This document shows, in pieces, positions 1-50,221 of a DNA stretch of 50,221 bases. Under the pieces are notes generated by a model. That model was not told the DNA's origin. It did not search any database and saw nothing but the letters and a program-made list of their open reading frames with translations. The translations under genes were made by a program, and so were the position numbers. Source of the DNA: Glaciecola sp. HTCC2999 (lineage in GTDB: Bacteria > Pseudomonadota > Gammaproteobacteria > Enterobacterales > Alteromonadaceae); the NCBI GenBank assembly GCA_949498985.1, contig CATECQ010000025.1:1-50221 (forward strand). Reading direction: 5' to 3'. Each line of letters begins with the position of its first letter. Position 1 is the stretch's first letter.

Positions 1-365
1 ATATGCTTTTCTTTGACGTTACGCGTGCTAACAGCAAGCTTTTCAGCTTCATCGCCAATACGCTCAAAATCCGTAATCGTTTTAATTAAACTTAGCACAA
101 AACGTAGATCAGTCGCAGCCGGCTGTCGGATGGCAATAATACTAGTACACGCTTCATCAATTTTAACTTCTAGCGCATTCACCTTGTTATCACGTTTAAT
201 GACTTTTTTAGCGAGCTTTTCATCACCGTCTAATAATGCGGTAAGACCATCACGTACTTGCTTTTTAACCAAGGCGCCCATCTTAAGCACTTGGCTTTTT
301 ACATTTTCTAACTCAACATCAAATTGTTGGGAAATGTGCTGAATCGGTTGGTATTGGTTTTCCAT
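1..365 (-). CDS. phoU: PhoU, phosphate-transport regulator (N-terminal part; runs off the window)
   Basis: The reading frame starts at 365, behind an AAAGGATG ribosome site 12 nt after the pstB stop, and is still open at base 1, so only about 121 residues are present. The opening residues (MENQYQPIQHIS, then a charged helix with VKSQVLKMG) and the block IRQPAATDLRFVLSLIKTITDFERIGDEAEK are the first helical repeat of PhoU; the (D/E)RIGDxA element is the metal-binding signature of the family. Known role: PhoU joins the PstSCAB transporter to the PhoR kinase and keeps the Pho regulon off when phosphate is plentiful. Its place as last gene of porin-pstS-pstC-pstA-pstB-phoU agrees. No lesion is seen in the visible part. 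Confidence 0.95.
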   Translation of the reverse strand, partial: MENQYQPIQHISQQFDVELENVKSQVLKMGALVKKQVRDGLTALLDGDEKLAKKVIKRDNKVNALEVKIDEACTSIIAIRQPAATDLRFVLSLIKTITDFERIGDEAEKLAVSTRNVKEKH

Positions 366-377
366 TATGACATCCTT

Positions 378-1214
378 TTAGCCAAAGCGACCAGATATAT
401 AATTTTCAGTTAATTCATGAGAGGGATTTGTAAATATTTGTTTAGTATCCCCCATTTCCACTAATTGACCTAAATGAAAATATGCTGTCTTTTGTGACAC
501 TCGGGCCGCTTGTTGCATAGAGTGTGTCACAATAGCAATCGTATACTTCTCTTTTAATTCGTGAATAAGCTCTTCAATAACCGCCGTTGCAATTGGGTCT
601 AATGCTGACGCAGGTTCATCCATCAAGATCACTTCTGGACTCACTGCAATCGTTCGAGCAATGCATAAACGCTGCTGTTGACCACCTGATAAACCTGTAC
701 CAGGTGAGTCTAATCGATCTTTAACTTCATTAAACAGACCGGCTTTAATTAGGCTCGTTTCAACAATTTCGTCTAATTCCGCTTTATCTGTGGCTAATCC
801 ATGAATTTTAGGCCCATAAGCGACATTTTCGTAGATTGATTTTGGAAACGGATTAGGTTTTTGAAACACCATCCCGACGCGAGCACGCAACAAAACAGGA
901 TCCATTTGTTTCCCGTAAATTTCTTCCCCATCTAACTGTAATGAACCTTTCACATTACAGATAGGAATCAAATCATTCATCCGATTCAAGCAACGTAAAA
1001 ATGTTGATTTACCACAACCTGAAGGACCGATAAGCGCAGTAACTTGGTTCTTTTCAAGATCAAAACTTATGTCATGTATTGCTTGGTTATCACCGTAAAA
1101 TACATCAACATTACGCATAGACATTTTCGCGTCATCACAAAATGGTTCGCCGACCGCCCCTTCGATTTTAATATCGTTAGATCCGAGACTCTTAGCAGAA
1201 ATAATATCAACCAT
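378..1214 (-). CDS. pstB: PstB, phosphate ABC transporter ATPase
   Basis: This is the cytoplasmic ATP-hydrolysing subunit that drives high-affinity phosphate import through PstC/PstA. At 278 aa it is slightly longer than E. coli PstB because of an extra N-terminal stretch of about 30 residues before the conserved [14 protein letters not shown] start of the ABC fold. Visible motifs are the Walker [10 protein letters not shown], the Q-loop in [11 protein letters not shown] (the NPFP is typical of PstB), the signature LSGGQQQR, Walker [14 protein letters not shown] and the switch His in IVTHSMQQA. It begins 8 nt after the pstA stop and ends 12 nt before phoU, so it is part of one transcription unit. 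Identification is secure. Confidence 0.97.
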
Positions 1215-1222
1215 GATTTGTC

Positions 1223-2512
1223 CTATTTTGATTCAAAGCGACGACGTAAGTACGCCGCAGAAGCATTCATTAAAAATAAAAAGCCCAATAACACAAGTAT
1301 TGCGGCAGATGTTTTAGCTAAAAAGCCACGCTCTGGACTGTCTGCCCATAAGAAAATTTGTACAGGCATAACAGTCGACGCATCTGTAATAGATGCCGGG
1401 ACATCAACGATAAATGCAACCATCCCAATCATTAATAAGGGGGCCGTTTCACCTAACGCTTGTGCCATTCCAATAATCGTACCCGTTAAAATACCAGGCA
1501 TTGCCATGGGCAATACATGACTAAATGTGGTTTGTATTTTTGAAGCGCCTAAACCTGTAGCAGCTTCTCGTATGGAAGGTGGTACGGCTTTAATTGACGC
1601 TCGACTGGCAATGATAATCGTTGGCAATGTCATCAGCGTTAATACAATCCCGCCAACTAGGGGTGCCGAACGAGGTAAGCCAAATATATTAATGATGACA
1701 GCGAGACCTAACAGGCCAAAAATAATTGATGGGACGGCTGCTAAGTTATTGATGTTAACTTCAATCATGTCAGTCCATTTATTTTTAGGGGCAAACTCCT
1801 CTAAATACAAAGCTGCTGCTACACCTAAAGGAAATGACAGTGCCAGTGTCACAAGCATCGTGAGCATTGTTCCAGTTAACGCTCCACGCACCCCTGCTAA
1901 CTCTGGTTCACGCGAATCACTGCTAGTAAAGAATTCAATATTAAACCGCTTATCGATACGACCCGTTTCAACTAATGATTTAATCCACTGAGCTTCTTTT
2001 ACATCGACACGGACTAATGGCTCTCCCAAAGACGTTGTTTCTTTGAGGTAAATATCCACATCATCGTCAACTCTTACCCATATATTTTGTATCGTATCCA
2101 GCGTATTTGGATTCGCAATTAAAAAATCTTTAATCGCAAATTCAGCATTAGTGGAATATAAACCATATAATTTGCGCTTATCACGACGCGATTTCACATC
2201 GGGAAACTGATTAGCTATGGCTTTTCTCAAAGTACTTCGATAACGTAAATCTTCAAGGGAGATACCTTCAGAGTAACGTAAGTTATCTTCAGAAAAATCG
2301 ACTTCCAATTGCACCCAATGCTGATGAAATGCCGGTAATGCTTTACTAGTAATATCAAATAACAATACAAAAACCAGTATAAAGCCTAACACTACAGCGG
2401 CTAAACCAGTTGATTTAAACATCATTTCACTGCGATGACGTTTTGTTAAGCTTAATTTGATTTTTTCTGTCACTGCCGATGTCGGAAGTGATTCATTCAC
2501 TGCTTTAGTCAT
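1223..2512 (-). CDS. pstA: PstA, phosphate ABC transporter permease
   Basis: One of the two inner-membrane permeases of the Pst phosphate importer. At 429 aa it is much longer than E. coli PstA (about 296 aa). It has one N-terminal membrane helix (about residues 32-55) and a roughly 140-residue, mostly hydrophilic insertion (DUF3333-like region) that includes [15 protein letters not shown]. The six-helix permease core follows from about residue 210. The EAA-like cytoplasmic loop [22 protein letters not shown] is intact. The start ATG at 2512 lies inside the pstC stop (shared ATGACTAA, 8-nt overlap), which indicates translational coupling. Extended PstA proteins of this kind are common in Vibrio, Pseudomonas and Alteromonadales, so the length is not a fusion artefact. 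Confidence 0.96.
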
Positions 2513-3902
2513 ATTGCTCTCGATACTTACGAACTATTTTCAATGCGGCTATGTTTAATGCTAATGTAGTAATAAACAACATCATTCCTAACGCAAATGC
2601 TGCTAATGTTTTAGCACTATCAAACTCTTGGTCACCTTTAAGCAATGATACTATTTGAACGGTGACCGTAGTAACTGATTCAATCGGATTAAAAGTTAGA
2701 TTCGCAGCTAATCCAGCCGCCATGACCACAATCATTGTTTCACCGATTGCGCGAGAAACCGCTAAAAGAATCGCACCCACAATACCTGGTATGGCGGCAG
2801 GTAAAATAACTTTTTTGACCGTTTCTGATTGCGTAGCACCCATCCCTAATGAACCTTCTTTCAACGCCACCGGCACTGCTGTCATTGCATCTTCGGATAA
2901 AGACGATACAAAAGGTATAATCATAACTCCCATTACCAGACCAGCTGCTAATGCACTTTCAGCGGCAATAGGCAAATCAATAAGCAAACCGAAATCTCGG
3001 ATTATAGGTGCCACTGTTAAAGCTGCAAAAAAACCATACACAACTGTTGGCACCCCGGCTAATACTTCAAGCATAGGTTTTGCAATAGAACGTATACGCT
3101 TGGTCGCATACTGAGATAAATAAATAGCAATCATTAAACCAACAGGTATGGCTAAACACATCGCAATTGTACTGATTAATATCGTCCCAACAAATAACGG
3201 AATAGCACCAAAGGCCCCCGAGCCGCCCACTTGGTCAGCACGCATGGCAATTTGTGGACTCCATTGGGTGCCAAATAAAAACTCGGTAACAGGGACTTGA
3301 GAGAAAAAAGCAATAGACTCAAACAAGACAGACATGACGATACCGATGGTCGTCAATAATGCGATCCCTGAACAGGTAAATAACAACCCACTGACAATAC
3401 GCTCAAGGTTATTACGGGCATGAAAACTATGCTTTATCTTTGCTAATATTGACGACACACAGCCAACTGCAATGACCAAGGTCAGTAAGGTTTTTAACAA
3501 TGTCGCTTTTTCATTTAATAATATATAAAACTGTGCATTCTGAAGCTGTAATTCAGTCGCAGCGGAAAGGTCTTCTGATAAAGTTATTTTTTCTGCAAGC
3601 AACTTAACATTATTGACAACTAAACCCATATTTTGTTGAACTTGCCCGTCCGCACTCAATATAACTTGGTCTATAAGGAATGCATCTATTACACTACTTT
3701 CTATGGCAGACCATAATAATAAAAATAATATCGCAGGTATTCCACACCAAAAAGCGGTCAGTAGACCATATTGACTGGGCAATGAAACAAGATGCTTTAC
3801 TTGTTGCTTGCCACCGGCCACTTTTATGGAACGTTGAATGCCTAACCAATAACTGGCTAAAGCAATTAACATCACAATAAAGACTAAGTTCGCAGTGGTC
3901 AT
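2505..3902 (-). CDS. pstC: PstC, phosphate ABC transporter permease
   Basis: Partner permease of PstA. At 465 aa it is extended relative to E. coli PstC (about 319 aa): two N-terminal membrane segments (about residues 4-22 and 50-68) flank a periplasmic domain, and a third segment near residues 138-156 precedes the BPD_transp_1 core from about residue 240. The permease loop LKEGSLGMGATQSETVKKVILPAAIPG is the expected EAA motif. It lies 81 nt downstream of pstS, separated by a strong hairpin at 3928-3960, and overlaps pstA by 8 nt. The hairpin should make pstC expression lower than pstS, as expected for a binding-protein transporter. Confidence 0.96.
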   Translation of the reverse strand: MTTANLVFIVMLIALASYWLGIQRSIKVAGGKQQVKHLVSLPSQYGLLTAFWCGIPAILFLLLWSAIESSVIDAFLIDQVILSADGQVQQNMGLVVNNVKLLAEKITLSEDLSAATELQLQNAQFYILLNEKATLLKTLLTLVIAVGCVSSILAKIKHSFHARNNLERIVSGLLFTCSGIALLTTIGIVMSVLFESIAFFSQVPVTEFLFGTQWSPQIAMRADQVGGSGAFGAIPLFVGTILISTIAMCLAIPVGLMIAIYLSQYATKRIRSIAKPMLEVLAGVPTVVYGFFAALTVAPIIRDFGLLIDLPIAAESALAAGLVMGVMIIPFVSSLSEDAMTAVPVALKEGSLGMGATQSETVKKVILPAAIPGIVGAILLAVSRAIGETMIVVMAAGLAANLTFNPIESVTTVTVQIVSLLKGDQEFDSAKTLAAFALGMMLFITTLALNIAALKIVRKYREQYD

Positions 3903-3918
3903 GAATTATTCCTTAGCT

Positions 3919-3960
3919 AAAAAACAAATGACGAGATAGTGATTACCACTATCTCGTCAT
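3919..3960 (-). terminator. 14-bp perfect hairpin between pstS and pstC (partial terminator or mRNA-processing element)
   Basis: ATGACGAGATAGTG (3928-3941) and CACTATCTCGTCAT (3947-3960) pair without a mismatch around a 5-nt loop. On the minus strand the stem is followed by TTG and six T (3919-3924), the pattern of an intrinsic terminator. Because pstC, pstA, pstB and phoU lie downstream and must be expressed, partial termination or 3' stabilisation of the pstS message is the likely role, giving an excess of the periplasmic binding protein. Confidence 0.8.
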
Positions 3961-3983
3961 ATACCAACAAGTGTAAAACTATT

Positions 3984-5021
3984 TTATAGTGAAACGCTTT
4001 GAAGTGACATAACTGATTTTCTCATTTCTTCTAACTTATCACTGCTAAGCGGAATGAGACCTTTGTCAGTTGTGTAACCTTCATCACCAATTGCATCTTC
4101 ACTGGTAAACTCTTCTAAGTATTCCATTATACCTGGTACTTTACCAACATGCGCTTTTTTCACATAAAAATATAGCGGACGTGATATAGGATAAGTACCG
4201 TCTGCAATATCTTCAAACGTAGGATAAGCCCCATTAACCTTTGAACCTTGTAATGTATCTGAATTTTGATCTAAGAAACTAAATCCAAAAATACCAAATG
4301 CTTTGGGGTTAGTGGTTAACTTCTGAACAATCAGGTTATCATTTTCACCCGTTTCAATATATGCACCATCCTCACGCACAGAATGACAGATACTTTTATA
4401 GCGATTTTTATCTTTTTTCTTAAGATCTTTAATCCAGCCATATGCTTTACAGCCACCTTCAAGTCCTAATTCTGCAAATGCATCACGCGTACCTGAAGTT
4501 GGTGGTGGACCATATACAGAAATATTCATATCCGGAAGTGAAGGATTAATTTCATTCCACTTCATATACGGATTTTCAATTAATGTTTCAGAACCGTCTG
4601 GGTTAGGAATCTCTTTAGCAAGGGCTAAGAAAATATCTTGCAAACTAATTGAAATGTTAGGCGCTTCGATAGCATTTGAGAAAACAATACCATCATATCC
4701 TACTAATACTTCAACCACTTCATCCACGCCATTTTCTTTACACATTTTAAGTTCAGAAGCTTTAATACGACGAGATGCGTTTGACATGTCAGGTGTATCA
4801 ACGCCTACACCGGCACAAAATAATTTCATTCCACCGCCAGTACCGGTAGATTCAATCTTAGGTGTCGCAAAATCAGTAGCTTTTCCAAAACGCTCAGCTA
4901 CTACTGTTGAAAAAGGGTAAACAGTTGATGAACCGACCACTGAAATCGTGTCACGCCCTGCAGCCATTGATGTTGTAGCTACTGCCGCTAAGCTTAATGC
5001 CATTAATTTTCTGTAAAACAT
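3984..5021 (-). CDS. pstS: PstS, periplasmic phosphate-binding protein
   Basis: Soluble periplasmic receptor that delivers inorganic phosphate to PstC/PstA. I place the start at 5021 (345 aa) because AAAGGTAA sits just upstream and the protein then opens with a normal signal peptide (MFYRKLMALSLAAVATTSMAA, cleavage about residue 21). The mature protein begins RDTISVVGSSTVYPFSTVVAERF, the phosphate-loop start of the PstS family. GPPPTSGTRDAF is the second conserved anion-binding loop. The in-frame extension up to 5084 lacks a better ribosome site. It lies 82 nt after the porin stop with no separate PhoB box visible, so it probably shares the porin promoter. Confidence 0.95.
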   Translation of the reverse strand: MFYRKLMALSLAAVATTSMAAGRDTISVVGSSTVYPFSTVVAERFGKATDFATPKIESTGTGGGMKLFCAGVGVDTPDMSNASRRIKASELKMCKENGVDEVVEVLVGYDGIVFSNAIEAPNISISLQDIFLALAKEIPNPDGSETLIENPYMKWNEINPSLPDMNISVYGPPPTSGTRDAFAELGLEGGCKAYGWIKDLKKKDKNRYKSICHSVREDGAYIETGENDNLIVQKLTTNPKAFGIFGFSFLDQNSDTLQGSKVNGAYPTFEDIADGTYPISRPLYFYVKKAHVGKVPGIMEYLEEFTSEDAIGDEGYTTDKGLIPLSSDKLEEMRKSVMSLQSVSL

Positions 5022-5060
5022 TGGATTACCTTTGTTTGTCAATTTAATTATATTTTGATG

Positions 5061-5080
5061 GATGGTGATAACACACCATC
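5061..5080 (-). other. Hairpin between the porin and pstS
   Basis: GATGGTG (5061-5067) and CACCATC (5074-5080) form a 7-bp stem with a 6-nt loop in the short porin-pstS gap. No T run follows on the minus strand (it continues CATCAAAATATAATT), so this is a weak terminator at best. mRNA stabilisation or cleavage at the gene boundary is more plausible. Confidence 0.35.
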
Positions 5081-5103
5081 TCATCGGTTAATAAAATTCG
5101 TTA

Positions 5104-6177
5104 TTAGTAAGTTAATTGCAAACGAACTCTAAACTCTTTACCTTGTTCATCACTTCCGGCTTCGTTGCTTTCACCATCAGAGTAATTCATACCTAGCTTT
5201 ACATTATTAGCTACGTACCAGTTAACACCAACAGAGTATGCACTTGCATCCACTCGACCTAACTCAATGTCGCTATGGTTACCATCGCCTTCCTCAATTC
5301 GAGCAAACACTTCCCATGCTCCAGTACTATTACTAGGTTTGACTCGACCAAATTTACCACCTTTATATGGACGGGTTTCACCAGTTAAAATATAACCCGC
5401 TTGAATGTAATAACCATCGCGGTCTGTCACATCTTGTTCCTCATCAAAATACTCAGATTGGATATGGAATGACCCAACATTTGCAGCTAACTCAAGTCCC
5501 ATTGCTTGACGATCGCCTCCTCGTTGAACATAGCCAGCACCAACATGAACTAACATGTCATCGTTTTTGATAGGCAAGTAACCTACTCGAGCTCCAAAAC
5601 CAAAATCATCATTATCCGCGCTGCTATCTTCAAATACTGAAACTGAATAAAAAGCATTACCTACAGCACCATTTAACTTCACCGCGTTTTGACGACCAAC
5701 AGCATATTGCTCTGTGATCCCAGAACGTTCTAAAGCGGTGATATCTTTTGAACTTGTCATTTCTTCTAAGCCAAACGCTACTTTTTGTTTACCTACGGTA
5801 AGCTTTGCCGCTTTACCCCAACCACCATAAGAAATATATAAATCTTCTGGTGTACCACCATTACCGTTACCAATATTAAATTGAGCTTTATAAGACCAAT
5901 CATCACCAATATTACCTTTCGCATAAATGCGAGCTCGGCGAATACTTAATGTATCTTCGTCTGTAACTCCATCCAACTGAGCATTATTATAATCCCACAT
6001 AATACGGCCGCCAAGCTGGAATGCAAAATCACCATCTGTAGTTTTAACTGAAAATCCACCTTTAGTCTTAATTTTAATATCTGCACCGTCAGTTGTTACA
6101 TTGCCTGCCACAGCTGGCGCTGACGCTAATAAAAAACTAATGGTTGTTGCAAGTACTGTTTTAGTTGTTGTGCACAT
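5104..6177 (-). CDS. Phosphate-selective porin, OprP/OprO family
   Basis: Outer-membrane beta-barrel that lets phosphate or polyphosphate into the periplasm, ahead of PstS. The start at 6177 gives 357 aa with a signal peptide ending ASAPAVA/G near residue 25. The mature N-terminus (DIKIKTKGGFSVKTTDGDF, then FQLGGRIMWDYN) is the typical opening of the OprP/OprO family, and the protein ends in an aromatic residue (RVRLQLTY), the usual barrel-assembly signal. Upstream on the minus strand is a PhoB box with a -10 (6220-6253), so phosphate-starvation control is strongly supported. A frame extension to 6258 exists but would start without a ribosome site, inside the promoter. Substrate preference (Pi or polyphosphate) cannot be read from the sequence. 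Confidence 0.9.
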   Translation of the reverse strand: MCTTTKTVLATTISFLLASAPAVAGNVTTDGADIKIKTKGGFSVKTTDGDFAFQLGGRIMWDYNNAQLDGVTDEDTLSIRRARIYAKGNIGDDWSYKAQFNIGNGNGGTPEDLYISYGGWGKAAKLTVGKQKVAFGLEEMTSSKDITALERSGITEQYAVGRQNAVKLNGAVGNAFYSVSVFEDSSADNDDFGFGARVGYLPIKNDDMLVHVGAGYVQRGGDRQAMGLELAANVGSFHIQSEYFDEEQDVTDRDGYYIQAGYILTGETRPYKGGKFGRVKPSNSTGAWEVFARIEEGDGNHSDIELGRVDASAYSVGVNWYVANNVKLGMNYSDGESNEAGSDEQGKEFRVRLQLTY

Positions 6178-6219
6178 CGACTTATTTACCTTGAATTGAA
6201 TAATAATTACAGTCTGCAC

Positions 6220-6253
6220 ATAGTAGATTACAAATATTACAGAAATATTACAG
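6220..6253 (-). promoter_or_regulatory. PhoB box and -10 of the porin-pst operon
   Basis: Reading the minus strand, CTGTAATATTTCTGTAAT (6253-6236) consists of two identical 7-bp halves at 11-bp pitch and closely matches the E. coli Pho box (CTGTCAT, AT-rich 4-mer, CTGTCAT). Exactly 10 bp downstream is TACTAT (6225-6220), a good -10, and no -35 hexamer is present. This is the architecture of a PhoB-activated sigma70 promoter. The predicted start site lies about 36 nt before the porin ATG. Confidence 0.85.
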
Positions 6254-6313
6254 TCCAAGAAATCAGTACTTTTCTAGCATGTAGCTATTTTACATATTTG
6301 TTGCGACACAAAT

Positions 6314-6342
6314 ATTACAGTTAAATTAAATTTATATTACAG
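6314..6342 (-). promoter_or_regulatory. Upstream tandem PhoB half-sites
   Basis: Two further CTGTAAT units (minus strand, 6342-6336 and 6320-6314) lie 22 bp apart, with a degenerate ATTTAAT at the intermediate 11-bp position. They overlap the stop codon of the preceding pstS-like gene. This may be an auxiliary PhoB array about 65 bp above the main box, but AT-rich sequence could give such half-sites by chance. Confidence 0.5.
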
Positions 6343-7359
6343 TTGTTTTTTTTGCTTTTTGACAGTTTTATTACTCTCTATATGTGGTGGAAATAAGCTC
6401 TTTAACTGCTGTTTTTGTAGCCCATATGAGATAGGAAAATATCCAGCTTGCTCCACAACTTGTTGCCCTTGCTCAGATAATATATAGCGTAAAAATTGAG
6501 CGACTCCAGGTGCTAATGTTTTATTGGGGGCCTGATTGACTAATAGATAAAGTTGGCGGGTTAAAGGATATTCTCCTGATTGAACAGTCTGGGCACTCAC
6601 CACCACAGGCTTACCTTTATTTGCTACAGATAATATTTTAACCCCAGAAAAAGCTGAACCGACTGAAGCATACCCAATGGCCCCTACACGATTAGCGACC
6701 GTTTGAATAATCGACGATGAGCTAGGTAACTGCTGAACAGTATGTAAATAGTCGCCGTCACACAATGCTTTTTGTTTAAAATAGCTATACGTACCAGAAG
6801 CCGAATTTCGACCATATAGGCGAACCGGAAACTCAGGGAATGTTGCAAAGTTTGCTAACTGATATTGTGTATTATTTAACAATTCATGCCAATACATTAT
6901 TGGTTGATCAAATTGGCAATATCGAGTTGCACTAAACAGTCGGTCAAGTTGATCTAAGCTTAAACTTTCTAAAGGATTAGTCTCTTGAACAAATACACCA
7001 ATTGCATCAATCGCGATAGTAATCAATGTAGGTTCATACCCAAAGCGGTTAACAAATGATTTGCGTTCTGATGGTTTTAGCGGTCTAGACATTGGGCCCA
7101 ATGAAGCCGTACCTGCCGTTATAGCAATCGGAGCAGCAGAAGAACCGGTTGTTTGTATTTGAATTTTAGCTTGTGGATGTAAACGATTAAATTCAATCGC
7201 CCATGCCGTCATAACAGATGATAAAGTCTCTGAACCTATTGACGTCATATTGCCAACAACACTCGGAGATATTAACGTATTAGCATGCACCGGAGTAAAG
7301 CAAAATACGGTCAATAATAAATTTTGAAATAAAATCTTAATGCTGTGGAATATTTTCAT
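6337..7359 (-). CDS. Second PstS-family phosphate-binding protein, encoded with phoBR
   Basis: A 340-aa periplasmic substrate-binding protein of the PBP-like/PstS superfamily. A signal peptide (about residues 1-26, ending PVHA) is followed by VGNMTSIGSETLSSVMTAWA and TGSSAAPIAITAG, matching the first PstS anion loop, and later by LYGRNSASGTYSYFKQKALC, the second. It differs strongly from the pstS product encoded 2 kb away, so it is a distant paralogue, not a recent copy. Its start lies inside the 3' end of phoR (23-nt overlap), making phoB-phoR-pstS-like one translationally coupled unit. Possible roles are a second phosphate receptor or a periplasmic sensor partner for PhoR; the sequence does not decide. 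Confidence 0.85.
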   Translation of the reverse strand: MKIFHSIKILFQNLLLTVFCFTPVHANTLISPSVVGNMTSIGSETLSSVMTAWAIEFNRLHPQAKIQIQTTGSSAAPIAITAGTASLGPMSRPLKPSERKSFVNRFGYEPTLITIAIDAIGVFVQETNPLESLSLDQLDRLFSATRYCQFDQPIMYWHELLNNTQYQLANFATFPEFPVRLYGRNSASGTYSYFKQKALCDGDYLHTVQQLPSSSSIIQTVANRVGAIGYASVGSAFSGVKILSVANKGKPVVVSAQTVQSGEYPLTRQLYLLVNQAPNKTLAPGVAQFLRYILSEQGQQVVEQAGYFPISYGLQKQQLKSLFPPHIESNKTVKKQKKQL

Positions 7360-8674
7360 TATCTTTATAGGGACTATCCGATGGAATCAAATCACTACTT
7401 AAGGTAAACGAAAATTCAGCACCTTGTCCAACCTTACTTTTCACTTCTAAAAACGAATTATGATGATTTAAGACATGTTTAACAATCGACAAACCTAACC
7501 CTGAGCCACCAGTATCTCGAGATCTCGCTTTATCCACTCGATAAAATCGCTCTGTTAGACGTAGTAAATGCTTTTCATCAATACCATCTCCATTATCAAC
7601 TACTTTAAATTGTGCATCCTCACCAGACATTGACCAATATACATCAATGTGACCTGCTTCAGGTGTATAACGAATAGCATTGAATATTAAATTAGAACAT
7701 GCAGAACGAAGTTCACTTTCTACGCCATATACATTTAAACCTGTTTCAATATGAAATTGAATCACATGATGTTTATCTGTATTGAGCTGCTCCGCTTCCA
7801 TCTTGATCTGCTTAAACATATTAGTCATATCGACAATATTTTCATAGATACGCTCTGAACTCGATTCAATACGTGATAATACTAATAAATCTTCAATCAG
7901 GTTTTGCATCCGCCTAGTTTGTGTACTCATTTCATAAATTGCTTTATGTGCAAGCGGGTCGTCATTTAAACTTGTCATGGGTAACATTTCTAGATAACCA
8001 TTAATCACCGTCAAGGGCGTGCGCATTTCATGTGAAACATTAGCCACAAAATCGCGACGCATATCTTCGAGCTGAGAAACTCGTGTGATATCGCGTGATA
8101 TTAGTAATAAATTATCATCCCCGTAAGGCATAATCCGATATTCATTTGTTTTTCTAGAGTTCGCAGGCGATGGCACCTCAATTGGATAGGTGAAATCTCC
8201 GGTTTGGAAATACTCAACAAATTTAGGGTGCCTTAAAAGATTATCAATCCGCATACCCAAATCATCAGGCCACTTTATACCCAGTTCAAAACGGGCTAAT
8301 CGGTTACACCATAATATCGTGGCATCATTATCTATAATTACTACCGAGTCAGGAAGTGCCTCAGCACCTTTGCGAAAGCGCTTAACTAATTCACCTAACT
8401 CTTTACGCTTGCTTCGCTGACGCCTTTGTAGTTGATAGATCCCTTCGTAAATATATTCCCACGTACCATGAACTTTTGGAGGAGAAAGTTTTTTACTTTG
8501 CCAAATCCATTGATTTAATTTATACAACTGGTACAAATTAAATACCAACATGATTAATGTTGAAAGGGCTGCCCCAAACATATAATTATCCAACAACCCT
8601 CCTAATACCAATACTAGTATTGTCAGAATGATTAGCTGAGATATATTTTTTGACCATGAAAATGGGTAGTACAT
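7337..8674 (-). CDS. phoR: PhoR, phosphate-regulon sensor histidine kinase
   Basis: Membrane histidine kinase that phosphorylates PhoB when phosphate is scarce. Its 445 aa show two N-terminal membrane helices (about residues 11-29 and 33-52) with almost no periplasmic loop, as in E. coli PhoR. A basic linker is followed by a PAS domain (about 103-195: LPDSVVIIDNDATILWCN), a HisKA domain with phospho-acceptor His215 in ANVSHEMRTPL, the N-box NLIFNAIRYTPE, and the G1/G2 boxes VDNGDGI and GGSGLGLSIV. The lack of a real sensor loop fits signalling through PstSCAB-PhoU, encoded next door. It follows phoB by 24 nt and overlaps the pstS-like gene. Confidence 0.95.
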   Translation of the reverse strand: MYYPFSWSKNISQLIILTILVLVLGGLLDNYMFGAALSTLIMLVFNLYQLYKLNQWIWQSKKLSPPKVHGTWEYIYEGIYQLQRRQRSKRKELGELVKRFRKGAEALPDSVVIIDNDATILWCNRLARFELGIKWPDDLGMRIDNLLRHPKFVEYFQTGDFTYPIEVPSPANSRKTNEYRIMPYGDDNLLLISRDITRVSQLEDMRRDFVANVSHEMRTPLTVINGYLEMLPMTSLNDDPLAHKAIYEMSTQTRRMQNLIEDLLVLSRIESSSERIYENIVDMTNMFKQIKMEAEQLNTDKHHVIQFHIETGLNVYGVESELRSACSNLIFNAIRYTPEAGHIDVYWSMSGEDAQFKVVDNGDGIDEKHLLRLTERFYRVDKARSRDTGGSGLGLSIVKHVLNHHNSFLEVKSKVGQGAEFSFTLSSDLIPSDSPYKDNENIPQH

Positions 8675-8698
8675 ATAATGAATAAACCTTGTTGCTAT

Positions 8699-9385
8699 CT
8701 ATTTTACTGAAAAACGATATCCCGAGCCGCGCACGGTTTGGATCATTTTATCATGTCCATGCAAATCGATTGCTTTTCGTAACCGTCTAATATGCACATC
8801 AACAGTTCTATCTTCTACATACACATTGGTCCCCCACACATTATCGAGTAACTGTTCTCGTGAATAAACACGCTCAGCATGGGTCATAAAAAAGTGTAAT
8901 AATTTAAATTCAGTCGGTCCCATCTCGACACTGTCACCGTTGGCCGAAACCCGATGAGAAATTGGGTCGAGTACTAAACCCGAAAAGCTAATGGGTTCCT
9001 CTTTAGCCGTAGGTGTTACACGGCGCATCACCGCTTTTATTCGAGCAACTAATTCTTTTGGAGAAAACGGTTTGGTAATGTAATCATCCGCACCTGAGTC
9101 TAACCCTCTGATTTTATCATCTTCTTCTCCACGCGCAGTCAAAATGATCACGGGTATATCTCGAGTAAATTCATGTTCTTTGAATTTACGCGCTAACTGC
9201 ACACCACTACCTCCGGGTAACATCCAATCTAAGAGGATTAAATCAGGGTATGGTTCGACCATTTTCTCCAGCGCAATATCGAAATCTTCTGCTTCTGTCA
9301 CAACGAATCCAGATTGTTCCAGCACAATTTTTAGCATTTCACGGATGGGTGCTTCATCTTCAACCAACATGATAGTGCGTGCCAT
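8699..9385 (-). CDS. phoB: PhoB, phosphate-regulon response regulator
   Basis: OmpR-type transcription factor, 228 aa, the usual length. The receiver domain carries the acidic pair Asp10/Glu11, phospho-acceptor Asp53 in [13 protein letters not shown], and Lys105 in YITKPFSP. The C-terminal winged helix includes [31 protein letters not shown] and the recognition segment [15 protein letters not shown]. It is first in the phoB-phoR-pstS-like operon, with ribosome site GTAGGAG. A PhoB box with a correctly placed -10 sits upstream (9429-9462), consistent with autoactivation. It is the candidate activator of the other boxes noted in this window. Confidence 0.97.
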
Positions 9386-9428
9386 TTCTACTCCTACCTA
9401 AAATATATGTAACGACTTAATCATATCA

Positions 9429-9462
9429 ATTATGGCGCGCTTGTATGACACTTTTATGAAGA
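9429..9462 (-). promoter_or_regulatory. PhoB box and -10 of phoB (autoregulation)
   Basis: On the minus strand TCTTCAT-AAAA-GTGTCAT (9462-9445) gives two half-sites at 11-bp pitch: the second matches CTGTCAT at 6 of 7 positions and the first retains the TCAT core. Ten bp downstream is CATAAT (9434-9429), a near-consensus -10, and there is no -35. The predicted start is about 37 nt before the phoB ATG. Spacing is identical to the porin promoter. Confidence 0.75.
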
Positions 9463-9559
9463 CTTTGTCATATTTGTTAATTTACTAATGCAATTGTCAT
9501 CATACACAATTATTGCTACTCTGCGCGCACTTTTCCTCTTCCCTTTGGAGCCGTGCACC

Positions 9560-10456
9560 ATGTGGTTTAAAAACGCTAAAATCTATCAATTAACCCAGCC
9601 ACTAACCTTTACCGATGATAACTTGCAAGACTGTCTTGAGAGTGTCACATTTCGCCCCTGTGGCTCACAAGAGCTAGCTACTATGGGCTTTGCAGTTCCG
9701 CTGCCAGACTCATCACAGTTATTTCATCAAGCTAATGGTCGTTACCTATTTACGTTAAAAAAACAAGAACGTATCTTACCTGCCGCGGTCATCAATGCAG
9801 AATTAGCAGACAAAGTAGCTCTGATTGAACAAGAAACGGGGAGCCCGGTCGGGAAAAAAGCCCAACAAGACTTAAAACAAGAAATTGTGGCGCGTTTACT
9901 CCCGCAAGCCTTTACCAAAAACTCATACTCACACGGGTATATTTGTCCTAAGCATCAATTGGTGATCATAGATGCCTCTGCCGATGGTAAAGCAGAAACC
10001 TTTCTAGCGATGCTGCGTAAGGCTCTTGGTTCTTTGCCAGTAGTACCATTATGTCGTTCAGGGATCCAAACATACCTAACTAATTGGGTCACGGCAAATC
10101 CACCTGAACAAATTCAATTACTCACAGATATTGAGTTAAAAGCTCATGACGATGAAGCTGCTGTGGCACGCTGTAAAAACCAAGATTTACAAGCAGAAGA
10201 AGTGCTACGTCACATTGATGCCGGCAAGTGGGTAGAAAAATTAGGGATTGATTTTAACGAGCAACTAACCTGTATGATTGAGAGCGATGGGTCAATTAAA
10301 CGAATTAAATACGCAGATTCATTGAAAGAAGAAAATCAAGATATCCCTAAAGATCAACAGGCAGCCCGTTTAGATGCTGACTTTGTCTTAATGTCAGCAG
10401 AACTCGTCGCTTTAGCCGATTATTTAACGCAAGTATTAGAATTGGATAAAGAGTAA
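9560..10456 (+). CDS. rdgC: RdgC, nucleoid-associated recombination regulator
   Basis: A 298-aa protein that in E. coli forms a DNA-encircling dimer and limits RecA filament formation. The start at 9560 (MWFKNAKIYQL) follows a TTTGGAG ribosome site and matches the canonical N-terminus; the 24-codon extension upstream would begin inside the promoter region. Typical blocks are FRPCGSQELATMGFA, a lysine-rich central part (VGKKAQQDLKQEIVARLLPQAF, then YSHGYICPKHQLVIIDASADGKAE), and WVEKLGIDFNEQLTCMI near the C-terminus. It diverges from phoB and shares a roughly 170-bp intergenic region with it. It ends in a hairpin shared with the kinase pseudogene on the other strand. Confidence 0.95.
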   Translation: MWFKNAKIYQLTQPLTFTDDNLQDCLESVTFRPCGSQELATMGFAVPLPDSSQLFHQANGRYLFTLKKQERILPAAVINAELADKVALIEQETGSPVGKKAQQDLKQEIVARLLPQAFTKNSYSHGYICPKHQLVIIDASADGKAETFLAMLRKALGSLPVVPLCRSGIQTYLTNWVTANPPEQIQLLTDIELKAHDDEAAVARCKNQDLQAEEVLRHIDAGKWVEKLGIDFNEQLTCMIESDGSIKRIKYADSLKEENQDIPKDQQAARLDADFVLMSAELVALADYLTQVLELDKE

Positions 10457-10460
10457 AAAT

Positions 10461-10494
10461 AGGGGGGCTGAACTTACACGCCCCTTTAATTTTG
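10461..10494. terminator. Convergent terminator after rdgC
   Basis: AGGGG (10461-10465) pairs with CCCCT (10481-10485) across a 15-nt loop. TTAATTTT follows on the plus strand, and on the minus strand ATTTTTACTC follows. The stem is short, so efficiency is uncertain, but the position between two convergent genes is right for bidirectional termination. Confidence 0.5.
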
Positions 10495-12156
10495 TGACTT
10501 ACATACAGCATGAATCACTTGGTTAATTTGACTGGCAATAAAGGGCTTATTTAAAGACTCTTGGATTAATTGTAAGCCATTCACTTTTTCTGTGAATCTA
10601 TCCGTAAATTGTTCGTTTGCTGCTGAGATAGCAATGATAGGTTTAGAAATATTCATGTTTCGCAATACTCTAGCAGTTTCTAAACCATCCATACCAGGCA
10701 TCATCATATCCATTAATATCACATCAAATTCATCAGATTTTTTGCAGAAATCAACACACTCTTGACCAGAAACACACGAAGTCACACTAAACCCGCCCAT
10801 CTGAAGCTGTGCCGTTAATATTTCAATATTAATTACGTTATCATCAACCACGAGTACCTTCTCAGCATCCGATTTCAATAACTCAGGAGCATATTCAAAC
10901 ATCATCGGTTCGTGAGACTCTGTAATTGCCGTGAACCTTATCGTGAACGAAAAGGTCGTCCCTGCTCCTGGAGAAGATTGAATATTTAGTTCACTACCAA
11001 AGACATCTAGTATCCGATTAACAATATAAATACCTAAACCTGACCCTGGGTTTTGATAATTAGTTTGATAAAATTGTGTACCTAGCTTTGTTAATTGTTC
11101 AGCAGTCATGCCTCGCCCAGTATCATTGATGATAAAAGTTACATCATGCATTCCCGCCGAGGTTAGTTGATGCAATGCTAATATTTTAATCGTACCCGAG
11201 TCTGTGTATTTGACCGCATTAGAGCATAAATTTTGAATGACCTGGTGAAGCCTATCACTGTCTGTATTGACTAAGTTTGGAATAGTATCATCAATAAATA
11301 ACTACACAGTAATCGCTTTATTATTTATGGCTGCTTGTGTTTCTAGATACTCTGATTCAAGTAACAACACTAAGTCAGTTGGCTGTAACGACAAATCAAT
11401 CTTAGTCTGCTCAACTTTCGTCAGATTTAAAATATCATTGATCATTCGCAACAGGTGTTTTGACTGTTTTTGTGCCGAATATAAGTAGGCAGCGTGTTCA
11501 GGATGAACTTTTTCCTTAATAATGTCTTGGGAACCGATAATAGATTGGAGTGGCGAACGTAATTCATGACTAATACTGGCTAGAAAACGCTTCAACTCTT
11601 GAGTTTGTGATTGTTCTTTATCTCGAGCAATGAGCAACAATTCGATGTAGTAATTTAACACAAAAGCTAATGTCGTTAAGACAATAACAAGTTGTATATA
11701 AGTATGGATACTTCAATATCCAACACGGCTTGATTGAATAACAACAACCCACAAAAACCGCTACAAAAAGCAATAATAAAAGGCCAAGAAAATACCGTCG
11801 AAATGATCCAAGCTGCGCCAATAAATAATTTCAACCAGGTAATGAAATCAATCCCTTGATACAGACGAATAGCCGCTGTAAGAGAAATAATCAGGACAAA
11901 CAATAACGCAGCATGTTCCAACTTAATATGATATCGATACTTGTCGACGGTCAATGCAATTAAAAAGAATAATGGCCCAGTAAAGGCCAATCTTTCCGGT
12001 ACTAATATAAAATTATAAAAACTTATCAATAATCCCAATATTGAAATAATGCCCATTGAAATATTGAATATGCGCGCTTTTGGCTCACCATCGGCGTAGT
12101 TTAGAAAACCACGTTGTGGAAACTCAATCCAATAGGTGAGTGAAAAAAAAATGCAT
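10486..12156 (-). pseudogene. Hybrid histidine kinase, inactivated by two frameshifts and one in-frame stop
   Basis: Translating this stretch piecewise reconstructs a membrane sensor kinase of about 556 aa: an N-terminal segment with FPQRGFLNYADGEPK, about six membrane helices, HisKA (SISHELRSPLQ), HATPase (N-box VIQNLCSNAVKYTD, G1 DTGRGM, G2 GSGLGIYIV) and a C-terminal receiver (VLVVDDN, acceptor in VILMDMMMPGMDG). Three lesions break it. A 9-T run just after the ATG at 12156 (plus-strand 12143-12151) is one base too long to keep the frame. A second shift lies at about 11695-11715. A TAG at 11302-11304 interrupts one continuous frame between HisKA and HATPase. AGGGAT precedes the ATG at 12156, supporting it as the ancestral start. 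All motifs remain recognisable, so the decay looks recent. It follows the HIT gene by 17 nt. Confidence 0.85.
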
Positions 12157-12173
12157 TTCTATCCCTAATTTGC

Positions 12174-12539
12174 TTACTGTGACTTTAAAGTCTCTTGATA
12201 CGGTGGCCAACCCAACGGTTTACCCGCGAGCACATGAAGATGAATGTGATATACCGTTTGTCCGCCATACTCATTACAATTCATGACTGTTCTAAATCCT
12301 TGCTCAGCCACATCATACTCTGCCGCTACCTGAGCAGCCACCCCGGATAACTTACCCACTAACGCATAATCATCAGGTGTAATATCATTAATAGTGGCAA
12401 TCGGTTTTTTGGGAATAACTAAAAAATGTAAGGGTGCTTGAGGGTTAATATCTCGAAACGCCAACACATCATCATCTTCAAACAATATATCGGCAGGGAT
12501 CGATTTATCTATAATTTTAGTAAAAATGGTCTCACTCAT
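12174..12539 (-). CDS. hinT: HIT-family nucleotide hydrolase (HinT-like)
   Basis: A 121-aa histidine-triad protein; this branch hydrolyses purine nucleoside phosphoramidates and adenylated substrates in the cytosol. The triad is visible as His98, His100 and His102 in YHIHLHVLAGKPLGWPP, with the family opening TIFTKIIDKSIPADILFEDDDVLAFRD. Length and the GWPP tail match the HinT/YcfF group. A strong GAAGGAG ribosome site precedes the ATG. It lies 24 nt downstream of uppP in a folB-folK-uppP-hinT unit; I see no functional link beyond co-transcription. The symbol is assigned by similarity to the group. Confidence 0.88.
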   Translation of the reverse strand: MSETIFTKIIDKSIPADILFEDDDVLAFRDINPQAPLHFLVIPKKPIATINDITPDDYALVGKLSGVAAQVAAEYDVAEQGFRTVMNCNEYGGQTVYHIHLHVLAGKPLGWPPYQETLKSQ

Positions 12540-12563
12540 GTGATCACTCCTTCGTTTAATAAA

Positions 12564-13364
12564 CTATATATAAATGAATAAAATCAGCACGGCGCCTAAT
12601 AAGAGGCGATAAATAACAAACGGAAACATTCCAATGCGATTAATCCAAGTCAAAAATAACGCAATACAAATATAGGCGGATACAAACGAAAACAGTGCAC
12701 CATATGCTAGTGCAGACCAATCCACAGCATTGGGTTCAGCGATTAAATCTAATGTGGCTAGCAAGCCAGCACCTAAAATTACCGGAATAGACAATAAAAA
12801 GGAAAAACGGGCACTACTTTCGCGGTCGTAACCCAGTAATAGTCCTGTTGTCATCGTGATCCCTGACCGAGAAGTTCCAGGGATCAGAGCGATCGCTTGC
12901 GATAACCCAATGATCATACTATGTTTCCAGGTCATGTTATCGACTACTTTATTGCATTTAGCTTTCGCATCTGCATACCATAACAGCAATCCAAACACGA
13001 TCGTGGTAAAGGCAATTACAGCGCCCGAGCGAGCATAGACTTCTATAAATGATTTGAATGTAAATCCGATGATAATCGCTGGGATAGTAGCAAGTACAAC
13101 ATACCAAGCCAGTTTACTATTGGTCGTTTGTTGACGAGTAAACCCAAAGCGACACCAATCAATCGTCATATTGATAATGTCTTGACGAAAGTAAATGATC
13201 ACCGCCAGCAAACTACCCACATGGACTGCCACATCAAAAGCCAAACCTTGACTGTCCCAACCCAGTAATGTCTCGGGTAATATTAAATGAGCGGATGACG
13301 AGATGGGTAAAAATTCTGTGATCCCTTGAATGATGGCCAAGATCACAATTTCAAAAAAGGTCAT
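12564..13364 (-). CDS. uppP: UppP (BacA), undecaprenyl-diphosphate phosphatase
   Basis: Inner-membrane enzyme that recycles the lipid carrier for peptidoglycan and O-antigen synthesis by removing one phosphate from undecaprenyl pyrophosphate. The 266-aa length is normal. Both catalytic motifs are present: QGITEFLPISSSAHL (residues 13-27, with Glu17) and PGTSRSG (162-168, with the arginine expected at the active site). About seven to eight hydrophobic segments are visible. It starts 7 nt after the folK stop, so it belongs to the fol operon. Confidence 0.96.
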   Translation of the reverse strand: MTFFEIVILAIIQGITEFLPISSSAHLILPETLLGWDSQGLAFDVAVHVGSLLAVIIYFRQDIINMTIDWCRFGFTRQQTTNSKLAWYVVLATIPAIIIGFTFKSFIEVYARSGAVIAFTTIVFGLLLWYADAKAKCNKVVDNMTWKHSMIIGLSQAIALIPGTSRSGITMTTGLLLGYDRESSARFSFLLSIPVILGAGLLATLDLIAEPNAVDWSALAYGALFSFVSAYICIALFLTWINRIGMFPFVIYRLLLGAVLILFIYI

Positions 13365-13371
13365 GTTAGGT

Positions 13372-13866
13372 CTAACTCCATGTTATGTCGATTGTCCATA
13401 ATTTCTGTTCGGGCTGATCAAATTCCGCCCACATTTGTGCATAGCTTAGCTGGGTACTAGGATGGACTTCTGTCGGAACCAATTCGGCTAAAGGCGCCAA
13501 TACAAACGCATGAAATTCAATTTCAGGGCGAGGTAAGACGACCGGTTCTACACACACTACATCGTCATAAGTTAATAAGTCGATATCTAATGTCCGTGGT
13601 GCGTATTTTATATCGGCACGAGTTCGGCCATTTTGATGCTCAATTTCTTTAAAAAATCGGACAACCTCAACAATACTCATATCAGTGTAGGCGCTCATGA
13701 CGAGATTATAAAATGCAGCACCTGCAAATCCCACGGCTTCACTTTCATATGTACTTGATAAACGAACGTCACTCAAGTGCTCAGTCAGAGCCGTTATCCC
13801 TACTTGTGTATAGTGCTCTCGCTCTACGTTAGAGCCTAGGCTAATTAAGATATGGTGCTGACTCAT
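13372..13866 (-). CDS. folK: FolK, HPPK (dihydropterin pyrophosphokinase)
   Basis: Transfers pyrophosphate from ATP to 6-hydroxymethyl-dihydropterin in folate synthesis. The start at 13866 gives 164 aa beginning MSQHHILISLGSNVER, the conserved N-terminus; the 13-codon upstream extension would overlap folB and adds nothing conserved. The magnesium/ATP signature is seen in NGRTRADIKYAPRTLDIDLLTYDD, with the paired aspartates of LDIDLL. It begins 1 nt after the folB stop, so the two are coupled, and they catalyse consecutive steps. Confidence 0.95.
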   Translation of the reverse strand: MSQHHILISLGSNVEREHYTQVGITALTEHLSDVRLSSTYESEAVGFAGAAFYNLVMSAYTDMSIVEVVRFFKEIEHQNGRTRADIKYAPRTLDIDLLTYDDVVCVEPVVLPRPEIEFHAFVLAPLAELVPTEVHPSTQLSYAQMWAEFDQPEQKLWTIDITWS

Positions 13867-13867
13867 A

Positions 13868-14257
13868 CTAAATTTCACCGCTTTGACGATGACGTGTAAT
13901 AGCAATAGCTACTTGAACATTATTAGGCATAATATCAGGTTTATGAATGGTCACTTCGATCACTAACACTGTCATAAATTTTGCCAATACCGCTGCAGCG
14001 ACATGCTCAGCGAGAGCTTCTAATAATTGATATTCACTTTGCATACTGATATCGGTAATTAACTGAGTCACACTGGCATAATCTACCGCGTCTTGGACAT
14101 TGTCACTGCGACCGGCGGGACGATTATCAGTATGTAAATCAATTTCGAAAATAACACGTTGCGGCGCTTCACGCTCAAAATCGTAAACACCGATAAGCAC
14201 ATCTAATTGTAAGTTACGGATCATAACTCGGTCGGTATGGAGTAAAGATGACGTCAT
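13868..14257 (-). CDS. folB: FolB, dihydroneopterin aldolase
   Basis: Produces 6-hydroxymethyl-dihydropterin, the substrate of FolK encoded directly downstream. The 129 aa carry the family core: LDVLIGVYDFEREAPQRVIFEIDLH near the N-terminus, DAVDYASVTQLI, the catalytic-region LLEALAEHVAAAVL and the strand IEVTIHKPD. The protein runs about 11 residues longer at the N-terminus than most FolB; an internal ATG at 14224 (MIRNLQLDVLIGVYD) would give the usual length, and neither start has a good ribosome site. It diverges from plsY across a 118-bp gap. Confidence 0.93.
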   Translation of the reverse strand: MTSSLLHTDRVMIRNLQLDVLIGVYDFEREAPQRVIFEIDLHTDNRPAGRSDNVQDAVDYASVTQLITDISMQSEYQLLEALAEHVAAAVLAKFMTVLVIEVTIHKPDIMPNNVQVAIAITRHRQSGEI

Positions 14258-14375
14258 AAATTTGGACCAATAGAAAATAGTAAATAGCTGGTATTGATAG
14301 TAGTAAATACCTAGTCAAATGAGACTTTATCTAGTAAATTGTTGATAGTGTAGCGTGAATTAAGGGGATAAGTAT

Positions 14376-14954
14376 ATGGAAATCACAATTATCCTAGTGA
14401 TTTTAGCCGCTTATATCCTGGGTTCTTGTACCAGTGCTGTATGGATTGCAAAAGTGTTTCATATACCAGATCCTCGCGTTTCCGGATCGACCAATCCCGG
14501 CGCCACAAATATGCTGCGTGTAGGTGGCAAAACCCCTGCTATTATTGTTTTAATTTTAGATATATTAAAAGGTAGTGTCGCGGTATATAGCGCCCATGAG
14601 CTGGGTTTAAGTCAATTGTGGCTAGGCGTTGTAGCAATCGCAGTTTGTGTCGGCCACATGTACTCTATCTTTTATCACTTTTCTGGAGGAAAAGGCGTAG
14701 CGACGGCTTTTGGTTGTTTTGTACCATTGGGATTCGAAATTAGTCTGACACTGTTAATTGTTTGGATCACGACATATCGATTATTTCGCTTTTCATCCCT
14801 AGCAGCTTTATTCACAGTATGTATTGCGCCACTTGCTACCTATTGGTTTAATCCTCAATACACCATCGCTGTCAGTATGCTTGCTGCACTCATTGTATGG
14901 CGCCATCAACAAAACATTCAACGGCTCATAAAAGGGACCGAACCTAAGATTTAA
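14376..14954 (+). CDS. plsY: PlsY, acyl-phosphate:glycerol-3-phosphate acyltransferase
   Basis: Inner-membrane enzyme that starts phospholipid synthesis by moving an acyl group from acyl-phosphate to glycerol-3-phosphate. The 192 aa contain the three PlsY loop motifs: GSTNPGATNMLRVGG, GHMYSIFYHFSGGKGVATAFG, and a degenerate third loop near RFSSLAAL. Five hydrophobic segments are visible. A clear AAGGGGAT ribosome site lies upstream. It converges on tsaD with 4 nt between the stops and diverges from folB, the common gammaproteobacterial order. Confidence 0.95.
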   Translation: MEITIILVILAAYILGSCTSAVWIAKVFHIPDPRVSGSTNPGATNMLRVGGKTPAIIVLILDILKGSVAVYSAHELGLSQLWLGVVAIAVCVGHMYSIFYHFSGGKGVATAFGCFVPLGFEISLTLLIVWITTYRLFRFSSLAALFTVCIAPLATYWFNPQYTIAVSMLAALIVWRHQQNIQRLIKGTEPKI

Positions 14955-14958
14955 CCGC

Positions 14959-15975
14959 TTATAGTGGTGGAAGTGTATCAAGTGGCCAGCGCGGTTTGAC
15001 CTGTTCATCATAATTATCAAATTGCTTTGCTTTCAAACGTTCCATACCGGCATAAGCAATCATTGCGCCATTGTCGGTGCAAAAAGCTAACGATGGGTAG
15101 AAAACGTGAGTACCGTTAGGCCCAATCTTAGCTTCAAAAATCTCACGTAAATGTGTATTAGCACTGACCCCACCAGCAATAACAACACGTGAATAGCCCG
15201 TTTGTTTTAATGCCCGCTTACATTTAATTAATAATGTATCGACTACCGCTTCTTGAAACGCAAACGCAATATTAGCGTGAGTTTGTTCATCATTGGCAGC
15301 AGCACGAATGGTATTTGCAGCAAATGTTTTTAAACCACTAAACGATAAGTCCAAACCCGGTTTATTAGTCATAGGTCGCGGGAATGCATAATGACCAGGC
15401 TCCCCCTTAGCAGCTAACTTTGCTAATAACGGCCCACCTGGATAATCTAAACCGAGTAACTTAGCCGTTTTGTCAAATGCCTCACCTGCAGCATCATCTA
15501 TCGACTCACCTAACACTCGATATTCTCCGATACCTTTCACATCCACAATCATGCTATGGCCCCCTGATACCAACAAGGCGATAAACGGAAAATCAGGGGA
15601 ATTACCCTCATCTAACATTGGCGCAAGCAAGTGTCCTTCCATATGATGCACACCTACTAACGGTTTATCCCAAGCAAAAGCTAAACTGCGGGCAACCGAA
15701 GAGCCTACCAGTAATGCACCAATTAACCCAGGACCTTTAGTATAGGCAATCCCATCTAAGTCTGCGGCCGAAGTACCTGCATCTTTGAGGGCCCGTTGCA
15801 CTAAAGGCACAATTTTTCGTACGTGGTCGCGTGACGCTAACTCAGGCACCACCCCCCCATAATCAGCATGAAGTTTTACTTGAGAATAAAGTTGATGGGA
15901 CAATAAACCTAGCTTATCGTCATAAACGGCAATGCCCGTTTCATCACATGAGGTTTCAAAGCCTAAAATGCGCAT
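14959..15975 (-). CDS. tsaD: TsaD, tRNA N6-threonylcarbamoyladenosine transferase subunit
   Basis: Catalytic subunit that, with TsaB and TsaE, puts the threonylcarbamoyl group on A37 of ANN-decoding tRNAs. I set the start at 15975 (338 aa) where the conserved [20 protein letters not shown] begins; 13 extra in-frame codons upstream are not conserved. The metal ligands are His111 and His115 in [12 protein letters not shown], followed by the ASKHA-fold elements [17 protein letters not shown] and [14 protein letters not shown]. No lesion is seen. It is divergent from rpsU across 269 bp. Confidence 0.96.
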
Positions 15976-16175
15976 AGAATAAAAGTACTTGTCGGTTGGA
16001 TACCAAATATGCAAGGAAGTTTACCCAGTTCATCTTGTAATAACTAGACCTTGATTAAAAAAATAGTGTCTATCTTGAATTTGTACTTTACAAGCGAAAA
16101 GAACATGTTTACTATTACGCACCATTTTTAGACAGAGTGACTTTTCTGATAATAGAAAATTCGAATGGTATCGAT

Positions 16176-16203
16176 TTGAATAGAAGTATATTACCTTTAT
16201 AAA
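16176..16203 (+). promoter_or_regulatory. Candidate sigma70 promoter of rpsU
   Basis: TTGAAT (16176-16181) and TATAAA (16198-16203) are separated by 16 bp, about 40 nt before the rpsU ATG. It is the best match in the 269-bp tsaD-rpsU gap. Other promoters further upstream are not excluded. Confidence 0.45.
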
Positions 16204-16244
16204 ACTCGCTCTGAAGATTCATATTTTTTGAGGTTTACATTTAA

Positions 16245-16460
16245 ATGCCTATCGTTAAAGTTAGAGAGAACGAACCGTTTGACGTAGCTCTTCGTCGTTT
16301 CAAACGTTCATGTGAAAAAGCGGGTGTATTATCAGAAGTTCGCAAGCGCGAGTTTTTTGAAAAGCCAACTTGGGAACGTAAGCGTAAGAAAGCTGCCGCT
16401 AAAAAGCGTCATCTGAAGAAGCTTTCTCGCGAAAACGCACGTCGCGTAAAACTTTACTAA
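16245..16460 (+). CDS. rpsU: Ribosomal protein bS21
   Basis: Small-subunit protein of 71 aa that helps translation initiation. The sequence [21 protein letters not shown] through [13 protein letters not shown] is the standard bS21, with its strongly basic C-terminal half. A GAGG ribosome site lies 13-16 nt upstream of the ATG. It leads the macromolecular-synthesis cluster (rpsU, yqeY, dnaG, rpoD) and is followed by a terminator-like hairpin, which explains how ribosomal protein, primase and sigma factor can be made at very different levels. Confidence 0.98.
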
Positions 16461-16475
16461 GCAATTTTTAGTAAA

Positions 16476-16530
16476 CATTCCTATTGAATAGGAATGCATA
16501 TATTAAGGCAGCCAATTAGGTTGCCTTTTT
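16476..16530 (+). terminator. Tandem hairpins after rpsU, the second a rho-independent (partial) terminator
   Basis: CATTCCTAT/ATAGGAATG (16476-16484 with 16488-16496) makes a 9-bp stem with a 3-nt loop but no T run. AAGGCAGCC/GGTTGCCTT (16505-16513 with 16519-16527, one G-T pair) is followed by further T and is a normal intrinsic terminator. Read-through into yqeY-dnaG is expected, as in the E. coli rpsU-dnaG gap. Confidence 0.8.
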
Positions 16531-16597
16531 AGTTTGTGCGATCGCTATTTTTCAATTTAATACTCTGTTAATCTGTGTTAATAAATAAGGAATAATC

Positions 16598-17041
16598 ATG
16601 ACTTTACTTGAAACGCTCAAAGAAGCACAAAAAGAGGCAATGCGTGCCAAAGATAAACTACGCCTTGGTACAATCCGAATGACATTAGCCGCTGTCAAAC
16701 AACGTGAAATTGATGAACGTATTGAATTAACTGATGGTGATGTGTTGGCTATAGTGACCAAAATGGTCAAGCAACGTAAAGATGCAGCACAACAGTTTGC
16801 CGATGCCCAACGTCAAGATTTAGCCGATAAAGAATTAGAAGAAATCGTTATTTTGGAAAGTTTTTTACCTCAACCGCTCACACCGGAAGAAATTGATGCA
16901 TGCATTGCAACGGCAATTAATGAGACTGGTGCCACGGGTATGCAAGATATGGGTAAAGTCATGGGACTATTAAAACCACAACTGCAAGGACGTGCAGATA
17001 TGGGTAAAGTCAGTGGTTTGATCAAAGCTAAATTAGGCTAA
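16598..17041 (+). CDS. GatB/YqeY-domain protein
   Basis: A 147-aa cytoplasmic protein of the YqeY family, related to the C-terminal tRNA-binding tail of GatB. Conserved parts are the opening LLETLKEAQKEAMRAKDKLRLGTIRM, the mid-section VTKMVKQRKDAAQQF, and the C-terminal helical module MGKVMGLLKPQLQGRADMGKVSGLIKAKL. A good AAGGAAT ribosome site precedes it, and dnaG starts 10 nt after its stop. Its location between rpsU and dnaG is common outside enteric bacteria. Its function is not established; a tRNA-related role is only inferred. Confidence 0.92.
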   Translation: MTLLETLKEAQKEAMRAKDKLRLGTIRMTLAAVKQREIDERIELTDGDVLAIVTKMVKQRKDAAQQFADAQRQDLADKELEEIVILESFLPQPLTPEEIDACIATAINETGATGMQDMGKVMGLLKPQLQGRADMGKVSGLIKAKLG

Positions 17042-17051
17042 TCTAACCACT

Positions 17052-18833
17052 ATGACCGGCAGGATCCCCCGAGATTTTATTGACGATTTAATTGCACGTA
17101 CCGATATCGTGGATATTGTTGATAGCCGTGTCAAACTCAAAAAAGCAGGTAAGAACTATCAAGCCTGCTGCCCCTTCCATAATGAAAAATCTCCCTCATT
17201 CACAGTATCTGCAGAAAAACAGTTTTATCATTGTTTTGGTTGTGGTGAGCATGGCAATGCATTGTCTTTTATTATGGAGTTTGACCGCTTAGAATTTGTT
17301 GAAGCTATTGAAGAACTCGCCGCACATCACTCAATTGAAGTACCACGTGAAAAAACGAACACACCATTTAATCCACAAGCCTCTCAACAGAAAAAAAAGC
17401 AACGCGCAAATGATTATGATCTCATGGAAAAAGCAGCTCAATTTTTTCAACATCAGCTCAAACATCACGCCAATTCTAATAAGGTTATCGATTATTTAAA
17501 AGAGCGTGGACTTAGCGGTGAGATTGTCAAATCTTGGGAAATAGGCTATGCCCCACCAGAGTGGCAAACATTAGCAGATACACTGGGAACAACACCAGAA
17601 AAAGCACAGCAATGCATTGATCTAAAGGTGATGACCCAGAATGATAACGGTAAACGCTATGACTTTTTTCGTGACCGGTTAATGTTCCCGATCAGAGATA
17701 AACGTGGGCGAGTAATTGGTTTTGGTGGTCGTGTGATTGATGCTGACCAAGGTCCAAAATACTTGAATTCTCCTGAAACGCGAATTTTCTTTAAGGGCTC
17801 AGAATTATATGGTCTGCACCGTGCGCGCAATATGCAGCGTCATATTGACCGAATCGTTGTCGTCGAAGGATATATGGATGTGGTGGCCTTGAGCCAATTT
17901 GATATTAATTATGCCGTCGCATCACTCGGGACCTCCACCACGCCAGAGCATGTGCAATTGATGTTACGCAACACTGATGAAATTGTATGTTGTTATGACG
18001 GTGACAAAGCTGGACGTTCTGCCGCATGGCGGACTATGGAAAATGCATTACCTATGCTCAAAGATGGGAAACAGATGAAATTTTTGTTTCTGCCTGATGG
18101 TGAAGATCCCGATACGATGGTTCGGAAAATAGGCAAGCCTGAACTTGAGGCATTATTTTCTGAAGCCATGCCTTTATCTAAATTCTTGTTTGATAATTTA
18201 CTAACACGCCATAATGTTGCATCGATTGAAGGCAAAGCTTCTTTACGTGCAGAAGCCGAACCTCTGATTAAACTCGTCGGCGGAACCATTCAAAAAGAAA
18301 TTCTTCAAGGTGAGCTGAGTAAATTACTTGGTGATTATGATCGACATCAACTGGAGCGGGATATATCAAAGGCCAACGCCTCATCTAATCGTATAACACA
18401 GCCTAAACGTGGTGCCCCGCAAAAATTATCACAAACGCCGGTTCGGATGTTGATTCGTTTATTAATCGAACATCCTGCATTGGCACGCGAACTGCCCAAA
18501 GTCAATCCAGCTGCCATTAGCGATGCGGGATTACCTGGACTTTCCTTTCTAATCGAGTTGCACCAATTTTGTACTCAACAGCCCAACGTCAATACGGCAC
18601 TTGTCTTTGAGTATTTCAGAGAACATGATTTTGCTCGTCATTTACACACATTACTGGCGCAAGAGTGGTTAGTAAACGAACATGAAATTAAAGCGGTATA
18701 TGTCAGCACTTTCAAACGACTTGTCGACCAATTTTTGACCGGACAAACAGAAGCGCTAATCGCTAAATCTAGAAGCATTGGATTAAGTGATAAAGAAAAA
18801 ATAACACTAAAAAAATTACTCATGAAAAAATAA
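17052..18833 (+). CDS. dnaG: DnaG, DNA primase
   Basis: Synthesises RNA primers at the replication fork. The 593 aa show an N-terminal zinc-binding domain (Cys40, His43, Cys61, Cys64 in CCPFHNEKSPSF and FYHCFGCGEHGNA), the RNA-polymerase core with RDRLMFPIRDKRGRVIGFGGR, and a Toprim domain with Glu272 in VVVEGYMDVVAL and Asp316/Asp318 in CCYDGDKAGR. The C-terminal helicase-binding region follows, from about residue 445. No strong ribosome site precedes the ATG, only 10 nt after yqeY, which fits low coupled translation of a protein needed in small amounts. Confidence 0.97.
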   Translation: MTGRIPRDFIDDLIARTDIVDIVDSRVKLKKAGKNYQACCPFHNEKSPSFTVSAEKQFYHCFGCGEHGNALSFIMEFDRLEFVEAIEELAAHHSIEVPREKTNTPFNPQASQQKKKQRANDYDLMEKAAQFFQHQLKHHANSNKVIDYLKERGLSGEIVKSWEIGYAPPEWQTLADTLGTTPEKAQQCIDLKVMTQNDNGKRYDFFRDRLMFPIRDKRGRVIGFGGRVIDADQGPKYLNSPETRIFFKGSELYGLHRARNMQRHIDRIVVVEGYMDVVALSQFDINYAVASLGTSTTPEHVQLMLRNTDEIVCCYDGDKAGRSAAWRTMENALPMLKDGKQMKFLFLPDGEDPDTMVRKIGKPELEALFSEAMPLSKFLFDNLLTRHNVASIEGKASLRAEAEPLIKLVGGTIQKEILQGELSKLLGDYDRHQLERDISKANASSNRITQPKRGAPQKLSQTPVRMLIRLLIEHPALARELPKVNPAAISDAGLPGLSFLIELHQFCTQQPNVNTALVFEYFREHDFARHLHTLLAQEWLVNEHEIKAVYVSTFKRLVDQFLTGQTEALIAKSRSIGLSDKEKITLKKLLMKK

Positions 18834-18941
18834 TGGGTGTCTCTCATTTGACTTTTCGCTAAAAACGTCAATATTTATAAGATACATGACGATAAAAGTC
18901 ATCATATTCAATTGAGCAGCTAGTGATTTTTATCCATTATC

Positions 18942-18950
18942 TGTTATAAT
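18942..18950 (+). promoter_or_regulatory. Extended -10 promoter candidate for rpoD
   Basis: TGTTATAAT (18942-18950) is a perfect TATAAT with the TGn extension, in the 240-bp dnaG-rpoD gap and about 120 nt before the rpoD ATG. No good -35 lies 17 bp upstream, which an extended -10 can do without. No classic heat-shock (sigma32) pair was seen. The gap contains no gene. Confidence 0.5.
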
Positions 18951-19073
18951 TATCAATCCGTAAACGTCTCAGTGAAGAGTAGCGTTTCCAAACATCAACG
19001 AATCAATGATCCACAGCACCGGACGCTAGGATAAGTTTTACTTCATTGAATCGCATGAGAAGTGTAAATATTT

Positions 19074-20903
19074 ATGCAAAGTAAGCAGTCTCAGATTAAG
19101 CTCCTGATTGCCAAAGGTAAAGAACAAGGTTACTTAACGTTCGCCGAAGTCAACGATCATCTGCCTCAAGATATTGTTGATTCAGACCAAATTGAAGATA
19201 TTATCCGCATGATCAATGACATGGGCATTCAAGTTTTTGAATCAGCTCCTGACTCTGATGAATTGTTGATGGCAGAAACTACCACTGATGAAGAAGTTGC
19301 TGAAGCGGCAGCTCAGGCCCTCGCAACCGTTGAGAGTGAAATTGGTCGTACAACAGATCCTGTTCGCATGTACATGCGCGAAATGGGAACAGTTGAGTTA
19401 TTAACGCGTGAAGGCGAAATTGAAATTGCAAAACGCATTGAGGATGGTATTAACCAAGTTCAATGTTCTGTTGCTGAATACCCAGAAGCCATTACATATT
19501 TACTTGATCAATGGGATTTATATGAAGCAGAAGAAATTCGTTTAAGTGATATTGTATTAGGCTTTGTTGATCCTAACGAAGACCAAGACCTAGCTCCAAC
19601 AGCGACTCATATTGGTTCTGAACTTTCCGAAGACGAACTTGAAGAAGAAGATGATGATGATGTTGAGGAAGATGAAGAAGAGCAAGATACGGGTGTTGAT
19701 CCAGAATTAGCGCGCGAGAAATTTGATGCGCTACGTAAGCAATATAATAAAACGCGCGATGTTATTGAAGCGAAAGGCCGTTCTAATGTTGCTGCGAAAA
19801 AGCAAATCGCCATGTTATCTGAAGTTTTTAAAGAATTTCGTTTAGTCCCGAAACAATTTGATCGTATGGTTAAAAACATGCGAGGCATGATGGACCGTGT
19901 TCGTATTCAAGAACGATTAATCATGAAGCACTGTGTTGCACAAGCAAAAATGCCTAAGAAAGACTTTATCAAGGCATTTGCAGGTAATGAAACTTCGACT
20001 GATTGGTTTTATAAGATCCTAAAAACGTCTAAACCTTATGTATTGGTTTTAGAAACGTTCCAAGAAGATATTGAACGTAGCGTCAGTAAAATGAATGCCG
20101 TTGAAGCAGAAACAGGCTTATGCATTGCAGATATTAAAGATATTAACCGACGCATGTCTATTGGTGAGGCGAAAGCTCGTCGTGCTAAAAAAGAAATGGT
20201 TGAAGCCAACTTACGTCTTGTTATCTCTATCGCTAAAAAATACACTAACCGTGGTTTACAGTTCTTAGATTTGATCCAAGAAGGTAATATCGGTTTGATG
20301 AAAGCTGTTGATAAATTTGAATACCGTCGTGGTTATAAATTCTCAACTTACGCTACCTGGTGGATACGCCAAGCCATTACGCGCTCCATCGCTGATCAGG
20401 CACGTACTATTCGAATCCCGGTACACATGATCGAAACGATTAATAAACTCAATCGTATCTCTCGTCAGATGTTACAGGAAATGGGTCGTGAGCCAACACC
20501 TGAAGAATTATCAGAGCGTATGATAATGCCTGAAGATAAAATTCGTAAGGTACTCAAGATAGCCAAAGAACCTATTTCGATGGAAACACCTATTGGTGAT
20601 GATGAAGACTCACACTTAGGGGACTTCATAGAAGATAATACCATTATTCAGCCTCTAGACTCAGCGACAGGTGGTTCTTTAAAAGATGCCACTCAAGATG
20701 TCTTAGCAGGCTTGACGCAACGTGAAGCAAAAGTATTGCGCATGCGTTTTGGTATTGATATGAATACTGATCACACATTAGAAGAAGTGGGTAAACAATT
20801 TGACGTGACACGTGAGCGTATCCGTCAAATTGAAGCTAAAGCATTACGTAAATTACGTCATCCTAGCCGCTCTGAACAGCTTCGTAGTTTCTTAGATGAA
20901 TAA
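19074..20903 (+). CDS. rpoD: RpoD, primary sigma factor sigma70
   Basis: Housekeeping sigma subunit, 609 aa. Regions in order: 1.1 (about residues 1-80, [26 protein letters not shown]), 1.2 ([21 protein letters not shown]), a non-conserved region with an acidic run (about 185-203), and region 2 ([17 protein letters not shown] through [15 protein letters not shown]). Region 3 ([13 protein letters not shown]) and region 4 follow, the latter with helix-turn-helix [28 protein letters not shown]. All core-binding and -10/-35 recognition elements are intact. It ends the macromolecular-synthesis cluster and is followed by a strong terminator. Confidence 0.98.
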
Positions 20904-20950
20904 CGATATCATTACGCTGGTACTTTAATCTAGTACGTACGACAACACTA

Positions 20951-20984
20951 AAAAAGCCCTGAGATTATTCTCGGGGCTTTTTAG
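20951..20984. terminator. Rho-independent terminator after rpoD
   Basis: AAAAAGCCCTGAG (20951-20963) pairs with CTCGGGGCTTTTT (20970-20982): 13 bp including one G-T pair, with a 6-nt loop. The A/T flanks make it work in both directions, serving rpoD and the convergent RND pump gene. Confidence 0.92.
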
Positions 20985-21038
20985 TTATAACACGCTTATT
21001 TTAGATAAATAGCCAGCCTAAAATTCGAGTTCATCAGG

Positions 21039-24000
21039 TTAAACGCCATCTCCCTTTCGATACGGGATCTGACTTTCAAATTCATCGACTTGTTGGCTCA
21101 ATGCTTCGGGTGAAGACGTGTTACGCGCTAAAATATAGTACATCGTCGGGATAACAAATAGCGTTAAGAACGTCGAAAATAATACGCCAGCAAAGATGAC
21201 CATGCCAATGACAGCTCGACTTTCTGAACCAGGGCCGGTTGCTAATACTAATGGTAAGGCGCTAAATACAGTCGTAAAACCGGTCATAACAATAGGACGT
21301 AATCGCTGTGTGGCTGCAGTACAAAGTGCATTCTTAAACTCCATTCCACTATCACGTAACTGGTTAGTAAACTCGACGATAAGTATGCCATTCTTAGCCG
21401 CCAAACCGATCAGCATGACCAATCCAATCTGAGAATAAATATTCAATGACATACCATTAAGATATAAACCAATAAATGCTCCTACTAAAGCAAGAGGCAC
21501 AGTAAACATAATCACTAATGGATGGATCCAACTTTCAAATTGAGCTGCTAGGACTAAATAAGTCACAGCTAGTGCCATTGCAAAAATGAACAAGAATGAA
21601 TTGCCTGATTCTTGATAAAGTAACGACTCCCCCTTGTAGTCAATAGACACATCCTCTGGAAGTTCAGTCGCTACGATATTCTCTAAAAAACTCAATGCCT
21701 CACCTAACGTATATCCATCAGCTAAATTCGCATTAATCGTAATTGAACGCATCCGATTATATCGATTTAAATTAGAGGCAGTCGCTTGCTCTGAGACACT
21801 GACTAAATTATCTAGTGGTATTAACTGATTAGTCGTCGACGAGCGTACAAAGATATTATCAATACTATCAGGACTTCCAAAATCACTTTCTTCGCCCTCA
21901 AGAATCACGTCATACTCTTGCCCACGATCGAGATAACGTGACACTCGACGTTGCCCTAACATGGTTTCAAGGGTGCGACCTACTTCAGATATAGATACTC
22001 CTAAATCCGCAGCACGCTCACGATCAATATTGACAGATAGTTGTGGCGTTGTTTCTTTGTAATCCGAATCTAAACGCAATAAATTGGGATTTTGAGCGGC
22101 TTTTTCTAACACGATATCACGCCACTCAACCAGCTCCTCATATGTATTACCTTGCAACACAAATTGAACAGGACGGCCAAGACCACGACCTCCAAGTGAC
22201 GAACGCATAATTGAAAAGGCACGTACATCAGGTATTTGCGATAACTTACCCGTAATTTCATTCATTAATTCAAAGGTACTACGTTCACGTTTATCCCATT
22301 TTGCGGCACCTACTATTGCGATACCTGCTCGACCACCAAAACCGGGGGTACGAACCAGTACACGTTCAGCTTCACCTGTGGCTAAATAAGGTAATAATAA
22401 ATCTTCAATTTTCTTTAAGTTTTCGCTGTTAGACTCAAAACTGGCCCCTTCCTGAGCTTGCATCAAAACAAAAAAGTTACCTCGGTCTTCTTTAGGTACA
22501 AATTCACGCGGTAATAAATGATTCAACTGATACATGAGCAGTAAACTCGCGCCGATCAGCACAAAAACAAGTAAAGGCTGATGAATCGTTTTTTGTAAAC
22601 GCTGATTATAAGCTCCTTCGACACGTTTAAATGCGCTTTCCACCCAAGAACCAAAGCCACTACTGCGACTACGTTTAGTTAACAAATATGAACTTAACAT
22701 GGGCGATAGGGTGAGCGCGGTAAAGCTCGAAAACGCGACCGCTGCAGCAATCGCTAAAGCAAATTCCGTAAATAATCGACCGATATTCCCCTCTAGGAAG
22801 ACCAACGGCACAAATACCGAAATTAATACCAGCGTTGTTGCGATGACGGCAAAACCGACTTCGCGCGCGCCGCGATACGACGCAAGTAAAGGCGGTTCAC
22901 CCATTTCAATTCGTCGATATATATTTTCTAATACGACAATCGCATCATCTACTACCAGTCCTATGGCAAGCACTAATGCAAGGAGCGTCAATAAATTAAT
23001 CGAAAAACCTAACGCATACATAACGATAAACGCCGCGACCAGGGAAACAGGGACGGTGATCGCAGGAATAATGGTCGCACGCACATTACCTAGAAAAATA
23101 TATATAACAACTACGACCATAAACATTGCGATTGCAAGGGTGTTGTACACCTCATTAATTGATTCCTCAATGAAAATAGAAGAATCATAGCTAGGTACAA
23201 TAAATATGTTGTCTGGTAGTGTTTGGGAAATTTGCTCGATAGCTTTTTTAGCATTTCTTGCAACTTCTAATGTGTTGGATTTAGACTGCTTGACGATCCC
23301 TAATCCAATCATATTGACACCGTCTCCCCGAAACTCCGTTTCATCATCTTCAGCGGCTAGCTCAACTCGAGCAACCTCTGATAAACGGACCAAATAACCA
23401 TCAAAATTGGATTTTACGGTTAATCGGGCAAAATCATCCGGGGTCAAAAATGAACGGGTAACTCGCACTTCAAAATCACGCGAATTTGATTCAACTCGGC
23501 CAGCTGGTAACTCTACATTCTCACTGCGTATAACACGCTCAATATCCGCGACAGTTACTCCACGAGCAGCCATTGCTTGCTTGTCCAGCCAAACTTTCAT
23601 CGCATAACTTCTGCCGCCACCTAAACGTACACGAGCGACACCATCCACAATAGATAATTGATCTGAAATAAACCGATCTGCATAATCGGTGAGCTCCATA
23701 ACAGAAAGATTAGTAGAACGTAAGTTATACCAAACGATGACATCTTCATCTGAACCAGACTTAGACACCTCGGGCGGGAATGCTTGATCTGGAAGATTAT
23801 TCAACGCGCGACTAATACGCTCTCGGACGTCATTAGATGCTGCATCAATATCTCGTGATAAATTAAATTCTATCGAAATTCTAGAGCGACCATTACGTGA
23901 AGAAGAGCTGATATTTTTAATTCCTTCAATACCGCTGATACGATCTTCAAGTAGCTGAGTAATACGAGTTTCAATAATCGCAGCGGATGCGCCCGGGTAA

Positions 24001-24149
24001 CTCGTACTCACCGATACAATAGGTGGATCTATATCAGGGTATTCACGTAAAGATAATAAGCTAATCGCAACTAAACCAAATACGATTAATAATAGATTAA
24101 CAACACTTGCAAATACCGGTCGTTTTACCGATAAATCAGATAACAACAT
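21039..24149 (-). CDS. RND efflux transporter, inner-membrane pump (AcrB/MexB superfamily)
   Basis: Proton-driven resistance-nodulation-division transporter, 1036 aa, the usual size. It begins MLLSDLSVKRPVFASVVNLL with the first membrane helix, then two large periplasmic loops, and twelve predicted membrane helices in two halves. The proton-relay aspartate pair is in GLVVDDAIVVLENIYR (TM4), and the TM10 lysine is in GLAAKNGILIVEF. The sequence suits hydrophobic drug/toxicant exporters rather than heavy-metal (CusA) pumps, but the substrate is unknown. It starts 5 nt after its adaptor gene. No outer-membrane channel gene is nearby, so it probably uses a TolC encoded elsewhere. Confidence 0.93.
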   Translation of the reverse strand: MLLSDLSVKRPVFASVVNLLLIVFGLVAISLLSLREYPDIDPPIVSVSTSYPGASAAIIETRITQLLEDRISGIEGIKNISSSSRNGRSRISIEFNLSRDIDAASNDVRERISRALNNLPDQAFPPEVSKSGSDEDVIVWYNLRSTNLSVMELTDYADRFISDQLSIVDGVARVRLGGGRSYAMKVWLDKQAMAARGVTVADIERVIRSENVELPAGRVESNSRDFEVRVTRSFLTPDDFARLTVKSNFDGYLVRLSEVARVELAAEDDETEFRGDGVNMIGLGIVKQSKSNTLEVARNAKKAIEQISQTLPDNIFIVPSYDSSIFIEESINEVYNTLAIAMFMVVVVIYIFLGNVRATIIPAITVPVSLVAAFIVMYALGFSINLLTLLALVLAIGLVVDDAIVVLENIYRRIEMGEPPLLASYRGAREVGFAVIATTLVLISVFVPLVFLEGNIGRLFTEFALAIAAAVAFSSFTALTLSPMLSSYLLTKRSRSSGFGSWVESAFKRVEGAYNQRLQKTIHQPLLVFVLIGASLLLMYQLNHLLPREFVPKEDRGNFFVLMQAQEGASFESNSENLKKIEDLLLPYLATGEAERVLVRTPGFGGRAGIAIVGAAKWDKRERSTFELMNEITGKLSQIPDVRAFSIMRSSLGGRGLGRPVQFVLQGNTYEELVEWRDIVLEKAAQNPNLLRLDSDYKETTPQLSVNIDRERAADLGVSISEVGRTLETMLGQRRVSRYLDRGQEYDVILEGEESDFGSPDSIDNIFVRSSTTNQLIPLDNLVSVSEQATASNLNRYNRMRSITINANLADGYTLGEALSFLENIVATELPEDVSIDYKGESLLYQESGNSFLFIFAMALAVTYLVLAAQFESWIHPLVIMFTVPLALVGAFIGLYLNGMSLNIYSQIGLVMLIGLAAKNGILIVEFTNQLRDSGMEFKNALCTAATQRLRPIVMTGFTTVFSALPLVLATGPGSESRAVIGMVIFAGVLFSTFLTLFVIPTMYYILARNTSSPEALSQQVDEFESQIPYRKGDGV

Positions 24150-24154
24150 GCTAA

Positions 24155-25240
24155 TTACTCTTGTCCTGGAATACTTGAAGACGGCGCATTATTAGTGCGT
24201 AAAATCCGTAGACCCGAGCCATCACGAATACGTAATGTACCTTGTACTACTACTTCATCATTTTCACTAATACCGGATAATATCTGCACTCGACCCGGTC
24301 GACGCTCATCAATAATGACTTGCGTTTTGACTGCTTTACCATCAACAACTTTGAAAACGAATTGCTTGTCTTGATCAGGAACCAATGCTTTTTCATCGAT
24401 CACTAAGGTACTTAATACGCGTTTTTGTAATGTCACTGTCAATAACATACCTGGGCGTAATTGTTGTTGTGAATTATCAATTTCAGTACGAATATTAAAT
24501 GAGCGCGTCGCTGGATCAATACGCGAGTCAACGTTTGTAATCCTGCCGGTGAATTGGATACCGGGATAAGCAACCGATTCGGCAAAGACTGTTTGTCCCT
24601 TTTCGACGGTGGGTAGATGCCGCTCTGAAATGGCAAAATCAACTTTGATAGTATCTAAATCATCCAGTGTCGTCAGCACATCACCCGGTTTCACATAGGC
24701 ACCAAGTGAGACTTGACGTAAACCCAGTTTACCTGAAAAAGGAGCGACGATTTGACGCTTATCTAAATTCTCTTGAGCGACTTCGCGTTGCGCATTGAGT
24801 GCTTTGACTCGTGCTTCTTGTTCATCAAGCAATTGCGCTGATGTTGAATTAGATAATGCGAGATTTTTGATGCGTGTTAATTGTCGCTCAGCCTCGTCAA
24901 GGTTAATATTAATTTCATTCAAACGCGCTTTTTGTTCATTACTGTTTAATCGTGCCAAAACGGTACCGGCCTCGACACCTTGTCCATCAGAAAAGTGCAG
25001 TGCAGTAATCACATCTGAGACTTGTGGTGTAATATTAACAGATTCATTCGCTTTCGCGGTTCCTAGCGCTTGTAGTGTGACCGGAAAATCAGCTATTAGA
25101 ACACGTTCTGTCACGACGGGCGTTAGACGCCCACCACGTTGAGATGACTGTTCTTTGACGGGTAGGTTAATATAAATAAGTAAACCGGCAATTGCGATGA
25201 CGCCAATCCATAATGGGGAAAAACCGAAACGCTGTGACAT
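24155..25240 (-). CDS. RND periplasmic adaptor (membrane-fusion protein)
   Basis: A 361-aa adaptor linking the RND pump to an outer-membrane channel. A single N-terminal membrane anchor (about residues 10-27) lacks a lipobox. Next come the lipoyl half-motif (VSDVITALHFSDGQGVEAGTVLARL), a coiled-coil hairpin (about 98-165, EINLDEAERQLTRIKNLALSN), the second lipoyl half (IVAPFSGKLGLRQVSLGAYVKPGD) and the beta-barrel and membrane-proximal domains. An AAGGAAT ribosome site supports the start. It is co-transcribed with the pump downstream (5-nt gap). No regulator gene is adjacent. Confidence 0.92.
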   Translation of the reverse strand: MSQRFGFSPLWIGVIAIAGLLIYINLPVKEQSSQRGGRLTPVVTERVLIADFPVTLQALGTAKANESVNITPQVSDVITALHFSDGQGVEAGTVLARLNSNEQKARLNEININLDEAERQLTRIKNLALSNSTSAQLLDEQEARVKALNAQREVAQENLDKRQIVAPFSGKLGLRQVSLGAYVKPGDVLTTLDDLDTIKVDFAISERHLPTVEKGQTVFAESVAYPGIQFTGRITNVDSRIDPATRSFNIRTEIDNSQQQLRPGMLLTVTLQKRVLSTLVIDEKALVPDQDKQFVFKVVDGKAVKTQVIIDERRPGRVQILSGISENDEVVVQGTLRIRDGSGLRILRTNNAPSSSIPGQE

Positions 25241-25309
25241 AATATTCCTTTAGTGTTAAAAGCGAAGTTGCTAATGTTTTATTTTGCTCGTGAAAATATA
25301 ACGCAAAGT

Positions 25310-25322
25310 GCATATTATATGC
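25310..25322. promoter_or_regulatory. Palindrome in the pump/acyl-CoA dehydrogenase divergent gap
   Basis: GCATATTATATGC is a perfect 6-bp inverted repeat around a central T, about 70 bp upstream of the adaptor gene. It could be an operator for a dimeric repressor of the efflux genes, but AT-rich palindromes arise by chance and no regulator is encoded nearby. The rest of this 263-bp gap holds no gene that I can see. Confidence 0.25.
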
Positions 25323-25503
25323 ATATTAGAAGTGTTTGTACTGATTTATGTCTTGTTTAGATTAATTTGTTGTGCGCTTTTAATCTTCTCCTTTCAATCT
25401 GCAGTTTAACAACATCATTAACTAATTGATTACATCTACTTTATATTTGCCTGTTTTTGCATTAAGATAAAACAACTGGTCTAACCACTTATAAAGGATA
25501 GTT

Positions 25504-27264
25504 ATGGCGACATATAACGCACCCTTAGTCGACTTTAAATTTTTACTTAATGAATGGCTAAATATTGATGCGCATTATCAACAGATTAATGCAGAAGGGA
25601 TGGACAGTGAATTAGCCTTAGAAGTCTTAGCACAAGGTGCAAAGTTTGCTGAAAATGAAATAGCTCCATTAAATCAACACGGCGACGAACAAGGTTGCCA
25701 GTTAACTAATGGGGGGGTCACGACACCTGATGGTTTTGCTGCAGCCTACCAAACATATATTGCAAATGGTTGGAATGCGATGTTGGGTAGTGCCGATTTT
25801 GACGGACAAGATTTACCCTATTCAATGGCTGTTCCTGTCCATGAGATGCTTAATTCTGCCAATTTAAGCTGGCGTCTAACGACTATGCTAACTGAAAGTG
25901 CCGTATTAGCCATTACTAAACATGGATCTGAGGAACTAAAACAACGCTATTTGGCTAATATTATTTCCGGTGAATGGACAGGTACCATGAATCTCACCGA
26001 ACCTCATGCAGGTACCGATTTAAGTCTCTTATCCACTAAAGCCGAACCACAAGCTGATGGTTCCTATGCCATTACGGGTAATAAAATTTTCATCACCGCA
26101 GGTGATCATGATTGGTCTGAAAACATTATCCATTTAGTGTTAGCTCGTTTGCCTGATGCGCCTAAAGGTGTCAAAGGTATTAGTCTATTTTTAGTCCCTA
26201 AAATTAATGTCAATGACGATGGTTCTCTAGGTACCCCAAATGCCGTGAGTGTCGGTAGCATCGAAAAGAAAATGGGTCTCAAAGGTTCGCCGACTTGCGT
26301 CATGAATTATGACGGGGCTCGAGGTTTTTTAATCGGTGAAGAACATGCCGGATTAGCATGTATGTTTACCATGATGAATGATGCGCGCTTTCAAGTTGGC
26401 TTGCAAGGATTAGGGATTGGCGAAGCCTCTTATCAAGGTGCTCTAGAATATGCAATTGACCGGCTACAATCTCGAGCACCTCAGGGAGTTCAGGCACCAG
26501 ACAAAAAAGCAGATCCTATTGTCTTTCAACCTGACGTGCGCCGCATGTTGTTGATCCAACGTAGTTTAACTGAAGGCTGTCGAGCACTTTCAATACTTTA
26601 TGCTAAATATATGGATATTGAAAAATATGCTAACGGTGAAAATCAATCGAATGCTGAAGCGGTGATTGCTTACTTAACTCCAATTTGTAAAGCTTTTTTC
26701 ACCGATATGGCAACTGAAGTATCAAACCACGGTATCCAAATCTATGGAGGCCATGGTTATATCCGTGAATGGGGTATGGAGCAATATGTGCGTGATACGC
26801 GAATCGCACAACTATATGAAGGAACAAATGGTATTCAAGCGGCGGATCTTATCGGTCGTAAACTGACCCGATCCAATGGCGAAATGATGAAAATTACGCA
26901 TGCCGCCTTTAATGAAATAGTCAATGATATGGCCAATAGCGAATATCAGTCTCATGCCTTAGGCCTGCTGACCCAGTGGCAAACGGTTTCTGAGTCATTG
27001 CTTGACAAATCACCTGAACATTGTGCGGCAATCGCCTGCGATTACTTGAACTATTGTGCTTATACACTGATTGGGATCTTATGGTTATCGATGCTAGATA
27101 AATTACCTAACGCTGAAAACCAAGATTATGCCGCGGGTAAAATCAAAACCGGTGAATTTTATATCGCTAGTATTCTACCTCGTGCACAACAATATTTGCA
27201 TACGATTGAGCACGGTGCGGAATCTGTAAACGCAACTGATTTAAATGATTTTGTCTTTGCATAA
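25504..27264 (+). CDS. Acyl-CoA dehydrogenase, large (C-terminally extended) type
   Basis: FAD-dependent enzyme of 586 aa, longer than the ordinary 380-aa family because of an N-terminal acyl-CoA-DH cap (about 1-40) and a C-terminal extension (about 465-586, AcylCoA_dh-like). Visible are the flavin/substrate segment NLTEPHAGTDLSLL, GNKIFITAGDHDW, and IYGGHGYIREWGMEQYVRDTRIAQLYEGTNGIQAADLIGRKL, where the glutamate of YEGTNGIQ is at the usual catalytic-base position. The same architecture is shared by DmdC (methylmercaptopropionyl-CoA dehydrogenase, DMSP breakdown) and by long-chain fatty-acid enzymes. I cannot separate them here, and no dmd gene is adjacent. The ribosome site AAAGGAT is strong; the gene stands alone. 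Confidence 0.9.
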   Translation: MATYNAPLVDFKFLLNEWLNIDAHYQQINAEGMDSELALEVLAQGAKFAENEIAPLNQHGDEQGCQLTNGGVTTPDGFAAAYQTYIANGWNAMLGSADFDGQDLPYSMAVPVHEMLNSANLSWRLTTMLTESAVLAITKHGSEELKQRYLANIISGEWTGTMNLTEPHAGTDLSLLSTKAEPQADGSYAITGNKIFITAGDHDWSENIIHLVLARLPDAPKGVKGISLFLVPKINVNDDGSLGTPNAVSVGSIEKKMGLKGSPTCVMNYDGARGFLIGEEHAGLACMFTMMNDARFQVGLQGLGIGEASYQGALEYAIDRLQSRAPQGVQAPDKKADPIVFQPDVRRMLLIQRSLTEGCRALSILYAKYMDIEKYANGENQSNAEAVIAYLTPICKAFFTDMATEVSNHGIQIYGGHGYIREWGMEQYVRDTRIAQLYEGTNGIQAADLIGRKLTRSNGEMMKITHAAFNEIVNDMANSEYQSHALGLLTQWQTVSESLLDKSPEHCAAIACDYLNYCAYTLIGILWLSMLDKLPNAENQDYAAGKIKTGEFYIASILPRAQQYLHTIEHGAESVNATDLNDFVFA

Positions 27265-27341
27265 ACGTTAATTTAACAGGCTTGATTGTTCTTAACTAAC
27301 TATAGGCGAAGAAAAGTTCAATTAAACGCTCAATTAAAAGA

Positions 27342-27373
27342 AAGGCCCAATGTGTGTTAATACATTGGGCCTT
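27342..27373. terminator. Bidirectional terminator between acyl-CoA dehydrogenase and the DUF3016 gene
   Basis: AAGGCCCAATGT (27342-27353) and ACATTGGGCCTT (27362-27373) form a perfect 12-bp stem with an 8-nt loop between convergent genes. T-rich sequence follows on the minus strand (TTCTTTTAATT); ATTCTAA follows on the plus strand. Confidence 0.88.
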
Positions 27374-27407
27374 ATTCTAATAACATTTAAACTAAAGAAG
27401 CAGCGAG

Positions 27408-27965
27408 CTAAGCATCAATAAAGGTTTCATTAAACCATTTGCGTAGCATGTTTTTTTCATACTTCAGAGAATCTGAGCGAGACACAGGATTATGCTGTGA
27501 AAGAAAACTCATATCTTTGATATTCACTTCACCTTGTTTTAATTCGACCCCATCTTTACCGGTATAAACATAACTTAATTTAATTCTCGGGATATCTATG
27601 TTTTTTATCACGCGAATATTATCTATGGTATGCATCCCTAAGCCAGCAAAGCTTGCCGGAAGTACGCGTCCGGCTAAATCTAAATCAATGACCTTAATAC
27701 TAAGTTGATGACCTTCAGGTAAATCTCTTGCTAATTTAGCAATATATTTTTCAAGATTCGCAAAGGTACGCTCAGCAAAACGTTTTCGTGATTCATTAGC
27801 AGATTTGATATCAGTAAACTCTGTATAATCTCCCCAGGTCACTTTCACTTGAGCAGAACCAGTATCATGATTCAGTTCTGCAAGTGAGACTGGACTCAAT
27901 ATGGCGAGACTAAGCATTCCAGCACTTAGCACTGATTTTTTCAATACAGTATATGGCTTCATCAT
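27408..27965 (-). CDS. DUF3016 family exported protein
   Basis: A protein of about 185 aa with an N-terminal signal peptide (hydrophobic about residues 14-28, ending VSLA). The mature part VKVTWGDYTEFTDIKSANESRKRFAERTF, followed by LDLAGRVLPASF, is the pattern I recall for DUF3016, a family found mainly in Alteromonadales, Shewanella and Vibrio and of unknown function. The start is uncertain: ATG at 27965 or 27962 directly follows AAAGAGG (short spacing), and an in-frame TTG lies at 27980. It is monocistronic and faces the acyl-CoA dehydrogenase. A periplasmic location is inferred only from the signal peptide. Confidence 0.8.
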   Translation of the reverse strand: MMKPYTVLKKSVLSAGMLSLAILSPVSLAELNHDTGSAQVKVTWGDYTEFTDIKSANESRKRFAERTFANLEKYIAKLARDLPEGHQLSIKVIDLDLAGRVLPASFAGLGMHTIDNIRVIKNIDIPRIKLSYVYTGKDGVELKQGEVNIKDMSFLSQHNPVSRSDSLKYEKNMLRKWFNETFIDA

Positions 27966-28166
27966 CCTCTTTACACTCAACTTTTATATGCGAATAATAT
28001 CAATATAACAACCTCTCATTATTATGACCAGTTTTGTGTCATAGAGTTCCATGTTGTCCTGATTCAAAGCTCTTATTTAATGTCTGATTCATCACGGTCT
28101 AACCACAGATTAAATGAGTTGAATAACATTTTACTAACACGAAATATCATATAATCGCTATAAATA

Positions 28167-28208
28167 TTGATATACTTCAAAATACTACCGTATTTTTTGA
28201 AGTATGCT
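28167..28208 (+). promoter_or_regulatory. FNR/Anr-type box and -10 of ccoG
   Basis: TTGAT-ATAC-TTCAA (28167-28180) matches the FNR dyad TTGAT-N4-ATCAA at 9 of 10 positions. TATGCT (28203-28208) is a plausible -10; a start about 7 nt beyond it would put the FNR dyad centre near -41.5, the classic class II activation position. ATACTTCAAAA/TTTTGAAGTAT (28172-28205) is an overlapping 11-bp inverted repeat. Oxygen control suits ccoG, a cbb3-oxidase assembly gene. The rest of the 280-bp gap shows no gene. Confidence 0.6.
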
Positions 28209-28246
28209 GTTAGGTAAGCAGAGAAAATTATATAAGGCAATGACCC

Positions 28247-29710
28247 ATGAGCGAACAAATTCCCATTAAAGTCATCCCGACTGAAGCGAAAGGTCGCAAA
28301 GAAATCCCTGAAAACGTGACGATCAAACCATCTCAAGATGCTGGAGCAGAAACTTATCCGGCCCGCTCACAGATTTATGTGAGGGCTGTTAAAGGCACGT
28401 TAGAAACCTTCCGTCGATTTTTTGGTTTTGTATTTTTAGGAATTTTCGCGCTTATCCCATGGCTGCAATATAATGAGCAGCAAGCGATTCTATTTAATAT
28501 CCCTGAACAGCGTTTTAATTTGTTTGCCATTACATTATGGCCTCAAGATCTCACTGTACTGGCCTATATATTTATCGTTGGGGCCTTTGCGTTATTTTTT
28601 GTCACTACTTTTGCAGGTCGCGTATGGTGCGGCTTTATGTGCCCTCAAACGACCTGGACCTATATGTATATTTGGATTGAGGAAAAGATTGAGGGAAGCG
28701 CAAACAAACGCATGAAGCTTGATCAACGTAAAATGGATCTCGATAAATTCTTCCGCAAAACCTTCAAGCATATTGCCTGGATTGCTGTGGCATTGGTCAC
28801 CGCATTAACGTTTGTCGGATATTTCACTCCCATAGATAGGTTATTTATTGAGTTTTTCACATTTGAAACCGGTTTTTGGATCAGCTTTTGGGTCATATTT
28901 TTTACCTTTTGTACTTATGGCAATGCTGGTTGGATGCGAGAAATAATGTGTATTCATATGTGTCCTTATGCTCGATTCCAATCCGCTATGTTTGATAAAG
29001 ATACCTTTACCGTTGCCTATGATGCAGGCCGAGGAGAAGGTCGAGGTCCACGCTCTCGAAAAGCCACCGCACAACAACGTGCTGAAAAAGGCTTAGGCGA
29101 CTGTATTGATTGTAATTTATGTGTACAAGTCTGCCCTACCGGTATTGATATTCGCAATGGGCTACAATATGAATGTATCAACTGTGGTGCATGTGTCGAT
29201 GCCTGTAATGGGGTAATGGATAAAATGGGTTATGCCAAAGGCCTCATTAGTTTCACCTCTGAGCATGAATTAAATGGTGGGACCACTAAAATATTACGAC
29301 CAAAGCTTATTGGCTATGCGTTTGTGCTACTTATTATGGTGGGGTTATTAGGCCTTGATTTTGCGATGCGCAAACCCCTTGAAGTAGATATTATTCGAGA
29401 CCGTAACTCTTTGTATCGGGAAACAAATGAAGGGTTAATTGAAAATGTATATACCCTTAAAGTACTGAATAAATCTCAAACCGAACAAACCTATCATATC
29501 GAAGTTCGAGGGTTAGTGGAGGCGACATTCATTGGTGCACAAGAGGTTACTGTTGCTGGCGGTGAAGTATTTAGTTTACCCATCAGTATTGCCACCGATG
29601 CCTATAACTTAGAACAAGCCGTCACCGAAATTAGCTTTTATGTGTCGACCATCCAAAATGATGGTACATTAGTGGAAATAGAAGAACCTAGTAAGTTTTT
29701 ATACCGTTAA
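28247..29710 (+). CDS. ccoG: CcoG (RdxA/FixG), cbb3 oxidase maturation iron-sulfur protein
   Basis: Inner-membrane protein of 487 aa thought to reduce copper for insertion into cbb3-type cytochrome oxidase. It has an N-terminal cytoplasmic tail, about four membrane helices, the cysteine block RVWCGFMCPQTTW, a second REIMCIHMCPYARFQ, and two ferredoxin-type 4Fe-4S clusters (CIDCNLCVQVCP and CINCGACVDACN). A last membrane helix (about 355-375) leads to a periplasmic Ig-like FixG C-terminal domain. All cluster cysteines are intact. Its stop overlaps the srkA start (TAATG). An FNR-like box upstream suggests induction at low oxygen. No cco structural genes are in the window. Confidence 0.95.
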   Translation: MSEQIPIKVIPTEAKGRKEIPENVTIKPSQDAGAETYPARSQIYVRAVKGTLETFRRFFGFVFLGIFALIPWLQYNEQQAILFNIPEQRFNLFAITLWPQDLTVLAYIFIVGAFALFFVTTFAGRVWCGFMCPQTTWTYMYIWIEEKIEGSANKRMKLDQRKMDLDKFFRKTFKHIAWIAVALVTALTFVGYFTPIDRLFIEFFTFETGFWISFWVIFFTFCTYGNAGWMREIMCIHMCPYARFQSAMFDKDTFTVAYDAGRGEGRGPRSRKATAQQRAEKGLGDCIDCNLCVQVCPTGIDIRNGLQYECINCGACVDACNGVMDKMGYAKGLISFTSEHELNGGTTKILRPKLIGYAFVLLIMVGLLGLDFAMRKPLEVDIIRDRNSLYRETNEGLIENVYTLKVLNKSQTEQTYHIEVRGLVEATFIGAQEVTVAGGEVFSLPISIATDAYNLEQAVTEISFYVSTIQNDGTLVEIEEPSKFLYR

Positions 29711-30729
29711 TGAATCAATTACCGACTCCAATCCACTCATCAGGATTATCTAATACCGATGCGTCTGCTGATTTCAGCTTTGCCACACTTAATCCTGATG
29801 TCATTTTAGACGCATTAGAAAGTGTTGATATCCAAGTGGCTACCGGCTTACTCGCTTTGAATAGCTATGAAAACCGCGTTTATCAGTTTGCTGATGATTA
29901 TCAGCGTTATGTCGTGAAATTTTATCGTGCTGGTCGTTGGACGAATGAACAAATTCAAGAAGAACATGATTTTGCATTAGAGCTGGCGAAGAATGAAATT
30001 CCGTTAGTCGCTCCTAGTGTAATTAACGGCAACACGTTGCATCATTATCAGGATACCCGTTTTGCCATATTCCCTTCTGTCGGAGGACGACAATTTGAAG
30101 TCGATAATCTCGAGCAGCTCGAATGGATGGGGCGTTTTATCGGACGAATGCACCGCGTCGCTCAATCATCACCCTTTACCCATCGCGCACCATTAAATAC
30201 CACAACCCATTTACAAATACCGTTGACTCAATTGCAACACAGTCAGCTCGTGCCCTCTCACTTACAAACCGCTTTTTTCGCTATTCTTAACCCCGTGATT
30301 GAAGCAACGACTGAACTTTATCAGCCAACAAATCAGCTTATTCGTTTGCATGGGGACTGTCATCCTGGGAATATCCTGTGGCGAGATGGACCCAGTTTTG
30401 TAGATTTAGATGATTGTCGAATGGGGCCCGCGGTTCAAGATTTGTGGATGATGTTATCAGGTGATAAGCACCAACAGTTTATTCAGCTCGATACTTTGAT
30501 TGAAGCATATGACGAGTTTCATACCTTCGCACCTGAGCAAACCCAGCTAATAGAACCCCTGCGTGCGATGCGCATGGTGCATTATATGGCTTGGCTTTCT
30601 GAACGCTGGCAAGATCCCGCATTTCCACAAGCATTCCCCTGGTTTGCAGAGGATAAGTACTGGGAAGGGCAAATCTTAGCGTTAAAAGAGCAAATGTCAG
30701 CACTCCAAGAAACTCCTATACGTTTGTAA
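29710..30729 (+). CDS. srkA: SrkA (YihE), stress-response Ser/Thr kinase
   Basis: Cytoplasmic kinase of the aminoglycoside-phosphotransferase fold, 339 aa; in E. coli it counters envelope-stress and MazF-linked death. Motifs are the N-lobe VYQFADDYQRYVVKFYRAGRW (with the lysine), catalytic loop LIRLHGDCHPGNILW and metal-binding VDLDDCRMGPAVQDLWM. It is translationally coupled to ccoG by TAATG. In E. coli srkA lies directly before dsbA; here a riboswitch-controlled btuB sits between the two. A GC-rich C-terminal stretch shows no lesion. Confidence 0.93.
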   Translation: MNQLPTPIHSSGLSNTDASADFSFATLNPDVILDALESVDIQVATGLLALNSYENRVYQFADDYQRYVVKFYRAGRWTNEQIQEEHDFALELAKNEIPLVAPSVINGNTLHHYQDTRFAIFPSVGGRQFEVDNLEQLEWMGRFIGRMHRVAQSSPFTHRAPLNTTTHLQIPLTQLQHSQLVPSHLQTAFFAILNPVIEATTELYQPTNQLIRLHGDCHPGNILWRDGPSFVDLDDCRMGPAVQDLWMMLSGDKHQQFIQLDTLIEAYDEFHTFAPEQTQLIEPLRAMRMVHYMAWLSERWQDPAFPQAFPWFAEDKYWEGQILALKEQMSALQETPIRL

Positions 30730-30788
30730 GTAGATCATGACTAATTTTCCTATACCATTATTACCTTCTAGGCTATAATCCACCTCGC

Positions 30789-30997
30789 TTAGGTGCTACT
30801 TAATCATAAAACTAGTTAAACGGGAAAAAAGTGAAATGCTTTTGCTGCCCCCGCAACGGTAAAATAAAGTTCCCTTCATTCATATCGAGTGTCGTCTCTA
30901 ACGACGGTACTTTGCCACTGTTTATCTACGGGAAGGCGAATGATGGGCTTGTGAACGCTAATGCTCACTACTTATTGAGCCCGGATACCGGCCTAGG
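30789..30997 (+). promoter_or_regulatory. Cobalamin (AdoCbl) riboswitch
   Basis: The leader before btuB carries the conserved blocks of the B12 riboswitch in order: TTAGGTGC (about 30789), a GGGAA...GTGAAA block (30822-30836), the core GCTGCCCCCGCAACGGTAA (30844-30862) and the downstream box GAGCCCGGATACCGGCCT (30977-30994). High cobalamin should switch off btuB. This accounts for most of the 345-bp srkA-btuB gap. Confidence 0.95.
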
Positions 30998-31004
30998 TAT
31001 TGAT

Positions 31005-31056
31005 AACGTCATACTCTGTGACGTTGCGATTATTTACCCTGTTCGGTGGGAGCAGG
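31005..31056 (+). promoter_or_regulatory. Expression-platform hairpins between riboswitch and btuB
   Basis: AACGTCA/TGACGTT (31005-31011 with 31019-31025) forms a perfect 7-bp stem right after the aptamer. A second stem CCTGTTC/GAGCAGG (31038-31044 with 31050-31056, one G-U pair) presents GGTGG in its loop, 18 nt before the btuB ATG. Neither is followed by a T run, so translational rather than transcriptional control is suggested. Confidence 0.5.
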
Positions 31057-31074
31057 CTCTGGAATACACTAACG

Positions 31075-33039
31075 ATGACATTTCATAAAAACTCTTTTCA
31101 TGCGGCTATTTGCGGTAGCTTAACTTACGCTTTATTGATGACAACAGTCACTAATGCACAAAATAATGACACACTACTAGAAACGATAGTGGTCTCTGGC
31201 TCTCATAGCGCTATGCCCATTGCGCAACTTGCCGGTAATGTATCTGTGATGACCGCGGATGATATTGCTAATAGCCAAGCTACTTTTGTATCAGACCTGT
31301 TAGTCCAGTTTGCAGGTGTTGATATTTCGACAAACGGTGGCGTAGGACAATTTGCCGAACTGCGTTTACGCGGAAGTGAGACCAACCATATTTTGGTGCT
31401 ATTGGATGGTATTGCGATTAACGATCAGGGACAAGGTGGACTGGTTGATTTAGCACATTTACTGACACAGAACATTGCTCGCATTGAACTATATCGAGGC
31501 CCACAAAGTGCACTGTGGGGAGATGGTGCAGTCGGTGGTGTACTCAATATCATTACTAAGAATGGGGCCGATAGCGATACAACTTCCCATTCAATCAATG
31601 CAGGGTTGGGCATGAAAAATACCCAACAGCTCTATTATCAACAGCAAGGTCAATTCACACATGGCCATTATGGGTTAACAGCTAGTCGCCAGAAAACCGA
31701 TGGTCAGAATATTAGTCTCGCAGAAGGAAACCGCGAGAAAGATGGCTATCAGAATACGTCTATTAGCATGCAATTAGGCTATATGCTTAGTCCAGAACAT
31801 ACTCTTAATGGGGTAGCACATAACATCGAATATCTGACAATGTTTGACGCAACCGATTTTGTTACCACAGGTTTACCTGTAGATGCTGATAATGTGACCG
31901 ATGGTCGTCAACAAAGTGCAGCGCTGCACTGGGCCTTTGTTCCAACAGTCAACACAAACGATCGCTACACTTATTCTATGGATGCTTCTGTAAAATATCA
32001 CCGTAACTTCGTAGAAAATACTAGTAGCGGCGAGTTATCGGGTTTAACCGATGCGAAAACTGTGTCATTACGCTCCGTGGCGCGCTTCGCTTCCAATGAT
32101 GGTCTGACGCGTCAATATCATATCGGAGTAAGTACAGATAGTACTGATTTTGACCAACGTGGACCATCAGGTTTTGGCGATCCGAATCAATCTCAACGGA
32201 TCAAAAGTACCAGTGTCTTTGGCGATGCAGTGATTGCGTTATCTGAGAATATTTATACAAATAGCGCCTTTCGCTATACCGACAACAGTGAATTTGAGGC
32301 GGTCGTTGATTATCGTATTGGCGCTAATTACCAAAGCTCCGATCGGTTCACATGGTTTGCCAGTATTGGACGGGCAAGTAAAAACCCCTCTTTCACTGAG
32401 CGCTATGGTTTCTTTGCCGGTACCTTCCAAGGTAACCCAGATTTACAGCCAGAGCAGTCCAGCAATATTGAAATAGGCTTACGCAATAATTATGCACTCG
32501 CAGACAGCAAACTTACTCAGCAAGTTAATGTATTTATCGGTAAACTCGAGAATGAAATTAATGGCTTTTTATTTGATGCTGAGACAGGCAACTTTACTTC
32601 TGGCAATGTTGAAGGGAGAAGCGATCGTAGAGGATTTGAGTGGGAGCTATCATGGATAAGTCATGCGCTCCGCGTCAATGCCTCATATAGTTACCTTGAT
32701 GCATCTCAAGGTGATGAGGAAGCTGTAGAACTGCGACGTGCACAACACAATGGGTCCATCAATGTATCATACGCTTTGACCCCGACGCTAAATACCTACG
32801 TCAGTGCCAGTTATGTAGGCAGTAAATTCGATCAATTTTTTCCGCCATTTCCTGAACCATCTGAAATTATTGGTTTACACGCTTATTGGTTAGTAAATAC
32901 CAATCTTAGATACCAAGTTTCACCAGCAATGAGTCTGACTGCAAAAATAGATAATGTATTTAATCATCATTATGAAGATATCGTTGGTTACCGCGGTCTG
33001 GAGCGTAAAGCGATGCTTGCAGTGCAGTATCAATGGTAA
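31075..33039 (+). CDS. btuB: BtuB, TonB-dependent vitamin B12 receptor
   Basis: Outer-membrane cobalamin importer. The ATG at 31075 (654 aa) gives a normal signal peptide (about 1-28, ending TNA); the frame open upstream to 31000 runs through the riboswitch and is not translated as this protein. A TonB box (DTLLETIVVSG) lies just after cleavage. The plug domain includes LRLRGSETNHILVLLDGIAINDQG and ELYRGPQSALWGDGAVGGVLNIITK. A beta barrel follows and ends with the aromatic signal LAVQYQW. Repression by B12 through the leader riboswitch is expected. No btuCDF or cob genes are adjacent. Confidence 0.94.
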   Translation: MTFHKNSFHAAICGSLTYALLMTTVTNAQNNDTLLETIVVSGSHSAMPIAQLAGNVSVMTADDIANSQATFVSDLLVQFAGVDISTNGGVGQFAELRLRGSETNHILVLLDGIAINDQGQGGLVDLAHLLTQNIARIELYRGPQSALWGDGAVGGVLNIITKNGADSDTTSHSINAGLGMKNTQQLYYQQQGQFTHGHYGLTASRQKTDGQNISLAEGNREKDGYQNTSISMQLGYMLSPEHTLNGVAHNIEYLTMFDATDFVTTGLPVDADNVTDGRQQSAALHWAFVPTVNTNDRYTYSMDASVKYHRNFVENTSSGELSGLTDAKTVSLRSVARFASNDGLTRQYHIGVSTDSTDFDQRGPSGFGDPNQSQRIKSTSVFGDAVIALSENIYTNSAFRYTDNSEFEAVVDYRIGANYQSSDRFTWFASIGRASKNPSFTERYGFFAGTFQGNPDLQPEQSSNIEIGLRNNYALADSKLTQQVNVFIGKLENEINGFLFDAETGNFTSGNVEGRSDRRGFEWELSWISHALRVNASYSYLDASQGDEEAVELRRAQHNGSINVSYALTPTLNTYVSASYVGSKFDQFFPPFPEPSEIIGLHAYWLVNTNLRYQVSPAMSLTAKIDNVFNHHYEDIVGYRGLERKAMLAVQYQW

Positions 33040-33143
33040 TCGAATAGTGAAATGCTGAAATTATTTGTCACAATCTTGGGTTTAAATCCCTCTCGAGCCT
33101 GTGTATTATCAGGTTAATTCCATTTATATGAGCGTTTATTAGT

Positions 33144-33776
33144 ATGAAAAAAATATTTAATAGTGTGTTATTGGTCATTATGACTGCCTTAGTTTCACTG
33201 CAAGCTTCTGCACAAATTCGATTTGTCGAAGGCGAGCATTATAAAATCATCAGTAACCAAGCAACCTCAAAACCTGAAGTCAAAGAATTCTTTTCATTCT
33301 GGTGTCCACATTGTTTCAACTTTGAGCCATTGGTGGCGGAAATGAAAAAGAAGCTCGATCCCAGTGTCAACTTTGACAAAGTCCATGTGAATTTTATGGG
33401 CTTTGCAGGAACAGACTTGCAGGATGATGTCACGAAAGCCATGATGATTGGCCGAGCGATGAAAAAATCAGAACAAGTCAATTCTGCAATCTTTAATTAC
33501 ATCCATCGTCAACGTGGTAAAATCACCAGCTCTGATGATGTTCGCAGCCTACTCAGCGTTAGCGGTATTGACCCAGTAGAGTATGACAAAATGAATAAAA
33601 GCTTCGCCGTCAATTCTATGCTTAAAAAGAATAATAAGGCCATCAATGAATATCGTCGCTTTGTAAAAGGGGTGCCTAATTTTATTGTTAATGGTAAATA
33701 TCAAGCACAGTTCACTCGAGACATGACTCCTGACGACATGGTCGACCTCATCGTCTTTTTATCTGAAATGAACTAA
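33144..33776 (+). CDS. dsbA: DsbA, periplasmic thiol:disulfide oxidase
   Basis: Introduces disulfide bonds into exported proteins. The 210 aa have a signal peptide (about 1-23, ending ASA), the active site FSFWCPHCFNF (Cys54, Cys57, with the Pro-His dipeptide typical of DsbA), and the cis-proline segment KGVPNFIVNG. Length and order fit the family. It is separated from btuB by 104 bp with no convincing terminator. An ACT-domain gene follows 38 nt later and may be co-transcribed. Reoxidation by DsbB is presumed; dsbB is not in the window. Confidence 0.95.
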   Translation: MKKIFNSVLLVIMTALVSLQASAQIRFVEGEHYKIISNQATSKPEVKEFFSFWCPHCFNFEPLVAEMKKKLDPSVNFDKVHVNFMGFAGTDLQDDVTKAMMIGRAMKKSEQVNSAIFNYIHRQRGKITSSDDVRSLLSVSGIDPVEYDKMNKSFAVNSMLKKNNKAINEYRRFVKGVPNFIVNGKYQAQFTRDMTPDDMVDLIVFLSEMN

Positions 33777-33814
33777 TGTCTGTTTTGATATAAACACTAA
33801 AGGAAATCAACAAA

Positions 33815-34216
33815 ATGAGTGGCGAAACCAACTTAAATAAACTGCTAGCGAGCATGTCTCCAGCATGTGATAAGGTTATGTATGGCTTTGCCACTCTACC
33901 GTCGAAAGACTTTAAGAATCTCTCATTTATGCCTAAATGTATGTTTCAAGAAGCAGAAGGTATGACGGTGATTGCGACTATCGATGAATTTGTGGATAAC
34001 AACATCGAATGCATGGGACCGTTTGCGTGTATTACTCTTACGATACACTCATCGCTTGATGCGGTAGGTTTGACAGCAGCGTTTGCTACCGCACTAGGTG
34101 ATGCTAAGATCAGTGCTAATGTGGTAGCTGCTTATTATCATGATCATATTTTTGTTGCATGGGAAGATAGAGATAATGCGATTACAACATTAAACGCATT
34201 ATCTACCCATCATTAA
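33815..34216 (+). CDS. ACT-domain protein (DUF2241/COG3602-like)
   Basis: A 133-aa cytoplasmic protein. The N-terminal half (LNKLLASMSPACDKVMYGFATLP, then MFQEAEGMTVIATIDEFVDN) and the second half (CITLTIHSSLDAVGLTAAFATALGDAKISANVVAAYYHDHIFV) form the paired ACT fold I associate with COG3602. Members are predicted small-molecule (amino-acid) binding regulators with no established partner. An AAAGGA ribosome site precedes it. Its TAA shares the TTAA at 34213-34216 with the stop of the convergent TPR gene, so no room is left for a terminator between them. Confidence 0.85.
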   Translation: MSGETNLNKLLASMSPACDKVMYGFATLPSKDFKNLSFMPKCMFQEAEGMTVIATIDEFVDNNIECMGPFACITLTIHSSLDAVGLTAAFATALGDAKISANVVAAYYHDHIFVAWEDRDNAITTLNALSTHH

Positions 34217-35529
34217 TTCGAAGCTAAGATAGTCTCATTTTGCTCAAATGAGCGTTTTTCTCCTCGCACAAAATTCTGCCATTGTTCTGCCATCTTCTTG
34301 CTGGATTTAAATGATTCAGCTTTAGCCAATTCTTCTAGTGCTTTGGCAAACTCATGCTTATTATAATATGCCATACCTAGCACCAAGTGAATGGTACCTG
34401 GATTACGCAGACTGCCTTTTTCAATTGCTAGCTGAGCGCTTTCAATAGCCGAATCAAATTCATCAATGTTTAATAATAGCTGGCTAAGTTGAGCGTAAAT
34501 TTGGCCGTCATCCGACAAATCTGCAGCCGCTTGCATCACAGGCACAGCTTTGTCGATTTCTTTGGCTAATTGATAACATTGGCCTAAGAATTTCAAGTTC
34601 CGTAAATTCTCTTCTAAAATACCGTCATCCATTGCTTGCTGCATCATATCTGCACATTTGTAAGGGGCTTTATGGTAGTAATAAAGTTGCGCCATATTAA
34701 AAATGTCAGATGCTTTTTCTAAGTAGCCTTGCTGCTTGGCAGCTTCCATGATTGCAATTTGATGCTTTTCCATACCAAGCTCACCATACATGCCACCAAG
34801 TTGAATCCAGTACTTAGGTTCATTAAACAGCTTGACCATTTTTACTAAAATATCTTTGACTTTTTCAGGCTGTTTTAACTCGTAATAAATTGCACGTTGC
34901 AGGATCAACCAACCTTCATCGGGGATCATGCCAGCCGCTTCTTTATTTTCAATCGCTTGAGTGACAAACGTGCCAGCTTGCTCATATTGCTTATCTTGAT
35001 AGTAAGCTTGGGCTTTAATAAATAAGTTCTTAGGGGGAGTGTCACCTACATTTAAGTCTTCCCAACGCTCCAAAAACTCAATAGAATCTTTATAATTACC
35101 TTGCATTAAAGATAACTGAGCAAGCGTAAATAATGTACTTTGCTCGAAGGATTCTGGTATCCCTGGTTCCTGGATAACTTTCTTAAATGAAGCGAGAGCC
35201 TCATCGGTTTGCTCAAGATTATAATAAATAAAGCCATAAAAGTTATAAAGCATGGCTATCTCATAACTATTCATCGAGCTTTTTTTACCTTCAATTTCTT
35301 TTAATGCAGCGAATGCTTCTGGTGTTTGATCATTGTCAGCATAGGATTGCGCACGAGCAAGTTGTTCATACACCTTTCCACGCAACGTGGGTACACGACG
35401 GGTCTTTTTCTGACTGGCTTTTTGCGTATCAGCGCTTTGGTTAGCTGAAGCAGAGAACGATAATGTGGGTAAACTAATTATTGCACCAACACAAAATGCT
35501 AACACTATATTTTGAAAAGAACGGGTCAT
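34213..35529 (-). CDS. TPR protein of the TonB2 energy-transduction operon
   Basis: A 438-aa exported protein placed last in the DUF3450-ttpC-exbB2-exbD2-tonB2 operon, the position held by a TPR gene in Vibrio TonB2 loci. The start at 35529 follows TAAGGAAT 10 nt after tonB2 and yields a signal peptide (about 1-27, ending SFSA). A basic linker (KASQKKTRRVPTLRGKVYEQLARAQ) leads to at least eight TPR-like helix pairs, for example QTDEALASFKKVIQEP, KQYEQAGTFVTQAIEN and HEFAKALEELAKAE. A periplasmic scaffold that contacts TonB2 or the receptor is inferred from context. The 23-codon upstream extension overlaps tonB2 and is unlikely. Confidence 0.85.
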   Translation of the reverse strand: MTRSFQNIVLAFCVGAIISLPTLSFSASANQSADTQKASQKKTRRVPTLRGKVYEQLARAQSYADNDQTPEAFAALKEIEGKKSSMNSYEIAMLYNFYGFIYYNLEQTDEALASFKKVIQEPGIPESFEQSTLFTLAQLSLMQGNYKDSIEFLERWEDLNVGDTPPKNLFIKAQAYYQDKQYEQAGTFVTQAIENKEAAGMIPDEGWLILQRAIYYELKQPEKVKDILVKMVKLFNEPKYWIQLGGMYGELGMEKHQIAIMEAAKQQGYLEKASDIFNMAQLYYYHKAPYKCADMMQQAMDDGILEENLRNLKFLGQCYQLAKEIDKAVPVMQAAADLSDDGQIYAQLSQLLLNIDEFDSAIESAQLAIEKGSLRNPGTIHLVLGMAYYNKHEFAKALEELAKAESFKSSKKMAEQWQNFVRGEKRSFEQNETILASN

Positions 35530-35539
35530 AAAATATTCC

Positions 35540-36151
35540 TTAACCATCAATTTTAAACGTAATACGGTTTTGCACACCTGAGACTTCAGTGGCTTCACCG
35601 TTTACTACTCGTGGCTTATACTTAAACTTTTTAGCAGCATCAAGTGCTGCTTGATCAAATATACCTTCGGGTTGAGCTTCAACAACAAATGGCTCTTTAA
35701 CTGCGCCAATGGTATTTACGGTAAACTCAACAATTACAAATCCTTCAATACCACGCTGTAATGCACGGCGGGGGTATACGGGTGCTACTTTAACAATCGG
35801 CAAATACTCACCATCACCTGACTCTAAGCCTAAACCACCATCAAGTGACACATCCGTAGCAACATCAGCGGCAAAATCCATACCTGAGGCTTCTGCATCG
35901 GGTGAAGGCGAATCCATTTGTGGTGTTTCCATCTGAGGAGGTGGCTCTTCTGGTTGAGGTGGTTTCTTTGGTTTGCGATCTTTTTTCTCAACCGTTTCTT
36001 CTTTTTTGACTCGAACAAAATCCATGACGCTACCCTTGGGTGGATCGGTTAGCGCACTGCCTCCACTTTTAATTAGCGACTGCATCAAAAAGAAAAGACC
36101 GAGGGTTATCGCAGCCGAAACTAAAATCGCAATGATAAGACGTGAAATCAT
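35540..36151 (-). CDS. tonB2: TonB2-type energy transducer
   Basis: Inner-membrane-anchored periplasmic protein of 203 aa that carries proton-motive energy to outer-membrane receptors. An N-terminal signal anchor (about 6-27) is followed by a Lys/Pro/Glu-rich stretch (KKEETVEKKDRKPKKPPQPEEPPPQ), shorter than in classic TonB. The C-terminal domain begins LPIVKVAPVYPRRALQRGIEGFVIVEFTV and has the conserved YP motif. Size and operon position match the TonB2 class of Vibrio rather than TonB1. It starts 4 nt after exbD2. Confidence 0.93.
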   Translation of the reverse strand: MISRLIIAILVSAAITLGLFFLMQSLIKSGGSALTDPPKGSVMDFVRVKKEETVEKKDRKPKKPPQPEEPPPQMETPQMDSPSPDAEASGMDFAADVATDVSLDGGLGLESGDGEYLPIVKVAPVYPRRALQRGIEGFVIVEFTVNTIGAVKEPFVVEAQPEGIFDQAALDAAKKFKYKPRVVNGEATEVSGVQNRITFKIDG

Positions 36152-36155
36152 AAGG

Positions 36156-36563
36156 TTATGGCTCTTGAGCGGCTATCGAAACATCAAATACACCAGCAGA
36201 ACGCGAGGCGTCCATGACTTTAATTAACACCTCAGTCGTCGCTTTCTTATCCGCTTGAATAACAACACTTCCTTGAGGGTTTTCTGCGTATAAACGTTCG
36301 ATGTTGGCTTGTACTGCACGCTCATCGATACGACGTTTGTTAATCCAAATTTCGCCTTTATCACTTATGGCAATCAAGATATTAGCGCGATCTTTTTTAA
36401 CAGCTGTCGCTGCGTCTGGACGGTTCACATCGATACCAGCTTCTTTCACAAACGAAGCAGTTACAATGAAAAATATCAACATAATAAATACGACATCGAG
36501 CATGGGTGTCATGTCGATTGCTGCTTCTTCTTCGTCTATTAAATTTTGAAAATGTTGTTTCAT
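36156..36563 (-). CDS. exbD2: ExbD2, proton-channel component
   Basis: A 135-aa protein with one N-terminal membrane helix holding the proton-relay aspartate in IDMTPMLDVVFIMLIFFIVTASF, followed by a periplasmic domain (KEGAI-type segment here KEAGIDVNRPDAATAV and the C-terminal VIQADKKATTEVLIKVMDASRSAGV). Together with ExbB2 it forms the motor that energises TonB2. It starts 30 nt after exbB2 and ends 4 nt before tonB2. Confidence 0.93.
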   Translation of the reverse strand: MKQHFQNLIDEEEAAIDMTPMLDVVFIMLIFFIVTASFVKEAGIDVNRPDAATAVKKDRANILIAISDKGEIWINKRRIDERAVQANIERLYAENPQGSVVIQADKKATTEVLIKVMDASRSAGVFDVSIAAQEP

Positions 36564-36593
36564 ACTTTTACCTATTATGCCTATAACACCGTA

Positions 36594-37130
36594 TTACGCT
36601 GATGTGATAGGACGATCAATTTCGATGGCATCTTCTAAATGCATTCGTTCCGTTTTTACTGTTCGAGTTAACCATGTTGAGGCAAACACCCCAGACAACG
36701 CACCCACCATACCAGCCATTGTTGGAATCGTTGCTTTAGAAACACCTGAAGCCATAGAACGAGCATTGCCCGAGCCTGATATTGCCATGACATCAAATAC
36801 TTCAATCATCCCTGTCACAGTCCCCATCAAACCTAACAAAGGACACAATGCAACAAGTGCCTGAATAATCGGAATACTGCCATTCAAATTTAGAATTAGG
36901 CGCGATATCACTTTTTGGCGAACTTGTTCTGCATTCCAAGAAGATTTATCTTCTCTTACCTGCCACTGCTCCACAGCATCGCGTTTATGATTTTTGTGCC
37001 ATACAAACACATATAAAACACGTTCTAGAATGAGCATCCACATCACAAAAATCAGTAAACCAATGACCAAGAGTACTTGGCCACCTGTCTCTGTAAAATC
37101 GCGAATGGCTTCAAAAAACTCGGTCATCAT
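36594..37130 (-). CDS. exbB2: ExbB2, proton-channel component
   Basis: A 178-aa three-helix MotA/TolQ/ExbB protein. The first helix (about 17-37, VLLVIGLLIFVMWMLILERVLYVF) and the conserved PLLGLMGTVTGMIEVF plus SKATIPTMAGMVGALSGVFAS segments are intact. It lacks the long periplasmic domain of its neighbour TtpC and is the short, motor-forming paralogue. The ATG directly abuts the ttpC stop (TAAATGATG); the second ATG at 37127 is an equally possible start. Confidence 0.92.
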   Translation of the reverse strand: MMTEFFEAIRDFTETGGQVLLVIGLLIFVMWMLILERVLYVFVWHKNHKRDAVEQWQVREDKSSWNAEQVRQKVISRLILNLNGSIPIIQALVALCPLLGLMGTVTGMIEVFDVMAISGSGNARSMASGVSKATIPTMAGMVGALSGVFASTWLTRTVKTERMHLEDAIEIDRPITSA

Positions 37131-38495
37131 TTAGCCTCGTTCTGAACGCTCTGCAATGACACCTGAAGCTTGCTCTTGCAGAATATAGACAATGTTCTTA
37201 CTGCGTGTATTGAGTATCGCATACAATAATGTCATCGGAATCGCGACTACTAGACCTAATACAGTTGTCACAAGCGCAGTAGAAATACCACCTGCCATCA
37301 ATTTAGGGTCACCGGTACCGAATAATGTTATGGCCTGGAAAGTATTAATCATACCGGTCACTGTCCCTAGTAGGCCCATTAATGGAGCCACTACGGAGAT
37401 AATTTTAATGATGGTTAAGTTACGCCCTAGCTTAGGTACTTCACCTAAAATAGCTTCTGTGAGGTGTAATTCTAATGACTCAGTATCAGCACTAGGATAA
37501 TCATCTTTCACTTTCATCACACGTCCGAGTGGATTATTACTACTAAACGTCTCTGATTTTAGCTGTCTATCGACTTTAGCTTTGATGATAGTTAACGAAA
37601 TCAAACGTTCTAGCGCTAACAATAAACCAATCGCACCGACGATTAAGATGATGTAACCCACTAAGCCACCTTGTTCAACACGTTCTTGTAGATTGGGGGC
37701 TTGGACTAATAGGCCGAGAATCGAGCCACCTGTTGGATCAATACCAAATTGCACAGACTCACCATTTGATGCTTCAAGTGCAGCCACTGATGCACCAAAA
37801 CGGTCTGCAGGTTGGCGAATCAATTCTGAAACTGTTCCAGTTACTCCGTTATATTCAAGGTATTTTCCATCTGCAACTAACGCAAAAGGACCAACACGTA
37901 ACACTTCTTTATTAACTTTATTACCGTCAGCTTCAACAACTGATGTGTTAAATCGAGTGACTTTGCCCGCTTCAGTCATTTCACGTTGGATTTCAAACCA
38001 GACCCGTTCAATTTCATCAATCGAGGCCAATTTAGATGATTTACCCATTGATTGAGCCATCTCATCTAAAAATTCAGAGCGGCCAGGAATCTGTGCTGAT
38101 ATCACAGAATTGTAAAATTTATTTTTGGTATCACCAGACACTTGTTGCAATACACCAAATAGCTCTTTTAATGAACCAAGGCGAGTATTTAATGCGTCAT
38201 TTAAATCCGCTAATTTAAATTCATTTTCTTCAAATTGAGTTTCTAAACGCTCTGAAAGAGCCAAGGCTTGATTTCTGTCTTGCGTAGTATCACGAAGAAT
38301 TTGGTCTTGCTCTGCGCGTTTTTGGATAAACGCTTGCTCACGTTGAGTATTTTGTGCTTTTTGAGCAAACTGTCCTTGTTCAAGCTGTTGCAATAATGCA
38401 TCTAAATCTAATGCACGTTCATTTTCTGCCATTGCAGCCACACTGAATAATGAGGCACACACGATAGCAATGATAGGGGTAAATAATCGTTTCAT
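37131..38495 (-). CDS. ttpC: TtpC-type MotA/TolQ/ExbB proton-channel protein with periplasmic coiled coil
   Basis: A 454-aa relative of ExbB found in TonB2 systems and, in Vibrio, needed for TonB2 function. A signal peptide (about 1-23, ending SVAAMA) is followed by a long charged coiled coil (about 30-110, with LEQGQFAQKAQNTQREQAF and TTQDRNQALALSERLE) and a periplasmic domain. The three-helix TolQ/ExbB module starts near residue 275 (GLVGYIILIVGAIGLLLALERL, then LMGLLGTVTGMINTFQAITLFG and STALVTTVLGLVVAIPMTLLYA). It begins 10 nt after the DUF3450 stop. The symbol is given by analogy with Vibrio ttpC. Confidence 0.9.
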   Translation of the reverse strand: MKRLFTPIIAIVCASLFSVAAMAENERALDLDALLQQLEQGQFAQKAQNTQREQAFIQKRAEQDQILRDTTQDRNQALALSERLETQFEENEFKLADLNDALNTRLGSLKELFGVLQQVSGDTKNKFYNSVISAQIPGRSEFLDEMAQSMGKSSKLASIDEIERVWFEIQREMTEAGKVTRFNTSVVEADGNKVNKEVLRVGPFALVADGKYLEYNGVTGTVSELIRQPADRFGASVAALEASNGESVQFGIDPTGGSILGLLVQAPNLQERVEQGGLVGYIILIVGAIGLLLALERLISLTIIKAKVDRQLKSETFSSNNPLGRVMKVKDDYPSADTESLELHLTEAILGEVPKLGRNLTIIKIISVVAPLMGLLGTVTGMINTFQAITLFGTGDPKLMAGGISTALVTTVLGLVVAIPMTLLYAILNTRSKNIVYILQEQASGVIAERSERG

Positions 38496-38505
38496 TGTTA
38501 TGACC

Positions 38506-39273
38506 TTAGTCTGTAATCGCTACAGGGAGCATTAATAAATCAGGGGCTAGCTGTTTCTTCGCCATACGTAACCCTTTAGTAATCTGGGTACGGTAACTTG
38601 AGTCTAATGCTTCCCACTGGCGCGTTTGTTTATTCCAGACACCTTGACTTGACGCGTCGCGAGTTTGGTAAATAAGTGCGGTACGACCTAGACGTAAAAA
38701 TTCCACATCACGCTCTTGACCATCAATCGTATGTAAACCTTGATAAGCTTCTAACGTACGGCCGTAATCCATTTCAACTTGGAATGCTTCCATGACCCGA
38801 CGAAACTTTTCAGAAGGTGCTACATCAGCACGATCCATCATAGTACGCAAACCAGCCACACGCTGCGCACGCTCTTCAGGCAAGAAAGGCACATCAAGTT
38901 CAATAAACTGGGCTAAACCATCAATCATATTCATCATTAAAGGAGTTATTTGACGTTCAATAACACTCACTTCATCAATCGCAGCATTTAAGTCTGCCAT
39001 TTCTTGATTCTGATTATTAATTTGTTTTTGTAACTGACTGTTGTAGACATTTAAGCCTGCAATTTCTTTATTTAGCGCTTTAAATTGCTGTAACTTGCTA
39101 TCAATCTGATCGGCAATATTATCAATCTTAGCTTGAGAATCGGCTGCTGATTGGTTAATTTTGGCCGTTTTATCAATGACTTTTTTGACCGTGCTATCTT
39201 CTTGAGCAATTAAGCTAGTGCTTACAGTTAATGTACTCAATAAGACGAGTATGAGTGAGCTTACGCGTTTCAT
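38506..39273 (-). CDS. DUF3450 protein, first gene of the TonB2 operon
   Basis: A 255-aa exported protein with signal peptide (about 1-23, ending SLIA) and a strong coiled coil (about 40-105, QSAADSQAKIDNIADQIDSKLQQFKALNKEIAGLNVYNSQLQKQINN). The C-terminal domain contains FLPEERAQRVAGLRTMMDRADVAPSEKFRRVMEAFQVEMDYGRTLEAYQG. This matches DUF3450, regularly encoded ahead of ttpC in gammaproteobacterial TonB2 operons. Its molecular role is unknown; a periplasmic partner of TtpC through coiled-coil contacts is my inference. A PhoB-box-like promoter lies upstream (39334-39367). Confidence 0.87.
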   Translation of the reverse strand: MKRVSSLILVLLSTLTVSTSLIAQEDSTVKKVIDKTAKINQSAADSQAKIDNIADQIDSKLQQFKALNKEIAGLNVYNSQLQKQINNQNQEMADLNAAIDEVSVIERQITPLMMNMIDGLAQFIELDVPFLPEERAQRVAGLRTMMDRADVAPSEKFRRVMEAFQVEMDYGRTLEAYQGLHTIDGQERDVEFLRLGRTALIYQTRDASSQGVWNKQTRQWEALDSSYRTQITKGLRMAKKQLAPDLLMLPVAITD

Positions 39274-39333
39274 ATTATGAAGACCTATTTAGATGTTGGT
39301 TGCTATGAAGTGGCAACTATGAAATCAGCGGAG

Positions 39334-39367
39334 AGTATAAATAAACAATGTGACAGTTTTATTAAAA
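39334..39367 (-). promoter_or_regulatory. Candidate PhoB-dependent promoter of the DUF3450-TonB2 operon
   Basis: On the minus strand TTTTAAT-AAAA-CTGTCAC (39367-39350) has a perfect downstream half-site (CTGTCAY) and a weak upstream half (4 of 7). TATACT (39339-39334) follows after exactly 10 bp, and no -35 is present. This is the same geometry as at phoB and the porin. Only one half-site is strong, so it is a candidate and not a certainty. Confidence 0.5.
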
Positions 39368-39413
39368 TGAACTATTCAAGTGTAGTTTGGTAAGTTAAAG
39401 TTTTTTTCAGCCG

Positions 39414-39446
39414 AAAATAAAAAAAGGAAGCACATGGCTTCCTTTT
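39414..39446 (-). terminator. Rho-independent terminator of the lipoprotein-TonB receptor unit
   Basis: AAAAGGAAGC (39422-39431) and GCTTCCTTTT (39437-39446) form a perfect 10-bp stem with a 5-nt loop. On the minus strand the stem runs into a T run (TTTTATTTTC). It ends the receptor transcript and separates it from the TonB2 operon. Confidence 0.9.
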
Positions 39447-39467
39447 AAACGATGATGCTGTGTTCAA

Positions 39468-42146
39468 TTAAAAATCGTATTTAAATGAGACACTTACACC
39501 ACGACCTTTGGTTTCTGAACGAAGTAGGACGTTTTCAAACTCGAGTTCTTTTTGTTCATCTAAAATGTTGTTGAGCTTAAATGTAACCGTCGTATTGAAA
39601 TCTGGATAATATTTATAAACTGCATCTAAAGAATGAAACGGCAGTTCCATATTATCATCAAATCCATCAATACCAGGGATTAATATACGCTCGCCAAAGA
39701 CGTTATATACTAATGAAGCACTGTGTTCACCATTGTCTGAGTCAAAACCCAATTGCAAGTTAACCACGTACTCAGAGTGACCTGTTAAACGTCGAGTCGT
39801 ATTGGTTATCGCTGCAGATACACCAGTCTGGTCTACAATATTTTGACGGTCTAGCTCGATTTCTGAATCAGAAAGCGTCACGTTACCTGACAAGAACATG
39901 TTATCCCATATACCTTCACCAATAACTTCAAGACCTTGTAAAAAATCGATCTCAACACCCGCAAGTGTCCCAGTTTCAGCATTTGCAATACGAATTAACG
40001 GAGGTCCATCCTGTGCAGGTGATTGCACCGACTCAATTGGATTCGTCATATCTTTATAAAACAAACCAATTGACAGGTTATTACCTGCTTCACGGTACCA
40101 TTCCCAACGTAAATCATAATTAATGATAGATGTTGTAAGCAATCCAGGTGTACCTGCTACTGGAAACTCAGTTAATGGGTCGATATATGTCGCAGAAGAT
40201 ACTTCACGTAAATCTGGACGCACAACTGTCTCACCAATACTGGCACGAAACTGCATTGAATCATCTTTGATGTAAGTCACAGCAAGTGCAGGATAAAAAT
40301 CATCCTCTTGGAACGCAAGCTGTGCGCGGTCATCTTCATCAGATAAATCAATTTGATTTGTACGAGGATCCATAGGTACGACCGCTTGACGGAAATCTTC
40401 AAAGCGAGCTCCACCGCTAAAACGCCATTTACCTTGATAAAATAAATCAGCCTCAAAATAGAACGCATCTACTTTTTGTGCCGCTGAATAATCATCACCC
40501 GCAATGGTAGTATCTCGAACTAAGAATTGACTCGATGAGTATGCTGCATTATCCAAAGCACTATTACTCAAAATAGTAGCAAAAGAATTACCAGATAACG
40601 CACTATTATCAGAAAACGCACGTGTATTGATTGCAATACGACGGTTATCTGCAACACGAGCTTTAGTTAAGAAATCACCACCGATTTTAAATTCCATTTC
40701 CCAATTTTCAGTAGTCAATGGAATGGTTGTATTCCAACCATAATTTTCAACTCGGTCATGCAATGTTTGGAAATCGTACTGAGCTGCACCGGTCGAGTTT
40801 GATAGGGTACTTTCGTTAACCACATCAAAAATACCGTCTTCATTCACATCAGACAGAATAAAACGTGCTCCGAAACTACCTGGTGCATTTCGAACTGAAC
40901 GGCCCAAAGAATATTTCCAATCAAAACCGGCAAAATTCAACTCAGGGAACGTATGCATACCTTTAATTTGATTGGTATACATTTTACGCTCTTCGTAATC
41001 AACGCTAATGTCGCGAACACGAAGGCCGTCGTTTTGATTCAAGTTTTCTGTATTACCGAATTTTTCTTTGACTTCGTCAGAGGTATCACTTAACGCGATT
41101 AAAGAATAATCAATTCTGTGATTACGTTGGTAATCAATACCCATGTTCAAAAGAGTCGACCATTTAGTCGTATATTCTGTCACCAGCACATCATCAAAAA
41201 AACGTACAATTTCAATAGTGTCACCGACGCGGTTAGCTTGCTCTAACTCATATTCTTCAGAGACATTCACACCACGGCTATAACCAGAAGCTAATAAAAA
41301 TCCAGTACGGATATCATCGGACAAATCAAAATTGTTACCTACAGAAACGTTAAATCCATAATTAGGATCGACGGATGCATCAACCGGATCATAATCGCGT
41401 TTCATGCTTTTTAAGACATTAACGGCTTCACCCTGTGTAAATGCATTATCTGCTTGTCTTGGAATCAGTGGGTTACTGCCCAAGAAATCTTTAGTCGCCC
41501 AGCTGTTTACCAAAGTTGCCGGTGCGGCAAGATTACCATCGTCTTGACCAAGAAAATTATCGTCACGACCATAATCAAGTGCATCACCCGAGTTTTCAGA
41601 GTTTGTGCCAATACTGCCTGATACATTAAAAATAAAATCAGATGGAATGGACTTTAAGCGAATATCAACGTTACCACCACCAAATGATGCTGGCATAGAC
41701 GGAGAATACGATTTTTGCACCGATAAACTTTCAATAATATCTGATGGAAATAAATCCAATGGAATTACATTACGTGTTGGATCTGGTGAAGGAACATTGG
41801 CACCATTTAATAGCGTACTTGAATATCGCTCACCCAAACCACGTACATATATGAATTTACCGTCAACAAGAGTCAGTCCCGTTACACGCCTTAATGCTGA
41901 GGCTGCATCACTATCACCCGTTCGAGAGATCTGTTCTGCACCTAAGATATCAGCGACAAAGGCTTGATTCTTACGCTCTTCGAGAACTGCTGTTGCAGTC
42001 CCTTTTAATCGAGTACCCGTTGCAACAACTTCTTCAATAACTTCTTCATCTGATTCTTGTGATAACGCAACTGGGGCAATTAACAAGGAAGATAATATTG
42101 CTAAAGTAAGTGTTTTTAACGGAAACTGAGTATTAGGTTGTTTCAT
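39468..42146 (-). CDS. Large TonB-dependent outer-membrane receptor
   Basis: An 892-aa TonB-dependent receptor. The start at 42146 follows TTGAGG at good spacing; the longer frame begins with TTG at 42158. After a signal peptide (about residues 9-30) comes an acidic TonB-box region (EEVIEEVVATGTRL). The plug follows, with FVADILGAEQISRTGDSDAASALRRVTGLTLVDGKFIYVRGLGERYSSTLLNGANVPSPDP and SFGGGNVDIRLKSIP, then a barrel ending VSVSFKYDF. The plug resembles the group annotated only as TonB-dependent receptor in Alteromonadales, and I cannot name the ligand. It is second in a unit with the repeat lipoprotein upstream, and the TonB2 machine lies just downstream. Confidence 0.93.
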   Translation of the reverse strand: MKQPNTQFPLKTLTLAILSSLLIAPVALSQESDEEVIEEVVATGTRLKGTATAVLEERKNQAFVADILGAEQISRTGDSDAASALRRVTGLTLVDGKFIYVRGLGERYSSTLLNGANVPSPDPTRNVIPLDLFPSDIIESLSVQKSYSPSMPASFGGGNVDIRLKSIPSDFIFNVSGSIGTNSENSGDALDYGRDDNFLGQDDGNLAAPATLVNSWATKDFLGSNPLIPRQADNAFTQGEAVNVLKSMKRDYDPVDASVDPNYGFNVSVGNNFDLSDDIRTGFLLASGYSRGVNVSEEYELEQANRVGDTIEIVRFFDDVLVTEYTTKWSTLLNMGIDYQRNHRIDYSLIALSDTSDEVKEKFGNTENLNQNDGLRVRDISVDYEERKMYTNQIKGMHTFPELNFAGFDWKYSLGRSVRNAPGSFGARFILSDVNEDGIFDVVNESTLSNSTGAAQYDFQTLHDRVENYGWNTTIPLTTENWEMEFKIGGDFLTKARVADNRRIAINTRAFSDNSALSGNSFATILSNSALDNAAYSSSQFLVRDTTIAGDDYSAAQKVDAFYFEADLFYQGKWRFSGGARFEDFRQAVVPMDPRTNQIDLSDEDDRAQLAFQEDDFYPALAVTYIKDDSMQFRASIGETVVRPDLREVSSATYIDPLTEFPVAGTPGLLTTSIINYDLRWEWYREAGNNLSIGLFYKDMTNPIESVQSPAQDGPPLIRIANAETGTLAGVEIDFLQGLEVIGEGIWDNMFLSGNVTLSDSEIELDRQNIVDQTGVSAAITNTTRRLTGHSEYVVNLQLGFDSDNGEHSASLVYNVFGERILIPGIDGFDDNMELPFHSLDAVYKYYPDFNTTVTFKLNNILDEQKELEFENVLLRSETKGRGVSVSFKYDF

Positions 42147-42201
42147 TTTAAACCTCAATTCACTGCTTTAATAACTGTTGTATATTGGAGTATTCGAAAC
42201 A

Positions 42202-42229
42202 CAAGTGCGCTACCTAGGTAACGCACTTG
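42202..42229. repeat. Near-perfect 28-bp palindrome between lipoprotein and receptor genes
   Basis: CAAGTGCG-C-TACCTAGGTA-A-CGCACTTG reads almost identically on both strands (one mismatch pair, which becomes a U-G wobble in the minus-strand RNA). As RNA it folds into a stem of about 12 bp, without a following T run. It may be an mRNA-processing or stabilising hairpin, or an operator. It lies in the 110-bp gap of an otherwise co-directional pair. Confidence 0.6.
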
Positions 42230-42256
42230 AATATCAAACATTGTTGACTTACTTAA

Positions 42257-45085
42257 TTAAAGACCTACGGTCCAACCAGAAGTCCAGTTATTATCAGCGT
42301 CTTTAACAGCGCCAATGAAATCAGTAGTGGTGAAGAATGTATCTACAGCGTTAACGTCTGTAGCAGTCACACCAGATGCAATAGTGAAGATACCATCGAC
42401 AACAGAAGCTTGGTCCGCTGCAACTGCATTGTTACGTGCTGCATCGTTCCACCATGCTTCTACACCTGCAGTGTCAAGTCCTGGGGCATCGACACCTTTG
42501 AAGTTTTCTGCGCAAGCTACAACTGATGTTTGAATGTTGATATCGCCATCAGTTAAGTTACCTTGAACTGTGTCATCGTTATCAAACTCTAAACATTCGC
42601 CAGCTGCACCGGTAATAACAAAGTTATAAAGCTGTGCAGAAGTTTGGTCACGTAATAATACACCTTCAGAATCTGTGTCAGCTGTATCAAATGCGTTACC
42701 AATGATTGTCATGTTTGCAACTGTTGGGTTTGAGAATTCAAAGCCTTCGCCTGAACCCGCATTACCACCATCACCGTCGCCTTCGATACCACGGTTAGCA
42801 TCAGAACCATCATCAGCATGCTTAACTAATACGAACTGCATCTTACCGTCATAACCGTTATCCCAGTCAACTGAATCATCTTGGATTCCTGTTAAAACAA
42901 CATACTTCGCATTAACAGCACCACCAAAGAATTCAACACCATCATCAGCATTTTTGTGTACTTGGACATACTCAACAGTCGTTCCAGAACCTACACCACC
43001 GAATGTAATACCATTTAACTCATTATCAGGTGCGATTTCGAAACCACCGTGCATAACACGGACATAACGTAATGTACCTGAGTTATCAGTATCATCAGTA
43101 CCACCAAACACTGCTCCTTCTTGCACACCTTCAACCTGAAGCGCACATGCGGTACCGTCTGTTGGACACTTAGTAGAACGACCGTTACCTAAAATAACCA
43201 TACCGCCCCATTGACCAGGTGCACCATTTGCTAATGTACTTGGGTCTTGTGCATGTTGACGAGACGTGAATGTAATTGGATTAGTCGCTGTGCCGTTAGC
43301 ATCGATTTGTGAACCACGGCTAACCACTAAGTAATCGTTACCAGATGAACCGTATACAATAACTCCAGGCTCTACTGTTAAAGTAGCAGAATCCGCATTA
43401 TCACCACCAACAAATACTGCACCAGAAAGCGCATACATGTTGCCTTGGGTAAGCGTTAGGTCAGAAGTAATACGACCTGATACTTGACATGTATTTGTTT
43501 CACCATCAACTGAAGCAATCGTAGTGGTACCTGCAGGACAGCCAGATTGTGAAGCAGCAACCGCAACTTGACCACCGCCAAATCCAAATGCCCAACCTTG
43601 ACGCCAATCTGTCGCACCAACTGCACCTACAAAACTGTTTTCTGCGAAGAAACCATCTAATGTAGAAGCATTACCACCAGCTGTTAATAGTGCAGACTCA
43701 GAAGTTAAAGAACCATCGTTGTTAATACCTAACGCGTTACGTGCATCAGCATCTGTATAATCAACAATCTGGTTGCCAGTTTGACCTTCAAACCAAGCCG
43801 CTACTTCTTCAGTTGTCTTTCCAGGTGCGTCAACGCCTTTAACAGGTTCACTGCACACTAACGCAGAGTAAGTGATTGTTAAATCGCCATCATCTAAGTT
43901 ACCTTGAACTGTCGCATCACTATCGAATTCTAAACACTCACCCATTTGCTCAGGACCAGTAACGAGTAAGTTCATAATTTTCGCTGCGGTTTGGTCACGT
44001 AATAATAAACCTTCAGAATCAGCATCTTCAGTATCAAATGTGTTACCAATAACGGTCATGTTAGCAACCATAGGTGCTGAGAATTGGAACGCACCGCCAT
44101 CGTCGTTTGCGTTACCACCGTCACCGTCACCTTCAATACCACGGTTAGCATCAGAACCGTCACGAGCATGTTCAACATAAACATACTGTAATTTACCGTT
44201 ATAACCGTTATCCCAATCAACTGAATCGTCCTGGTTGCCGGTTAACACTAAGTACTTAGCATTGACAGAACCACCAAAGAATTCAACACCGTCATCTGAA
44301 TTAGCATGAACCTGAACATACTCAACAGTGGTTTCTGAACCTACGCCACCAAAAGTAATACCGTTAAGCTCATTATCAGGTGCTATTTCGAAACCCGCAT
44401 ACTTAACGACGGTGTATCTTAAGATACCAGAGTTATCAGATGAATCAGTACCGCCGAAAACAGAACCTTCAACAGCACCTTCGACTTGCAGCGCACATGC
44501 TGTTCCGTCAGTTGGACACTTAGTTGATGGCGCGTTACCTAAGATAACTAAACCACCCCATTGACCAGGACCAACCTCGGCACCGATTACATCATTATAA
44601 GATGTCATAATTACAGGATCAGTTGCAGAACCCGTTGATTCAATTTTTGAACCACGGCTTACTACTAAATAATCAGCGCCTGAACGACCAAAAATAATGG
44701 TACCAGGTTCAATTTCCAGTGTGACTGAGTTTTCATTGTCATCACCAACAATTACAGGACCTTCAAGTGCCCATACAGTGTCGTTCGTTAATGTTACAGT
44801 TTCTGCAGCATCACCTGCAGATGAAATGCGACCTGATAAAGAACGCACTTCTACAGAAGAACCTAATGCAGTAGATACTTGAGAGCTCAAGAATGGAGAC
44901 GCTACACCAGGTGCACTATCGTCAACAACAGGAGTAGTAGGAGTACTTGGCGCATTGTTATTAGTCGTGGTAGTGGTGTTAGTATTAGAAATATCACCTT
45001 CAGAGATATTGATGTCACCACCACAACCGGCTAGAACTAATGCAGATGCAATAGCAGATGCTTGAAATATATGTTTTATTTTCAT
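42257..45085 (-). CDS. Secreted or surface lipoprotein with two tandem 450-residue repeats
   Basis: A 942-aa lipoprotein: the signal peptide ends LVLAGC, so Cys21 is lipidated. A Thr/Asn/Pro-rich linker (about 33-60) leads to two homologous units of about 400 aa at a fixed offset of 450. For example STKCPTDGTACALQVEG occurs at 187-203 and again at 637-653, and FEIAPDNELNGITFGGVGS at 232-250 and 682-700. Each unit has four cysteines or more, VEPG and VSRGS turns, and an Asp/Gly-rich loop NRGIEGDGDGGNA suggestive of calcium binding. The repeated short beta motifs suggest a right-handed beta helix. No enzyme motif is recognised. AGGGATTAAAT precedes the ATG. It is co-transcribed with the TonB receptor downstream. 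A role as a ligand-capturing partner is inference. Confidence 0.85.
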   Translation of the reverse strand: MKIKHIFQASAIASALVLAGCGGDINISEGDISNTNTTTTTNNNAPSTPTTPVVDDSAPGVASPFLSSQVSTALGSSVEVRSLSGRISSAGDAAETVTLTNDTVWALEGPVIVGDDNENSVTLEIEPGTIIFGRSGADYLVVSRGSKIESTGSATDPVIMTSYNDVIGAEVGPGQWGGLVILGNAPSTKCPTDGTACALQVEGAVEGSVFGGTDSSDNSGILRYTVVKYAGFEIAPDNELNGITFGGVGSETTVEYVQVHANSDDGVEFFGGSVNAKYLVLTGNQDDSVDWDNGYNGKLQYVYVEHARDGSDANRGIEGDGDGGNANDDGGAFQFSAPMVANMTVIGNTFDTEDADSEGLLLRDQTAAKIMNLLVTGPEQMGECLEFDSDATVQGNLDDGDLTITYSALVCSEPVKGVDAPGKTTEEVAAWFEGQTGNQIVDYTDADARNALGINNDGSLTSESALLTAGGNASTLDGFFAENSFVGAVGATDWRQGWAFGFGGGQVAVAASQSGCPAGTTTIASVDGETNTCQVSGRITSDLTLTQGNMYALSGAVFVGGDNADSATLTVEPGVIVYGSSGNDYLVVSRGSQIDANGTATNPITFTSRQHAQDPSTLANGAPGQWGGMVILGNGRSTKCPTDGTACALQVEGVQEGAVFGGTDDTDNSGTLRYVRVMHGGFEIAPDNELNGITFGGVGSGTTVEYVQVHKNADDGVEFFGGAVNAKYVVLTGIQDDSVDWDNGYDGKMQFVLVKHADDGSDANRGIEGDGDGGNAGSGEGFEFSNPTVANMTIIGNAFDTADTDSEGVLLRDQTSAQLYNFVITGAAGECLEFDNDDTVQGNLTDGDINIQTSVVACAENFKGVDAPGLDTAGVEAWWNDAARNNAVAADQASVVDGIFTIASGVTATDVNAVDTFFTTTDFIGAVKDADNNWTSGWTVGL
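42260..43480 (-). repeat. Second internal repeat of the lipoprotein gene
   Basis: Codons about 536-942. It aligns with the first repeat (codons about 85-500) without large gaps through most of its length. At DNA level third positions have diverged widely, so the duplication is old and under selection for protein sequence. Confidence 0.8.
43586..44833 (-). repeat. First internal repeat of the lipoprotein gene
   Basis: Codons about 85-500, ending DWRQGWAFGFGG, which matches NWTSGWTVGL at the end of the second repeat. A linker of about 35 residues with CPAGTTTIASVDGETNTC joins the two. Confidence 0.8.
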
Positions 45086-45127
45086 ATTTAATCCCTATGA
45101 AATATCTTGAGTAAAAAAACTTACCGA

Positions 45128-45161
45128 ATACTAACGAGGGAAGATGACAGAATTGTTACAT
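45128..45161 (-). promoter_or_regulatory. Candidate PhoB-dependent promoter of the lipoprotein-receptor unit
   Basis: On the minus strand ATGTAAC-AATT-CTGTCAT (45161-45144) has one perfect Pho half-site and one weak one. TAGTAT (45133-45128) follows after 10 bp, there is no -35, and the predicted start is about 36 nt before the ATG. The CTGTCAT also forms an inverted repeat with CAATTGTCAT (plus strand 45166-45175), so a different dimeric regulator is possible. Confidence 0.5.
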
Positions 45162-45259
45162 CAAGCAATTGTCATAAAAGTTTCATTTTAGTCGATTGGC
45201 GGGAATAACTTGAAATGCACATACAGGTGGATTTTACATATGAGTAGAACAAAAGTTAC

Positions 45260-45296
45260 CGACAACAGACGCCATTTATAATGACAACTGTTGTCG
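45260..45296 (-). terminator. Stem-loop after the SulP gene
   Basis: CGACAACAG (45260-45268) and CTGTTGTCG (45288-45296) form a perfect 9-bp stem around 19 nt, followed on the minus strand by GTAACTTTTGTT. A small alternative stem GACAAC/GTTGTC (45283-45295) overlaps it. Its place 17 nt after the SulP stop suits a terminator. Confidence 0.5.
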
Positions 45297-45312
45297 TTGA
45301 ACATAGCTAGAT

Positions 45313-46890
45313 TTAGCCTAATTCATCTGTTGCCACAAAATAACGTGGATCTTCATTCACATTAATTTCAACGTAACGCGATGCCTTACGCAATAAAATA
45401 CGGCACTCGGGAGAAATATGACGAATATGCAGTTTTTTTCCTGCCGCTTCGTATTTCCCCGCTAACGTATCTAATGCATCGATACCTGATGAATCCCAAA
45501 TCCGTGATTCATTGAAATCAATAACGACATCGTCAGGATCGTTGGCAGGATCAAAAATCTCTTTAAAGTGAGTGACTGAGCCAAAGAATAGAGGCCCCTC
45601 TAGCTCATAGACTTTCCAGCCATCTTTATCATCATGTGTTTTAGCGGCGATATGAGTGGCGTGCTTCCAAGCAAAGACGAGGGCAGATACGATGACACCC
45701 ACGACTACTGCAATCGCTAAATCAGCAATCACGGTGACAAATGTTACAAGGAACAAAACAAACGCATCTTCTTTGTTAATACCACGAATGATTTTAAATG
45801 ATGCCCATTCAAATGTGCCTATTACGACCATAAACATGACACCAACCAGAGCAGCCAATGGGATCATTTCAATCAGTTGTGAGGCAAATAAAATAAAGCC
45901 AAGTAATACCAGCGCAGCAGTAATTCCTGATAATCGACCTCGACCACCTGAGTTAATATTGATCATAGACTGACCAATCATCGCACATCCCCCCATTCCA
46001 CCAAAGAAACCATTGACGGTATTTGCAACACCTTGACCAATACATTCTTTGTTACCACGACCACGAGTACTAGTCATTTCATCGATTAGCGTTAAAGTTA
46101 ATAACGATTCAATTAACCCCACCAAACATAAAATAATTGCTGTAGGTAAAACAATATAAAGTGTTTCAAGCGTGAACGGGACCATTGGAATAGAAAAGCT
46201 CGGTAACTCACCAGCGAGTGTGGCTGAAGCTTTTTCGGCTTCTGGTAACATATCACGGACAAAGTCAATGACCGTACGCGCTTCTAAATCCAAACCATGC
46301 ACAAGCCCTGTCACTACGATTATGGCAGCAAGCGATGCCGGGACAGCTTTTGTTAATTTGGGTAGGAAAACAATAATAGCCATAGTTAATGCGGTCAAGC
46401 CGAGCATTAGATAGAGCATCTCACCTTGCATCCACGTTTGGATACCTGTGGTTTGATCAAAAATTTTGAACTGCCCAAGCTGAGCTAAGAAAATCACAAT
46501 CGCTAGACCATTGACAAAGCCTAGCATAACTGGATAAGGGACTAAGCGGATAAATTTACCCAGTTTAAATACCCCAGCCAGGATTTGCAGTACACCGGCG
46601 ACCACAACGGCAGCAAATAAGTATTGCACACCGTGCTGAGCAACCAATGCAACCATGACAACAGCCATCGCACCTGTTGCACCAGATATCATACCTGGAC
46701 GACCGCCTATAGCAGAAGTAATCAAACCCATCATAAAGGCAGCATAGAGACCCACCATGGGCTCAACCCCAGCTACGAAAGCAAAAGCAACGGCTTCTGG
46801 CACCAATGCCAATGCCACGGTAATTCCCGATAACACATCGTTTTTCACGTTGTTATTAGCGAATTTACCGGCAAAATCAAAATTGAACAT
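45313..46890 (-). CDS. SulP-family anion transporter with STAS domain
   Basis: Inner-membrane permease of 525 aa in the SLC26/SulP family (sulfate, bicarbonate, nitrate or dicarboxylate). The N-terminal helices include the family signature [31 protein letters not shown], followed by [14 protein letters not shown] and an [24 protein letters not shown] segment. The C-terminal STAS domain (about 435-515) holds [22 protein letters not shown]. Bacterial members with this pattern include sodium-bicarbonate transporters of the BicA group; substrate cannot be decided here. No clear Shine-Dalgarno precedes the ATG, and a small stem-loop lies in the leader. It is a single-gene unit. Confidence 0.92.
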
Positions 46891-46899
46891 ATTTTTTTA

Positions 46900-46920
46900 C
46901 ACCCATAAAAAATTCGGGTG
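46900..46920 (-). other. Leader stem-loop upstream of the SulP gene
   Basis: CACCC (46900-46904) and GGGTG (46916-46920) make a 5-bp stem, 9 nt before the ATG in the minus-strand message. The GGGTG next to the start is the only purine-rich element near a ribosome-site position, so the stem could limit initiation. Confidence 0.3.
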
Positions 46921-46973
46921 CAGGGTAGCATATATAAGGATATATTGCCGTTAAATATGTGTTAACGGATTCA

Positions 46974-47534
46974 TTAGCCAATCGCAATGGGTTGGTCATG
47001 AAATACTTTACGCATAAGTGGAATAAAACTTTCAAGCGAATCCACAGCATAATCAGGATCAAAAGCAGGTGCATCCCATTCATCTACTAATTTACATGCT
47101 AATGGATACCAAGATTCATTTTGCCACTGCAAACGCAAATCTGTGGGTGCACCAAGATACTCATAATAATATTCACCTTGGAAAGCTTGATGGTTATATA
47201 CGACATGATAACTGTCATCTGAAATGTATGGACGCATCATTTCAGCAGCGATTGCGCCATGATTAGGTACATTAATCACTTTGGCAATATCATGGCACAA
47301 CGCAATTACAATATGTTCATCACTCGCGCCATCTCGACGTGCTAATGTGCCAGCCATTAGCGCATGCTGAAGTTGGTCGCACGCAAACCCTAGAGTATGC
47401 TGCTCCAATGACTGAAGCATTGATATGAATCGGTCTGCAGTGTTTTTGAACTCTTCATAATGGGCAGCGCCAATAATCTGCCAATCTTCAAGTGTGCCAT
47501 CTTGCATCCGGGTAAAAGTTGCTTGCTGAGTCAT
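46974..47534 (-). CDS. HD-domain protein (metal-dependent phosphohydrolase or oxygenase-like)
   Basis: A 186-aa cytoplasmic protein with His57 (LQHALMAG), the His81-Asp82 pair (ALCHDIAKV), His92 (PNHGAIAAEMMRPY) and His115 (VYNHQAFQ), followed by a late acidic residue in KLVDEWDAP. The H-HD-H-H-D order is that of two-metal HD proteins, including PhnZ and myo-inositol oxygenase as well as hydrolases. The Tyr-Glu pair that marks PhnZ is not evident at the equivalent place, so I do not call a phosphonate oxygenase. It stands between SulP (minus) and a divergent AEC transporter, with no operon partner. Substrate is unknown. Confidence 0.75.
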   Translation of the reverse strand: MTQQATFTRMQDGTLEDWQIIGAAHYEEFKNTADRFISMLQSLEQHTLGFACDQLQHALMAGTLARRDGASDEHIVIALCHDIAKVINVPNHGAIAAEMMRPYISDDSYHVVYNHQAFQGEYYYEYLGAPTDLRLQWQNESWYPLACKLVDEWDAPAFDPDYAVDSLESFIPLMRKVFHDQPIAIG

Positions 47535-47745
47535 ACTAATGAGCCTTTTAACGAATCAATACCATGTTAGATTAGCAAACAATAACTAATCTCGTCCAAA
47601 CAATGTTATTAATTTGTAAAAATCAATGACATTCATAGTCGAATTCCATTCAGTGACAAAATTAGCATAATAATTTGTGCATTGATTTCATCTCACCATA
47701 GGCATAAATTGACGATTATCACGTGAGTTATCTCGAGTAACACCC

Positions 47746-47751
47746 TATAAT
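47746..47751 (+). promoter_or_regulatory. -10 element upstream of the AEC transporter
   Basis: A perfect TATAAT lies 26 bp before the ATG at 47778, with no recognisable -35 at 17 bp. The predicted start leaves a very short leader without a ribosome site. The 243-bp divergent gap otherwise shows only a 7-bp inverted repeat (47569-47592) and no gene. Confidence 0.35.
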
Positions 47752-47777
47752 TACCTCTATTCTCACCAATATAAATA

Positions 47778-48743
47778 ATGTCAATGAATTCACCAGCCCT
47801 CATTACTGCGCTTCTTGTTATTACTCCGGTCATGTGTTTGATCATTGCTGGAGTGGTATTTAAACGTGTTGGATTAATGAGTGAGGCCTTTGTTGAAGGT
47901 GGCTCAAAGCTTATTTACAACATATCATTGCCCGCGTTACTTTTTAATGCCATCTATACCGCTGATTTTGCTACCGCCGCGAACCCTAATTTAATCCTCA
48001 GTAGTGTCATTGGTACTATCGTGTTTGTTCTTTTGATGGTGTTAATTTGCCAATTTATTATTCCAAAGCGAACTGACCGAGGTGTCGTAATACAAGGAGC
48101 ATACCGTTCTAATATTGGGATTGTCGGGCTGGCACTTAGTGCAAATGCTTATCCTGAATTTTTTGCCACCGCATCAGTATTCATGGCCTGTACGACATTG
48201 ATATATAATTTATTGGCCGTATTGTTACTCAATTTTTATTCCAATAAGCAACACTCTATTAAAGATAACATTATCGCCTTGCTTAAAAACCCCATCATCA
48301 TTTCGATTGTGCTCGCACTTACCGCATCGTATTTTTCAGTGCAATTACCCGGTGTCGCTCAAATTAGTTTGGCGTATTTTGCACAGCTGACCCTGCCACT
48401 TGCGTTGTTGTGTACTGGAGCTTCATTAGAGTTTTTTGCTATGCGCGCAGCGATTGGTTCGATGATCATCACCAATATTGCTAAATGTATGCTGTACCCA
48501 GTTGCTATTTTATCTATTGGATATGCATTGGGTTTAAACGACATTGAAATGGGAATTTTATTTTTGATGAGTGCATCACCCACAGCGGCTGCTAGCTATA
48601 TCATGGCAAAGAAAACAAATTCAAATCCGGTATTAGCAGCTAATATTGTCGTATCAACGACTATTGTTTCTATCCCAATTATGATGCTATCCATGATTGT
48701 ATTAATCCAATACGGCATCATTGCCCCTGCGACTATCCAATAA
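47778..48743 (+). CDS. AEC-family (auxin efflux carrier-like) transporter
   Basis: Inner-membrane secondary carrier, 321 aa, with about ten hydrophobic segments in two five-helix halves. Conserved features are FVEGGSKLIYNISLPALLFNAIY near the N-terminus, GAYRSNIGIVGLALSANAYPE in the first half, LTLPLALLCTGASLEF in the second, and FLMSASPTAAASYIMAKK near the C-terminus. Bacterial members move malate, malonate or other small organic acids. Starts at 47778 and 47784 (MSMN) are both possible. A small membrane protein gene follows immediately. Confidence 0.9.
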   Translation: MSMNSPALITALLVITPVMCLIIAGVVFKRVGLMSEAFVEGGSKLIYNISLPALLFNAIYTADFATAANPNLILSSVIGTIVFVLLMVLICQFIIPKRTDRGVVIQGAYRSNIGIVGLALSANAYPEFFATASVFMACTTLIYNLLAVLLLNFYSNKQHSIKDNIIALLKNPIIISIVLALTASYFSVQLPGVAQISLAYFAQLTLPLALLCTGASLEFFAMRAAIGSMIITNIAKCMLYPVAILSIGYALGLNDIEMGILFLMSASPTAAASYIMAKKTNSNPVLAANIVVSTTIVSIPIMMLSMIVLIQYGIIAPATIQ

Positions 48744-48832
48744 GGTCACTATTTACGCCGGCAATTGTTCGATTATTATTATCTGCGTTAGTCGCATTTT
48801 GTTTTTATGGCGGATGGGCGTACTTTGCGAAT

Positions 48833-49264
48833 ATGACATCAGCAGTGTCAACAAAAGCGTTATGGCAAGTAGCACTGGTCCAAGCCACTACGAGCGCAGC
48901 TATTACACTGGGGTTTACGTTAATGACAGAGTGGAGCTATCGAAGATTTAAATCTAGCTGTGTCTCTTTTGCATTTGTTACGCCGCTTTTATGTTTACCT
49001 TACCATCATTCGCCATATGCATCTCAGATCAAACGTAGCTTTAACCAATTATTTGACCAATCCGCAAAATATCTTCATCATAAACGTTTTTCTGGAGCAC
49101 TATTTAGCCCGCTAATCCCAATGAGCATACAAGGCATTATTGTCATCACAGTCAACGTTATTAACGGGACACCTAATTTAGGGTTAACAGTGACCCCATC
49201 AATCGTATTTAGCGGGATTTATGGATATATTTACACGTTAAGTTTATATAAAAACGAAGCATAA
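48833..49264 (+). CDS. Small inner-membrane protein of unknown function
   Basis: A 143-aa product from the ATG at 48833, with three to four hydrophobic stretches (for example QATTSAAITLGFTLMTEW and LIPMSIQGIIVITVNVI). I do not recognise the family. The same frame continues upstream through a convincing membrane helix (RLLLSALVAFCFYGGWAYFAN) to about 48755, but no ATG, GTG or TTG is available there. An ACG at 48755, preceded at 9 nt by AAGG, stands where a start would be expected, so the real protein may be about 26 residues longer. It lies just after the AEC gene, and its stop abuts the convergent folA stop. Confidence 0.7.
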   Translation: MTSAVSTKALWQVALVQATTSAAITLGFTLMTEWSYRRFKSSCVSFAFVTPLLCLPYHHSPYASQIKRSFNQLFDQSAKYLHHKRFSGALFSPLIPMSIQGIIVITVNVINGTPNLGLTVTPSIVFSGIYGYIYTLSLYKNEA

Positions 49265-49774
49265 CTAAGCCTGTCTTATTAATGTGACAAACTCATAATC
49301 ATGCGGGTTTTTTTCATCTTTTTGATGCTTTTCTCGGCTTATTTCTTGCCACTTGCCATATTGATTCCAATCTGGAAAAGTTGTGTCTCCAGCAACAGCT
49401 TTATCAATAAATGTCAAATGTAGTGTCTGGGTATGCTCAATTAACAATGCATAAATACTCCCACCACCAATAATCATGACCTCTTCTTCTTGAGCACACA
49501 GTGCAAGGGCGTCATCGACACTGTAAACTACCGATGCATCTTCTAACTGATAATGGGTGTTTGTAGTGATAACAATGTTATGACGACCAGGCAATGCTTT
49601 ACCAATGGACTCGTAAGTTTTACGCCCCATAACAACAGGCTTCCCCATTGTAGTTCGTTTAAAATGCTGCAAATCGGCCGGTAAATGCCATGGCATATCG
49701 TTATCAGCCCCGATGATCCGGTTGTGCGCCATCGCTACGATTATAGCAAGTTGGGAATTAGGTGTAGTCATCAT
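49265..49774 (-). CDS. folA: FolA, dihydrofolate reductase
   Basis: NADPH-dependent reduction of dihydrofolate to tetrahydrofolate, the target of trimethoprim. The 169 aa include LAIIVAMAHNRIIGADNDMPWHLPADLQHFKRTTMGKPVVMGRKTYESIG, with the catalytic acidic residue of PADLQ, and the cofactor loop VMIIGGGSIYALL, then LTFIDKAVAGDTTFPDW. All normal for chromosomal DHFR. Two adjacent ATGs (49774, 49771) are possible starts; no strong ribosome site precedes either. It is divergent from the partial gene at the right edge. Confidence 0.96.
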   Translation of the reverse strand: MMTTPNSQLAIIVAMAHNRIIGADNDMPWHLPADLQHFKRTTMGKPVVMGRKTYESIGKALPGRHNIVITTNTHYQLEDASVVYSVDDALALCAQEEEVMIIGGGSIYALLIEHTQTLHLTFIDKAVAGDTTFPDWNQYGKWQEISREKHQKDEKNPHDYEFVTLIRQA

Positions 49775-49838
49775 TATTTTGCACTTTTATGGTTAATTTG
49801 TTTAACTATAGTTTACTGCTAAAGTGATAAATAAGACC

Positions 49839-50221
49839 ATGAATTTCTTAGAATTAAAAATACCACCTGTTGCTTTATTGCTCATCGCTATATCAGGGAT
49901 GGGCTCAGCCCAACTCTATTTGCCCCATTTAGGCTTGCCCCATTGGCTCGCATTGGGCTTATCCGGTATCAGTTTTACTATTGGAATGACCTTCATCTTG
50001 TTAGCCGTTTGGGTTTTTCGCAAACACCGTACAACTGTCAATCCTCATACACCTGAAAATAGCTCAACTTTAATCACATCAGGTATTTTGCAACACACTC
50101 GTAATCCGATTTATTTAGGATTTGTATTGTTAATCATTGCTACAGGCTTAGCTATGCAAAGTATTATGTTTCCACTCTTTACTATTGGGTTTATTTTTTA
50201 TATCACTCGTTTTCAAATCAT
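49839..50221 (+). CDS. Isoprenylcysteine carboxyl-methyltransferase-like membrane protein (truncated by the window)
   Basis: An open frame from the ATG at 49839 to the last base, 127 complete codons, without a stop. Four hydrophobic stretches are visible. The motif SGILQHTRNPIYLGFVLL is the conserved substrate/SAM-binding segment of the ICMT/PEMT-like membrane methyltransferase group, which usually continues another 20-40 residues beyond what is seen. The physiological substrate in bacteria is generally unknown. It is divergent from folA. Confidence 0.8.
   Translation, partial: MNFLELKIPPVALLLIAISGMGSAQLYLPHLGLPHWLALGLSGISFTIGMTFILLAVWVFRKHRTTVNPHTPENSSTLITSGILQHTRNPIYLGFVLLIIATGLAMQSIMFPLFTIGFIFYITRFQI

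Follow-up and report, generated by a model that had tools for sequence, protein, structure and literature searches.

A probable PhoB-controlled outer-membrane module for phosphorus acquisition, with a TonB2-type motor, in Glaciecola

Introduction

TonB systems are mostly studied for iron, and TonB motors are known for import. The locus described here raises the question of what a TonB-dependent receptor, the lipoprotein beside it and a TonB2-type motor do for a cell when their promoters resemble that of phoB. The window, by which we mean the whole stretch of 50,221 nucleotides that was analysed, belongs to a draft genome (2.07 Mb, 62 contigs, 83.5% complete).

Materials and Methods

Pho boxes were scored with an 18-bp matrix trained on the phoB promoters from 28 related genomes and applied to every 18-mer of the window, both strands included. 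A single scan of named genomes yielded 78 lipoprotein loci, which span Alteromonas, Glaciecola, Paraglaciecola, Colwellia, Thalassotalea, Idiomarina, Shewanella and others; these relatives are related by descent, and the locus counts are not independent. Promoter geometry was counted as TGTCA[TC]-N10-TANNNT within 250 bp upstream of a gene. PhoB was counted as a neighbour when a protein with at least 55% identity is encoded within the flank examined. TtpC proteins were assigned to the Pho type at 60% identity or more, the next match being at 48%.

Results

Gene layout

All eight genes from 45085 down to 34213 are on the minus strand (Table 1). The lipoprotein-receptor unit and the DUF3450-ttpC-exbB2-exbD2-tonB2-TPR operon are adjacent and co-directional, as the initial annotation had stated. 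The hairpin at 39446-39422 sits between them; terminator-like sites in the region are not enriched over shuffled sequence (6 against a mean of 8.2). The energiser proteins miss the NCBIfam equivalog cut-offs (ExbB2, 25.9 against 135.35 bits; ExbD2, 53.5 against 123.45 bits) and are thus TonB2-like, not Vibrio equivalogs. The region 378-9385 of the window has genes for an ABC ATPase, two permeases, two phosphate-binding-type proteins, a phosphate-selective porin and PhoB. From its position, the ORF that separates phoB from the gene of the second binding protein is taken as phoR.

Table 1. Features of the locus and of the reference promoters in the window
Feature	Position	Strand	Remarks
Pho boxes upstream of the Porin_O_P gene	6359-6376, 6314-6331, 6236-6253	-	Scores 15.7, 12.6, 8.6
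Pho box of phoB, reference site	9445-9462	-	Score 21.4; CATAAT 9434-9429 at the same 10-bp geometry
TPR protein at the end of the operon, TtpD-like by position	34213-35529 (ATG)	-	TPR matches; ORF from GTG at 35598
TonB2-like protein	35540-36151	-	PF03544
ExbD2-like protein	36156-36563	-	PF02472
ExbB2-like proton channel protein	36594-37130	-	PF01618
TtpC-like MotA/TolQ/ExbB protein, 454 aa	37131-38495	-	PF01618
DUF3450 protein, TtpB-like, first of the TonB2-type operon	38506-39273	-	PF11932, E 8e-95
-10 hexamer TATACT, energiser promoter	39334-39339	-	10 bp past half-site CTGTCAC (end 39350)
Pho box TTTTAATAAAACTGTCAC, energiser operon	39350-39367	-	Score 27.2, the best in the window, above phoB
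Terminator-like hairpin and T-rich tail, 3' of the receptor gene	39422-39446	-	Consensus match only
TonB-dependent receptor	39468-42146 (ATG)	-	PF00593 and PF07715; ORF start TTG at 42158
Lipoprotein of the ElpS kind, 942 aa	42257-45085	-	Lipobox LAGC (Cys21); two tandem domains predicted as beta-helices
-10 hexamer TAGTAT, lipoprotein promoter	45128-45133	-	10 bp past half-site CTGTCAT (end 45144)
Direct Pho box ATGTAACAATTCTGTCAT, lipoprotein promoter	45144-45161	-	Score 11.9, rank 6
Inverted Pho box TTGTCATAAAAGTTTCAT, upstream of the lipoprotein	45169-45186	+	Score 15.2, rank 4 in the window

Promoter boxes in the window

Both promoters carry a CTGTCA(T/C) half-site exactly 10 bp from a -10 hexamer, and the same geometry recurs at phoB (9462-9445) and at the porin (6253-6236); these observations of the initial annotation are borne out. 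The PhoB-type layout is present, with two 7-bp direct repeats 11 bp apart in the place of the -35 and 10 bp before the -10. The first half-sites are degenerate (ATGTAAC, TTTTAAT), as they are in the phoB boxes of relatives. At the porin, the box at 6253-6236 is followed by 10 bp and TACTAT (6225-6220), and the other two porin boxes score higher.

The initial annotation had proposed scoring with a matrix built from the phoB/pst promoters of relatives; with the matrix trained on their phoB promoters, the energiser promoter ranks first in the window. The six highest scores belong to the DUF3450 promoter, phoB, a porin box, the inverted lipoprotein box, a second porin box and the direct lipoprotein box (27.2, 21.4, 15.7, 15.2, 12.6 and 11.9, respectively). 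Twenty block-shuffled windows have maxima of 9.2-18.7, with 0-4 matches of 11.9 or more apiece. The energiser and phoB boxes therefore exceed chance by themselves. The two lipoprotein boxes fall within the shuffled range, so that their support is their conservation in 77 of 78 loci.

The inverted box at 45169-45186 is absent from the initial annotation. Relatives keep it, and their logo reads TATGAAA.TTTTGTGACA.

Conservation of the boxes in relatives

Of 78 lipoprotein genes, 77 have the 10-bp geometry in their upstream region, as do 38 of 48 DUF3450 genes. In the control sets, the counts are 0/77 for receptor genes, 0/25 for other TonB2-type operons and 7/847 for other ORFs. Half-site spacings of 6-9 and 11-14 bp give 0-6 matches for the lipoprotein and 0-2 for DUF3450, and any spacing from 6 to 14 other than 10 gives 0-8 matches whichever gene set is taken. 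The phoB genes mostly miss the strict hexamer (TANNNT in 1 of 43; [AC]A...T in 35 of 43) because their -10 is AATAAT or similar.

The matrix scores follow the same division. Scores of at least 10 are found at 49/78 lipoprotein, 45/48 DUF3450 and 30/42 phoB promoters, which leaves 29 lipoprotein and 3 DUF3450 promoters below that value. None of the receptor (0/77), ttpC (0/48), exbB (0/47), exbD (0/47), tonB (0/46) or TPR (0/44) genes reaches it. Among other ORFs, 18 of 740 do, and the best two of these are Porin_O_P genes. In promoters above a score limit, which inflates the box values, and less than 75% identical, the box columns hold 1.3 bits for the lipoprotein (38 rows) and 1.5 bits for DUF3450 (27 rows), against 0.47 and 0.19 bits in the 40 bp upstream; the conserved inverted box lies in the lipoprotein flank and raises its value of 0.47.

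The boxes stand near phoB at about half of the loci. A PhoB gene is present in the flank at 40 of the 78; in 39 of these it shares the strand of the lipoprotein gene and lies 2.4-3.5 kb upstream. Both phoB and the energiser are in the flank at 32 loci. In the window, the phoB cluster is split off by approximately 33 kb and both boxes are retained. In two relatives (L017 and L066), the neighbours include ppk, ppx, a PHO4-type transporter, PhoU_div and a phosphate porin that has a high-scoring box of its own.

The initial annotation had staked its reading on the conservation of the half-sites in relatives; position, spacing and sequence are all kept. Its proposal that the surface system is Pho-controlled is supported at the level of comparison by the conserved boxes, by the phoB neighbour and by a second TonB2-type operon that lacks the box in 20 of 20 genomes. 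If the half-sites had arisen by chance or belonged to another regulator, both units would be ordinary TonB genes free of phosphate control, and the scores of both lipoprotein boxes, inside the range of the shuffled windows, are compatible with this. The exact 10-bp spacing in 77 of 78 loci and its absence from 25 of 25 other TonB2-type operons argue against it, as does the energiser box TTTTAATAAAACTGTCAC, which is identical in every letter to the phoB box of one relative (L091). This reading is very improbable, and chance half-sites are rejected on the conservation and the boxless operons.

TonB2-type motors with and without the box

The draft genome contains two TonB genes and two TtpC genes, and a box-bearing operon is found only for the TonB gene in the window. 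No box is seen at the second TonB2-type operon (contig C10) or at the corresponding operons of 19 other genomes with a Pho-type operon (L147-L166; 20 of 20 cases), and five further such operons from other genomes (L142-L146) lack it too. In all 25, the matrix score is below 10. Since the second operon is boxless, one motor looks dedicated to phosphate stress. The idea of a general housekeeping motor is weakened by the same 20 genomes that have both operons and by the five others.

In the TtpC tree, the Pho-type clade is split from the other type with support of 100/100; this only confirms the division because the labels were assigned by identity beforehand. Among 295 genomes of the order, all 25 with a Pho-type TtpC also have the lipoprotein. 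The lipoprotein occurs in 46 of the 295, of which 21 are without a Pho-type TtpC, so the Pho-type motor is not required everywhere. Within the Pho-type operons of the order, one set that includes the operon of the window (L117-L130) scores at least 14.2 in 14 of 14 cases. In the deeper-branching set (L131-L141), 8 of 11 score below 10, with a minimum of -3.2, and the 10-bp geometry is present in 7 of 11 and missing in 4.

The energiser adjoins the lipoprotein-receptor pair in 48 of the 78 Alteromonadales-type loci and is not found in the flank examined at the other 30, which are from Idiomarinaceae (7), Shewanella (7), Colwellia (5), other Alteromonadaceae (10) and a locus at a contig end (L069); five further flanks are also short.

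The lipoprotein and its receptor

The N-terminus of the lipoprotein, MKIKHIFQASAIASALVLAGCGG, is a typical lipobox with LAGC at residues 18-21. The nearest relative of the draft genome in the set is Glaciecola sp. HTCC2999 (L034), whose lipoprotein is 95% identical. The receptor gene is directly downstream of the lipoprotein gene in 77 of 78 loci, the remaining locus being cut by a contig end; in one locus (L067), the receptor aligned only partly. Open-frame lengths and match blocks suggest one to three repeat domains per lipoprotein in different genomes.

In the AlphaFold model (44 sequences), the lipoprotein has two strand-rich domains and a mean pLDDT of 87.6 over the whole chain. The C-terminal domain alone has a mean pLDDT of 92.7 and a pTM of 0.93. 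Foldseek returns seven PDB matches at E <= 0.001 for the whole model, all with TM below 0.4, and none at that limit for the single domain. The best matches are mostly parallel beta-helix proteins, such as pectate and alginate lyases and tailspikes. With TM below 0.4, the beta-helix fold of the domains is a prediction, and no activity is claimed. No solved structure is related to the lipoprotein by sequence. An assignment to a known enzyme or ligand-binding fold was dropped: the protein matches no Pfam or NCBIfam family at E 0.001, and its sole Pfam match (E 0.019) is chance-like. Seven acidic residues of the domain (D208, D209, E212, D230, D231, D234 and E262) are invariant in both repeats and in the distant members aligned. 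In the model, they lie at or beside strands 211-214, 233-236 and 259-263, and they could form a metal or ligand site.

The receptor, too, has no solved relative by sequence from which a substrate might be read. The system might be phosphate-controlled and yet import not phosphorus but a metal that the starved cell needs as a cofactor, iron or another, for instance for metal-dependent phosphatases. The TonB2 operon of Vibrio vulnificus, which has the same gene order, is reported to import iron siderophores and to have a putative Fur box (PMC6957404). The related receptors of two distant loci (L198 and L199, below) give weak matches to haem-type models, far under the cut-offs. The receptor of the window matches no NCBIfam siderophore or haem model at E 0.001, which counts against metal import, and we regard this reading as improbable.

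Distant members of the family

In a sample of 398 genomes from the phylum, the lipoprotein profile finds matches in 51, and 33 of these lie outside the order. We examined 20 larger stretches from 19 of these 33 genomes. The distant genomes from another class are probably alphaproteobacteria. In 19 of the 20 stretches, the homologue and a related receptor adjoin and are co-directional, the lipoprotein leading in 16 of them and the receptor in 3. The remaining stretch (L200) contains only a receptor fragment, approximately 6.8 kb away.

In one gammaproteobacterium of another order (L199), the genes are a cut DUF3450 gene, ttpC, exbB, exbD, tonB, a 387-aa ORF, the receptor and the lipoprotein homologue. 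The promoter before this homologue reads TGTCAT-N10-TAAATT. In 11 of the 20 stretches, gspD, gspE and gspF adjoin the pair, downstream and in the same direction in 10 and divergently in one (L209). In L198, GspD, GspE and GspF are above the NCBIfam cut-offs and GspC is below.

The initial annotation had associated the phosphate-starvation lipoprotein ElpS of Caulobacter with a TonB receptor, and this is correct: ElpS is produced under phosphate starvation, and its gene adjoins a TonB receptor gene (PMC2996285). The same source places the ElpS lipobox LAGC at residues 17-20, gives the gene order as cc0170-cc0171-gspC with gspC-N adjoining, and lists Shewanella among the ElpS homologues (PMC2996285). 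By its profile matches, lipobox and synteny, the lipoprotein-receptor pair appears to belong with ElpS/Cc0170-Cc0171.

This kinship bears on an alternative role. The lipoprotein might activate or display a secreted phosphatase, with the receptor and motor aiding release or assembly, as the type II secretion system (T2SS) does for Caulobacter ElpS. Overexpression of ElpS is reported to raise alkaline phosphatase in the supernatant, ElpS itself being judged no phosphatase, and release of ElpS is described as T2SS-dependent (PMC2996285). Moreover, the pair adjoins gsp genes in the 11 distant stretches, and a TonB2-type motor in 48 of 78 loci and in L199. Against this, TonB motors are established as importers, and the T2SS clusters of the draft genome, which are in other places, show no good Pho box in the stretches examined. 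No T2SS gene stands beside the lipoprotein in the window, and the gspE matches are on other contigs. A Pho-controlled T2SS in the same genome was considered and rejected, as the best matrix scores in the two T2SS stretches are only 8.8 and 5.1. A Pho consensus match with one mismatch (contig C12) was also set aside; it is inside a 702-aa ORF beside gspE, presumably gspD. The phosphatase reading is unlikely, though less so than metal import.

The exchange of T2SS genes for TonB2-type genes beside the same pair invites a further reading of the motor. It might drive display, release or reloading of the surface lipoprotein and not only import, one pair having been coupled in evolution either to a T2SS (in another class, probably alphaproteobacteria) or to a phosphate-dedicated TonB2/TtpC motor (in Alteromonadaceae). 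We hold this to be doubtful, about on a level with metal import. If true, a TonB motor would here be working outwards in the scavenging of phosphorus.

Discussion

Gene identities, the conserved promoter boxes, the linkage to phoB and the boxless second TonB2-type operon are established from the sequence. Phosphate regulation of both units is well supported by comparison, although conservation of a PhoB-like site does not in itself prove that PhoB is in control. The reading that we favour, and consider probable, is that the lipoprotein-receptor unit and the TonB2-type motor form a PhoB-controlled outer-membrane module for phosphorus acquisition.

Under phosphate starvation, phosphorylated PhoB would bind the boxes in place of a -35 and turn on the two units, one encoding the lipoprotein of the ElpS kind with its receptor and the other a motor with what appears to be the complete TtpB-TtpC-ExbB-ExbD-TonB-TtpD set. 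From its anchor in the outer membrane, where it is probably exposed at the surface, the lipoprotein would capture a scarce phosphorus-containing ligand and hand it to the receptor for import, with energy from the co-induced motor. In this scheme we infer that PhoB binds, that the lipoprotein is exposed, that lipoprotein, receptor and motor pair physically, and that the cargo contains phosphorus. The three components together probably help the cell to gather scarce phosphorus.

In this marine family, one of two TonB2-type motors is apparently kept for phosphate starvation, beside a lipoprotein of the ElpS kind and its receptor. The locus offers a genetic way into the question of how common marine bacteria might obtain phosphorus that neither porins nor the Pst transporter take up, and a setting in which the role of ElpS can be studied.

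Comparison with known systems

In SusCD-type pairs, a surface lipoprotein is encoded beside its own TonB-dependent receptor. The lipoprotein here differs in that it has no Pfam domain and is predicted to be a beta-helix.

The pair resembles ElpS/Cc0171 in having an LAGC lipoprotein beside a TonB-dependent receptor and a link to phosphate starvation, and its distant members adjoin gspDEF as cc0170-cc0171 adjoin gspC-N (PMC2996285). Unlike ElpS/Cc0171, the lipoprotein here has two repeat domains, and a TonB2-type motor replaces the adjoining T2SS genes. Pho boxes stand before both units here, whereas Cc0171 is reported to be constitutive, and ElpS still to be produced after its deletion, both as 'data not shown' (PMC2996285).

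The operon order matches TonB2 and TonB3 of V. vulnificus, ttpB-ttpC-exbB-exbD-tonB-ttpD, with the DUF3450 gene (ttpB) first and ttpD last (PMC6957404). In that species, TtpB2 is a DUF3450 protein, ttpD2 closes the operon and the TonB3 operon has a receptor gene at its start (PMC6957404). The V. vulnificus TonB2 operon is described as induced by iron limitation (PMC6957404), whereas the operon here has a Pho box.

The PUMA3 locus of Pseudomonas aeruginosa, which contains phdA, pdtB, exbB2D2 and tonB4, is similar in that an ExbB-ExbD-TonB set is induced by phosphate starvation and its pho box is bound by PhoB (PMC4971064). PUMA3 is reported to require the ECF sigma factor VreI in addition, and its pho box is upstream of a -35 and a -10 (PMC4971064). 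Here, by contrast, the box itself stands 10 bp before the -10, the motor belongs to the TtpB/C/D type, and its partners are a lipoprotein and receptor of the ElpS kind. Of the PUMA3 parts vreA, vreI, vreR, pdtA and pdtB, no sigma-factor or secretion-partner domain is found in the genes of 34213-45161.

In Caulobacter, PhoB is reported to control several TonB receptors and the T2SS (PMC11208175). With PUMA3, this precedent means that the kind of system is already known. Among the matches listed in a literature search that left most subscription journals outside, no title or abstract opening describes a Pho-controlled TonB2/TtpC operon in Alteromonadaceae. Pairs of ElpS and receptor and a PhoB-controlled ExbBD-TonB set (PUMA3) are each known; their combination with a TtpB/C/D-type motor appears to be new.

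Promoter of the lipoprotein gene

Because the second Pho box (PhoB-type site) is inverted, the promoter of the ElpS-kind lipoprotein gene holds two boxes in opposite orientations.

Coordinates of the second Pho box (in the window) and of the gene that follows the receptor gene in locus L078 of a relative
Feature	Position	Strand	Remarks
Second Pho box, inverted	45169-45186	+	Upstream of lipoprotein gene; kept in relatives
319-aa gene	L078:15806-16765		After receptor gene

Lipoprotein loci in relatives

The number of domain copies in the lipoprotein, as estimated from open-frame lengths and match blocks, seems to vary among genomes of the order, with one, two or three copies (G174, G039, G018, G222, G263, G327 and G262). 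In some relatives (loci L010, L045 and L046), a 2OG-Fe(II) oxygenase-like gene lies directly 5' of the lipoprotein gene. This family (cluster 18) is found in 9 of the 78 lipoprotein loci. The family of the 319-aa gene is present in 7 of the 78, and the L078 product matches the SdiA-regulated and Phytase-like beta-propeller families only, in both cases below the cut-off.

Type II secretion stretches in the draft genome

Contigs C12 (L217) and C19 (L218) of the window's own draft genome, G000, carry closely similar type II secretion system stretches whose neighbours are the same. These are possibly two strain versions within one draft genome rather than two systems.

A cluster in another order

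In the gammaproteobacterium G433, which belongs to another order, the TonB2-type motor, the receptor and a lipoprotein homologue form one cluster with a single direction (L199). The promoter preceding this homologue is Pho-like. A further copy of the lipoprotein homologue (L200) has an almost identical promoter.
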